From Lathyrus oleraceus (taxonomy: Eukaryota > Streptophyta > Magnoliopsida > Fabales > Fabaceae): 64,000 nucleotides of DNA. A program made the translations under genes and the position numbers. The notes beneath the pieces are model-generated. The model made no database searches and was not told the DNA's origin. It worked only from the letters and a program-made list of their open reading frames with translations. How positions within the stretch are numbered: position 1 is the stretch's first letter; each line of letters begins with the position of its first letter. This document shows positions 1 through 64,000 of the stretch, piece by piece. Location: positions 433,219,408-433,283,407 of the forward strand of contig NC_066584.1 in assembly GCF_024323335.1 (NCBI RefSeq). The letters are read 5' to 3'.

Positions 1-2581
1 ACTAAGCCTTAAGGTCTCAAGTCCAACATACTCCTCAAGCAAGGGATAGTAACACCAAGTCCATAAGATCAGATTAAAGGTTTTTAGGGTTTTAGCCATT
101 TTTTTTTCATGTTTTTGTTCTTTTGAAATAATAAAGCAAAACAAGTCAAAAGTAAAATGCAAGTATGTAGATGACATGGATGTAAGTGACATAAATGTAA
201 ATGCATAAGGTAAATGTTAAGAGGTTAGATGTAACAAGTTAGTGATCACGAGGCATGCAATGTCTGTAGCAATCATGTTAGAGTGTTGATACATCATCAA
301 ACTCTCGAGGCATGAGGCACAATTATTCAAAGCTCAAAGAGGAAAGAAGAGAACAAAAGGCAAAATGAAAGCAAGCTTAAGTGTTATACTTAGGATCCAC
401 TATCAAATAATTCAAGGGACCCAAACATATGGCATAACCTAGGGATGACCTATCACTAACTCAAAGTATAAAAATATGATCAAATTATCATCTATCAACA
501 TATTAATTTAGAGAAGATTGAATCAACCTAAGTGACCATCTATGGATGACTTGAAACGTAGAAGCATTGATCAACCAAGTTAACCACTCAAGCTCAAACA
601 TCAAATTGCATAAAAATTAATAAATAAAAAGATTTAAAATTTCTTAAAAAGGAAAATTAAAGAGAAAATTCAAATAAAGAACCAAAACATAAAAGAAATG
701 GTTGAGAAAATTATGAGAGGTTAGAAATATTACAAATAAAAGGACCTCAAAAGTTGAATGCAAAACTATTTAAAAATGATCAAAAATAAAATAGAAAATG
801 AAATTTAAATGAAAAATAAAGGAAAATATCAATTAAATGCAAAAATAATTTTAAAAATTATGCAAAAAATATATGGGATGCAAAATATTTTTATGGGTTT
901 TCTGTAAACAATTTGAGGAAAAATGAATTAAAAATCACTAAAAATTAAATCAGAAAGTAAAAAGAAAAAGAAAATGAAAATAAAATAAAAATAAAATGTT
1001 TGAATTAGGGTGCGCCAACGGCTAGCACGCGTGTTAGGCAATAATTGGAGGGATTCAAATTTTGGCACCAAAGCGCGTGTATCTGAACTTCATCTTCAAC
1101 CTTCAGCTCAATTTGGCAAATCCCTGAACTCGTGTTTTTAGCAATGCCCAAACATGGAGTTGGCTTCCCAACACATCATCGTTCATGTCTCTTTGCATCA
1201 GAGCCATTGGTTGACTCAGAGCAAAGAGAATTTTCTCAAGAACACGAAGAACCCTAGTTCTTCAAAGTAAAATTAAATGGTGAATACGAAGAATAAATTC
1301 AAGGTAGTTTAGGGCTTTTGATCAGTGAATCAAGACAAACACACAGGTAACTTATTTGCTCATAAATGTAACTCGTATCTACCTTTCCTGTTAAAGTTTT
1401 AGAGGTAAACAATGGTGGACTTGGAAGTATGGTTCCAAGGATTTTCAAACCAAGGCAACGCTTCAATTAGCTTCAAAAGGTGTCGATGAGTGATTCTGGG
1501 TGAAGATTCGAAGCTAAAAGAGTTTGAATCAAGGAAATGGTTAACTAGTTTTTTTAGGTATCAGATTCAAATGGTATCAAAGTTTCTTTGGCTGTCCAAG
1601 CTTGGAAATAAAGGAAAATTATTCCTCTATTTATAGGGAATGAAGTGAGATTATAATACATGTGAAATGGAGGCCAATTCGTGTGAATTAGGTCAGAAGT
1701 TTGAGTATTTTCCAAGTTGTGAAATGAAACATGAAGTACGTGAATTGGTGATGAAACAAAGAGGTTGCACATGTGCAGGTGGTCCCAAATTGAACATGGC
1801 ATGGAATTCGTGACCTGAAATATGCGCCAGAAGCAGAGTCCGTGGTACCATGTTGGAGCTTAGGCCAAATGAAATCCACTCATGCATTTTGAGATATTCT
1901 TTGTGCCAAAGGATCTCCCCACCATGAAGAATCAAATGCAAAAAGAATTAAATCAAAAAGATGCTTGAGTTGAAAATGACATGGGTGGAAAGTTGAGGTT
2001 GTGACCTGAAATTCTCGGCCAGACATTAGGTTAACCAGGTCTTGGGCCTACTTTTGTGAAAAAGTGGGCATCTTGGCCAATTCCAAAATTGAGGGACTTA
2101 AAGGCAAAATTGGCTCGAAGTAGATTCCAAAAATGTTGAGAAATGAGAGAGTTATGGTGTTTGGACCAAGTGATATGCCATACTTGATTTTAGGTCAATC
2201 AAACATGTACCAACTTGTGATTTATTGCCATTTATTGCATCCAAATCCCCAAGGATGAACACTTGAATACAAAATGAAGGAAATTTGATTGTCCTTTGAA
2301 TAATCTTGATGATTACTTGAAAATTGGATGGAGATGGCATGGAAATAAACACATGAACCATACTTGAATCAACTTTGGAATCAATGCACCAACTTGAACT
2401 TTTCTTGATCAAATGATGTTGAATGAAGATTTAACATGAATATGACCTAAGATTATAGGTCATGCCTTGAAGTAAAAGCTCTTGTGGGCCACTTGTTGAC
2501 CAAACTTTGACATTGGGAATCAAAACCCTAATTTAGAAACCAAGCTTGATCCTTTGATTGCAAGTCCCTACCTTGTACAAT
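1..2581 (-). mobile_element. Diverged Ogre/Tat-like LTR fragment
   Basis: A/T-rich non-coding sequence that resembles in layout the minus-strand Ogre-like LTR at about 55789-60393: a TTTTTAGGGTTTT-like stretch near 86, an A-rich tract, a GC-richer block with GCGCGT motifs near 1010-1080, then a TATA box on the minus strand at 1628. The LTR 3' end lies beyond the left edge of the window. The right limit near 2581 is approximate, where the sequence changes character. No coding potential is convincing. The assignment rests on layout, not on a computed alignment. Confidence 0.45.
1628..1635 (-). promoter_or_regulatory. Candidate TATA box of LTR fragment
   Basis: TATAAATA on the minus strand inside CCTATAAATAGAGG. 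The same box with the same flanks occurs in the Ogre-like LTR at 58872-58879. Confidence 0.4.
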
Positions 2582-2639
2582 AAGAAAATGGAAACAACAC
2601 ATATTTTTGTCATATTAAGCAGATCTAAATTGTCATATT

Positions 2640-2702
2640 ACCTTATAAACTATAAGTTATAAGTTATAAACTCAAAAATATGTCTAGCCAAACAAAGCCT
2701 TA
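2640..2702. repeat. Possible MITE end
   Basis: A short A/T-rich segment with repeated TTATAAACT/ATAAGTTATAAG words ending in CCAAACAAAGCCTT. Its reverse complement starts AAGGCTTTGTTTGGC, a style common at the termini of plant MITEs. No second terminus or target duplication was located, so this is only a suggestion. It lies between the LTR fragment and the decayed mobile-domain gene. Confidence 0.22.
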
Positions 2703-2789
2703 ATCTCAATACATTTTCAAGACGAAATTCAAATTCCAAAATATCATATATTAAGTCAAAATTCAAACCATACATTGTTCATAAAATAC

Positions 2790-4412
2790 CAAAATATAAA
2801 TTATCAAAATACAAAGAAAAAGTTAACTACTTGGTATATATGGCCCCTATTTTCCTTCTTTGCCTCCTGTACTATAAGATATGTCGTGCCTCAGCCATCA
2901 TGGCCTCTCAGTGACACTCCTAAGAGTGCCTTCCTGAATCTTTCTCGTCTCTATGTACGCTTTCCCAATAGCCACAATATATTGACCCTCTTCCAATATC
3001 TGACCCTCTTCCAATATCTCATGATGAGTTGGTCTAGGTGGCTCTCCCTCTATATTCGGTGTCATGAAAGGATGTGACACTCTAAAAAAACTATTAGATG
3101 TAGTTGTATGTAGTACTCCATGTCTGAGGAGTTGACACATTATGTACATCTTCTAGGACCTGATGATCATGGTACTATACAAATATCTCATCAACATCTC
3201 TACGACAAAGTGTGGGAGGAGAAGTAATGGTGGGGGCTCTAGGAATACCATGCAGATACCCAAACAGGCATATAAATCACTTAGGTAGATGTGGATACAT
3301 AATTCGTGACCTACAAGTCAACCATCCAGAGTAGAAGGATATCTTATCGAAGGGGCATGTCTCACGGTGATTTCGTATTGTGTGAATTTTATATCATCTA
3401 CCGCAATACAGTCAAGATAAACTCGAAAGGGCTTGACCGCTTGATTCTATCTAAGCGGGATAAAGGAGAAAACATATGGAAATGCCTCAGATGCCTAGCA
3501 GGAGAGACGTGGAAAGTGCTGTAGTATCCATGCCTGAAAATGGTTCAGATGAAATATTAATAACGACGTAGAAAAAGTGTTATGAAATAATTGTAAAGGT
3601 CCAAATATATTACCATAAATAGGGTGTTGCTTGTTGTCATATGTCTATTATTATATAAATAAGCTTCACCTAACTAGGGTTAGAGGTAAATCAAACAAGA
3701 GGCCTCTCAGTTGCACTCATGAATCATCTCGAAGTCAACGAAGTATATCAGGTAGACAACAATAACATAATAAGCCCTTTTGTCCATAAATATGGATGTG
3801 TCAACCAGATACATGAGGTATGTCATAAATGCACATGCTCTATGATGTACCACATGTGCATCATCACCAACACCCTTAACTTTCGCATCTAAGTGGTATA
3901 TGTACTACTTTTCCAAAAATCCAAATCTGGCATGACATCCTCTGGTGTTATCTATCTCTTGTTGGACATCACCTAGGTTAGCTCCCAAATATTGCACCAT
4001 CATCTCTAGTGCTTCAGGTCTAGTGAGTGTGAAGTAGTTTAATAATTTTCTCATGATCAAAAGATGTATGAGGGATGACACATCAACAAGTGTGATGGAT
4101 ATCTCATTGACCGGAAGATATAATAAAGAAGTCTATGAGTTCCATATCTCCATGAAAGCAAATAAAAAAAAACTACGGTTAATAAAACTATACATAGTCC
4201 TTCAAAAATCTAGAAACCCATATAGCTACATGACCTCCCAAAACCATGGTTCATCACGCTGCGACATCTTCACAATCTTTCTATCGTGGTTGATACATTT
4301 TAATGGCTCACAGTGTTGTAAAAAAAGTACATCATTATCGGATATTTCAAATATTATAACACATATATTTAAAAGAATAAATACATATTTATTTCACCTC
4401 TCCGTCTCACAT
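2790..4412 (-). pseudogene. Decayed plant mobile domain (MAIN-like) gene, distal part
   Basis: Read on the minus strand from the Ogre insertion downward, conceptual translation gives phrases typical of plant mobile domain proteins: DEPWFWEV near 4230-4250, AWILQHFPRL near 3500-3530, a segment with VDDIKFTQYE and then RHAPSIRYPSTLDG near 3300-3420, and HIYLSDLYACLG just after it. Many stop codons and frame changes separate them, so this is a relic. Its upstream part is at 47354-47610, on the far side of the Ogre element. Known members (MAIN, MAIL1) act in nuclear gene silencing, and many copies are carried by transposons. Nothing shows which kind this one was. I see no intact exon. Confidence 0.65.
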
Positions 4413-4417
4413 GTTGC
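4413..4417. repeat. Target-site duplication GTTGC (left)
   Basis: GTTGC directly before the first LTR base. The identical 5 bp follow the 3' LTR at 47349-47353, which fixes both ends of the Ogre element. Confidence 0.93.
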
Positions 4418-5660
4418 TGCAACACCTCAAAATTTGCCCTCTTCTCTTGGGACTAGCTTAACATATTGCATTTCATCTTGTAGGTCATTAGCCATTGCAT
4501 TTTTGCATATCATGTGGCAACAATGAGCAAGTCATCCTCCTAGGTCTTTCTCAGAAGATGGAGAGGTTAAAAGATTCAAGCCTGAGGGTTTCATTGAATT
4601 GATCACTAGCCATCTGAGGGTTTGTGTTCCAATTTGGGTTTTTTGGTTCTTCAAGGAGATTGGTCATTATCTTGGTTGCAATGGTACATCACCATCATCA
4701 TGGTTTTATCATCACCAAGAGGTTTATTATGCCTGATCAGCTTCCTTGGGATTAGGGTTTTGACCTCTGGTCAACCCTAATCAGTTGAATTGTGCCAATC
4801 AGGGTTTTGCAAGGAGATGAGGTTTTTCATGAGATGGGGATCATCATGTGGTTTCATAGAGCTTGTATAAGCTAGGGTTTCATCCTGGAGCCATTTCATC
4901 AGAAGATTGAGGCTCAAATTCATCTGTGCATAGCCAAGTCATCTATCAACTGAAAAAGTCAACCAAAAGTCAACTGATGGATTTGGAGGTGGGAAATGGT
5001 TAGAGAGGCTTCATTCATGTTCAAACAAGTCTCATTTGACATTTCAAACATCAACAATGAAGAATTTGAGGTCAGATGGAAAGTTTCCAAAAATAGTAAG
5101 TGACCTGTAATTTGAAATTGCCAAAAATGGAAAGGTTTTCTCCTCAAGATTACATCATCAAAAATGCTTCAACTGAAATTTTGTCCAACATGAAAGTTGA
5201 AGATCTTGCTCTCACCTTTCCAAAAAGTCCAAGAACATGAATTTCTCATGTATGGTTGAAGAGATATGGATCAATCATTGCCAAGTCAATTTGAATTTCA
5301 CAAGTGCATAACTTTTGAACCATAAGGCCAATTGAAGTGGTTCTTTTTGCAACATTCTTGTTTTGACATGTACTATCCAATTCATGCATCACATATCATG
5401 CATTTCCATCACAAAAATTTTGGACTTTTCATTTGAATTTTGGAGGGAAAATCCAAATTCAAAAATTGTGCATAACTTTCACTTCCAATCATGTGCATTT
5501 GGCTTAAAACAGGTTTTGCAAGTGAATTAAGACAGATTTCGTGCACTGTAGCATTGGTCTTCATGCATATAGGGTGAATTGACAAATTTGCATAACACTT
5601 GGTTTTAGCTAATTCCAATTGCATTGCCTAATTGTGATTAAGAGTTTCATTAGTACAACA

Positions 5661-5669
5661 TATATATAG
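5661..5669 (+). promoter_or_regulatory. Candidate TATA box, Ogre 5' LTR
   Basis: TATATATAG, conserved at 39782-39790 in the 3' LTR. The duplicated LTR unit starts 77 bp downstream, so the duplication begins close to the expected RNA start. Confidence 0.5.
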
Positions 5670-5912
5670 CATAATCATAACAGAAATTGGATTAACACTT
5701 CATAATTTCCAGATCTAGATCCATTTGCATCATTCTCTTCATTTGGTTCTCTCACTTTTTCATCAAAATTCTCCATAAACCTTGCATTGTTCTTGATCAA
5801 TCCTTGATCCACGAGCATAATTGGACATTTTTAGAAGCAAGATTCATCCATTTTCGAGCTAATTTGGAACTGTTGAAAGTTACATCCATTAATGGCAATT
5901 GAAGATTTGAGC

Positions 5913-5917
5913 AACAT
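5913..5917. repeat. Target-site duplication AACAT (left)
   Basis: AACAT before the Athila LTR; the same 5 bp follow its other LTR at 18188-18192. Removing one copy and the element restores the uninterrupted Ogre LTR sequence seen at 40032-40042. Confidence 0.95.
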
Positions 5918-6774
5918 TGTTGAATGTAATTTTTAAGTGTCGGGTTTTTGTTATCGTATCCACAGGGATTGTGAGATATCACCGCCTTTCGACAGTTGTA
6001 TTAATTCTTAGCTTAAGGTAACAATGGGGTTTTGGTATTTGTCACGGTATCTTGCATAAAGGTATAATAAAATTCGGTAAAAGTTTTGGTTTGAATATTT
6101 GAGAAATATTGCCAAAGTTAGGGTTCGACGATCACTTTGCATGTATATGTTCGATCAACAAAACTTATAAACTCCTTTAGATGATAAACTATTTCACAAA
6201 GTCCTCCCAATGTGTTTATCTCTAACACACATTGTGAGTTTTCCCATTTTGATCCATTGTTTATCTCTAACACAATCTATCAAAATGACAACTTTTTGTT
6301 TCAACCTTATGGTGAACAAAATCATTCATTACTATCTCTAGCTAACAAACAAGATTGGATGAAAACCTAGGTTAAGAGTTGGTAAACATCTCTCGATCAT
6401 AAACCAACACAAAGAGTTTTCAATAAGAACAAAGTTTTCACCATATATTCACCATTAAAGAGTTTACAAATGAAGATCCTTACACTTACACACAAAGCTA
6501 ATGATCATCTACATCTAACCTTGACAAAATGAAGGACTTAGCTACTCATTTTCATGGTAGCTTGGTCAACAAGTTTCGGAAGAAGGTTGATCAACATCTG
6601 AGTCGAATAATCGAGATTGGATGGGAATCCACCTTCTTTTTGTGAAAGATGGTTAAGAGATGAAGAAAAATGGTTTCTAGGTCACAAAAGATCCTTAGAA
6701 CAATGCTGTAAAAAAAATAGAAAAAGTACAAAAGTATGGAAAAATAAGGTATGGGTCCAAAAAGTAGCCCTTGC

Positions 6775-6782
6775 TACTTATA
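6775..6782 (-). promoter_or_regulatory. Candidate TATA box, Athila 3' LTR
   Basis: Minus strand reads CTCTATAAGTAGC. The same sequence is at 17532-17539 in the other LTR. It is the best TATA match in the LTR and lies 22 bp downstream (minus strand) of the first hairpin motif. Confidence 0.45.
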
Positions 6783-6803
6783 GAGCTGCTACTGGGCTGT
6801 CAT

Positions 6804-7195
6804 GCTCGCTAGGCGAGCAGAATGGCTCGCCTAGCGAGCCCCGAAATGAAGCACCTGAGGCACCTGCGCCCAGAGAAACCACCATTGCCAGACTGTCATG
6901 TTCGCTGAGCGAACAAAACCTTCACCTAGCGAAGGCCACGCTTCAACCTTCGCTCCAGCGAGGTTGAGAGGTTTTGCTACTGGAATGCTCGCTGGGAGCT
7001 CGCTAAAGGCTCGCCTAGCGAGTGAGTGCTGGCTGCGCTTTTCACCAAGTCTGGACGTGTTCGCCACACACCTCGCTGGAGGCTCGCCTAGCGAGTGTGG
7101 TCATGTTTGCCACTGTAAAATACTGGAGCTTTTCGCTGGGCTCTCGCTGGACGCTCGCTTAGCAAGTCCTTCGCCACAACCCTCGCTTAGCGAGC
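6804..7195. repeat. Cluster of CTCGC-CTA-GCGAG hairpin motifs in Athila U3
   Basis: About eight copies of a 12-15 nt GC-rich inverted repeat, stem YTCGC/GCGAR with a 3-nt loop, in otherwise A/T-rich DNA. Examples: GCTCGCTAGGCGAGC at 6804-6818, directly followed by its reverse complement GCTCGCCTAGCGAGC at 6825-6839; further copies near 6900, 7010, 7085, 7155 and 7182. The other LTR has the same cluster at about 17561-17952. Similar motifs recur inside the element at about 10255-10310 and 10797-10850. Confidence 0.9.
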
Positions 7196-7430
7196 AAGCT
7201 GATGAATGCTTGTTTTATTTGATCCCTTTGCCAAAATTCTTGTGTCTTCACTTTCTATTATTTCATGCCTACTTCCTGCACAATAACACACAAATCAAAG
7301 GTACCAAGATCGTTTATCATTGAATTGCATTTCATCCAAAACAAAGGTGGTTTCGAACACTTTAGCAAGGAAATGGAGTGAAAGATGCCCACATTTGATA
7401 GCTCAAATAAGCACTTTTGGGCATCTAACA

Positions 7431-7441
7431 ACTCTCCCCAA
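7431..7441 (-). promoter_or_regulatory. Polypurine tract of Athila
   Basis: Minus strand TTGGGGAGAGT lies directly before the 3' LTR start TGTTAGATG. This is the expected place and composition for the plus-strand primer. Confidence 0.8.
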
Positions 7442-8916
7442 CTAGATTCTTGCTTGTCCTCAAGCAAAGTATGCCCCTTGAAGGACGAGAGGATTTGCTT
7501 TAAGAAAAAGGTTTCTCCGAAGTCGGATAAAACGGCTCAAACACAAGCGAATCAGCAGATACAAATTTCCAACGGTTCGAATAAAATAATACATAAGAAC
7601 TAAAACTTAATAGCAATGCGAAATATGTATCTATCTACAACAATATTATTTTGAATGAATCACCCTATCTCTCCTCTTCGAATAAGGATTGAAGAAATTA
7701 CGCGTTTGCAACCGCGGGAATAATCTCACTCTCTAACAAATAATGAAGAAATCAATTCGATTCATACAATGTCTAACAATTATAAATGGTAATGTGGAAG
7801 CACGAAGATCACTAAGGACTTTTCGGTTGAAGCTTGGTTAGGTTAACAAACAAGGGTAATTTCTAAGGCCATTGAAAACGAAATTGCCGATGCAAAAGAG
7901 ACATTCACTATACATTATTCACACATCTCAACTTCGTTCCATTTGTTTCTCATTTGAAACCTTCACAACTCTTATTTCACAACTCAATTTTTATTTTTCA
8001 CTATTTTTCTTCCAAGCAAGCATTCATTTTTATTTTCTCTATATTAGATTTTTTTCTCTTTTCTTTCACATCATATTTACAAAACAGATGTTTTTCTTTT
8101 CTATTTTTTTTTCAATGCTTGCTCGGTTTTTCAAGAGTTGTGGCACTTACTGATTCTCATTTTCGTTCTCCCCAACTTATTTCTTACTCACCCTAAGTGA
8201 ATGCTCTTAACTTTTTACGGCAAAAGAACAATAATCAAGATTTTCCGGGTTGTAAAAAAAAGATTTTTGAAATCTCGCTTTATTTCAAGCTGAGATTCAA
8301 CTGTTTAAGCTCAAAGGGGTTAACGAATACTCTCTCTGCTCACAGGTAAGTTGTATTTGGAACTGGTTGTGCTCGATAGAAAACAAGTGCCTTGATCATT
8401 TCTAATTGCTTCCACATATTCACAATAATAAAAGACAAAGCATGAATCAAATGAATCAACAAAACTTATTAGAATCCAGCATTTAAGTGTACAATGGAGC
8501 TTTCCTCACAATTTGTGGTTTTAAGTCCTAGATGAAACATTCATTCAATTATGTTGCAAAAAGACAATACTCAATTACAAAAAAGAGTAAAGTTCTTAGT
8601 GCATTCTAAAATTCTAGCCGGAGGTAACCATGTACCTTAGCCTTATTCACTTGTTTATTCTTATCATTGCCATCCAAGCTCGGATGCACCTTCATTGGAT
8701 ACTTCTTTGAGGAGCAACCAATCTAGAAGGTTTGCCACTTAACCAACCAAAAATTTATTAAAACAAACAAAATTTAAAACATAAATAATAATATTAACTT
8801 CAAAATTTAAATTTGTTCATGGGGGACAAAACACCCCAAAAGTACAAAGCCAAAATCAAAATACAGAATTCTGGAAATACAGTAGAAATAAAACATAAAA
8901 TAAAAAATAAAATAAC
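7442..8916 (-). other. Athila 3' untranslated region
   Basis: About 1.5 kb between the third ORF and the PPT. A/T-rich, with a long T/C-rich stretch on the plus strand at about 7960-8110 (purine-rich in the element's sense). No ORF of note, no repeat recognised. Confidence 0.7.
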
Positions 8917-10167
8917 TTAGCCCTCCACGGACTCATAACCCTCCTCACTACCGGCTTCAGAACCGGTAGCCTCATCATCATCATCACCATCATCACCATT
9001 GGCAGCACCAGAAGAAGCACCAGCACCCGCCCCCTCACCAAACACAGGCCTGTCCACAGGCCAATTAGCGTTAAGCAGAAACTGCTCACGCGTCATCAAT
9101 GAATGATCACCGGTGGGGTCACGTCCCTGCAGCTGTAACAGCTGCATAGAATTGTGCATGTCGAGCATGGCACGCTGAGTAGCCGCCATCCAGTCCCAGT
9201 TGTAATTGCAGACAGCTTGCTGGTAAGGATCGGGTCCGAGAGTAGAAGTACCAAGACCATCAGAAGCCCGGGTACCCTCAGCAGCTGCACCACCTCTAAC
9301 ATTCTTCGCCCTACAATACTTGGCCACGTACCGGTCATCGATGGGTGGCGGGATCCTTACTTGACCCCTAGAAGGTAGCCTCACCCTCGCTTGTATGCAC
9401 AAACTCATGATTAGGCAGGGGAAAGTCAGGGGACAATTCACACGAGCCCCCGACTTTAGCTCGCTTTCAATCACGGACTTAAGCTCATAAGCAATAATCC
9501 TCGCCACATCGATCTGGATGTTAGTGAGGATACAGTGTACCAAGTGTGCCACTGGGATCGGCATGGTAGAAGTGTGGGACTTGGGTTGGATGTTTGTCAG
9601 CACCATCAGCAGGATCAGTTGAGCCAAGGGAGTCATGTCCTCCCTGTGGTATCTCATGGGAACCCCAGATGGGTTCAGCTCAACTGATTTCCCTCTTAAA
9701 AGCAGGGCAGCAGAGATTGCATCAATATCCCGGTGAAGCCGTAAGTCTGTGTGGTAGGTGTCTCTCTCCTCGGCTCCCAGTTGGAGCGGTTCACCAAGGA
9801 CGCGGTTAATAGCATCCCGATCAAAAGCAACAGGACGACCGGCCACTCTAGATGTCCAAGTAAATGGCTCGTCATCATCAGGAAGTGCGTTCGCATAGAA
9901 CTCACGCACCGTTGCAATATCATAATGCTCCAGGGGGTTAATTAACCGATCCCACTTTTTCGTGTCAATCAACCCGGCGAATGTTCTGTTCGTGCCTTCA
10001 GGGTTGATGACAAATCTCTTCTCCGGTAGAATTTTCCGCTTCTCCAAAGCAATGTACCTTGCGGCTTGCTTCGGCCCGACAAATTTGTCGGTATCAAACT
10101 GTATTGTTACGGGACGGGAAGTGTTCCCTCCCTTTCTCTTCTTTGAAGCGCCGGATCTAGATTCCAT
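8917..10167 (-). CDS. Env-position ORF, putative plant transposon protein type
   Basis: Open frame of about 416 codons from ATG at 10167, uninterrupted. Visible parts: a basic start (SKKRKGG), then a region with WDRLI and VREFYANAL near residues 70-95 typical of the domain named putative plant transposon protein, found downstream of pol in many plant gypsy elements, then an acidic glycine/serine-rich tail (GDDGDDDDEATGSE) at the C terminus. Function is unknown. The reading frame stays open upstream to an ATG at 10224, adding a hydrophobic 19-residue stretch, but the bases just before 10167 read TTTATGTTTTGCAG on the minus strand, a good splice acceptor. I therefore take that stretch as intron end and prefer the ATG at 10167. 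No transmembrane segment is seen in the remaining protein, so a viral-envelope role is not supported. The only long uninterrupted ORF of this element. Confidence 0.75.
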   Translation of the reverse strand: MESRSGASKKRKGGNTSRPVTIQFDTDKFVGPKQAARYIALEKRKILPEKRFVINPEGTNRTFAGLIDTKKWDRLINPLEHYDIATVREFYANALPDDDEPFTWTSRVAGRPVAFDRDAINRVLGEPLQLGAEERDTYHTDLRLHRDIDAISAALLLRGKSVELNPSGVPMRYHREDMTPLAQLILLMVLTNIQPKSHTSTMPIPVAHLVHCILTNIQIDVARIIAYELKSVIESELKSGARVNCPLTFPCLIMSLCIQARVRLPSRGQVRIPPPIDDRYVAKYCRAKNVRGGAAAEGTRASDGLGTSTLGPDPYQQAVCNYNWDWMAATQRAMLDMHNSMQLLQLQGRDPTGDHSLMTREQFLLNANWPVDRPVFGEGAGAGASSGAANGDDGDDDDEATGSEAGSEEGYESVEG

Positions 10168-11028
10168 CTGCAAAACATAAAGAGGAAGCAACACAACACA
10201 CAAACAGATTAGAAAGCAACACATAATTCAAACTACTGCCATGCTCGCTGCTGCTTCGCCTAGCGAAGTGGCAGCGAATTCTCGCTTCTGGTTCGCCTAG
10301 CGAGTTGCTAGCGAACCTTACGGGTTTTTGGGTTCTGCAGGTTTTTCAGTGAAATTTTTCCAAACCCAAGTGCTCATGGTGCCAATTTCAGAACAAGATG
10401 ATCTATCAAGAAAAGAATCGTTCTATGCTATATGTAATTACAAACCCACATGCAAAACCTAAAATTCCCAAATGAAAAACCTAAAATCCCACATGCAAAA
10501 TCTAAAATTTCCCACACCACCAACTTCACCAACTTCACCCTAAATGTCTCATGTTCAGAAATAAATTTGGAAACAGAAAGTAGTGAAGAAGAGGCAAACC
10601 TGGTTTGAGAACAACTGAATTTGAAATGCAGAGGAGGTTAGGGATGCAATGCTAGGGTTTACAGTTTGAGATGAAATGTGAGAGTGATGTGTGAGAGTTT
10701 CGGTTCAGAGTTTTAAAAGGGAAAAAATGCATTTGGCCCAAATTGAGTGGCCTGCTGAGAATTTAAATTATTGCTGTCACGCAGCGCTCGCTGCTGCTTC
10801 GCCTAGCGAGCAGCTAGCGAATCTGCTCGCTACTGCTTCGCCTAGCGAGCATCAAGCGAGCATGACAGCATTTGCCTTTTCAAAGACAACATTCCAGGTA
10901 CATTTCAGCAAGGTCATAACAATTGGAATCCCACTACAACAGAACAGAAAAACTGTAAATACTTACAATGTTGGGGTGCCTCCCAACAAGCGCTTGTTTA
11001 ACGTCGGCTAAGCTCGACGGTGTGATGC
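10168..11028 (-). other. Spacer between pol and third ORF, probable intron end
   Basis: Non-coding stretch with two groups of the same GC-rich hairpins as the U3: TTCGCCTAGCGAA at about 10256-10268 with a relative near 10290, and a second group around 10785-10862. It ends with a polypyrimidine-rich stretch and CAG at 10168. If the third ORF is made from a spliced RNA, this is the 3' part of its intron. Confidence 0.6.
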
Positions 11029-14000
11029 TCACAGAGGAGCATCCAACGGAATAGCACAGCTCCCGCGATCCACATGACCGCCAAGATAAACCTTCAAACA
11101 TTGGCCATTAACGGTCCAACTGTCCTTCTTTTCCAGGTCCTCAATGACAATAGCTCCGTACTCCTTAACTTCTTTGACCCGAAATGGCCCGGACCATTTT
11201 GATTTCAACTTTCCGGGGAATAACTTCAACCTGGAATTGAACAAGAGGACTAATTGTCCGAGCACAAATTCTTTCTTACGGAGCTTTTTGTCATGGTATT
11301 TTTTTACCTTCTCTTTGTACAACCAGCTTGAGTGGTATGCGGCATTGCGCATCTCCTCCAACTCAAGCAGTTGCACCTTCCTTTTCTCACCGGCCAAATC
11401 ATTTTCAAAATTTAAAAATTTCAGAGCCCACAAGGCTTTGTGCTCCTATTCAACCGGCAAATGGCAAGTTTTACCAAACACCAATTGAAAAGGAGTTAGG
11501 CCAATTGGAGCTTTAAAGGCGGTACGGTATGCCCATAACGCTTCATCCAATTTTTGTGACCACTCTTTTTTCGAATTTGACACAGTTTTTTCGAGAATTC
11601 TCTTAATCTCACAATTAGAGACCTTGGCTTGCCCATTAGCCTGTGGGTGATACGGAGTTGCCACTCTATGTGATACACCGTAATGTTTTAAAATGCTTTC
11701 CAACGGTGCATTACAAAAGTGTGACCCTCCGTCACTTATCAACACTCGGGGGGTTCCGAAACGGGAAAATATGTTTTTCTTCAAAAAATTTATCACCGTT
11801 TTCGCATCCGCCCGAGATGAGGCAATCGCCTCAACCCACTTAGAAACGTAATCAACTGCGACAAGCATATACTCGTTACCATAAGAGGGTGGGAATGGTC
11901 CTACAAAATCAATGCCCCAACAATCAAATACTTCGACCTCTTGGATGTTTTGGAGAGGCATCTCGTCTCTCTTACCAATCCCACCGCTTCTCTGGCAACT
12001 ATCACAACTTTGCGCATAGGTATGTGCGTCTTTGAAAATAGTGGGCCAATAAAATCCTGACTGAAGGATTTTAGTGGCCGTTCTCACCCCATTATAGTGT
12101 CCGCCGTAAGGCGAGTTGTGACAATGCCAAAGGATGCTCTGCGCTTCATCGCCAGTAACGCATCTCCTTAAAAGGTTATCACTACCCAACTTAAACAAGT
12201 ATGGGTCATCCCATATGTAATACTTGGCATCCGAAAGAAACTTCCTTTTTTGGTTCGAAGTTAGGTCGGGAGGCACAAAACCACTAGCCTTGTGGTTCGC
12301 AAAGTTTGCAAACCACGGCCTAACTTGAACTTTGAACAGTTTTTCATCAGGAAATTCTTCCCGGATTTCCTTCTCCGACGCGGTAACCTCCACATTCACT
12401 AAGCGGGATAAATGATCCGCCACCAAATTTTCCGATCCTTTCTTGTCTTTGATTTCAACATCAAATTCTTGCAACAAGAGGATCCAACGGATGAGCCTTT
12501 GCTTCGAATCCGGTTTGGTGAGCAAATATTTAATCGCCGCGTGGTCGGTATACATTACGACTTTAGACCCTATAAGATAAGATCTAAACTTTTCAAGCGC
12601 ATACACTATCGCAAGTAATTCTTTTTCAGTTGTGGCGTAGTTAATTTGAGCCTCATTAAGAACTTTACTTGCGTAATGTATCGCATGAAATTTTTTCTCT
12701 TTTCTTTGGCCAAGTACCGCTCCAATTGCATAGTCGCTAGCATCACACATTAGTTCAAAATTTGAATTCCAATTTGGAGCGACTATAATCGGAGCGGTAA
12801 CCAATTTTTCTTTTAAAGTTTCAAAAGCTTGCAAACATTCATCGGTTAAGAGAAATACCTGGTCCTTAGCTAGCAAATTGCTCAAAGGCTTAGCCACCTT
12901 TGAGAAGTCCTTGATAAAGTGCCGATAGAACCCGGCGTGCCCCGAAAAGCTTCGGATTCCCTTCACATTCACCGGAGGAGGTAACTTTTCAATCACTTCA
13001 ACCTTAGCTCGATCAACTTCAAGCCCTCTTGAAGAGACTTTATGGCCAAGCACGATCCCCTCGGTCACCATGAAGTGACACTTCTCCCAATTAAGTACCA
13101 GATTGGTCTTCACACATCTTTCAAGCACCATTTTCAAGTTTGCCAAGCATAGACTAAAGGACCCACCAAATAACGAGAAGTCATCCATGAAGACTTCCAT
13201 TGTTTTCTCAATAAGGTCGGCACAAATGGCTTGTACACATCGTTGGAAAGTCGTCGGTGCATTGCACAACCCAAAGGGCATTTTTCGGTATGCGAACACT
13301 CCAAACGGACATGTGAAAGCCGTCTTTTCATGATCGGCCGGGTCAACCGCAATTTGGTTATACCCGGAATAGCCATCCAAGAAACAATAGTATTGTTGGC
13401 CCGAGAGTCTTTCGAGCATTTGATCCATGAACGGGAGTGGAAAATGGTCCTTTCGAGTTGCGGTATTCAACCGCCTATAATCAATACACATTCGCCACCC
13501 CGTTGCAACTTTAGTAGGGATCAATTCATCCTTGTCATTCCGGATCACGGTAATTCCACCTTTCTTCGGAACCACATGCACGGGACTAACCCATGGACTA
13601 TCCGAGATCGGGTAAATCATTCCCGCATCCAACAGCTTTACAACTTCCTTTCGAACAACCTCCTTCATGGTAGGATTTAAGCGGCGTTGAGGTTGAGCTA
13701 CCGGCTTAAAATCCTCTTCCATCAAGATCTTGTGCATGCAATAGGAAGGGCTAATTCCTTTTAGATCGGAAAGAGTCCAACCCATGGCTTCTTGATTTTT
13801 TTTTAGCACATGGATCAAGCGGGCTTCTTCATCATTTGTCAAAAGGTTGCTTATGATGACCGGCTTTGCTTCGGTCTCATCTAGGAATACATACTTCAAA
13901 GTAGAAGGTAGTATTTTCAATTCAATAGGCGCTTTTTCGTCAGTAACCTCCTTCTTCAAGTCTTCTTCCTCAACTTCCCACGGTTGTAGTTCGTCTAAAC

Positions 14001-16596
14001 TATCAAGTTCCTTTAAGCATTCCTCAAGAGCTTGCTCTTCTTCAACGGTGAAAACCTCCAATGAGTCGTCAAGAGCTAACTCCATAGGAGATATCTCATG
14101 AATATGCTTAGAAACCTCCAAAACTGCTTCTTCGATCACATCGATGCGAAAGCTATCATTTCTATCTTTTGAATGCTTCATTGCTTCGAATAGATCGAAT
14201 GTAACTTCCTCATTTTGGACTCTCACCTTCATTAAACCGTCATCAACGTCAATCATCATTCGCGCGGTTTTCATGAACGGTCGGCCCAAGATGAGCGGAG
14301 CATCATCATCTTCTTCCATATCAATAACAATAAAATCGACCGGGAAAAAGAATTTGTCGACTTTAACCAAAACATCTTGGGCTACGCCATGAGGATGGGT
14401 TGTCGACTTATCCGCCAATTGCAACGTCATTCAGATGGACTTAATTTTGATGTTGCCAAGCCTCTTTATAATAGACAAAGGTATAAGATTAATGCTTGAC
14501 CCCAAGTCAATTAGCCCCTTCCCGACATAGATATCACCAATTTTAACTGGCAAAGTAACTCTTCCCGGATCAACCTCTTTTTTTGGAAGCGTCCTTTGAA
14601 TAATGGCACTACAGCTCGCATCTAGGACGATGGTCTCCGGTTCCGTATACCTCCGTTTTTTTGTAAGTATGTCCTTCATGAATTTGGCATACTTGGGCAT
14701 TTGCTCCAAGGCTTCGGCAAACAGAATATTGATTTGTAGTTGTTTAAAAATATCCATGAACCGGGCGTAATGCCGTTCATTCTCCCTTTTGGACGGGGCA
14801 TGAGGATAAGGAAGGTTTTGGATTGGAGTAGTGCTCACTACCTCCTTTCCCTTTGCAACTCTAGAACTCCTCCATCTAGGCTTTTTCACTTCCTCCCCCA
14901 TTACTTCATCACTCGTATTTTTCTCAATCTCCACACTTTTTTTCTTTTCAACTTCACCATTCTTTTCGTTCTTTTCAACTTCTTCCTCCTCACTCCACTC
15001 CCCCACTTCACCATCAATATTTTCCTCCACAATTTCCTCCTCATTTTCTTTCTTTTTCTCTCTTTGTTCACTCTCAACTCTTTTGTTATTCTCACTCATC
15101 AACTCCTTCCCACTTCTCATTGTGATCGCCTTACAATGCTCCTTAGGATTTGTTTGCGTGTTTGCCGAAAAGGAAGGACCGGTTTGTTGTTCCGCGAGTT
15201 GCTTAGCAAGTTGCCCAACTTGAGTCTCGAGATTTTTTATAGCCGCATCGTTGCTTTTTTGATTTGCCATTGACATTTGCATGAATTGCGTCAATGTCTC
15301 TTCCAACTTAGAAGTTACGACCGACGATTGTTGAGATTGATAAGGATTTTGGGGAGGGTTTTGACGGCTAGAAGAACCACCTCCATAACCTTGGTTATGG
15401 TAATAGTTACTCCTAGGTTGGAACCCTTGGTTCCCTTGGAAATGTGGTTGTTGATTTTGAGGGTTTGGTTGATAAGGTTGTTGTTGTTGTTGTTGTCTCA
15501 GTTGGTAGTCCCTTTGGTTTGCCATGTAGTTTACATCTTCGAACCCCGGAGGTGGACAGAATCCGGTGTCATGCTCACCTTTGCAAAGCTCACAACAAGC
15601 TATTTGTTTAGCTTTAGAAGGTTCCCTCAACTCTTTTATTTGCTGCGTTAAGAGTTCCACTTGTTGTGAGATGAGCTTGTTTTGGGCAAGGATGGCATCG
15701 TTCGTCCCTAGTTCAAGCACTCCCGGCTTTTTCAAAGAGTTGCCTCGACTTTGACTCTGAAGATCATTTAGAGCCATTCGATTTATGATATTTGTAGCTT
15801 CTTCGACACTTTTAGACAATAAAGAGCCACCCGAGGTAGCATCCAACAACGTCTTGCAATTTGGTTGAAGTCCATTTTTGAAAATATGGATTTGAGTCAT
15901 CTCATCAAATCCATGCCCTTTACACTTCTGAAGCATGGATTTGAATCTTTCCCACGCTTCATTTAAGGATTCATTGATTCCTTGTGCAAACACTGAGATG
16001 GCCGTCTTGGATTCCATGAACCGGTTATGGGAGAAGAATCTTTCGATGAACTTCTCTTCTAACACGTTCCAGTCTGTCATGACGGCTGGTGTTTGATCTA
16101 AGTACCAATCTTTTGTTTTGCCGAGCAAAGCGTGGGGAAATAATCTTCTGAATAACGGTAGCTCCTGAGCCTGATCCACTCCGGCCGCCAATGCTATCTC
16201 ATAAAATTTCGTGAGAAAAGCAAAGGGATCTTCATGGTCCATTCCGGTGAATGGACTTCCATATAATAAATTGAGAGTTCCCGTTTTCATCTCAGCTTGC
16301 CTTCCCGTGTGGTTGGCAAACTGAGCAGTGTTTCTTGGACTGTTTATGCATGGAGTAGAAATAGGCGGTGGTGGTGGCTCCATGTTAGGTATGAATGGTG
16401 GTGGATTTGTGGTAGAAGAACTTTCTCCTTGCTCTTGACGTTGTCTAGCCTGTTGCCTCCTACGTCTCGTTTTGCTATTGATCCTCCTTGCGGTTCTCTC
16501 GATCTCGGGATCAAAAAGAAGTTCGTCCACAGGGATTTGCCCTCGCATAAAACGTAAGCTGCACACTAAACCAAACAAATTACAAGCACAAGTCAA
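11029..16596 (-). pseudogene. Athila gag-pol polyprotein, two premature stops
   Basis: One continuous frame on the minus strand. Gag: retrotransposon gag domain at about residues 100-260 (DWYLDQ, FIERFF), a variant zinc knuckle CX2CX3HX4C (CELCKGEHDTGFC) near 345, a glutamine-rich and then a charged Glu/Lys stretch. Protease: LIDLGSSINLIP with DLGSS in place of DTG, as usual in this lineage, followed by LILGRPF. RT: FMDD at 13180-13191. RNase H: CDASD, TDH and ADHLSRL. Integrase: HHCC zinc finger, GIDFVG, DGGSHF, then NGQAKVSN where the family has Glu. Stops: TGA 14431-14433 exactly between protease halves, and TAG 11446-11448 after integrase, before the C-terminal GPFRVKEV module. The frame opens at 16596; ATG at 16548 (MRGQIPVDE) is an equally good start. 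The PBS is only about 58 nt upstream. Confidence 0.92.
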
Positions 16597-16653
16597 AAAT
16601 TCGAAAGCTAAAACTTAAACAACTATTGCGATGCTCGCAATATCAATTCACAA

Positions 16654-16671
16654 TCCCCGGCAACGGCGCCA
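16654..16671 (-). promoter_or_regulatory. Athila primer-binding site (tRNA-Asp type)
   Basis: Minus strand TGGCGCCGTTGCCGGGGA, separated from the LTR by TTT. This is the usual tRNA-Asp-complementary PBS of this lineage and sets the element's orientation. Confidence 0.92.
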
Positions 16672-16674
16672 TTT

Positions 16675-18187
16675 TGTTGAATGTAATTTTTAAGTGTCGG
16701 GTTTTTGTTAACGTATCCACAGGGATTGTGAGATATCACCGCCTTTCGACAGTTGTATTAATTCTTAGCTTAAGGTAACAATGGGGTTTTGGTATTTGTC
16801 ACGGTATCTTGCATAAAAGTATAATAAAATGCGGTAAAAGTTTTGGTTTGAATATTTGAGAAATATTGCCAAAGTTAGGGTTCGACGATCACTTTGCATG
16901 TATATGTTCGATCAACAAAACTTATAAACTCCTTTAGATGATAAACTATTTCATAAAGTCCTCCCAATGTGTTTATCTCTAACACACATTGTGAGTTTTC
17001 CCATTTTGATCCATTGTTTATCTCTAACACAATCTATAAAAATGATAACTTTTTGGTTCAACCTTATGGTGAACAAAATCATTCATTACTATCTCTAGCT
17101 AACAAACAAGATTGGATGAAAACCTAGGTTAAGAGTTGGTAAACGTCTCTCGATCATAAACCAACACAAAGAGTTTTCAATAAGAACAAAGTTTTCACCA
17201 TATATTCACCATTAAAGAGTTTACAAATGAAGATCCTTACAGTTACACACAAAGCTAATGATCATCTACATCTAACCTTGACAAAATGAAGGACTTAGCT
17301 ACTCATTTTCATGGTAGCTTGGTCAACAAGTTTCGGAAGAAGGTTGATCAACATCTGAGTCGAATAATCGAGATTGGATGGGAATCCACCTTCTTTTTGT
17401 GAAAGATGGTTAAGAGATGAAGAAAAATGGTTTCTAGGTCACAAAAGATCCTTAGAACAATGCTGTAAAAAAAATAGAAAAAGTACAAAAGTATGGAAAA
17501 ATAAGGTATGGGTCCAAAAAGTAGCCCTTGCTACTTATAGAGCTGCTACTGGGCTGTCATGCTCGCTAGGCGAGCAGAATGGCTCGCCTAGCGAGCCCCT
17601 AAATGAAGCACCTGAGGCACCTGCGCCCAGAGAAACCACCATTGCCAGACTGTCATGTTCGCTGAGCGAACAAAACCTTTGCCTAGCGAAGGCCACGCTT
17701 CAACCTTCGCTCCAGCGAGGTTGAGAGGTTTTGCTACTGGAATGCTCGCTGGGAGCTCGCTAAAGGCTCGCCTAGCGAGTGAGTGCTGGCTGCGCTTTTC
17801 ACCAAGTCTGGACGTGTTCGCCACACACCTCGCTGGAGGCTCGCCTAGCGAGTGTGGTCATGTTTGCCACTGTAAAATACTGGAGCTTTTCGCTAGGCTC
17901 TCGCTGGACGCTTGCTTAGCGAGTCCTTCGCCACAACCTTCGCCTAGCGAGAAAGCTGATGAATGCTTGTTTTATTTGATCCCTTTGCCAAATTTCTTGT
18001 GTCTTCACTTTCTATTATTTCATGCCTACTTCCTGCACAATAACACACAAATCAAAGGTACCAAGATCGTTTATCATTGAATTGCATTTCATCCAAAACA
18101 AAGGTGGTTTCAAACACTTTAGCAAGGAAATAGAGTGAAAGATGCCCACATTTGATAGCTCAAATAAGCACTTTTGGGCATCTAACA
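16675..18187 (-). mobile_element. Athila 5' LTR
   Basis: 1513 bp, the same length as the other copy, with about 21 substitutions by eye, several of them inside the GC-rich hairpin cluster at about 17561-17952. Candidate minus-strand TATA at 17532-17539. Confidence 0.95.
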
Positions 18188-18192
18188 AACAT
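18188..18192. repeat. Target-site duplication AACAT (right)
   Basis: Second copy of the AACAT duplication at the Athila end; the Ogre LTR resumes here. Confidence 0.95.
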
Positions 18193-21177
18193 CAAGCACG
18201 ATTGAGCATCAATTCTCCATCCATTCATTCACAGGAGCATTGGAGATCATCTGTTTTTGCTTTCCAGGACTTAAAACAACCAATTCCAGTTCTGCATTCT
18301 CTTGAAGGTCAGAATTCGACTTTCCTAATTCATAAAATTGTGATGTGCATGTTGTAGATCGTTCATCCCTGAGTATGCTGAGCTTTGTCTCATTGAATTT
18401 CATTAAGAAATGAACAAGATATGCTAGATCTAAGTTTTATGTATGAAACTTCCTTTGCTTGAATCGTTGCATGTGTGTAGAATTAGAGTAATATAATCCT
18501 TGATCCATGATGTACGTTGGAAGATCTATCCAATGGTGTACTTTTTATGAATTTCTGGACGATTTTGTTCTTGGCCTGGGAAGAACATGATGAACTGTAT
18601 GAAGGTGCTGATGAACTCGTTCCCAGGCGCGCATAGATCCGTTAGGCTGAGTTTTTTAGGGTTTGCATGTGTTTGTGTGAATCGTTCCATGTATTGGTCC
18701 ACGTTGCACTCACCTGGCGTTTTGATTGGTGGCCTCCCCGTGTTGACTACGTTGACTAGCCAGGGATTAAATGAAACGGCGCGTTTCATCCCTTGGCGCC
18801 TGATCCATTTCAAATGGTACCACTCTTCGATTCTGGCTTGCCACACTATTTCAATTGCATTTCATTTTATTTCATGTATTCCATTCATTCATGAACCATG
18901 CTTTCATATGTTTTTTTTTTATTTTTCATTCACTTAGAAAATTCATAACTCCATGAATATTAATCCAAATGGCCTGGGAATTTTTGCATGTTGTTCCTCA
19001 TGATGTCTAGTATTTTATAACTATTTTTCCAGAAATTTTGCACGGTTGGAATTTAATTTGGCTTAGGGATTGTTCATATGTGTGCTATCTTGTACCTTGC
19101 TTGCCAATTGCTTTGTGAAATGATGAGATTTTATCCAATGCTCTTGAAACTTTTCATGCTTAAACTAGACATCCTAATTGACATTTTGGTGTAGAGTTTG
19201 CATTTTTAGCATTTCTGGTTGTTGAGATATGCTCATGTTAATGTAGGTGTGACAATGTGTGTCACACCTTTGCTTGCTCAATTTGTTGATTTTCTTTGCC
19301 ATGCCAAACAAATGTCAATTGATGTGATTTTTTGCATGATGCTTCTTCTGGATGTTAGGATTGATCATGAATGTTTGTGGAATTTTTGGATTTATTTCTG
19401 ATTTGTTTGGTATTTTTCTTGCTGGATGATCATTTGTGGACTTTTGAATAGTCATGAACTTCAATGATTTGTGAAATGCTTATGCTTTATCATATGAACT
19501 TGAAATTTTGCACATTGTTTCTAGACACTTTGAAGTTTATTGTGGATTTTGTTTGAGGCATTTATCATGTTTGGATTCTGTTTTAGGCTTGTGCTAAGTT
19601 GATGCATCTAATTGTGCCCTATTTGAGCTTGTTTTTTGCTTACCTTGCCTTATGAAATTTGATTACCATGCTTAAACTTGTCCAAATGCCTTGATTTTTG
19701 GGGTGTTGATCATGTGATGTGTTCTGTTTAGCCATGATTTTTCTTGAGATTTATTGACTCATTTTTGAATTGATGTGGATTTGTTCATTTTGTTGCCTCA
19801 ATGTGGTTCCAACTTGCATGCCTTGCCATGATTGCTTTGTGAAATGAATTTGGTTGATGCTATTGACATGAGACCTTTTGGATTGTGTTATTAATTGATT
19901 GAGATTGATTCATGTCAATTTTCATGTTCTGTTTTGAATTATTTCTCCCTCTTTGACCCTAGGCCTTGTCCTAGTGGTTTGTGCTTATGTTTGAGCTTTG
20001 TTTTCAGGATGAAAAGCATATGGTCATGAAGGAGATTGATTCACTTGCTTGAGTTGGATTATTTGAGCTTTGTTGACTAATCTTGAAGTTGTTTTGTAGG
20101 TGGCTTTTAGCTCATTTGATTTGAGCTTGTGCATTGCACCTTGATGCATTGCTTGTTTGACTATTGTTTGACTATGTACAGTTAACTGTTGACTATTGGA
20201 CTGTCTGTTTGACTTTTTGAGTTGTATACTGACTGAGTTAGATTGTTTTCAGGTACATTAGTTGCTTAAGTTCTTTGAACTTGCTTTTGTTGTTGCTTGG
20301 TTGCTTAACCATTTGAGGTATAATTCACTGACTTCATGTAGTCTGGAAGACTTGTCCTGTTACTTGGGCAGGCACCTGTCTGAAGCCCTCCTTAAGAGGC
20401 AATGCTTGTGTTTGTTTATCTTTGTGCCAAGCAGGAAAAGACCTTTGATAAGGCAATTGGCAGATAAAAGAGATGTGCAATCCATCTCCTGCTATTCAGT
20501 TGAGTCATCCCTTTGCTCACACACCTTGTGTTGATGCATTGTGGATATTAACCCAAGATCTATGTTGAGTCAGTCATATGTGGATAGAAGAGTTCCTGCT
20601 TTCTGAACTCCCACACCTTCTATTTGAGTCAAGCTCTCCCAGGCCAGGGATAAGAGCTGTGAGGCACACCCCTCACTTCCCATTTCATCTGCTTCACCCT
20701 AACTCTCAATGTTAGGGTTAAGAGCTAACTACACCCGATTCCAGTTGGCTTGTGTTTCACAGCCTAACCTTGTGTGAGCCCACTTTGTTTGTATATAGTG
20801 TGTGCTAATTGTGTGTGCTAATTGTGTGTATGTTTGCTTTGCTTTGCCTGTTTAGGATAGCTTGCTGCCTGTGCAAGTTAGATAGAAAACTCAACCTAGG
20901 ACCATTGTGGAATGCATGATAACTATTAGGCTCGAGTCAGTCTCCCTTCTAGTTTGTCATTTCCCAGTCTCTGGTTAGGAGAAAGTTTCTCCCCTTTTCA
21001 GGGGAACTACGTTGCCCTGATCCTCATATCAGATGGGGTACGTAGGCAGGAGATCGTACGGGATCTCTCCGGGCACCCTTTCTCTTTTTTGTGTGTGTGT
21101 TTGTTTGACAGTTACTAGGCTCGAGTGCCAGACTCCTTAGTAACCTGTTGTTTGTTGATCCTTCTTGTGTGTGTTAG

Positions 21178-21345
21178 GATATGGACGTAAGACCAGCAAT
21201 TGGCATTCCGTATCCTATTGTTGTGTGCTTGGAGTCTGATATAAGTCCAGCAATTGGCATTTGGTTTCCAGTGTGGGTTTGTTTGGTTCGGAGTCTGATG
21301 TAAGTCCAGCGATTGGCATTCGGTTTCCATGTTTGCCTGTTGTGC
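21178..21345 (+). repeat. Three-fold 53-60 bp tandem repeat in U5
   Basis: Three units each containing GTAAG-CCAGC-ATTGGCAT followed by a GGTTTCC or GTATCC word (starts about 21178, 21231, 21290). The array recurs in every LTR unit: about 24905-25065, 43021-43185 and 46751-46915. Confidence 0.85.
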
Positions 21346-21373
21346 GTGTGTTTTGTTTCGGCGTGCGTGAGCC

Positions 21374-21419
21374 GAACTACGGTAGCTTTGATTCTCATTC
21401 CAGATGAGATACGTAGGCA
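21374..21419 (+). other. Conserved 46-nt U5 module
   Basis: Begins GAACTACG, has TGAT-CTCAT in the middle and ends TACGTAGGCA. Eight copies lie in the two Ogre LTRs (21004, 21374, 24734, 25133, 42847, 43217, 46578, 46977) and one on the minus strand of the Ogre-like LTR at 56064-56109. Confidence 0.8.
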
Positions 21420-21750
21420 TAGGATGCGATATCCTAGCGAGCCCTTTCCCCTCTTATCCCACCTGTGTTGTTTCCGGTGTGTGTGTGATGTTTGTGAACA
21501 ACTTCTATTTTAGCAACCTTATCCTTTCCTTTTGAGCGTGGATCCCGTCGAGTACGACGGATGCGTAGGGGTGTTAATACCTTCCCTTCGCATAACCGAC
21601 TCCCGATCCCATCTCTCTTTGGTCGCGAGACCATGTCTTTTCCAGGTTTACTTCGAGCATTTCCTTTCCCTCTTTGGGATAAATAACGCACGGTGGCGGC
21701 TCTGTTTGTTTTGTTTTAGCCCGCCGGTTGTTTTTCGCGGATGCGACAAT

Positions 21751-21759
21751 TGGCGACTC
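21751..21759 (+). other. PBS remnant at the LTR duplication junction
   Basis: TGGCGACTC, the first 9 nt of the primer site, 2 nt after an internal LTR end (GCGACA) and directly joined to TTCATTTGG. The same junction is at 43594-43602. A bare LTR should not contain primer-site sequence. Confidence 0.9.
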
Positions 21760-24700
21760 TTCATTTGGTTCTCTCACTTTTTCATCAAAATTCTCCATAA
21801 ACCTTGCATTGTTCTTGATCAATCCTTGATCCATGAGCATAATTGGACATTTTTGGAAGCAAGATTCATCCATTTTCGAGCTAATTTGGAACTGTTGAAA
21901 GTTACATCCATTAATGACAATTGAAGATTTGAGCAACATCAAGCACGATTGAGCATTAATTCTCCATCCATTCATTCACAGGAGCATTGGAGATCATCTG
22001 TTTTTGCTTTCCAGGACTAAAACAACCAATTCCAGTTCTGCATTCTCTTGAAGGTCAGAATTCGACTTTCCTAATTCATAAAATTGTGATGTGCATGTTG
22101 TAGATCGTTCATCCCTGAGTATGCTGAGCTTTGTCTCATTGAATTTCATTAAGAAATGAACAAGATATGCTAGATCTAAGTTTTATGTATGAAACTTCCT
22201 TTGCTTGAATCGTTGCACGTGTGTAGAATTAGAGTAATATAATCCTTGATCCATGATGTACGTTGGAAGATCTATCCAATGGTGTACTTTTTATGAATTT
22301 CTGGACGATTTTGTTCTTGGCCTGGGAAGAACATGATGAACTGTATGAAGGTGCTGATGAAATCGTTCCCAGGCGCGCATAGATTCGTTAGGCTGAGTTT
22401 TTTAGGGTTTGCATGTGTTTGTGTGAATCGTTCCATGTATTGGTCCACGTTGCACTCACCTGGCGTTTTGATTGGTGGCCTCCCCGCGTTGACTACGTTG
22501 ACTAGCCAGGGATTAAATGAAACGACGCGTTTCATCCCTTGGCGCCTGATCCATTTCAAATGATACCACTCTTCGATTCTGGCTTGCCACACTATTTCAA
22601 TTGCATTTCATTTTATTTCATGTATTCCATTCATTCATGAACCATGCTTTCATATGTTTTTTTTATTTTTCATTCACTTAGAAAATTCATAACTCCATGA
22701 ATATTAATCCAAATGGCCTGGGAATTTTTGCATGTTGTTCCTCATGATGTCTAGTATTTTATGATTATTTTTCCAGAAATTATGCACGGTTGGAATTTAA
22801 TTTGGCTTAGGGATTGTTCATATGTGTGCTATCTTGTACCTTGCTTGCCAATTGCTTTATGAAATGATGAGATTTTATCCAATGCTCTTGAAACTTTGCA
22901 TGCTTAAACTAGACATCCTAATTGACATTTTGGTGTAGAGTTTGCATTTTTAGCATTTCTGGTTGTTGAGATATGCTCATGTTAATGTAGGTGTGACAAT
23001 GTGTGTCACACCTTTGCTTGCTCAATTTGTTGATTTTCTTTGCCATGCCAAACAAATGTCAATTGATGTGATTTTTTGCATGATGCTTCTTCTGGATGTT
23101 AGGATTGATAATGAATGTTTGTGGAATTTTTGGATTCATTTCTGATTTGTTTGGTATTTTTCTTGCTGGATGATCATTTGTGGACTTTTGAATAGTCATG
23201 AACTTCAATGATTTGTGAAATGCTTATGCTTTATCATATGAACTTGAAATTTTGCACATTGTTTATAGACACTTTGAAGTTTATTGTGGATTTGGTTTGA
23301 GGCATTTATCATGTTTGGATTCTGTTTTAGGCTTATGCTAAGTTGATGCATCTAATTGTGCCCTATTTGAGCTTGTTTGTGCTTACCTTGCCTTATGGAA
23401 TTTGATTACCATGCTTAAACTTGTCCAAATGCCTTGATTTTTGGTGTGTTGATCATGTGATGTGTTCTGTTTAGCCATGGTTTTTCTTGAGATTTATTGA
23501 ATCATTTTTGTATTGATGTGGATTTGTTCATTTTGTTGCCTCAATGTGGTTCCAACTTGCATGCCTTGCCATGATTGCTCTGTGAAATGAATTTGGTTGA
23601 TGCTATTGACATGAGACCTTTTGGATTGTGTTCTTAATTGATTGAGCTTGATTCATGTCAATTTTAATGTTTTGTTTTGAATTATTTCTCCCTCTTTGAC
23701 CCTAGGCCTTGTCCTAGTGGTTTGTGCTTATGTTTGAGCTTTGTTTTCAGGATGAAAAGCATATGGTCATGAAGGAGATTGATTCACTTGCTTGAGTTGG
23801 ATTATTTGAGCTTTGTTGACTAATCTTGAAGTTGTTTTGTAGGTGGCTTTTAGCTCATTTGATTTGAGCTTGTGCATTGCACCTTGATGCATTGCTTGTT
23901 TGACTATTGTTTGACTATGTACAGTTAACTGTTGACTATTGGACTGTCTGTTTGACTTTTTGAGTTGTATACTGATTGAGTTAGATTGTTTTCAGGTACA
24001 TTAGTTGCTTAAGTTCTTTGAACTTGCTTTTGTTGTTGCTTGGTTGCTTAACCAATTGAGGTATAATTCACTGACTTCATGTAGTCTGGAAGACCTGTCC
24101 TGTTACTTGGGCAGGCACCTGTCTGAAGCCCTCCTTAAGAGGCAATGCTTGTGTTTGTTTATGTTTGTGCCAAGCAGGAAAAGACCTTTGATAAGGCAAT
24201 TGGCAGATAAAAGAGATGTGCAATCCATCTCCTGCTATTCAGTTGAGTCATCCCTTTGCTCACACACCTTGTGTTGATGCATTGTGGATATTAACCCAAG
24301 ATCTATGTTGAGTCAGTCATATGTGGATAGAAGAGTTCCTGCTTTCTGAACTCCCACACCTTCTATTTGAGTCAAGCTCTCCCAGGCCAGGGATAAGAGC
24401 TGTGAGGTCTTACCCTCACTTCCCATTTCATCTGCTTCACCCTAACTCTCAATGTTAGGGTTAAGAGCTAACTACACCCGATTCCAGTTGGCTTGTGTTT
24501 CACAGCCTAACCTTGTGTGAGTCCACTTTGTTTGTATATAGTGTGTGCTAATTGTGTGTATGTTTGCTTTGCTTATGCTGATTAGGATAGCTTGCTGCCT
24601 GTGTAAGTTAGATAGAAACCTCAACCTAGGACCATTGCGGATTACATGATAACTATTAGGCTCGAGTCAGTCTCCCTTATAGTTTGTCATTTCCCAGTCT

Positions 24701-25506
24701 CTGGTTAGGAGGAAGTTTCTCCCCTGTTCAGGGGAACTACGTTGCCCTGATTCTCATACCAGGTGAGGTACGTAGGCAGGAGATCGTACGAGATCTCTCC
24801 GGGCACCCTTTTTTTCTTTTTGTGTGTGTTTGCTTGACAGTTGCTAGGCTCGAGTGCCAGACTCCTTAGTAACTTGTTGCTTGGTTAACCCTCTTGTATG
24901 ATAGGAGATGGATGTAAGCCCAGCGATTGGCATTCCGTATCCTATTGGCGTTTGTTTGTGTGGAGTCTGACGTAAGTTCAGCGATTGGCAGTTGGTTTCC
25001 TGTGTGTGTTTGTTGGTTCGGAGTCTGATGTAAGTCCAGCGATTGGCATTCGGTTTCCATGTTTGCCTGTTTGTGTGTTTGTTTTGACGTCTCAGCGTCT
25101 GTGCGTGTGTTTTGTTTCGGCGTGCGTGAGCCGAACTACGGTAGCTCTAATTCTCATTCCAGATGAGATACGTAGGCATAGGATGTGATGTCCTAGCGAG
25201 CCCTTTCCCCTCTTCTCCCACCTGTGTTGTTTCCAGTGTGTGTGTGTGTGATGTTTGTGAGCAGTTTTAGCAACCTTATTCTTTCCTTTTGAGCGTGGAT
25301 CCCGTCGAGTACGACGAATGCGTAGGGGTGTTAATACCTTCCCTTCGCATAACCGACTCCCGATCCCATCTCTCTTTGGTCGCGAGACCATGTCTTTTCC
25401 AGGTTTACTTTGAGCGTTTCCTTTCCCTCTTTGGGATAAATAACGCACGGTGGCGGCTCTGTTTGTTTTTGTTTTAGCCCGCCGGTTGTTTTTCGCGGAT
25501 GCGACA
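21760..25506 (+). repeat. R-U5-like tandem unit, copy B (5' LTR)
   Basis: Second copy, starting TTCATTTGGTTCTC as copy A does at 5738 and running to the true LTR end GCGACA. Copy-B markers shared with the 3' LTR: GAGGTCTTACCCTCAC at about 24405 and a single TGTGCTAATTGTG. Counterpart: 43603-47348. Confidence 0.92.
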
Positions 25507-25508
25507 GC

Positions 25509-25526
25509 TGGCGACTCAGTTGGGGA
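25509..25526 (+). promoter_or_regulatory. Ogre primer-binding site (tRNA-Arg type)
   Basis: TGGCGACTCAGTTGGGGA, two bases after the LTR end. TGGCGACTC is the characteristic start of the Ogre tRNA-Arg primer site and recurs next to the Ogre-like LTR at 55780-55788 (minus). Confidence 0.88.
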
Positions 25527-26518
25527 ATAGCGAAGTTGACCTATTGCTGGTCCATCTTCCCTAAGCGAGTCTCTCCTAGCGCTCTCTAGGGTAGTTTAGG
25601 TTGCTTGTGCTGCTATTTATTGCATTTATTATTCTGTTGTGTATATATTTGCATAAATATTTGCATGCATCATACTATCATTGTTGTTGTCCTCTATACA
25701 GGTGGTTTCTCTGATTTGGGTGGGTGTTCTGAGTGGGGCTAAAACCCAGGCCCGAGTATACACCTAGGATTAGCGTGGTCTCATGTGCCTTTCATGTTAG
25801 GTCAACATGTTTTGGGCAACGTGACATACCACAAGCCGGACGAGGTTCATTTGAGAGTGCTCTTCCTTTGTGGGGTATTCCACTCTGGTTGAGTCACCTC
25901 ATCTGAGCTGTTGACTTTGGTGACCGTTCTTTCCCGGATCTTTGGTTTAGATGATCTTAAGAGAGCTGCAACGGCACACCCGAAAGGGCAAACCCGTTGA
26001 GTATCTTTGCCCGATTGTCGAGACCATTATCCGCCTTAGGATGACCTGATTAGAATTCACCTGTGAGGGGAGGGTTGATTCTTACAGATGCATGTCCTGA
26101 TGGTGACTTTGATAGTGACTAATGGTTCCGTTGAGCAGAGTCCTATTTATAAGTCGGATTTATGGATTTATTTCTGAGACGCCGGAGTTCCGTCCGCGGT
26201 ATTTATCAGTGGGGATCCGTTTATTTCAGGATTCCCTGGGCTGGTTCAGATGATTGTGTGGTTATCAGATCAGTGGTTCTCTGGTGATGATGGTGATGTA
26301 TCTTTCAGTTCCGTTTATTTCGGAACTCCCAAGTCGGATTTGTGGTTACGTATTCCTTCAGATGGTGGTGATCAGTTCAGAGGATGTAACTCAGTGCAGC
26401 AGTTGATCAAATGACTTGGAGGATGGCACAATGCATTGCATTCATACATCAGCATCATTCACATTTTGCATTTACCTGCATCTAACTCATGTTTATCCAT
26501 ATGCAGGGACATTTTTGA
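25527..26518 (+). other. Ogre 5' leader
   Basis: About 1 kb between PBS and ORF1 with no ORF of note. Pyrimidine-rich stretches followed by AG (for example CTATACAG near 25700 and CATATGCAG near 26507) would allow splicing, but nothing proves it. Confidence 0.6.
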
Positions 26519-28276
26519 TTGAGATCCTGGTTGAGAGACTTCTTTGTTCCAGACATGAGGACCGGTTTGAAGGACGATGTTGTCTACAGTTTCTTCGACC
26601 CAGAGATTGGTGTGCTGAGAGATATGATAGCATTGATTACACCTGACCATGTGGGGATGTTCCGAGAGGCATACGGTGGTATTCTAAAGTCGGTTTTCAG
26701 GCTCACAGACAGTGATAGGAGCGCTATCTATACTCTTCTTCAGTTTTATGACCCGGGCTTAAGGTGTTTCGTTTTCCCGGATTACTTGTTGGGACCCTTG
26801 ATGGAAGATTATGCTAGCATCCTGGGTATTTAGATCCGAGATTAGATTCCTTTCTGTGCCACTAGGGGAGAGCTTGATATCACTGAGATTTCTCGTGCTC
26901 TTTATTTGAGCCCAGAGGTGACAAAGGGGGGTTTGAAGGAGAAGGGAAAGCTGCCTGGTTTTCATTTGAGTTTCTTGGAGGCTAAAGCCAAGGAACATGC
27001 TGCTGCGGGTAATTGGAAGACTGTCTGTGCTTTGATTGCTGCGAGCATTTATGGGATCATCATGTTCCCTAACCAGAAGAACTTCGTGGACATTAATGCC
27101 ATCCGGTTGTTTATGCAGAGGAATCCTATTCCTACCCTGGTTGGAGATGTGTATTACTCGGTCCATAATCGGAACGAGAAGCGGCGTGGGGGACTGATCA
27201 GATGTTGTGCTCAGCTGCTGTACAAGTGGTTCATGGGGTATTTGCCTTCCAGAGGTGCCTTTGCCTTTCTTGATCCTACTGTCAAGTGGTCATTCAGGCT
27301 GATGGGTTTGCGGGCCAAGGACATAGCTTGGACTCACAACGGTATGGCTGGACGAGATTTCATTTGTAGTTGTGGGAGTCTTCCCAATGTACCTCTTATA
27401 GGAGTTCAAGGTTGCATTAACTACAACCCGATTCTTCTTAGGAGACAGATGGGATTTGCTGTGGAGGGTTCTCCTCTTGGACGAGAGATTCAGGAGTCTT
27501 TCTACTTCCCGATCGAGGGCAATCAGTCAAGGTTAAGACAAGTGTTGGATGAGTGGCGTGATATTCAGAGGAAGGGCAAGGTTCCTTTTGGCAAGGTTAA
27601 CAGCAGGTCTTTTCCTCCATTTGATGATTGGCTTAGGAAGAGGATTGAGCTCACATATCTACCATTTCCTGGAGGTGATCCTTGGTGTCCTTTGATTGAG
27701 GGTCCGCGTTCTTCTGTCAGCATGGAAGAATTCCTCGAGATGAAGAAGGCCACAGATCAGTTGCAAGCAGAGAAAACGGAATTGGAGATGAGTGTTGCTC
27801 GGATTCAGATGGCTAATCAGGAGATCAAAGGGAGAATGGAAGACCAGGATAAGAGGCATGCTCTTGTGGTGAAGCGCTTTGAGATGGATACCGCTTACTA
27901 TGGCAAGGTCAGGCAAGCATTGGAGTCGTCTACAAGGGAGCACGACATTACCAAGGAGAAGCTAGCCAGAGCTTCAAAGGTCATTGAAGATGAGAAGAGA
28001 AGGCAAATCCTCGTGAGGGATCAGAGGGAAGACAGAGTCAGAGTCCTTATCGCTGAGTGGGAGGCAAAGCTGAAGATTAAGGAAACAGAGAATGTGAAGA
28101 CTATCGCCGAGAGAGATCACTACATTGCTGAGAGAGATCATTACTTCAGATAGATGAAGATTCACCAGAAGGAGATAGGGAGATTGCAGCAGGAGAACAC
28201 TGAGCTTAGGTTCGCGGTGAAATTTACCAAGATGGTAGATGATGCAGAGCCGTCTGTAGGACCTCCTTCAGTGTAG
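26519..28276 (+). pseudogene. Ogre ORF1, DUF7745-like, three in-frame stops
   Basis: The extra ORF before gag that marks Ogre elements; role unknown. Single frame. N-terminal part contains LQFYDPGLRCFVFPDYLLGP (about residues 75-95), the middle has NWKTVCALIAASIYGIIMFP and GVQGCINYNPILLRRQMGF; these match, from memory, the plant DUF7745 family. From about residue 405 it becomes a long charged coiled coil (heptad-rich, RIQMANQEIKGRMEDQDKR), which suggests oligomerisation. Stops: TAG 26831, TAG 26843, TAG 28151 (followed by 40 more in-family codons to TAG 28274). An in-frame TGA sits just upstream at 26516, and position 26519 reads TTG where an ATG is expected, so the start codon seems lost; the next ATG is 26555. 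Separated from gag by about 530 bp. Confidence 0.85.
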
Positions 28277-28802
28277 TCTTTTGTTGTCATTTGTGTGGAT
28301 TACTGTCAGGCCTGTTGACGGAATTCATTTGCTTGTATTTTCTTTCCGATTCTGGAGAATTGTATTGATTTGTATCAGTCTTGATGTATGACTTTGGCAC
28401 TTATTGTGCACTTTTGATATGCAATGGTTATTTTCATTCAGTGATTGGTCTTCAAGCTTTATTTGCTTTCCTGTATGCACTCACATGGCACACACGTGGT
28501 TGGGTGGTATCTTTGCTAAATCATATATCTCTGATCTGTATGATGAATCATGTGATGAATGTCAGAATATTGTCGCCGGATTATTATCTGTCTCGATGAA
28601 GCCAAGATCGAAAGACAGGGTGTCCCTCATATGGATAGACATTGCACTCATGCATTATCATAATAACTTGTTTTTTATTTTGCAGGTATTAGTTCTAACG
28701 TGCTTGATTGTTACAGGAATCATTGCTCGTGCTCGTAGAGTTGTACCCTTGCACACAACACGTCCACACAGATATTTCACCAGACGCAACACACCTAGGC
28801 TA
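28277..28802 (+). other. ORF1-gag spacer
   Basis: No domain seen. The gag frame stays open back to about 28404, but the encoded stretch looks random and includes TTTTATTTTGCAG (28673-28685) and TTGTTACAG (28707-28715), both usable splice acceptors. This hints that gag is reached by splicing from an upstream leader. Confidence 0.45.
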
Positions 28803-31800
28803 ATGGATCTACCCAATACAGATGTTCTCGAGCTGAAAGAGAAGATGAATGAGCTGATTAGCATCATGCAGGGGTTTGCTGTGGGCCAGAAAGCACTGGC
28901 TGATAAAGTTGAGAAGCTCGAGCGGGCTTCAGCTGCCAATAGTGGTGTCAATCTGGATGGTGTCTCTAACCAGGGTCTTGGTGGCTCTAGGGACGGTGGA
29001 AAGAGAACAACTGTGGGTGTAGTGAACAACAATGCTGGGGGTTTTGGAGTTGCCACAGGTGGTGGACCCGGTCAGATGGGCAATAATATGAAGGATAGTC
29101 TGTTCCCTCCGTTCTTTGGGGTTGAGGATGATATGGAGGAAGACAGAGAAGCTGATCAATTCTCCATGCATAATGAGCCGTTTGGTCAATACGGTGTCCA
29201 ACCGCCAAACAAAGAAATTCAGTTGCTGGCAGAGAAGATTAGGGCTCTCGAAAGCTATGCCACTCCAGGGGTTGTGAATATGTCAAATATGGGGCTGGTT
29301 GAGGGGATTGTGATCCCACAGAAGTTCAAGGCGCCTGCATTTGATAAATATAATGGGAATTCCTGCCCGGAAACTAACCTTCAAGCTTTTGTCCGCAAGA
29401 TTTCTGCGTACACTATGGATCAGAAGCTATGGATGTACTTCTTCCAGGACAGTCTGTCTGGAGGATCTTTGGAGTGGTACACCAAGCTAAAGTCTTCTGA
29501 TATTAAGAATTGGCAGGATCTTGGTGATGCATTCTTTAAACAGTACCAATTTAACGCTGACATGGCTCCTAGCCGTACCCAGCTGCAGGGTATGTCTCAG
29601 AAGCCTAACGAGGGGTTTAAAGAGTATGCGCAAAGATGGAGGGAGTTGGCTGCCAGAGTTCAACCTCCATTGGTGGATAGGGAGATGTCGGACTTGTTCA
29701 TGGGTACCCTTCAGGGGGCATTTGCTGAGAGGATGGTCGGATGTCCGGTCACCAACTTCGCCGATATTGTGGTGGCCGGGGAAAGAATAGAGAGTTGGCT
29801 GAAGTTGGGGAAAATCCAGGGTGGTAATGCTTCGTCATCAGGATCGAAGAAGCCCTTCGGAAATGGCCAGAGAAAGAAGGAGGGTGATACCGGTGCTGTA
29901 TATACCTAGAGAGGACCAAGTAGGGATCGTTACTACCAGCACACTGCTGCGGTAACCATTCCTGCTGATAATCAGCCTGCACAACAGCAACAACAGCGAC
30001 CGCAACAACAAAGACAGCCGTTTCAGCAGAGACCGCAGAGGGCCGAGTATCAAGTCAGAGGAAGAATGAATGACCGTCAATTCGATAGGCCACCTGTGAC
30101 CTATTCTTTCTTGTTGAAGAAGCTGAAAGATCTGGGGTTGGTACAACTGAGAACTTTGGCTCCTTTGAGACCTGATCAGAGGCCAGCCTGTTTTGATGAG
30201 AACGCTAAATGTGAATTTCACTCGGGTGCACTTGGACACAACGTAGAAAACTGCAAAGCTTTTAAGCATGTGGTTCAGGACTTGGTGGATTCAAAGGCGA
30301 TCAACTTTACTCCATCTCCCAATGTGAATGCTAATCCCATGCCCGCGCATGGCCAGATGGGGGTGAATGCAATCTCCGAGGAGAGCAGAATCGGGCTGTC
30401 AAGTGTGGATCAGTTGAAGACTCCTTTGTCTGAGGTCAAGAGGCAGTTGTTGTTGAATGGGGTCTTTCCGGGCTGTGGTGATTGCTGTGTTGCGTGCATT
30501 GTTGCTCTGAATGGGTGCATATCGTTGAGAGAGGTTGTCCAAGGGCTGATGGACGAAGGAAGTCTCCGGTTTGAGAAGGCTGGTTTGGGGAAGGAGGATG
30601 TCTCCACCATAACTATTTACTTCGACCCGGTTGATTTGTCAACTCTGGCTGAGGCGGCTCCAGTTACTATCACGGTACATGGGCCAATTCCTTATGACAA
30701 AGATGATGTCGTGCCGTGGCATTATGGTGGGGAAGTGTATTGCAATGGAGAGAAAGTGGAAGATCAGACTGCAAGTGAAACCACCATTTCAAAGGTGGAT
30801 AATGCCGGACCCAGTGGTTTCACTCGTAGTGGAAGGTTGTTTGCTCCTGATACCTTGAGGGGTGGAGAAGGAGAAAAAGAAAAGAAAGAAAAGGCCGAGG
30901 CTTTAGCCAGGGCAAGAGGAAAACAAGTAGTGAATGAGGGTACTCGTGTAGTGACACCGGCGCCTGGTGGGCCGGAGAGAGAACTTGATGATGAAGCGGA
31001 GGAATTTTTAAGAATCATCAAGAAATATGAGTACAAGCTTGTTGACCATCTGCAGCAGACTCCATCCAAGATCTCGATCTTGTCGCTATTGCTGAGCTCT
31101 GAGGGGCATAGAGAGGCTTTGCTGAAGATTCTGAAGAGAGCCTATGTTCCTCAGGAGATAACGATTAATCAGTTGGAGACGGTGGTGTCTAATGTTCATG
31201 CCAGCCATGGGCTGGGTTTCACCGATATGGATCTGACTGTGGATGGGAGGAATCATAACCGGGCTTTACACATTGCGATGGAATGTAAAGGGGCCGTGCT
31301 TTCGCACGTGTTGGTTGATACCGGCTCCTCATTAAATGTGTTGCCAAAGAAGGCCTTGGCGAAGCTGAATTGTGAAGGGTTGATCCTGACGCCCACTGAC
31401 CTGATAGTAAGGGCTTTCGATGGTTCAAAGCGGGCGGTGTTCGGAGAGGTTGAGCTCCCGGTGAAGATTGGCCCTGAGGTGTTTAAGTCATTATTCTATG
31501 TCATGGATATTCAGCCGGCATACAGTTGCCTGTTGGGTCGCCCGTGGATTCATGCTGCTGGGGCAGTGACTTCGACTTTGCACCAGAAACTCAAGTATAT
31601 CTGGGATGGGCAGGTCGTCACCGTTTGTGGAGAAGAGGATATCTTCGTCAGCCACCTGTCATCGTTCAAGTACGTGGAAATGGACGGTGAGATATGGGAG
31701 ACCCCGAGTCAAGCATTCGAAACCGTTAGGGTAGAGAATGCTCTTTTTGCCAAGGAAGAAGAGAAACCGTCCATTTCTTCGTATAAGCAGGCCGCTGAGG

Positions 31801-32095
31801 TGGTGAAGAGTGGGGAAGCTCCAGGTTGGGGGAAGATGATGGATATCTCCGCCAAGAAAGACCGCTTTGGAGTGGGTTATCAGCCGGGCCGAGGCTCGTC
31901 TGGACAAGGTAGAGGACGTCGTATGTCAGTCACAGTCACCAGTGCTGGAATGCTGGATCCAGATCACATCTGTATGGTGGATGAAGAAGTTGACAGCGAC
32001 TGCGAGATTGATCGGTGGATAAAGCCGTGCTCACCAGGGATGGAAATCCAGAACTGGAAGGCTGAAAAGATCATCACTGTCACTATACTTGAAGA
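28803..32095 (+). pseudogene. Ogre gag-protease, one premature stop
   Basis: Start taken at ATG 28803, which opens a heptad-rich helix (LELKEKMNELISIMQG). The retrotransposon gag domain follows at about residues 175-330 (SLEWYTKL, FFKQYQFN, GFKEYAQRWRELA), then a Gln/Pro-rich linker, a variant zinc knuckle CX2HX5HX4C (CEFHSGALGHNVENC, 30210-30254) and an aspartic protease with DTGSS at 31317-31331 and LLGRPWIH downstream. A TAG at 29907-29909 interrupts the frame after the gag domain. The frame is open again to TAA 32097-32099, but a GT splice donor overlaps that stop (exon end 32095), so the native product is probably joined to RT by splicing. Cytoplasmic particle formation and polyprotein cleavage are the known family roles. 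Confidence 0.9.
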
Positions 32096-32269
32096 GTAAT
32101 ATTTTCTTGTTTTTCAATTTTATTTGCATGGAAGCCATACGTTTTGCCCGAAACGTAATGGTTCATTGTAAGGGCCACCTCATGTTTCATTTTGCAAATT
32201 TGCATCATAAATAAAAGGATGTTTTTTCAATTAAAAGCGGTGTTCCCTATTTTTCATTTATTTTTGCAG
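32096..32269 (+). other. Probable intron between protease and RT
   Basis: GTAATATT donor at 32096 and TTTATTTTTGCAG acceptor ending at 32269; 174 bp, A/T-rich, containing the gag-protease stop. Exon 1 ends after two bases of a codon and 32270 completes it; the frame then runs without a stop into the RT ORF. A second in-frame acceptor, CATTCATGCAG ending at 32365, is possible. An intron at this place is an established Ogre feature; the exact sites are inference. Confidence 0.65.
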
Positions 32270-35200
32270 TTTAAAAACAAAAATAAAAATGGCAATGTTT
32301 TCATTTTTCTTTTCAATTTGTATCGCTCCGGTTCTAAAGCAATGCATGAATCAACATTCATGCAGATGCGATTTCTCGTCGGATCTCGTTGATAACAATC
32401 CTGTTACACCCTCATATGACTTCGACAATCCGATCTATCATGCCGAAGAAAAAGACGAAGATGATTGTGAACTGCCAGGGGAATTAGCCAGGTTGTTGAA
32501 ACAAGAGGAGAAGGTGATTCAGCCGCATGAAGAGCAAGTTGAGATTGTGAATCTGGGTACCGACGAGGTCAGAAAAGAGGTGAAAGTTGGGGCTGCTTTG
32601 GAGACGAGTGTCAAGATCTTGTTGAAAGAGTATGTCGACATCTTTGCCTGGTCTTATCAAGATATGCCAGGGTTGGATACCGATATCGTTGTGCACAAGC
32701 TACCGTTGAGAGCGGATTGTCCTCCAGTGAAGCAGAAGTTGCGCAGAACTTGACCTGAGATGGCGATGAAAATTAAGGAGGAAGTACAGAAACAGTGGGA
32801 TGCTGGTTTCCTAGCTGTCACTAATTATCCACCTTGGGTTGCGAACATTGTGCCGGTCCCGAAGAAAGATGGGAAGGTGAGAAAGTGTGTGGACTACCGG
32901 GATCTGAATAGAGCTAGCCCGAAGGATGATTTTCCGTTACCTCACATTGATGTGTTGGTAGATAATACAGCTCAATTCTCGGTGTTTTCCTTCATGGATG
33001 GCTTTTCTGGCTATAATCAAATCAAAATGTCGCCAGATGATATGGAGAAAACAACGTTCATCACACCATGGGGCACCTTTTGTTACAAGGTGATGCCATT
33101 TGGGCTCAAGAACGCCGGTGCTACTTATCAGAGAGCCATGGTGACTTTGTTTCATGATATGATTCATCATGAAATTGAATGCTATGTTGATGACATGATA
33201 GCAAAGTCCCAGACAGAAGAGGGGCATTTGGTAGATCTGGCCAAGTTGTTCGACCGGCTGAGACAGTTCAGACTGAGGTTGAATCCGAATAAGTGTACTT
33301 TCGGAGTGCGGTCCGGTAAATTGCTGGGGTTCATTGTAAGTGAAAAAGGAATCGAGGTTGATCCTGCTAAAGTAAAAGCAATAAGAGAAATGCCTGAACC
33401 GAGAACGGAGAAGGAGGTTCGTGGTTTCTTAGGTAGATTGAACTACATTTCACGGTTCATATCTCATCTAACAGCCACGTGTGAACCAATATTCAAGCTG
33501 TTGAGAAAAGATCAAACGGTCAGGTGGAATGATGATTGCCAAGCGACATTTGAAAAGATAAAAGAATATTTGCAGGAGCCTCCGATTCTGATGCCTCCTG
33601 TGGAGGGACGACCGTTAATCCTGTACTTGACGGTCCTCGAGGGGTCTATGGGGTGTGTATTGGGGCAGCATGACGAGTCTGGTCGAAAAGAGCATGCCAT
33701 ATACTACCTTAGCAAAAAGTTTACCGACTGTGAAACAAGATATTCACTGCTCGAGAAAACTTGATGTGCTTTGGCCTGGGCTGCTTGCCGACTGAGGCAG
33801 TATATGCTGGTTCATACCACTTTGTTGATTTCCAAGATGGATCCAATCAAGTACATTTTTGAGAAGCCAGCATTGACCGGACGGGTTGCGAGGTGGCAAA
33901 TGATTTTGACAGAATATGATATACAGTATACCTCTCAGAAAGCAATCAAGGGGAGTGTATTGTCTGATTACCTCGCTCAGCAACCCATTGAGGATTATCA
34001 ACCGATGAAGTTTGAATTCCCTGATGAGGACATCATGTTTCTCAAATCGAAAGATTGCGAGGAACCAATCCCAGAGGAGGGGCCTGACCCTGAATCCGAA
34101 TGGATTCTGATGTTTGATGGGGCCGTTAACGTAAATGGTAGCGGTGTTGGTGCTGTTTTGGTTACGCCGAAAGGATCCCATATTCCTTTTGCTGCCCGGC
34201 TAACATTTGAGTGCACCAACAACGTGGCTGAATACAAAGCTTGTATCTTGGGGATTGAAGAGGCGATTGATCTGAGGATCAAGAACCTTGTTATATATGG
34301 AGATTCAGCTTTGGTGGTGAATCATGTTAACGGGAAATGGTATACGCATCAATCTCATTTAGTTCCATACCGGGATTATACGAGGAGATTGTTGACATTT
34401 TTCACCAAGGTGAAAATGCATCACGTGCCCAGAGAAGAGAACCCGTTGGCAGATGCTTTGGCTACTCTGGCTGCCTTGATAAAGGTGCAATGGTGGAATC
34501 AGTTCCCCAGTGTTGAGGTGGGACGTATGGATAGACCGGCTTATGTGTTTGCTGTTGATACAACGCCTGATGATGAGAAGCCGTGGTATTACGATATCAA
34601 GCGCTATCTGGAAACTCAAGAGTATCCTGAGGGAGCATCCAAGAAGGACCGAAAGACTCTGCGGAGGTTGGCTATGGTGTTCTACTTGAATAAGGATGGG
34701 GTTTTGTACAAGAGAAATTTCGATTGGGTCTTGCTCAGATGTGTTGATGATAAAGAAGCGAGCCAATTGATGAAAGAGGTTCACGAGGGGTCGTTCGGTA
34801 CCCATGCCAGTGGGAATACAATGGTGAAGAAGCTGCTGAGGGCAGGTTATTACTGGATGACGATGGAGGCCCAATGTTTCAATTTCGTGCGGAAGTGTCA
34901 TAAATGCCAGATTTATGCTGATAAGGTGCACGTGCCTCCAAATCCGTTGAGCTTAATGTCGTCTCCGTGGCCGTTTGCTATGTGGGGCATTGATATGATT
35001 GGGAAGATTGAGCCTACGGCTTCGAATGGGCATCGGTTCATATTAGTGGCTATTGATTACTTTACCAAGTGGGTGGAAGCAGCCTCTTATACGAACGTGA
35101 CGAAGCAGGTCGCTGCCAGATTTCTCAAGAGAGACATCATTTGCAGATATGGGGTTCCCGAAAGAATCATTACTGATAATGGTTCTAATTTGAACAACAA

Positions 35201-35834
35201 GATGATGGCAGAACTGTGCCGGGAATTCAAGATCGAGCATCACAATTCTTCTCCTTATCGTCCGAAGATGAATGGGGCGGTTGAGGCAGCCAATAAGAAT
35301 ATAAAGAAGATTGTGCAAAAGATGGTCGTGACCTATAAGGATTGGCATGAGATGTTGCCGTTTGCATTGCATGGGTACTGAACTTCGGTACGTACATCTA
35401 CTGGGGCAACGCCTTTCTCGTTGGTATATGGAATGGAAGCCGTGCTACCGGTTGAGGTTCAAATTCCCTCTTTGAGAGTCCTGATGGACGTGAAATTGCA
35501 AGAGGCTGAATGGGTAAGGACCCGGTACGAAGAGTTGAGCCTGATTGAGGAAAAGAAGCTGGCGGCCATCTGTCATGGGCAGTTATACCAGCAGCGGATG
35601 AAGCGTACATTTGACCGAAAGGTGCGACCTCGTGTGTATCACGTGGGTGATATGGTGCTGAAAAGGATCCTTCCTCCTCAAAACGATCGAAGGGGCAAAT
35701 GGACACCCAATTATGAAGGTCCATTCGTGGTCAAGAAGGTTTTCTCTGGCGGAGCCTTGTTGCTAACGACCATGGATGGCGAGGATTTTCCATCCCCTGT
35801 GAATGCGGACGCAGTTAAAAAATACTTCGTATAA
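32270..35834 (+). pseudogene. Ogre pol: RT, RNase H, second RNase H, integrase; three stops
   Basis: One frame with all pol domains. RT: CVDYRDLN, FMDGFSGYNQ, MPFGLKNAG and YVDD at 33183-33194. A first RNase H-like segment (LILYLTVLEGSMGCVLG) has lost the canonical acidic start. A second RNase H follows with FDGA (Asp 34116-34118), NNVAEY, YGDS and ADALA, the four acidic positions of an active RNase H. Integrase: HHCC finger (HEGSFGTH, CHKC), GIDMIG, TDNGS (Asp 35175) and Glu 35283-35285, so the D-D-E triad is present. A C-terminal module with GPFVVKKV ends KKYFV at TAA 35832. Premature TGAs at 32751, 33762 and 35379 disable this copy; two of them lie where Arg is expected. Confidence 0.92.
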
Positions 35835-35842
35835 GAGACCCG

Positions 35843-36040
35843 CTGGACGAAAAGAATAAAATAGTCCAGGCAAAAATGGGCATATCGGCGAACCAAAAAA
35901 AATGATGAAAAGGATCGGGCAAAAGTTAGGGATAAAAAAGGAAAAAATGTACTCCCGGCAAGTCGAAAACCTGAAAAGGCGACTTGGGCAAAAAAGGGTA
36001 TCCCGGTGGACTGAAAACCCGAAAGGGAGGTCCAGGCAAA
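35843..36040 (+). repeat. Series of four hairpin units after the pol stop
   Basis: Four consecutive units, each a short stem, an A-rich loop of 14-19 nt, and a tail with GGCAAAA-GGG. Stems: CTGGAC/GTCCAG (35843/35864), CGAACC/GGATCG (35889/35912, one mismatch), CAAGTCG/CGACTTG (35959/35980) and TGGAC/GTCCA (36007/36030). Stem sequences differ between units while pairing is kept. Confidence 0.7.
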
Positions 36041-36889
36041 AGAGGGATTGAAACGAACAACTGCGTCTGGCATGATCGTTTGCGCTTTGGATATGACACC
36101 AGGATAATCCCCGGTAGGGATCAGTTGGAGCGTCTTGTTCAGAAGGCAGAAAGCACGGAGAGTCTGAGGACATATGGGGTGTAACCGAGTTGGAACTCGA
36201 TGAGATCGCGGTTTCACATTGCCATTAGGATAGATTTTTCCTTTTGTGCGCAATTACCTCTTTTCAGGAATTGCTTCCTTTGTATTGCTCAATTTGAGCC
36301 ACACTTTTCCAATCCATAAAATGCATATTCAGTCGAATAATTTTGTTTTTGTTTTTCATTACCGCTTTGATTGCAAAAACATCCAAATATTTGTGATAAA
36401 GAATCGTTGCATTTTAAGACATACAGGTCCCTTCCAATGCATGCTTATAAGATTAAAAGCTTGAAATCTTATTCGGAAGGTTGAGTGACCCAAGTGTTGA
36501 AATCTTGACACGCCTGGGGCACGGTTTTATCTAACGATCTCTTTTGCAGGTGTTGTTAGATATTTTCACTCACTTGCAGGTTGTGATGTGGAAGCTTTTG
36601 ACAAAAGATCCCCAAGGAGTCCGATCAGGGACAAGAGATTGAAGGAAGGTGAAAAGACGGCGGAAGGACGTACGACGATCCTGGATATTAATCAAGAAGA
36701 CTCTTCAAAGTCTGAAGATTAGAAAGTCTGTATGAATCTAAGGAGTTCGCTCTCCGTAGAGTACGGAGTAGCCGGGAATACAAGGTGATGAATCAGAAAA
36801 GTCCAGACGAGTCTGGGAGTTCTCAAAATTGGAAAGCTGACAGTGGATTTAGACGGTGAATGTCCTGGTTCGACGAGTCGACGGGTGTT
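36041..36889 (+). other. Ogre 3' UTR, unique part
   Basis: No ORF or repeat recognised. Alternating A/T-rich (36240-36470) and mixed sequence. Confidence 0.55.
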
Positions 36890-37330
36890 CAGTACCCGAC
36901 TTTCCTGGTTTCCCCAAGTAGAGTCGGGATTGTTACCTCCTCAGCAGATTTGAGGTCTGTGTCTTCCCTAGCAGGGTCGGCATGGTTATCCCCCAGCGGG
37001 TTTGAGATCGGTGTTTCCTCAGCAACCGGGCCTGGAGGTTGCTATTTCCCAGTGGAGGTATCTATTGGTATTGGTTTCTCCAAGCAGAGTCGGGATTGTT
37101 ATATCCCCAACAAGTCAGAGATTGTTGGTTTCCCCACAGAGTGCGTTGGTGGTTCTTTCCCCAGCGAAGTCCCCAAGTGGATCGGGTGCAGAGGAGTGTA
37201 TTCCTGGTAAGGGTGGCCTATTTCCCAGCAGCAGTGTTATTCCCCAGCAGGGTGGAGATCGGAGTGTTGTCGAGTTCCTCAACAGAGTGCCTCGAGCTCC
37301 CCAGAAGAGTCCCTTGAGGGGGATACTTTT
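36890..37330 (+). repeat. Degenerate tandem repeat A in 3' UTR
   Basis: About twelve imperfect units of some 30-40 bp built on TCCCCAGCAG-GT followed by a G/T-rich part (GGGATTGTT, GAGATCGG). Open in several frames over short stretches, but with no conserved protein; the apparent ORFs are repeat artefacts. Confidence 0.75.
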
Positions 37331-37789
37331 TATGCATTCATCATATAGATAAGCATAGCATATTGTATAATAAATCGCGTAGCATTTCCATGATTATGGA
37401 GCATTACGTTGAAAAAATCATGCATCATCATTGCAAGCATAGGCTAGTCTCGGACCGTGGTTATTTGTTTGAGAGGTGGTTTCGCCAGAGGGTGAAGATG
37501 TTACTCCAAGGAGTTTGGCATCGCGATTTTGAATTAACAGTGCTCCCCCAGTAGTGCGATATTGGAGGAAGAGTTTCTGTCGGGTGGGGATGGAATGATA
37601 ATCCAAGAAGTTTCGGGGTTCAAAAAGAGAAAAAGAGAAAGAATAATCCCCAGCAAAACGCAAAAGTGTTCATTGGTTAGGGTTGAATAGAGAATAGCCG
37701 GTTCATGGCTTGTTATCCCTAGCATGGGTCGTTGTCACGTGCGCCGTCTCATGTATCACTGTTCCTTTCTGTTGATGCTGACAGGCATG
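37331..37789 (+). other. Ogre 3' UTR between repeat blocks
   Basis: Includes a few further CCCCAG words (about 37545, 37650), otherwise no recognisable feature. Confidence 0.5.
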
Positions 37790-38360
37790 GAAGTTTTCCG
37801 GTGCTCAGACCGAGGTGGGTATTCAGACCAAAGTTCCGATTTTCAGATCGAAGAAGTTTCCATCAATCAGGTTGAAGAACTTGTGGCACTCAGGCCGGTT
37901 TCCGATTTTCAGATCGAAGAAGTTTCCAACAATCAGGTTGAAGTACTTGTGGCATTCAGGCCAAGTTTCCGGTATTCAGACCGAGGTGGTGTTCAGACCA
38001 AAGTGGCGTTCAGGCCAGTCTTCCGGTGCTCAGACCGAGGTGGGTATTCAGACCCAAGTTTCCGATGTTCAGATCGAGGAAGCTTTCGAAGTTCAGATCG
38101 ATGCAGCTTGTGGCATTCAGGCCAATTTTCCGGTATCCGGACCGAAGTGGTGTTCAGACCAAAGCGGCATTCAGGCCAGTTGTTGGGCATTCAGGCCAAT
38201 CTCTCGGTATTCAGACCGATATCAATACTTTCATATTCTGATGTTCAGTATTCAGACTGATGAGCGGCGTTCAGGCCGTGGTTATTCCTGTGTTACCATT
38301 TGTTTTGGTATCCAGGTCAGCATGACTGTTTCGGTATTCAGGCCGACTTTCTCCGTACCA
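37790..38360 (+). repeat. Degenerate tandem repeat B in 3' UTR
   Basis: Around 25 occurrences of a TTCAGACC/TTCAGGCC/TTCAGATC word spaced mostly 15-30 bp, in higher-order units (GGTATTCAGACCGAGGTGG..., GGCATTCAGGCCAGTTTTCC...). Two long overlapping frames (178 and 199 codons) cross it because stops are rare in the unit; they are not taken as genes. Tandem repeats here are typical of Ogre elements. Confidence 0.8.
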
Positions 38361-38525
38361 GACGGGTTCTTCTTTCGAGATTGCTTCTTTGCCGATTCTG
38401 ACAGGCATTGTTGATTATTTTCCCATCAGAGTGCAAATTGTTCGTCTGTTCTTGGTATTCAATCACTCTTCACCCTGATCATCTGAAAGCCGAGGCTATT
38501 CATATCGACAGGTTCACAGTGGATT

Positions 38526-38538
38526 GAATAGGGGCAGC
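38526..38538 (+). promoter_or_regulatory. Ogre polypurine tract
   Basis: GAATAGGGGCAGC directly before the 3' LTR (TGTAACACC). Purine-rich with two pyrimidine breaks. Confidence 0.65.
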
Positions 38539-39858
38539 TGTAACACCTCAAAATTTGCCCTCTTCTCTTGGGACTAGCTTAACATATTGCATTTCATCTT
38601 GTAGGTCATTAGTCATTGCATTTTTGCATATCATGTGGCAACAATGAGCAAGTCATCCTCCTAGGTCTTTCTCAGAAGATGGAAAGGTTAAAAGATTCAA
38701 GCCTGAGGGTTTCATTGAATTGATCACTAGCCATCTGAGGGTTTGTGTTCCAATTTGGGTTTTTTGGTTCTTCAAGGAGATTGGTCATTATCTTGGTTGC
38801 AATGGTACATCACCATCATCATGGTCTTATCATCACCAAGAGGTTTATTATGCCTGATCAGCTTCCTTGGGATTAGGGTTTTGACCTCTGGTCAACCCTA
38901 ATCAGTTGAATTGTGCCAATCAGGGTTTTGCAAGGAGATGAGGTTTTTCATGAGATGGGGATCATCATGTGGTTTCATAGAGCTTGTATAAGCTAGGGTT
39001 TCATCCTGGAGCCATTTCATCAGAAGATTGAGGCTCAAATTCATCTGTGCATAGCCAAGTCATCTATCAACTGAAAAAGTCAACCAAAAGTCAACTGATG
39101 GATTTGGAGGTGGGAAATGGTTAGAGAGGCTTCATTCATGTTCAAACAAGTCTCATTTGACATTTCAAACATCAACAATGAAGAATTTGAGGTCAGATGA
39201 AAAGTTTCCAAAAATAGTAAGTGACCTGTAATTTGAAATTGCCAAAAATGGAAAGGTTTTCTCCTCAAGATTACGTCATCAAAAATGCTTCAACTGAAAT
39301 TTTGTCCAACATGAAAGTTGAATATCTTGCTCTCACCTTTCCAAAAAGTCCAAGAACATGAATTTCTCATGTATGGTTGAAGAGATATGGATCAATCATT
39401 GCCAAGTCAATTTGAATTTCACAAGTGCATAACTTTTGAACCATAAGGCCAATTGAAGTGGTTCTTTTTGCAACATTCTTGTTTTGACATGTACTATCCA
39501 ATTCATGCATCACATATCATGCATTTCCATCACAAAAATTTTGGACTTTTCATTTGAATTTTGGAGGGAAAATCCAAATTCAAAAATTGTGCATAACTTT
39601 CACTTCCAATCATGTGCATTTGGCTTAAAACAGGTTTTGCAAGTGAATTAAGACAGATTTCGTGCACTGTAGCATTGGTCTTCATGCATATAGGGTGAAT
39701 TGACAAATTTGCATAACACTTGGTTTTAGCTAATTCCAATTGCATTGCCTAATTGTGATTAAGAGTTTCATTAGTACAACATATATATAGCATAATCATA
39801 ACAGAAATTGGATTAACACTTCATAATTTCCAGATCTAGATCCATTTGCATCATTCTC

Positions 39859-42800
39859 TTCATTTGGTTCTCTCACTTTTTCATCAAAATTCTCCATAAA
39901 CCTTGCATTGTTCTTGATCAATCCTTGATCCACGAGCATAATTGGACATTTTTAGAAGCAAGATTCATCCATTTTCGAGCTAATTTGGAACTGTTGAAAG
40001 TTACATCCATTAATGGCAATTGAAGATTTGAGCAACATCAAGCACGATTGAGCATCAATTCTCCATCCATTCATTCATAGGAGCATTGGAGATTATCTGT
40101 TTTTGCTTTCCAGGACTTAAAACAACCAATTCCAGTTCTGCATTCTCTTGAAGGTCAGAATTCGACTTTCCTAATTCATAAAATTGTGATGTGCATGTTG
40201 TAGATCGTTCATCCCTGAGTATGCTGAGCTTTGTCTCATTGAATTTCATTAAGAAATGAACAAGATATGCTAGATCTAAGTTTTATGTATGAAACTTCCT
40301 TTGCTTGAATCGTTGCATGTGTGTAGAATTAGAGTAATATAATCCTTGATCCATGATGTATGTTGGAAGATCTATCCAATGGTGTACTTTTTATGAATTT
40401 CTGGACGATTTTGTTCTTGGCCTGGGAAGAACATGATGAACTGTATGAAGGTGCTGATGAACTCGTTCCCAGGCGCGCATAGATCCGTTAGGCTGAGTTT
40501 TTTAGGGTTTGCATGTGTTTGTGTGAATCGTTCCATGTATTGGTCCACGTTGCACTCACCTGGCGTTTTGATTGGAGGCCTCCCCGCGTTGACTACGTTG
40601 ACTAGCCAGGGATTAAATGAAACGGCGCATTTCATCCCTTGGCGCCTAATCCATTTCAAATGATACCACTCTTCGATTCTGGCTTGCCACACTATTTCAA
40701 TTGCATTTCATTTTATTTCATGTATTCCATTCATTCATGAACCATGCTTTCATATGTTTTTTTTATTTTTCATTCACTTAGAAAATTCATAACTCCATTA
40801 ATATTAATCCAAATGGCCTGGGAATTTTTGCATATTGTTCCTCATGATGTCTAGTATTTTATGACTATTTTTCCAGAAATTGTGCACGGTTGGAATTTAA
40901 TTTGGCTTAGGGATTGTTCATATGTGTGCTATCTTGTACCTTGCTTGCCAATTGCTTTGTGAAATGATGAGATTTTATCCAATGCTCTTGAAACTTTGCA
41001 TGCTTAAACTAGACATCCTAATTGACATTTTGGGGTAGAGTTTGCATTTTTAGAATTTTTGGTTGTTGAGATATGCTCATGTTAATGTAGGTGTGACAAT
41101 GTGTGTCACACCTTTGCTTGCTCAATTGGTTAATTTTCTTTGCCATGCCAAACAAATGTCAATTGATGTGATTTTTTGCATGATGCTTTGTCGGGATGTT
41201 AGGATTGATCATGAATTTTTGTGGAATTTTTGGATTCATTTCTGATTTTTTTGGTATTTTTCTTGCTGGATGATCATTTGTGGACTTTTGAATAGTCATG
41301 AACTTCAATGATTTGTGAAATGCTTATGCTTTATCATATGAACTTGAAATTTTGCGCATTGTTTCTAGACACTTTGAAGTTTATTGTGGCTTTGGTTTAA
41401 GGCATTTATCATGTTTGGATTCTGTTTTAGGCTTGTGCTAAGTTGATGCATCTAATTGTGCCCTATTTGAGCTTGTTTGTGCTTACCTTGCCTTATGGAA
41501 TTTGATTACCATGCTTAAACTTGTCCAAATGCCTTGATTTTTGGTGTGTTGATCATGTGATGTGTTCTGTTTAGCCATGATTTTTCTTGAGATTTATTGA
41601 ATCATTTTTGAATTGATGTGGATTTGTTCATTCTGTTGCCTCAATGTGGTTCCAACTTGCATGCCTTGCCATGATTGCTTTGTAAAATGAATTTGGTTGA
41701 TGCTATTGACATGAGACCTTTTGGATTGTGTTATTAATTGATTGAGCTTGATTCATGTCAATTTTCATGTTCTGTTTTGAATTATTTCTCCCTCTTTGAC
41801 CCTAGGCCTTGTCCTAGTGGTTTGTGCTTATGTTTGAGCTTTGTTTTCAGGATGAAAAGCATATGGTCATGAAGGAGATTGATTCACTTGCTTGAGTTGG
41901 ATTATTTGAGCTTTGTTGACTAATCTTGAAGTTGTTTTATAGGTGGCTTTTAGCTCATTTGATTTGAGCTTGTGCATTGCACCTTGATGCATTGCTTGTT
42001 TGACTATTGTTTGACTATGTACAGTTAACTGTTGACTATTGGACTGTCTGTTTGACTTTTTGAGTTGTATACTGACTGAGTTAGATTGTTTTCAGGTACA
42101 TTAGTTGCTTAAGTTCTTTGAACTTGCTTTTTCTGTTGCTTGGTTGCTTAACCATTTGAGGTATAATTCACTGACTTCATGTAGTCTGGAAGACCTGTCC
42201 TGTTACTTGGGCAGGCACCTGTCTGAAGCCCTCCTTAAGAGGCAATGCTTGTGTTTGTTTATCTTTGTGCCAAGCAGGAAAAGACCTTTGATAAGGCAAT
42301 TGGCAGATAAAAGAGATGTGCAATCCATCTCCTGCTATTCAGTTGAGTCATCCCTTTGCTCACACACCTTGTGTTGATGCATTGTGGATATTAACCCAAG
42401 ATCTATGTTGAGTCAGTCATATGTGGATAGAAGAGTTCCTGCTTTCTGAACTCCCACACCTTCTATTTGAGTCAAGCTCTCCCAGGCCAGGGATAAGAGC
42501 TGTGAGGCACACCCCTCACTTCCCATTTCATCTGCTTCACCCTAACTCTCAATGTTAGGGTTAAGAGCTAACTACACCCGATTCCAGTTGGCTTGTGTTT
42601 CACAGCCTAACCTTGTGTGAGCCCACTTTGTTTGTATATAGTGTGTGCTAATTGTGTGTGCTAATTGTGTGTATGTTTGCTTTGCTTTGCCTGTTTAGGA
42701 TAGCTTGCTGCCTGTGCAAGTTAGATAGAAAACTCAACCTAGGACCATTGTGGAATGCATGATAACTATTAGGCTCGAGTCAGTCTCCCTTCTAGTTTGT

Positions 42801-43602
42801 CATTTCCCAGTCTCTGGTTAGGAGAAAGTTTCTCCCCTGTTCAGGGGAACTACGTTGCCCTGATCCTCATATCAGATGGGGTACGTAGGCAGGAGATCGT
42901 ACGGGATCTCTCCGGGCACCCTTTCTCTTTTTTGTGTGTGTGTTTGTTTGACAGTTACTAGGCTCGAGTGCCAGACTCCTTAGTAACCTGTTGTTTGTTG
43001 ATCCTTCTTGTGTGTGTTAGGATATGGACGTAAGACCAGCAATTGGCATTCCGTATCCTATTGTTGTGTGCTTGGAGTCTGATATAAGTCCAGCAATTGG
43101 CATTTGGTTTCCAGTGTGGGTTTGTTTGGTTCGGAGTCTGATGTAAGTCCAGCGATTGGCATTCGGTTTCCATGTTTGCCTGTTGTGCGTGTGTTTTGTT
43201 TCGGCGTGCGTGAGCCGAACTACGGTAGCTTTGATTCTCATTCCAGATGAGATACGTAGGCATAGGATGCGATATCCTAGCGAGCCCTTTCCCCTCTTAT
43301 CCCACCTGTGTTGTTTCCGGTGTGTGTGTGATGTTTGTGAGCAACTTCTGTTTTAGCAACCTTATCCTTTCCTTTTGAGCGTGGATCCCGTCGAGTACGA
43401 CGGATGCGTAGGGGTGCTAATACCTTCCCTTCGCATAACCGACTCCCGATCCCATCTCTCTTTGGTCGCGAGACCATGTCTTTTCCAGGTTTACTTCGAG
43501 CATTTCCTTTCCCTCTTTGGGATAAATAACGCACAGTGGCGGCTCTGTTTGTTTTGTTTTAGCCCGCCGGTTGTTTTTCGCGGATGCGACAATTGGCGAC
43601 TC
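39859..43602 (+). repeat. Tandem unit copy A (3' LTR)
   Basis: 3744 bp, ending in GCGACA-AT-TGGCGACTC. Uninterrupted counterpart of 5738-21759. It carries two copies of the 46-nt module (42847, 43217) and one three-fold tandem repeat (43021-43185). Confidence 0.93.
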
Positions 43603-46600
43603 TTCATTTGGTTCTCTCACTTTTTCATCAAAATTCTCCATAAACCTTGCATTGTTCTTGATCAATCCTTGATCCATGAGCATAATTGGACATTTTTGGA
43701 AGCAAGATTCATCCATTTTCGAGCTAATTTGGAACTGTTGAAAGTTACATCCATTAATGACAATTGAAGATTTGAGCAACATCAAGCACGATTGAGCATT
43801 AATTCTCCATCCATTCATTCACAGGAGCATTGGAGATCATCTGTTTTTGCTTTCCAGGACTTAAAACAACCAATTCCAGTTCTGCATTCTCTTGAAGGTC
43901 AGAATTCGACTTTCCTAATTCATAAAATTGTGATGTGCATGTTGTAGATCGTTCATCCCTGAGTATGCTGAGCTTTGTCTCATTGAATTTCATTAAGAAA
44001 TAAACAAGATATGCTAGATCTAAGTTTTATGTATGAAACTTCCTTTGCTTGAATCGTTGCACGTGTGTAGAATTAGAGTAATATAATCCTTGATCCATGA
44101 TGTACGTTGGAAGATCTATCCAATGGTGTACTTTTTATGAATTTCTGGACGATTTTGTTCTTGGCCTGGGAAGAACATGATGAACTGTATGAAGGTGCTG
44201 ATGAAATCGTTCCCAGGCGCGCATAGATTCGTTAGGCTGAGTTTTTTAGGGTTTGCATGTGTTTGTGTGAATCGTTCCATGTATTGGTCCACGTTGCACT
44301 CACCTGGCGTTTTGATTGGTGGCCTCCCCGCGTTGACTACGTTGACTAGCCAGGGATTAAATGAAACGACGCGTTTCATCCCTTGGCGCCTGATCCATTT
44401 CAAATGATACCACTCTTCGATTCTGGCTTGCCACACTATTTCAATTGCATTTCATTTTATTTCATGTATTCCATTCATTCATGAACCATGCTTTCATATG
44501 TTTTTTTTATTTTTCATTCACTTAGAAAATTCATAACTCCATGAATATTAATCCAAATGGCCTGGGAATTTTTGCATGTTGTTCCTCATGATGTCTAGTA
44601 TTTTATGACTATTTTTCCAGAAATTGTGCACGGTTGGAATTTAATTTGGCTTAGGGATTGTTCATATGTGTGCTATCTTGTACCTTGCTTGCCAATTGCT
44701 TTATGAAATGATGAGATTTTATCCAATGCTCTTGAAACTTTGCATGCTTAAACTAGACATCCTAATTGACATTTTGGTGTAGAGTTTGCATTTTTAGCAT
44801 TTCTGGTTGTTGAGATATGCTCATGTTAATGTAGGTGTGACAATGTGTGTCACACCTTTGCTTGCTCAATTTGTTGATTTTCTTTGCCATGCCAAACAAA
44901 TGTCAATTGATGTGATTTTTTGCATGATGCTTCTTCTGGATGTTAGGATTGATAATGAATGTTTGTGGAATTTTTGGATTCATTTCTGATTTGTTTGGTA
45001 TTTTTCTTGCTGGATGATCATTTGTGGACTTTTGAATAGTCATGAACTTCAATGATTTGTGAAATGCTTATGCTTTATCATATGAACTTGAAATTTTGCA
45101 CATTGTTTCTAGACACTTTGAAGTTTATTGTGGATTTGGTTTGAGGCATTTATCATGTTTGGATTCTGTTTTAGGCTTATGCTAAGTTGATGCATCTAAT
45201 TGTGCCCTATTTGAGCTTGTTTGTGCTTACCTTGCCTTATGGAATTTGATTACCATGCTTAAACTTGTCCAAATGCCTTGATTTTTGGTGTGTTGATCAT
45301 GTGATGTGTTCTGTTTAGCCATGGTTTTTCTTGAGATTTATTGAATCATTTTTGTATTGATGTGGATTTGTTCATTTTGTTGCCTCAATGTGGTTCCAAC
45401 TTGCAAGCCTTGCCATGATTGCTTTGTGAAATGAATTTGGTTGATGCTATTGACATGAGACCTTTTGGATTGTGTTCTTAATTGATTGAGCTTGATTCAT
45501 GTCAATTTTCATGTTCTGTTTTGAATTATTTCTCCCTCTTTGACCCTAGGCCTTGTCCTAGTGGTTTGTGCTTATGTTTGAGCTTTGTTTTCAGGATGAA
45601 AAGCATATGGTCACGAAGGAGATTGATTCACTTGCTTGAGTTGGATTATTTGAGCTTTGTTGACTAATCTTGAAGTTGTTTTGTAGGTGGCTTTTAGCTC
45701 ATTTGATTTGAGCTTGTGCATTGCACCTTGATGCATTGCTTGTTTGACTATTGTTTGACTATGTACAGTTAACTGTTGACTATTGGACTGTCTGTTTGAC
45801 TTTTTGAGTTGTATACTGATTGAGTTAGATTGTTTTCAGGTACATTAGTTGCTTAAGTTCTTTGAACTTGCTTTTGTTGTTGCTTGGTTGCTTAACCAAT
45901 TGAGGTATAATTCACTGACTTCATGTAGTCTGGAAGACCTGTCCTGTTACTTGGGCAGGCACCTGTCTGAAGCCCTCCTTAAGAGGCAATGCTTGTGTTT
46001 GTTTATGTTTGTGCCAAGCAGGAAAAGACCTTTGATAAGGCAATTGGCAGATAAAAGAGATGTGCAATCCATCTCCTGCTATTCAGTTGAGTCATCCCTT
46101 TGCTCACACACCTTGTGTTGATGCATTGTGGATATTAACCCAAGATCTATGTTGAGTCAGTCATATGTGGATAGAAGAGTTCCTGCTTTCTGAACTCCCA
46201 CACCTTCTATTTGAGTCAAGCTCTCCCAGGCCAGGGATAAGAGCTGTGAGGTCTTACCCTCACTTCCCATTTCATCTGCTTCACCCTAACTCTCAATGTT
46301 AGGGTTAAGAGCTAACTACACCCGATTCCAGTTGGCTTGTGTTTCACAGCCTAACCTTGTGTGAGTCCACTTTGTTTGTATATAGTGTGTGCTAATTGTG
46401 TGTATGTTTGCTTTGCTTATGCTGATTAGGATAGCTTGCTGCCTGTGTAAGTTAGATAGAAACCTCAACCTAGGACCATTGCGGATTACATGATAACTAT
46501 TAGGCTCGAGTCAGTCTCCCTTATAGTTTGTCATTTCCCAGTCTCTAGTTAGGAGGAGGTTTCTCCCCTGTTCAGGGGAACTACGTTGCCCTGATCCTCA

Positions 46601-47348
46601 TACCAGGTGAGGTACGTAGGCAGGAGATCGTACGAGATCTCTTCGGGCACCCTTTTTTTCTTTTTGTGTGTGTTTGCTTGACAGTTGCTAGGCTCGAGTG
46701 CCAGACTCCTTAGTAACTTGTTGCTTGGTTAACCCTCTTGTACGATAGGAGATGGATGTAAGCCCAGCGATTGGCATTCCGTATCCTATTGGCGTTTGTT
46801 TGTGTGGAGTCTGACGTAAGTTCAGCGATTGGCAGTTGGTTTCCTGTGTGTGTTTGTTGGTTCGGAGTCTGATGTAAGTCCAACGATTGGCATTCGGTTT
46901 CCATGTTTGCCTGTTTGTGTGTTTGTTTTGACGTCTCAGCGTCTGTGCGTGTGTTTTGTTTCGGCGTGCGTGAGCCGAACTACGGTAACTCTAATTCTCA
47001 TTCCAGATGAGATACGTAGGCATAGGATGTGATGTCCTAGCGAGCCCTTTCCCCTCTTCTCCCACCTGTGTTGTTTCCAGTGTGTGTGTGTGATGTTTGT
47101 GAGCAGTTTTAGCAACCTTATTCTTTCCTTTTGAGCGTGGATCCCGTCGAGTACGACGAATGCATAGGGGTGCTAATACCTTCCCTTCGCATAACCGACT
47201 CCCGATCCCATCTCTCTTTGGTCGCGAGACCATGTCTTTTCCAGGTTTACTTCGAGCGTTTCCTTTCCCTCTTTGGGATAAATAACGCACGGTGGCGGCT
47301 CTGTTTGTTTTTGTTTTAGCCCGCCGGTTGTTTTTCGCGGATGCGACA
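43603..47348 (+). repeat. Tandem unit copy B (3' LTR)
   Basis: 3746 bp, ending at the LTR terminus. It shares copy-B markers with 21760-25506 (GAGGTCTTACCCTCAC at about 46248). Confidence 0.93.
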
Positions 47349-47353
47349 GTTGC
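47349..47353. repeat. Target-site duplication GTTGC (right)
   Basis: Second copy of the Ogre duplication. The chromosome sequence then continues TAGCAACATGG, in the decayed mobile-domain gene. Confidence 0.93.
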
Positions 47354-47610
47354 TAGCAACATGGTCTGCATACATACAAAGTAATAAGGTGTCTAAGGGG
47401 TCTCTTGAAAAAACATTAGGATCGACAACAATAGGTTGGACTTCTAGGGATTTTGGGAGAGCAACGGGTTGATCTCCGGGAGGAGGATTTCGGAGATACT
47501 GGAACTCTGAAAGATGATGCTCCTACATCAAGTGAAGTGACACCAATGTCTAGACGAGAGGGTTTAGTTTTTTTGCCTCTGAACGAAATCATGTTGATCC
47601 ATTCTATCAT
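47354..47610 (-). pseudogene. Decayed plant mobile domain gene, N-terminal part
   Basis: Minus strand, downstream of a possible ATG at 47610 or 47592. One frame reads VDPNVFSRDPLDT near 47400; after a one-base shift the next frame reads LYADHVASN across the Ogre target site. VFPGGP...L-YADHVA is the usual opening of plant mobile domain proteins. An early stop and the frameshift show that it had decayed or was decaying; the Ogre then split it just after ADHV. The remainder is at 2790-4412. Confidence 0.62.
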
Positions 47611-48563
47611 GTCTCAATATTTCTTGGTTATCTGACATTATACCTTTAATAAAACCAATAAAATAATATCATAATCAAATAATTCAAACCCAATGGACAA
47701 AACAGGAAAAATCAAACAACCTATGCATATCAAGAAAATCCAGAAGTTAACTTCCGTACCCTGCAAAACTAGAAAAACACAGAACATAAACAGACAAAGT
47801 CCCCACGCTCTAAACTTGAAAATATTTATATGCATGCATCCGAAATTAATCCATTATGATTTTAGCTACAACCTAATGAACCATAAACAACATATTTAGG
47901 TAATGCATTCATCACAAAAAAAAGAACGAATAAAAATCTTATCAAATTTTGAGAAAGCTTGAAAAATGAGAAACCTAGATTAAATAGAGTGGAGTAGAGG
48001 TTGAGTGATGTCCCGGGCTTGAATGCATTGCAGTAGAAGTAACGAGAAAGCTTGAAAAATGATTTAAAAATGGAGTTTTCTCACAAGTTCTATTTTGAGT
48101 TATAAGTAAACTTTCTAAAATAAAGAAGGAATAAGGAAGGTGTGATGCATTATATAAACCAAACTTGTTCGGACATTAACCTTCATATAAAATATGGACA
48201 TTAACCTCCATAAAATATATGGACATTAGCCTCCGAATTGTTTCAACTATGTTCCTTGATCTGAATTTGAGGCTAAACCTTGGTTGCATTTTTGGTGTAT
48301 TCAGAAGTTAAGTTCCAAATTTTAGAAGCATTATTAATTTTTCACTAGAGTGAGGGATAAACACTAAAGGAACAAAGAGTAATTCCCAACTTTTGTATGC
48401 ACTATTCGCCAATCCGATTGAAAATAGTGATCATAAGATATTAAATTTTAAATGTCTTCATATTTTAGAAAACTTAAGTCCCTAATACGCGGGCCTTTGA
48501 ATTCATTCTCATTTTAGAAGATTTAATTCCCTAATACATGGAGATTTTATCCTGATACTCATG
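47611..48563. other. Upstream flank of the decayed gene
   Basis: A/T-rich, no ORF of note. It contains the 25-bp tandem repeat at 48171-48235. It would hold the promoter of the former mobile-domain gene, but no clear element is recognised. Confidence 0.5.
48171..48235. repeat. 25-bp tandem repeat, 2.6 copies
   Basis: GGACATTAACCT-CAT plus A/T tail, units at 48171, 48196 and a partial one at 48221. Confidence 0.85.
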
Positions 48564-48922
48564 TGAAGGTGAGAAAAACATAAGAAGGGGGATTTGAACT
48601 GTGTTGGATTTTCTCCTTTAGTGTTTTTACTCTTCTGCTTCAGATTGATCTTAATCAGATTCTAAACACTTAGTTTAGAGTTTGAATCATAATTACCAGG
48701 TTTGCTTCTGAAAGTCCTTATCAGATTCTGAACCAGAATCTGACACAGAGTTCCAAAGTTGACACCAGAATGATAAGACATGAAACAAGAAAGTAAAAGT
48801 AAACACACACATCAATTATCCTGGTTCCACTTATAACTTCAGAGTAGTTCAATCCCTTTGTACTTTCAAGATATTTTTACTATAACCAACAAGATTACAA
48901 ATGTTCAAGCACCAAACAAGAG

Positions 48923-48927
48923 ACTTT
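48923..48927. repeat. Target-site duplication ACTTT (left)
   Basis: ACTTT before the inner copia LTR; repeated at 61730-61734. Confidence 0.92.
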
Positions 48928-49228
48928 TGTGAAGACAAGCTTCTCAAAGTATTTGATGAAGACATGCTCTTCAAGAAAATGTGCATCGCAAAAAGAATGG
49001 TTCCAGACTCAAACACAAGTCAAGCTTCACTTATAAAATAATTTCAAGTCTTGAAGATTTCTATTGAATTGATCAAATTATTAAGGTATAAAGTTCTCAA
49101 CCTCTCTATGTTCATTAAAGTGCTCAAGAGTCTCATTCATACATGTCATGTTTCATTTAGGCCTCTTAAATATTTTCATTTGGCCTTACAATTCATTTTC
49201 AACTGCATTTGGTCATTCTGCCTTGATG

Positions 49229-49409
49229 GTAATCGATTATCAGGTTTGAAGTAACCGATTACCAGTTGTTTGCATTGCCTTTTGCGACAATTTTTGTAGT
49301 AGGTAATCGATTACCATATTTTGGGTAATCGATTACATGGTGAAAATTTTCAAATTTTTTAATGTTGGTTCAGGTGTAACTGATTACACCATCTTGGGTA
49401 ACCGATTAC
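49229..49409 (+). repeat. Array of paired GTAATCGATTAC palindromes
   Basis: Six 12-mers at 49229, 49251, 49303, 49325, 49376 and 49398. Within each pair the spacing is exactly 22 bp; pairs repeat every 73-74 bp. Variants are GTAACCGATTAC and others with one or two changes. Same layout in the 3' LTR (60772, 60794, 60846, 60868, 60919, 60941). Confidence 0.95.
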
Positions 49410-49525
49410 CACTGAACCAATGGTAGAAATAAATGCATTTTTTCATGAAAACATTTTCTGAATTATGTTCTTGAATCATGACATCCATTCATGAATTATG
49501 ACCATTTAGAAAGGTGTCTAAGGGT

Positions 49526-49533
49526 TATATATA
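49526..49533 (+). promoter_or_regulatory. Candidate TATA box, inner copia 5' LTR
   Basis: TATATATA in GGGTTATATATACCAC; conserved at 61069-61076. Confidence 0.5.
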
Positions 49534-50180
49534 CCACATATTTTCAGAATTTGAATACACCTCCTTCACACTAATATTTAGAACAATTTTTCTCTTCATT
49601 TTTTCAAATTTTCTCAAGTGTTCTTGATTAAATTTTCTGGTGAAACTTTCTACACAGAATTTTCAATATACATTCATATAGTTCCATCCATACCATTCTT
49701 AGAGCACTTTTATGTCATAAAGAGAATTAATTTCTTAAAAGGAGAAGATCAATCAATAGATTTATATATTCTTCCATCTTTCAAAAACTTGTAAAAACTC
49801 ATATTGTTCTTGTTATCCTTGTTGTCTAGGACTGTTGGAAACAAGAGGTTCATTAAAGGGAGTGTTGTTCTCTTTTTGAACTTAGTGAAAAATCCAAGAG
49901 GATTGTTCTTGGTGTTCTTGTTAGAGGATGTATAAAAAGTATAGGTTCTCTTGTCCATAAGATCTAACAATAATAATATCTCTTACATGTGGTAAGGGGA
50001 CTAGAGTACTCTCGGATTGTGAGGGGAACCAGTATATGTCTCAGTGTTCTTTACTTTCCACACTTTACCATTTCATGCATAACCTAACCAGAAAAGAAAG
50101 AACGAGTTTTCATAAAACCGGAAAAAGTTTTCAAAGAACCTAATTCACCCCTCCTCTTAGGTGCATACTCAACTTACATT

Positions 50181-50192
50181 TGATATCAGAGC
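50181..50192 (+). promoter_or_regulatory. Copia primer-binding site (initiator Met tRNA)
   Basis: TGATATCAGAGC, three bases after the LTR; one change from the usual TGGTATCAGAGC. Confidence 0.85.
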
Positions 50193-50226
50193 AGGTTGTT
50201 GGTAACTTGCTCCTTAGATCCAGAAG

Positions 50227-51430
50227 ATGGCTTTCGCAAGCGCAAACCTGATTTGCAAAAATGGTGGTAGTAGCAACAAATCCCCTCTATTTTTGGAGAA
50301 TATTTTGACTTCTGGAAAATACGCATGAAAACACATTAAGAAGCACAAGGAGATGGTATATGGGAAACCCTTGAAAATGGTCCGCATAATCCAATTAGTA
50401 TGGTCAATGGTGTTGGCACTCCTAAGGTTAAAAGTTCCTATGATGAAGACAATAAGAAAATAATACTTAATGAAAAGAAAGCTATAAATATTCTTCAAAG
50501 GGCATCAAGTATGGATGAGTTCTTCTGTATATCTCTATGTAAATCGACAAAAGAAATATGGGACACTTTGATGGAGACTCACGAAAGAACCGCTGAAGTT
50601 AAAAGATCCAGATTAAACACATTGAGTCAAGAATATGAAATGTTCAGAATGCAGCCCGGAGAATCCATTGTTGCATTGCAAAAAAGATTTGTTCACTTAG
50701 AGAATCATTTAATTTCTCTCGGAAAGGCCTTTACAAATGACGATCTCAAACTTAAAGTGCTAAGATCCTTGACTAGAGAATGCAACCAAAAGTAACGGCT
50801 ATATCGGAGAAGAAAAGTCTTTCTACCATGACGTCCACATCATTATTCAGAAAACTCCAAGAACATGAACTTGAACTTGGAAGACTTGAAAAGCATGAAA
50901 GTCAAGAGAATAAATCCAAAGGCATTGCTTTGAAAGTAGACTCAAAGGAAGATAAAGATGATGGCACATCGAAGGAAGATAAAAATTTCATGCTCCTTGT
51001 TAAAAGGCTTGGTAAGTTTTTTGGTAAAAATGACAAATCCTTTTATGCAAAAAGAAATTAACATTTCAGGAAAAGGGAGGCTTCCATATCTACACAAGAT
51101 GTCACATGCTATGAATGTGGAAAGCAAGGTCATATAAAGTAGGATTGTCCGAAACTCTCCAAGAAAGGTGGCTTTAAAGGAAAGAAGGAATTCAAGAATA
51201 AAAAGGCGTATGTTGCATGGGAAGATAATGAAATAAGTTCTTCATCCGGATCGGAAAGAGACGAATGTGCAAATCTAGCATTAATGACTTCACAACATTC
51301 CGATGATGAAGAAGATGAATGCTTGATTGAAGATGAAGTCACCAATGAGGTAAAACTCAAAGGTAAAAGAATCAATAATATATTTATGATTTCCCTTGAT
51401 GATTTGTCTTTGAAAGTAAAATGTCCCATG
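50227..51430 (+). pseudogene. Inner copia gag, frameshifted
   Basis: ATG at 50227 (MAFASANL). A frame change near 50290 leads into the conserved FDFWKIRM stretch, then a TAA near 50336. The main gag body is at 50400-50780 (IWDTLMETHE, LNTLSQEYEMF, ENHLISLGK), with another shift near 50785 and a lysine-rich stretch. The zinc knuckle CYECGKQGHIK-DCP lies at about 51106-51152 with a TAG inside. An acidic stretch (HSDDEEDECLIEDE) follows. It then jumps to LKGKRINNIF, normally found after the protease; no DSG-type protease motif is seen, so a deletion removed that region. Confidence 0.82.
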
Positions 51431-52560
51431 GTGAACAACAATGACACATGGTTATGGCATAAGAGAATTACTCACATTCATATGGAACACTTGAATAAAC
51501 TAGTCAAGCATGATCTTGTCATTGGATTGCCTAAGATAAAGTTTTTCAAAGATATATTATGTGATGCATGTCAAAAGGGAAAGCAAACCAAATCAACTTT
51601 CAAACCTAAGAATATGGTGTCCACTTCAAGGCCACTACAATTGTTGCATATGGACTTATTTGGTCCATCAAGAACAAGAAGCTTTGGAGGTAATGTATAC
51701 GCTTTAGTTATTGTTGATGATTTATCTAGATATACTTGGACATTTTTTAGTGCAGAAAAGTGATGCATTCAAGGCGTTCAATAAGTATGCAAGGCAAATC
51801 CAAAATGAGAAATCACTAAAAATTGCCTCCATAAGAAACAACCATGGCGGAGATTCCAAAACGCCTCTTTCGACGAATTTTGAGAAGAACATGGATCTTT
51901 CACAATTTATCGGCACCAAGGACTCCTCAACAAAATGGAGTGGTGGAGAGAAAGAATAAGTCACTCGTGGAACTTGCAAGTACAATGCTCAGCGACTCAA
52001 ATCTTCCAAAATATTTTTTGGCGGATGTTGTAAGCACGACATGCTATGTAAGTAATAGAGTTATTATAAGACCTATTTTGAAAAATACTCCTTATGAACT
52101 TTTCAAAGAAAGGAAACCATAAATTGCTTATTTTCACATTTTTAGATGCAAATGCTTTGTCTTAAACAATGACAAAGACAACCTCGGTAAGTTTGATGAA
52201 AAGTTGGATGAAGGTATTTTTCTTGGCTATTCTCTCTCTAGTAAAGCATATAGAATTTATAATAAATGAACCTTAACTACTGAAGAATCTATGCATGTTT
52301 CTTTCAATGAAACTAACCCTCCAAGGAGGATGCTGTTTTGTGTGATGATGATGATATTGTAGATGTTCCTCAAGAAGATACTTCCAAAGGCAACAATGAT
52401 AATCAAACGGAACATCATGAAGAACCAATTCAACAAGAGTCAAATGATAATAATCTACCTAAAGAATGAAGAACTCATAGAGATCATCCAATTGATAAAG
52501 CCATCGGTGATATTAGTCAACATGTTGCAACAAGATTAAATCTCAAAGATGCATGCTTGA
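51431..52560 (+). pseudogene. Inner copia integrase, broken
   Basis: GAG-pre-integrase finger (HKRITHIHMEH...CDACQKGK) at about 51450-51580, then HMDLFGPS and VIVDDLSRYTW of the catalytic core. The frame breaks near 51763. The continuation reads IRNNHGGD, with Asn at the place of the second catalytic Asp of the family motif SDHG; a further shift leads to APRTPQQNGVVERKNKS with the catalytic Glu present. The C-terminal part (FLGYSLSSKAYRIYNK) is followed by stops. Not functional. Confidence 0.82.
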
Positions 52561-53330
52561 ATATGGCGTTTGTTTCATAAATTGAACCTTCCAAAGTTGA
52601 TGAAGCCTTAGGAGACAACCGATCGATAGTTGCAATGCAAGAAGAGTTAAACCAATTCAAAAGGAATCAAGTTTGGGAACTTGTCCCTAGGCCAAGTGGT
52701 AAACACATCATAGGTATCAAATGGGTGTTTAAGAATAAGCTTGATGAGAATGGTATAATTGTTCGAAACAAAGCAAGGTTGGTGGCCCAAGGATACAATC
52801 AAGAGGAAGGAATTGATTTTGAAGAAACGTTCGCTCCGGTTGCAAGGTTAGAAGCTATCTGTTTATTACTTGCTTATGCTTGTTTATTAAATTTTGAGTT
52901 ATTCCAAATGGATGTCAAAAGCGCCTTTTTGAATGACTACATCAATGAAGAAGTCTATGTCAAACAACCCCCGGGCTTTGAAGACTTCAAGAATCCTTCA
53001 TATGTCTTCAAGTTGAAGAAAGCTCTTTATGGCTTAAAACAAGCACCAAGGGCGTGGTATGATTGACTTAGCAACTTTCTTTATGAAAGAGGATTTGAAA
53101 AAGGTAAAGTTAACAAGACCTTGTTTATTAATAAAATAAAAGGTAACACTTTATTGGTTCAAGTCTATGTTGACGACATCATATTCGGCTCAATAAACAA
53201 AGAAATGTGTGAAGAATTTCCATTGATGATGCAAGGAGAATTCGAGATGTCCATGATGGGTAATATGAACTATTTTCTTGGACTCCAAATTAAGAAACTA
53301 AAGGATGACATCTTCATCAACCAATCAAAG
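52561..53330 (+). pseudogene. Inner copia RT, first part
   Basis: Good frame from about 52578: [76 protein letters not shown], a TGA at 53064-53066 where the family has Arg or a similar residue, then QVYVDDIIFG with YVDD at 53166-53177, and FLGLQI. The frame is cut at 53330 by the solo LTR and resumes at 54695. Confidence 0.88.
53326..53330. repeat. Target-site duplication CAAAG (left)
   Basis: CAAAG, repeated at 54695-54699. Removing the LTR and one copy restores the copia RT reading frame (NQSK-Y). Confidence 0.93.
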
Positions 53331-54694
53331 TGAAGGAGAATTGCCATCCAAGGCGCAGTGGAATTTAAAAATTTCTCCATTTAGTGATCCTTACGAATGG
53401 GCATGATCAGTGATAGAATCGTTACCTCTTGTGGCGATTCAAACCTTTGGTGCAGATCTCTTGTAACGATCAAAACCTTGGATACAAATCCACGGAGCGA
53501 TCACGAACATTGAACAATGACAACGTCTCTACTCAGTCCACATGAACGGGTTCCTTCAATCTCAGTGCTAGCTGGTACGAATGAAGGCTTTGAGTGAGAG
53601 AGAGAGGAAAACGAAATTCCAAGTCTTCACTTGAGTTTTAGTCTGAGTGACAATGCTTCTACCCAAGGGTTCTATTTATAGAACCACATGTGTGGGCTTC
53701 AAGCTAAAAAGCCCACTTAAGTGTATTTTGGCCCATATCTCATAATATGCCAAAATCACTTAAGTATTTGGTACCTTACCATATTTCGTATTCTACTTAA
53801 GTACACCGTAGCTTACGATGTTCCTTAGTTGCTCTATCTCTCATCAATCCGTCCTTTGTGTGTGACCCTGTAGGTTTTCGTGATGTTGGCAATTATATTA
53901 AATCACACATTTAACATAATAAACAGTGAGCGGTATCTAGCAACACATCACTGCTACCCAAGACACGAAAATGTCATGTGATCTGACAAAACCTCCTGTG
54001 ATAATAATTATGTGTATAATTACCCCTTTACCCTTATGTCTATATTAAACACGAGGTATAGACCGTGTCATCCTTGTCCAGTTCAATATTGGGCCCATAG
54101 ACATTTATCCTGTTACGCAGGATGGGCAAATTCCATCTAGGTCACTCATGTCCCTCAGCATGCTTCGTGGAGTACCCATCAACTGTCTTTATGGTTATCC
54201 AGTTACGGACAACGTTGGATCAGCAATAAAGCACTCGACTCTACATCTAGGATCCATAGTGGTTTCAGGTCGAAGAGTGGTATACACCATTATCACCATG
54301 AGAATAACTTATGACACTTTGCATAACTTTCTATATAGTATTCTCATAGCGGGTCAATCCGGTATAAATATTACTCTTAATATTCATACCTATGTTTAAG
54401 ACTTGATAACTCTTTATCCATGATCCATGAGATGTGATCATCAGTCTACAAACACAATAGTCTTAATGCTTTAATGTTATCCCACTTCACAATAAAGCTC
54501 GACTACGGATACTTTAAGAATAGTGTCCTTATGTTTAATGTGATCTCATGATTAAGTCATACTTGATACATTAAACGGACTAGCTATTCTAGGGACTTTA
54601 TTAATCAAACATAATAAAGAAAAAGCCTTTTATTAATTAATAAATATTTCGATACAAGTACCAAAAATATTGGCCTCTAGGGCTTACACCAACA
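53331..54694 (-). mobile_element. Solo LTR in copia RT
   Basis: 1364 bp. On the minus strand it starts TGTTGGTGTAAGCCC and ends TTCTCCTTCA. No internal sequence, flanked by CAAAG duplications, so a solo LTR left by LTR-LTR recombination. Minus-strand TATAAATA at 53673-53680 inside the inverted repeat GGTTCTAT/ATAGAACC. Family not identified with certainty. Confidence 0.9.
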
Positions 54695-54699
54695 CAAAG

Positions 54700-55353
54700 T
54701 ACTAAAAAGAGTTGTTGAAAAGATTCGACATGGATAGTTGCAAGGAAATGTCTACTCCAATGGGATCCGAAACTTATGTTGATCAAGATGAATCAAGTGC
54801 TTCGATTGATATCACAAAATATCGAGGCATGATTGGTTCCTTACCATATTTAACGGCAAGTCGTCCTGATATAATGTTTAGTGTGTGTCTTTGTGCGCAG
54901 TTTCAAGTCAATCCAAAGGAATCACATCTCACAGCTGTTAAAAGGACCATGAAGTATCTCAAAGGAACGATGAATGTCGGCATATGGTATCCAAAAGGTA
55001 GTATATGTGATTTATTTGGATATTCTGACTCGGATTATGCAGGTTAAAAAATTGATAGAAAAAGTACAAGTGGAACATGTCACATTCTAGGAAATGCATT
55101 AGTTTCTCCGGCGTGTAAGAAACAAGCATGTGTTGCTCTTAGCACCGAATAAGTAGAATACATAGCAGCAAGAAGTTGTTGTACTCAGATTCTATGGCTA
55201 AAGCAACAACTGAGTGATTTTGGACTAAATCTTGGATGCATACCACTTTGATGCGACAACACAAGTGCAATAAATATAACAAAGAATCCAGTCATGCATT
55301 CTCGTACTAAACACATAGATATTCGACATCACTTCTTACGTGATCATGTGTAA
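54700..55353 (+). pseudogene. Inner copia RT end and RNase H
   Basis: Continues the RT: an in-frame TAA at 54703, then ELLKRFDMDSCKEMSTPMG, YRGMIGSLPYLTASRPDI, VKRTMKYLKGT, and RNase H motifs GYSDSDYAG (followed by TAA 55045), KSTSGT, ALSTE (followed by TAA), [20 protein letters not shown] and [13 protein letters not shown]. Several stops; not functional. Confidence 0.87.
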
Positions 55354-55779
55354 TTGTTGGTGTCTTAAAATTAATTGCATGCTAATCCTGGTGAATATTC
55401 TGTTTTTTTATTGAGGTAATCGGTTACCCCTTATTCAGTAATCGATTACGTGCCTGCTTGTGTGACTCATTGCTGCATTTTTGCATAGTGTAACCGATTA
55501 CACCTCTCAGGGTAATCGATTACACCTGAACATTTTCCAAATTTTTTATTTTTATTAAATGTGTGTTATTTGTTTATGTGTTCATATTATATATTGTATT
55601 ATAATACAACATATGGTTGTTCATTTTTTAGTCTTTCCCATCCTTTTTGCTAATGACAAAGGGGGAGAAGATATATTTGGTTGTTGTATGTTTCTCTAAC
55701 AATGCAGCTAGCAATTACTTTAAAAATTCTCTCAATCATGATCATCAAGCTATGGATAAGCTAGAGATCAATAAAACCA
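55354..55779 (+). other. Copia post-pol region
   Basis: Holds four more palindromes at 55416, 55438, 55490 and 55512, with the same 22/74-bp layout as in the LTR, embedded in sequence that resembles the LTR repeat unit. GACAAAGGGGGAGAAG at about 55656-55672 is typical of SIRE-like elements after pol. Somewhere between 55680 and 55779 the sequence passes into internal sequence of the minus-strand Ogre-like element; the border was not found. Confidence 0.65.
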
Positions 55780-55788
55780 GAGTCGCCA
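55780..55788 (-). promoter_or_regulatory. Primer-site start of Ogre-like element
   Basis: TGGCGACTC on the minus strand, next to the LTR end. Identical to the first 9 nt of the large Ogre's PBS; the following bases differ. Confidence 0.75.
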
Positions 55789-58700
55789 CTATACTTTTAT
55801 TGTTTCCAAGAGAAAAGGGAAAAGTACGAACAAAACCCAAAATTAAGAAGTTTTCAAATCAAAACTAATAAAATTCCAGAGATTACAGGTAAGGGGGTTG
55901 GTTACACAGAGGAAAGGTGTTAGCACCCAAAGTGTCTTAGGTACTCCTAGGGAGCCCTTTTTTGTGTGCATATGTATTTTGTACAAATGGATTTATACAA
56001 ATGGAGGGATGAGAAAAGAATTCATTGATTATATTTTTGTGTTTGACAAGACCTTCGGACTTGTGCCTACGTACCAACATAAAAATGAGGGATCAAAACC
56101 TCGTAGTTCGTGATACAAATTTCAAAGTGGATGCGTTGCTTTTAACAAAAATTAAGTTTAAAAGGCACAAAGGCCTAAAAATGGTTTGAATGAGTTAGTT
56201 CTTTTTGGATTTTTGAAAGTTTAAGTCAAGTATAATTAAGTTTATTTACAAGTTTGATTAAGAAAAGAAGTTTTAAAAATACGATGGCATAAGGTCAAAG
56301 TTTCTAGTTTGCAAAGTGGTCAAAGTTTAGGACAAAATAAGTTCAATCAAAGAAGATTTTTAAAAGGAGGGAGAGATTTTGAAATTAAAGAAATGGGGAG
56401 GAGATGAAGAGACAAATCTTATGCACAAAATTAAAAGTTAAGAGTTGAAAAGATCCGACCAATGGGTAGCAATCCAATAAACAAGTATGTCATATAGAAA
56501 CCCAAATTCCCTTGGACATTTAGAATCAAGCAACACATAAATGCACAATTATATCAATCTTGAAGAGCAAGGCATTAAATAAAGATAACCACATCCAAGC
56601 TTAGCCACTCCATGATCTTCTTCAAATTAAGCCCATGTAACAGATGAATTCCACAAGTCACAGGTTCAAAATAACAGCTTCACAATAATCATATTGTAGA
56701 TGAAATTAAAAGGGATCTTCAAAGGTGTAGCAAATGAAGTTTCAAATTGCAAGCACTTGGTTTCTCAAAAGTTGGCATTGGCCAAGTCCTTTAGCATAGG
56801 GAGGTCGCCTAAATTCTAAGTCCAATTTGTCCAAGATCAAGTCAACAGTCCACACAAAAGTTTTTTAGGGTTTTTGTTGTTATTATGTACATTAATGGTC
56901 AAGGACCACACAAACAAACAAAATATACACAAACAAGATATATCACACAATATGGTCCAAATGGACAAAGTGAAAATTGCATTAACATAAACAATTAGAA
57001 TGGTATGAATAATGGCAAATGAATAAAGACTAAAATTAAATTGCATTAAAGTAAATGGCTTGAAATTAAATGTTAGTTGTTAATGTGTTAGAAGTTAGTA
57101 TTGTTTTGCTTTCGCTTTTCATTTTTAAGTCATTCTTTGGAGAACACTCAACCCACTTATCATAAGCATGGATCCTTGAACCAAGACATCTTCCAAAGGA
57201 AGGAAAAAAAGGCCAAGTTTCCATACAATACCATGAAAGAGGGGAGACTTACAATCTCACTAACTAGAATGCTATGCCTTTTGTATCAAAATTTAGCGCT
57301 ATGTTAAGCAATCGTAATTGGACTTATGTAGAAGTCACAACTATTTGAGGTCGGGCGATATAATTTTGGTGTTAATGCATGTTAGAGACATAGTATAATG
57401 GACTATGCTCATGAAACATACCACACACAAAAAGAATAGGATTTTGCAATCAACTAGCCTTAGGATTTAGAGATATCATCGGCCAAATGAGATGAATGCA
57501 TAAAGAAGGGGGAAGTAGATGAAGAGGGAGGTGAATGGATCAAAATTCAAATTGGCCAAAGGAGGATTTTTAGCAAATTAATATCATTCATTCATTTTGG
57601 GAGATGGAATGTACATTCCATCAATCCCCTAAATCCAATGATATTAACTCAACAAAGTTAAATCAACCTTGACCAAGGCCCAACAACAAGAGTCAAACTA
57701 GCACAAATCATCCCAAGAGGTCAACACAATTATTTGACATTTATTCAAGTTAAAAATACTAAAATAAGGCATTTAAATCAAATATGGTTTGTCAAAATCC
57801 TAAAACCTCATCAAAACACCAAATAAATGACCATGAGATTTATCATAGGTCAAACTAGGTCAAAGGACCTTGGAGAAAAAGTTTCAGAAGTTTTAAAGAC
57901 TTAAAAGTATTTTTAAAGAATTAAAAATATTCACAAAATCAATTAAATCATGACAAATAGTAACAATGATCCAAAAAATAATTTTAATTCAAAATTTGAA
58001 AGAGGAAATTTTTTGAAATTTTTTGAAATTTTTTGGTGAAACTCTCATATTTTTTGGATCAATATTAAAATTAATATGAATTAATGAAAATAAAACAAAT
58101 TAAATGAAATTCAAATAATCAGAAAAAACGTGAGCCACTTGATCTCCCTCATTAACTGAGGTGGCAGATCAAGTGGACACAAACGCGCGTTCCATGATGG
58201 AACCTAATCAGCGCGCCACACGTGTGGTAATCAAAACCAACGCCTAAGATTAAAACAATTTGAATGGATCCTGTGGCTGGGAGACGTGCCAACACACCGC
58301 CGGAGCCAGAGCTCCGGTCTTCTTCTCCGGTGGACCTCACCGGATTGGTCCCCCCTCAACCATCACCAAAATAAAAAAGGAGGACATGATCTGAAAGAAA
58401 AAATGGCGTAGAGCACGAATCTGACCTCAATTTTAACTAACTCCACATGTATAAAAAGATATGAGGAGTTGAATTTTGAGGTGTGTCAACTGAGTTGCTT
58501 CGATTTGACCTCTAACCAACTCAATCTTCTTGCCTACATTGGTAAGACTTCAGACAACCAAAGATCCAAGAGAATTGAGTAGAATTGAGTGAGAATCAAA
58601 GAGATGAAGTTTTCTGAAAATTACCTTCAATGTTGTGCAGAACTTGATGTTGCTTGCTTCAAACTCGATCTGATCACACTTGAGAAGCTTGCAGAAGATG

Positions 58701-60393
58701 TTTAACAATGGTACAAAGCTTTGGATCCTGGAGTTCTTAAATCTCCAAACAGTGAGATTCAAACTCAATTTTCAAGTTGAAAATTCTTAGGTTTTCCTTT
58801 GAAATGTGAGGGTTTGAATTGGGGGCAAAGCTGGCGCGCAAGGTGTGTTTGAATTGAGCTCCAAGGGCCTCTATTTATAGCAATTGGGACTGATATTTGC
58901 ACACTTGAAAAATTGATGAATTTGGTCATTTCATGCAGAAGCTTGCATGGGCGTGTACAAACCCATGAAGAAATCCAATTTGGTCCACTTGCATCTGTGC
59001 TGAAGTTTAAAATATGCTTGGATGTCAAGGCAAAGTGCAATGTGATTTTGGACATTTGATTTCTTCCAATCATGCAGCTCTGTTAAAGCCATACGCAGAC
59101 CTAGAAAACTGTACCCAAAATGCATGAACTTGGGTTCTTTGGAAAGCTTAGGTCAATGGGAACAACTTTGATGTTCAACACTTTTTCATTTGGAATTTGG
59201 GTCATGGTGAATTTGAAGGTGGAAGTTCGGAAATTTCAACATGTTGAAAAAATTTGTAAGTGTCAAGCCATATATCTCAATATTCCACCTTGCTTAACTT
59301 TTTATGTGAGCTTAAAATTAGAAAAGTGTCTTTATAAAAGTTGTAACTCTTTTAAAGACCTTAAAAATGGTCACCAATTTCATGGCATTTGGATTTAGAA
59401 TGATAGAGTTATGCATTTTTGAAGTTCGGAAAAATCACGTGTTCAATGGTATAGGTAAAAAATGACCTATAACGTATCCTCATATCACATGTTCATAAAA
59501 GTTGATTTGACTCTCACTCCAAACATAAAAGTTGAAGTAGACATCTTTAATTTGATTTTTAAACTTGGAAATATTTCATATCATAAGAATTGAGCAAGTT
59601 ATGGCCTTGGGAAGTTGACTTTCAAATTAGGGTTCAGACAAAATGACCAATAATGTTTCAACATAGAAAATGATTTTCCAAGCAAAACTAGCTCTAAGTC
59701 ACAACATGAAAGTTGTTTGGAATGTCATTTAGAGTAACTTTTCTCTTGGAATCATTTTCATATGGTGAAAAGTGTAGGATATAGGGTCTAGGGAGAACAG
59801 TTTTGATCAGATGAATTCATCTGCCCAACCACCATCAACCAACTTGCTAACCTTAAATTATTTTGACTTTCTTGGCTCATGGTAGATCATATATGCATAA
59901 GATGATGAATTTTGAAGTATCCCTTTATAAATTTGATCAATTGGAGAGATAGCTTGTTGGAGAAGTTACTCAAGATACCCAGTCAAACTAGGGTTTCCAA
60001 GGCAAACTACCTTCAAACTCTTGAAGAATACTTGATCAATATAACATGTAGGAATCATTGGGACTCATATATGATGCTTATAAACATTCTTGGATTAATC
60101 CATGGTTGTGCTTTTAGCCATGAGGGTTCTTAAACCCTAGATAAGAACTTGATAAATCAATGGGATCATGCCCTACCTACAAAAGAGTTAGGCAAATGCA
60201 AAGACATATTTTTGGTATTTTGGTTAGTAAAATGATAATATACAAGTATGATACAATCACATGGTGCTTGGTGATCTCTCCTAAAACAAACCCAATGAAA
60301 GAGGGCAAAGGAGGAAGCCAAGGTATGATTCCAATGCTAATGCTTATGATGAAATTGCATGAGGGATCTTAGGGTAAAAATTGGGGTCTTACA
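55789..60393 (-). mobile_element. Ogre-like LTR, about 4.6 kb
   Basis: On the minus strand it starts TGTAAGACCCCAATTTT at 60393, a form typical of legume Ogre LTRs, and ends next to TGGCGACTC. It contains the 46-nt U5 module (56064-56109), the GGTGCTAACACCTT-type motif at about 55913-55925 and TATAAATA at 58872-58879. Only the primer site and perhaps 100 bp of interior remain, so it is a truncated element. It lies inside the inner copia. No second duplication copy was found (AGTTT follows 60393). No host gene is visible within it. Confidence 0.8.
58872..58879 (-). promoter_or_regulatory. Candidate TATA box, Ogre-like LTR
   Basis: Minus strand CTATAAATAGAGG, matching the box at 1628-1635. Confidence 0.45.
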
Positions 60394-60455
60394 AGTTTCA
60401 ATTCTTCGAGAAAGCAAGATTGGATAAAACTTTCAAATAAAGAGTTGTCATTATA

Positions 60456-60469
60456 AAAAAATGGGAGAA
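60456..60469 (+). promoter_or_regulatory. Inner copia polypurine tract
   Basis: AAAAAATGGGAGAA directly before the 3' LTR start TGTGAACAC. Confidence 0.75.
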
Positions 60470-61729
60470 TGTGAACACAAGCTTCTCAAAGTGTTTTGAT
60501 GGAGACATGCTCTACAAGCAAATGTGCATCGCAAAAAGAATGATTCAACACTCAAGCACAAGTCAAACTTCACTTATAAAATAATTTCAAGTCTTGAAGA
60601 TTTCTATTGAATTGATGAAATTATTAATGTATAAAGTTCTCAACCTCTCTATGTTCATTCAAGTGCTCAAGATTTTCATTCATACTTCTCATGTTTCATT
60701 TAGGCCTCTTAAATATTTTCATTTGGCCTTACAATTCATTTTCAACTGCATTTGGTCATTCTGCCTTGATGGTAATCGGTTACCAGGTTTGAAGTAACCG
60801 ATTACCAGCTGTCTGCGCTGCCTCTGGTGACAATTTTTGTAGCAGGTAATCGGTTACCATGTTTTGGATAATCGATTACATGGTGAAAATTTTCAAAATT
60901 TTCAACATTGGTTCAGGTGTAACCGATTACACCATATTGCATAACCGATTACCATTGAACCAGTGGCAGAAATAAATGCATTTTTTCATGAAAACGTTTT
61001 CTGAATTGTGTTCTTGAATCATGACACCCATTCATGAATTATGACCATTTAGAAAGGTGTCTAAGGGTTATATATACCACATATTTTCAAAATTCGAATA
61101 CACCCTTTCACACTAATATTTCAAACAATTTTTCTCTTTATTTTTTCAAATTTTCTCAAGTGTTCTTGATTAAATTTTCTGGTGAAACTTTCTACATAGA
61201 ATTTTCAATATACATTCATATAGTTTCATCCATACCATTCTTAGAGCACTTGTATATCATAAAAAGAATTGATTTCTTAAAAGGAGAAGATCAATCAATA
61301 GATTGATATATTGTTCCATCTTTCAAAAACTTGTAAAAACTCATATTGTTCTTGTTATCCTTGTTGTCCAGAATTGTTGAAAACAAGAGGTTCATTAAAG
61401 GGAGGATCGTTCTCTCTTTTTGAACTTAGTAAAAAAATCCAAGAGGATTGTTCTTGGTGTTCTTGTTAGAGTATGTATAGAAAGACTAGGTTGTCTTTTC
61501 CATAAGATCTAACAATAATAAAGTCTCTTACATGTGGTAAGGCGACTGGAGTACTCTCGAATTGTGAGGGGAACCATTATACGTCTCTGTGTTCTTTACT
61601 TTTCGCACTTTACCGTTTCATTGCATAACCTAACCAGAAAAGAAAGAACAAGTTTTCATAAAACCAGAAAAAGTTTTCAAAGAACCTAATTCACCCCCCC
61701 CCCCCCCCTAGGCGCATACTCAACCTACA
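60470..61729 (+). mobile_element. Inner copia 3' LTR
   Basis: 1260 bp, TGTGAACACAAGC...CAACCTACA. It has the same six palindromes as the 5' LTR. A run of 15 C at 61694-61708 replaces CCCCTCCTCTT of the 5' copy. Confidence 0.92.
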
Positions 61730-61734
61730 ACTTT
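61730..61734. repeat. Target-site duplication ACTTT (right)
   Basis: Second copy of the inner copia duplication; the outer LTR resumes. Confidence 0.92.
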
Positions 61735-61940
61735 CAATACTCAAACCCTCAAATAAAAGACTTTTATGCTCAAGCACACAAGCAAGAGACTTCAAATGCT
61801 CAAAACCTCAAGTAATATACTTCTATGGTCAAACACACAAGCAAGAGAATTCAAATGCTCAAACCTTCAAGTAAGAGACTTCTGTGCTCAAGCTCACAAG
61901 TAAGAGACTTCAAATGCTCAAGCACTAAAGTAAGATACTT
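61735..61940. repeat. Roughly 64-bp tandem repeat in outer LTR
   Basis: Three to four imperfect units built on ATGCTCAAGCACACAAGCAA and GAGACTTCAAATGCTCAAA. A further part lies at 48900-48927 on the other side of the inner copia, which therefore inserted into the array. Confidence 0.8.
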
Positions 61941-62804
61941 TTGAATCTATAACAAACTGTTACGAGATTTTGGGTAAAACTACACTTGATATGTAATCAG
62001 AGGTGTAGATAGAATACAACTTGTTAAGACTCTTAAGCCTTTAAGAACTTTTAAAATATACACATAGATAAAATGTTTTAAGTCTAACTAGTTTGACAGA
62101 GTGACTTCTCTTTGAAATGTGAAGGATCAGAGTCTTGTATTGAAGTGTATTAGTCTTAATCTTCAAGTCTTTCTGCTCCTTATATAGAAAGAAGGAAAAT
62201 ATATGTTGGAATACTTTCACCAAGAAGTTGGATAACCTTTGTATTTGATTGGACATGTCGAGAAAGCACCTTTGTGCAAGAGGAATTATCCGTTGAAGCT
62301 CAGACAACTATGAAGAGATTTTTCCTTAAGTCTTTACGTGAACAAAAGATCTCTGAATCTGTCAGAGCTTCCCCGATAAGAGAACTCAGGTTCTGATCCT
62401 TCAGAGGTTTAGTTTCTTTAGACTCCACTCTTCAGAGGTTGATCTCTTCAGAGTATGCTTCTTGGCTTTTGATGCTTCAGAGTATGGATCATCAGAGTAT
62501 GACTTTCTTCAGATGTTGACTTCTTCAGAGTCTGGACCTTTAATCAGAGCCAAAGTCTTCAGAAGTGATCTTTAGAGCCATAGTCTGAACTTCAGATTCA
62601 GAATCTTCAAGTTTCTCTTCATATGTTGTTAGTGTTATAGTCCTACATACTTGAACATATGTTAGAATATCCAATTGTTCTTTAAATACTTTGTTATCAT
62701 ATAAATACTCAAGGGATATGGTATCAACCAATTTTGTTCCAACACCCCGGTTACACCAAGCACACTCACATGAGGGTTGCAATTACACTTACGCCCTTAC
62801 TATT

Positions 62805-63170
62805 TTTTTTTGAATTTTTAAAAATTTAGGTAAATATCGGATTTTTGATGCAGTTATCGGGTTTTTCAAAAATTTTACCGTTTGGATGAAGAAAACCAGA
62901 TATTATGAAAACTTACCGAATATTTTGCAAAACAATGAAGAAATACCAGACGTTTTTTAAATTGCCGGTAAAAATTCATTGGATTCTGGAAAATTGTTGA
63001 AGAAATATTGGTTATTTGAAAAAGCCAATGCAAAATTACCGATTTTTAAAAATTAGGTTGAGTTATACCAGATATTTTGAAAAATCCAATAATCGATAAG
63101 ATCTACCAGATGAAAAATCTGGTACATTCCAAAAAATTTGATTTTTTTTTTAAATTCGGTAAGCAATAGT
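62805..63170. repeat. Left A/T-rich array of a probable DNA transposon
   Basis: Several units spaced 50-60 bp with ATGAAGAAAACCAGATATT-like words (62888, 62937, 62999, about 63055). They match the reverse complement of the right-hand array at 63690-64000. Confidence 0.6.
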
Positions 63171-63689
63171 GAAGTTATTGATTGTGAAACCCACACCTAA
63201 CTGTAACCTTCCAACCGCTTCTAGTTTATACAGATCTCAACATAAACAGACATTTCACTTTCATAGTATAACTTTCCTTCAATCACATCCTTCTTCGTGT
63301 AATTTCCTCATCTCTCACAATCCATGATCAATTTATCTCTCTCTCTCTCTCTCTCTCATCCCACTTGTGGTATCATAATGAATAGTAACAACAATAATAT
63401 CATGTTATTTACCAACAAACTGCGCTCATGCCAAACCATCAGTTTGAGAGTAAAATATTTGACATTTACAACATATATAAAATAAATTATCAATGTCAGA
63501 GAAATCATAAACCTATTATTATTTGAACTATTTAAAATTAAACATATATGTAAAACATACTCCGTAAATGGTGAAAAACTGAGTAAAATTCACAAGGGAA
63601 CCATCAAGACCACACAAATGAAGCATATTCGACTACTAGATTTTTAAGTTTATGCAAAAAAATATGGTATATATAATTTTTTTCAAAAA
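63171..63689. other. Core between inverted arrays
   Basis: Unique sequence with a (TC)11 microsatellite at 63336-63357. No ORF of note. It could be the beginning of a transposon's gene or a captured fragment. Confidence 0.45.
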
Positions 63690-64000
63690 GTCAGGTATAC
63701 TTCAAAGTTTTATCGATTTTTGAAATCTCCGATAATAACAACGTTAGAATCCAACAATTTCTAGATTTTTCCTAAAAGTTCGCTAAAACTTTAAGATGTT
63801 TCTAGATTTTTCCAAACTTTCGATTAAACTTCAAGGTTTCCGAAATTTTCATAAATATCTGGTAAAACTTCATGGAATTTCGGATCTTTCCAATATCTCA
63901 GATAAAACTTCAAGAAAATTCTAAATTTTTTCAAAAAAATCGATAAAAACTCATATGTGTTTTTTAAATTTCTGTAAAAAATGCATAAAAAACCTCTCTA
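63690..64000. repeat. Right A/T-rich array, 40-bp period
   Basis: At least six units with GATAAAACTTCAAG-like starts at about 63782, 63822, 63861, 63901 and 63942 (39-41 bp steps), plus two weaker ones before. Opposite orientation to the left array; runs off the window. Confidence 0.65.

Follow-up and report, generated by a model that had tools for sequence, protein, structure and literature searches.

An Ogre-type retrotransposon whose LTRs each hold two R-U5-like units joined at a scrap of PBS

A giant Ogre-type element with doubled LTR units

The window, a stretch of 64,000 nucleotides from a 3.8-Gb pea-like assembly, holds an Ogre-type retrotransposon lying on the + strand with all its features, flanked by the TSD GTTGC (4413..4417 on the left, 47349..47353 on the right) and bounded by two LTRs of 8.8 kb. 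The 5' LTR (4418..25506) measures 8.81 kb when the element nested in it (5918-18187) is left out together with the second copy of that element's TSD, and begins with TGCAACACC; the 3' LTR (38539..47348, likewise 8.81 kb) runs from TGTAACACC to GCGACA. Between them lie a GC spacer and the PBS TGGCGACTCAGTTGGGGA (25507..25526; the genuine PBS begins at 25509) and a coding region (26906..35381) for a DUF7745 ORF, gag, protease, RT-RNase H, a second RNase H (RVT_3) and integrase, of which the protease match is weak and under Pfam's cut-off.

Several features expected of Ogre/Tat elements are present: a 5-bp TSD with TG...CA LTRs, tandem repeats in the 3' UTR, a second, archaeal-type RNase H (RVT_3, residues 115-233 in ORF 33771-35381, preceding rve) and an ORF upstream of gag (26906-28153, DUF7745) that we take to be Ogre's extra ORF. 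The Ogre PBS is presumably complementary to tRNA-Arg. The archaeal-type RNase H separates Tat from Athila in PMC6317226, which also names another domain, not DUF7745, for the extra ORF in 57% of Ogres.

Each LTR consists of a U3 (1.3 kb) followed by two tandem R-U5-like units of about 3.74 kb each. In the 3' LTR, U3 and the probable start of R are present in a single copy (38539..39855, with TATATA at 39782, 77 bp before 39859), followed by unit 1 (39856..43591, R-U5-like), a scar (43592..43602: the spacer AT and PBS nt 1-9, or 10 nt counting a shared T) and unit 2 (43600..47348). The 5' LTR has the same unit layout, its unit 2 lying at 21757..25506. With a single unit the LTR would be ~5.07 kb; the doubled form is about 74% longer.

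The seam between the units carries a piece of the PBS

Both seams (21743..21768 in the 5' LTR, 43586-43611 in the 3' LTR) read GCGACA-AT-TGGCGACTC-TTCATTTGG, that is, the LTR end, 2 nt, TGGCGACTC(T) and the unit start, 77 bp past the TATA motif. The scrap is a piece of the PBS: by our own arithmetic, a PBS match of 9-10 bases placed exactly +2 from the LTR end has a chance of about 4^-9 to 4^-10. These observations bear out a preliminary description of the locus, which had reported a doubled unit in both Ogre LTRs and PBS sequence fused at the internal junction, 77 bp after the TATA box. That description also gave CTC as the overlap at the joint; these bases are indeed shared, and the overlap is probably one base longer. 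Of the 56 relatives read, 17 have TGGCGACTC in place, and in all 17 the next PBS base is T (giving CTCT); the element's own PBS shows CTCA at that position. In two further relatives, L059 and L061, one of PBS nt 1-9 is changed, and CTCG occurs once among the first 100 places listed of intact LTR-end/PBS sites. Because the PBSs of relatives read CTCT, the sequence common to both sides of the joint is probably CTCT, 4 nt and not 3.

The spacer within the scar is AT in both LTRs, that of the real PBS is GC, and AT is rare (37/27,609 intact LTR-end/PBS sites in the assembly). Since both LTRs carry AT, it was already present before insertion. As for the breakpoints, one falls within the PBS that adjoins U5, after its tenth nt; a random breakpoint would land in the PBS about 0.5% of the time (18 nt in about 3.7 kb, a rough reckoning); the other is probably just inside the transcribed region, given its position 77 bp after TATATA.

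The junction is confined to one element

A search of the 3.8-Gb assembly, allowing up to 3 mismatches, returned two matches to the junction, one in each LTR of this element; the same assembly holds the 27,609 intact sites counted above. In all 56 further LTR tails that were read, the 1.5 kb that follow are free of a second unit; no intermediate with only its 5' LTR doubled was found in the host assembly, and a search of viral contigs and plasmids gave nothing matching. The preliminary description had raised the possibility of an active subfamily with doubled LTRs and had said beforehand that a junction found only at this locus would speak against it; with the junction confined to this single element in the host assembly, we reject the subfamily.

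A pattern search for further scars (LTR end, 2 nt and TGGCGACTC, then departure from the PBS) gave 23 places; the pattern is blind to scars of other lengths and misses the present locus, as its last place excludes G. Four of the 23 have one common junction, on C7, which we rejected as a further scar: the two of these four that were read both run into another repeat, pointing to a nested insertion. That repeat is also present at 54236-54676 of the window.

The two units differed before insertion and have different kin

At 74 of 3,712 sites, unit 1 is distinguished from unit 2 alike in both LTRs, and the units therefore differed before insertion. The difference amounts to 0.6% (14/2,196 sites) in the part ending at unit position 2,200 and to 4.0% (60/1,516 sites) beyond it. 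These diagnostic sites number 22 before and 52 after position 2750, whereas the remaining variable sites split 47 to 14, and their crowding in the last third (Fisher p 4.9e-8; 3.1e-4 with clusters merged) leads us to reject the reading of the units as one sequence that simply diverged. Polarised against relatives, the front sites show derived states, rare or absent in those relatives, 11 times in unit 2 and twice in unit 1, with one undecided (binomial p 0.022; at unit positions <1,300 most sites are covered and polarised by just 3-6 relatives), and 7 of the 11 front changes in unit 2 are C>T or G>A. The front of unit 1 also shows an odd excess of differences between the 5' and 3' LTRs.

As far as about unit position 1,900, neither unit has a close relative other than its partner. 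Of 14,545 candidates the 40 with the best scores were compared: the nearest other front copy among them has 85% identity over the full length of the 2.2-kb query, and two matches are partial, with 88-89% over 1.2-1.3 kb. For single 250-bp pieces taken from positions 1,250-2,250, identity to relatives goes up to 95.6%. Past position about 2,200, the tails of the two units group with different Ogre copies in a tree of 60 tails that shows no support values. From position 2223 on, both states of a diagnostic site occur in at least 3 of 56 relatives at 46/60 sites, and before it at 0/14 (totals over 56 distinct relatives; the count also gave 9/27 and 1/32). The relatives were chosen by likeness to the tail of unit 1 or unit 2 (40 scored of 9,248 candidates and 40 of 10,259; 30 + 30 stretches, 56 without the element's own four), and the roughly even split of tail states is thus partly a product of that choice. 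Ogre LTRs were seen to be mosaic.

The divergence before insertion shows that the units or their templates had a history before the present insertion, in line with the earlier replication that the preliminary description had proposed. Its view of two tandem copies of one unit holds for the doubling, but not for simple copies. Likewise, growth of the LTR in one step fits the joint itself, yet the grouping of the tails with different Ogre copies implies one or more further recombinations, at the same time as the joint or later; a homologous switch thus took place as well.

We also reject the idea that the lack of a parent with the junction proves an origin in the last cycle: the genome offers no other close copy of the front as a whole (none above 85% over the full length among the 40 best scored), so parents are missing under every model, and the missing parent decides nothing about origin.

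How the LTR may have been doubled

The evidence favours an origin in reverse transcription with further replication. We put at roughly 0.4 the probability that an error on the plus-strand strong-stop route doubled the transcribed part of the LTR; for this route we infer the strand, the order of steps, the co-packaging and the TSS position. In a particle with two Ogre RNAs, plus-strand strong-stop DNA (U3-R-U5 with about 10 nt of PBS) would have missed its regular landing place, the minus-strand PBS. Through CTCT it would instead have annealed, by its 3' end, to minus-strand DNA close to where R begins; the partner may have been the 3' terminus of another minus-strand strong-stop DNA. Elongation through R-U5, once more as far as the primer, would then yield U3-R-U5-pbs-R-U5-PBS. 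By the normal logic of strand transfer, this first product would be doubled in its 5' LTR only, and the following cycle would copy the doubled LTR into both. A homologous switch with another Ogre RNA at unit positions about 1,900-2,200, later or simultaneous, would account for tails that differ in kinship.

Plus-strand strong-stop synthesis ends in the PBS, where one breakpoint lies, and the single insertion with one TSD and both LTRs doubled also speaks for this route. We count in its favour, too, the second breakpoint with its probable place just inside the transcribed region, the probable CTCT overlap and the differing kinship of the unit tails. Against it stands the failure to find an intermediate doubled in its 5' LTR alone, and the front offers no parent for inspection. 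Such DNA normally extends 18 nt into the primer, however, and the scrap is 10 nt. The acceptor is also not the run-off end, lying about 40 nt downstream of the start that we assume from the TATA motif by the spacing rule. Nor would the scar reveal copying of a tRNA, as the PBS of the element's RNA and a tRNA-copied PBS have the same letters. Related events are described elsewhere: recombination between ONSEN family members is reported and is ascribed, as most likely, to reverse transcription in particles with two RNAs (PMC5668417), abnormal template switching has been put forward for complex elements of Triticeae (PMC1950507), and abnormal strand transfer is one hypothesis for the tandem repeats of Ogre 3' UTRs (PMC7004042).

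The doubling could, though we doubt it, have been made in DNA: a microhomology-mediated event would have duplicated 3.75 kb of a genomic copy at its 5' LTR, from the R start to position 10 of the PBS, and one normal retrotransposition would have carried the doubling into both LTRs. A 4-nt joint, typical of microhomology-mediated repair, fits this course, and the AT spacer that predates insertion and the C>T or G>A bias (7/11) fit a doubled form residing in genomic DNA. Against it, both breakpoints would fall at replication landmarks by chance, and no parent with the junction was found, a weak objection given a front without any close copy.

A switch on the minus strand is unlikely. First-strand DNA copying R of one RNA would jump by CTCT to the PBS of a co-packaged RNA and recopy U5-R ahead of the normal first transfer, which would double both LTRs in a single cycle. 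One jump suffices here, without an asymmetric intermediate, and the jump point is near the RNA 5' end, where the first transfer is forced; the 11 versus 2 derived front states also look as if unit 2 came from a different genomic template. The breakpoint in the PBS nevertheless becomes a coincidence, and two near-identical members of the front lineage are required where no other close copy was found in the genome. As either a minus-strand jump or a DNA microhomology duplication would leave the same scar, the plus-strand strong-stop switch of the preliminary description is not singled out, although the PBS breakpoint stands where that DNA ends.

An assembly or polishing artefact, with the second unit a mis-join of repeat reads, is very improbable. 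The assembly, if it is PeaZW6, consists of PacBio reads corrected with Pilon (PMC9534762), and the excess of 5'/3' LTR differences in the front of unit 1 could be read this way; yet identical seams lie 21.8 kb apart, and both LTRs are doubled with the same 74 diagnostic sites, each having its own later changes. We hold the doubling to be real. It is hardly credible that the LTRs underwent ordinary unequal crossing over or that a second Ogre is nested here: complex plant elements do usually arise when neighbouring elements recombine (PMC1950507), but the seam has no second U3, internal region or TSD, and the joint links PBS position 10 to the R region, which are non-homologous positions.

The locus is a single fossil of an apparent strand-transfer error whose product could still replicate and integrate, and the PBS scrap inside the LTR marks one means by which an LTR can abruptly change length. 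We suggest, very tentatively, that fusion of the end of plus-strand strong-stop DNA (in the PBS) with that of minus-strand strong-stop DNA (near the R start) is a distinct replication error, one that adds a whole R-U5 unit, is replicable and may be among the ways giant plant LTRs become longer. If so, any genome can be searched for the signature that it leaves, a short scrap of PBS at a seam inside an LTR. The literature searched, which took in few subscription papers, contained no earlier report of this doubled-LTR form.

Comparison with known systems

Like Fabeae Ogres (Tat, Ty3/gypsy), the element has a 5-bp TSD, an ORF before gag, the order RT, RNase H, second RNase H and integrase, and tandem repeats in the 3' UTR. 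A single-unit LTR of ~5.07 kb would also be comparable to the canonical faba Ogre LTR, taken as 4,161 bp (PMC10033403). The element differs in its 8.8-kb LTR, built of U3 and two R-U5-like units with a PBS scar. The Ogre 3' UTR repeats that seed satellites (PMC7004042) are similar in being tandem, in the same family and hypothetically due to abnormal strand transfer or illegitimate recombination, but unlike the present doubling they lie outside the LTR; neither 'PBS' nor 'primer binding' occurs in the main text of that paper. Transfer of plus-strand strong-stop DNA from one copy to another has also been proposed to take part in forming the asymmetric LTRs of some HIV-1 proviruses (PMC9278108), but deletions there affect one LTR, and here both are enlarged. 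Sabot and Schulman (2007, PMC1950507) treat template-switching complexes in Triticeae, for which abnormal strand transfer between co-packaged RNAs is proposed. These share with the present element the flanking TSD and matching outer LTRs; they contain an internal, third LTR and two complete core regions, whereas here R-U5 alone is doubled, inside the LTR.

A doubled LTR in a single Ogre element

The doubled element is a single Ogre-type Ty3/gypsy retrotransposon bounded by GTTGC target-site duplications (4413-4417 and 47349-47353), with ORFs whose Pfam domain matches run in the order DUF7745, gag, protease (a weak match, under the Pfam cut-off), RT-RNase H, second RNase H and integrase. Both LTRs (5', 4418-25506; 3', 38539-47348) consist of U3 and two tandem units of ~3.74 kb (39856-43591 and 43600-47348 in the 3' LTR), here called unit 1 and unit 2; minus the extra unit, the LTR measures ~5.07 kb. 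The 5' LTR is interrupted by a nested LTR element at 5918-18187 (TSD AACAT; LTRs ~1515 bp, 98.6% identical), whose coding region, on the minus strand, holds gag, RT-RNase H-integrase and a Transposase_32 ORF. The two Ogre LTRs are 99.1% identical over 7.3 kb and 99.5% over 1.5 kb. At a substitution rate of 1e-8, as quoted in PMC9258317, the 0.5% between LTRs outside the odd unit-1 front described below would make the insertion roughly 0.25 million years old. A third LTR element (48928-61697; LTRs ~1.2 kb at 92.6%) retains a GAG-pre-integrase remnant and one ORF of at least 150 aa.

At the seam between the units (43586-43611; 21743-21768 in the 5' LTR), unit 1 ends in GCGACA, like the LTR end, followed by AT, by the PBS start TGGCGACTC and by the unit start TTCATTTGG, so that the PBS fragment reported within the LTR in the preliminary description is indeed there. 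Among 56 relatives (other Ogre-like LTR copies in the host assembly whose tails we compared), 17 carry TGGCGACTC at the start of the PBS; the next base is T in all 17, and the continuation is TGGCGACTCTGCTGGGG in 14, while the doubled element's own PBS reads TGGCGACTCAGTTGGGG at this stretch. Because all 17 continue with T and the acceptor at the seam reads CATTCTCTTCATTTGG, the stretch shared at the joint is most likely CTCT; homology had been recognized there earlier, but as CTC. The spacer is GC in all 17 relatives, whereas the scar has AT, found in only 37 of 27,609 intact LTR-end/PBS sites. Since AT stands in the scars of both LTRs, this spacer is older than the insertion.

The element's own PBS (25509-25526) departs at two positions from the form most common in the family (CTCAGTTGGGG versus CTCTGCTGGGG); one of these changes is also found in the nearest unit-2 relative (L038). 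On the plus strand of the Ogre 3' UTR, at 36913-37312, lie five degenerate copies resembling the reverse complement of the family PBS (CCCCAGCAGAGTCG, at most two mismatches), against 0.07 expected by shuffling over the whole window, although, as a possible tandem array, the copies are perhaps not independent. The 3' UTR of Ogre RNA could pair with its own PBS.

The seam is confined to one locus

We searched the host assembly (3,795,255,167 bases, 1,550 contigs) for the seam. The exact 18-mer matched twice genome-wide, once per LTR of the doubled Ogre, and a 34-place pattern allowing up to three mismatches found the same two places only; the normal LTR-end/PBS junction occurs at 27,609 sites (13,822 + 13,787; complete counts). 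None of the 56 other LTR tails has a second unit within 1.5 kb downstream. The doubled LTR is therefore one locus in the host assembly, and the active subfamily for which a search had been proposed does not appear in this one assembly. Two of the 56 tails (L007, L058) have U3-like DNA downstream, away from the joint. Four Ogre-like LTR ends on C7 (318387136, 318404063, 318424670 and 318472867) have one common junction inside the PBS; in the first two (L074 and L075), 16.9 kb apart, it is followed by a repeat also present at window 54236-54676.

The two units have a common front and different tails

Alignment of all four units (3,712 sites compared) gave 74 diagnostic sites, at which unit 1 differs from unit 2 alike in both LTRs, and 61 other variable sites. 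Diagnostic sites crowd into the tail, with 14/2,196 up to unit position 2,200 and 60/1,516 (4.0%) beyond, whereas the other 61 show no such crowding (Fisher p 4.9e-8, or 3.1e-4 once clusters are merged). Both states occur in at least three of the 56 other copies at 46 of the 60 sites from 2,223 on, and at none of the 14 before, although only 3-6 relatives cover most of the sites below 1,300. In a tree of 60 tails, its relatives selected for likeness to either tail and its branches printed without support values, unit-1 and unit-2 tails fall in separate groups, and the closest other copies in this set lie 3.5% and 3.8% away, respectively. The picture differs for the fronts, each of which has the other as its sole close kin: among the best 40 of 14,545 candidates, the next copy is 85% identical over the full 2.2-kb query, and partial matches reach 88-89% over 1.2-1.3 kb. 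The longest front matches of the tail-closest copies are ~80-83% identical, except in L065, whose pieces, reaching as far as position 2,158, are only 68-75% identical; short pieces past position 1,250 are more similar, with a maximum of 95.6% below position 2,250. Because the fronts are close kin to each other and the tails kin to different copies, the units have a recent front in common, but at least one tail was swapped by a homologous switch at positions ~1,900-2,200.

Three of the nearest front relatives (one LTR each) have tails ~73-85% like either unit in their longest pieces; their unit-1:unit-2 states (30:21, 28:20 and 35:15 of 64 diagnostic sites) lean towards unit 1 carrying the older tail state, without settling which tail is the newcomer. 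At 13 polarisable front sites, the unit-2 state is rare or absent in relatives at 11 and the unit-1 state at 2 (p 0.022), most sites below position 1,300 being polarised from only 3-6 relatives.

The unit-1 front (3' LTR, 39856-42053; 5' LTR, 5735-5917 and 18193-20207) speaks against a tidy history. It differs between LTRs at 36/2,197 sites (1.64%), versus 9/2,196 in the unit-2 front (p 6e-5) and ~0.5-0.7% in U3 and tails, an excess of ~2.5-4x over all three. Among the states unique to 3' unit 1, 9 of 27 match the commoner state in relatives; in the other three units combined the figure is 1 of 32 (p 0.0035). Possible causes are gene conversion, faulty polishing or template heterogeneity during the final cycle.

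Origin of the doubling

The doubling predates the insertion or arose in the cycle that produced it. Judging by the derived unit-2 states and the AT spacer, it seems somewhat more likely that the doubled form, or its templates, had already resided in genomic DNA. One breakpoint lies 10 nt into the PBS, immediately after U5, which points to a strong-stop end; the second, probably just within the transcribed region, points to the other strong-stop end. We tentatively favour mis-transfer of plus-strand strong-stop DNA in a two-RNA particle (probability about 0.42), so the origin first proposed is kept as the leading candidate, although sequence alone does not decide the choice among mechanisms. 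By standard strand-transfer logic this route doubles the 5' LTR alone at first, and a second cycle is therefore required. Because both breakpoints point to strong-stop ends, we favour strong-stop mis-transfer, on one strand or the other, over a DNA-level duplication at microhomology, which is the less likely origin. Mis-transfer of minus-strand strong-stop DNA in such a particle would double both LTRs simultaneously; taken singly, we rate it slightly below the DNA-level duplication. The missing seam-bearing parent is not usable as evidence, because the front has no close copy elsewhere in the assembly.

In the literature searched we found no earlier description of an LTR that had gained an R-U5 unit and bears a PBS scar. 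The nearest known work comprises abnormal template switching that yields complex plant LTR elements (PMC1950507); recombination among members of the ONSEN family, most likely while two packaged RNAs were being reverse-transcribed (PMC5668417); asymmetric HIV LTRs, for which plus-strand strong-stop transfer was proposed (PMC9278108); and Ogre 3' UTR repeats, with abnormal strand transfer among the hypotheses (PMC7004042).
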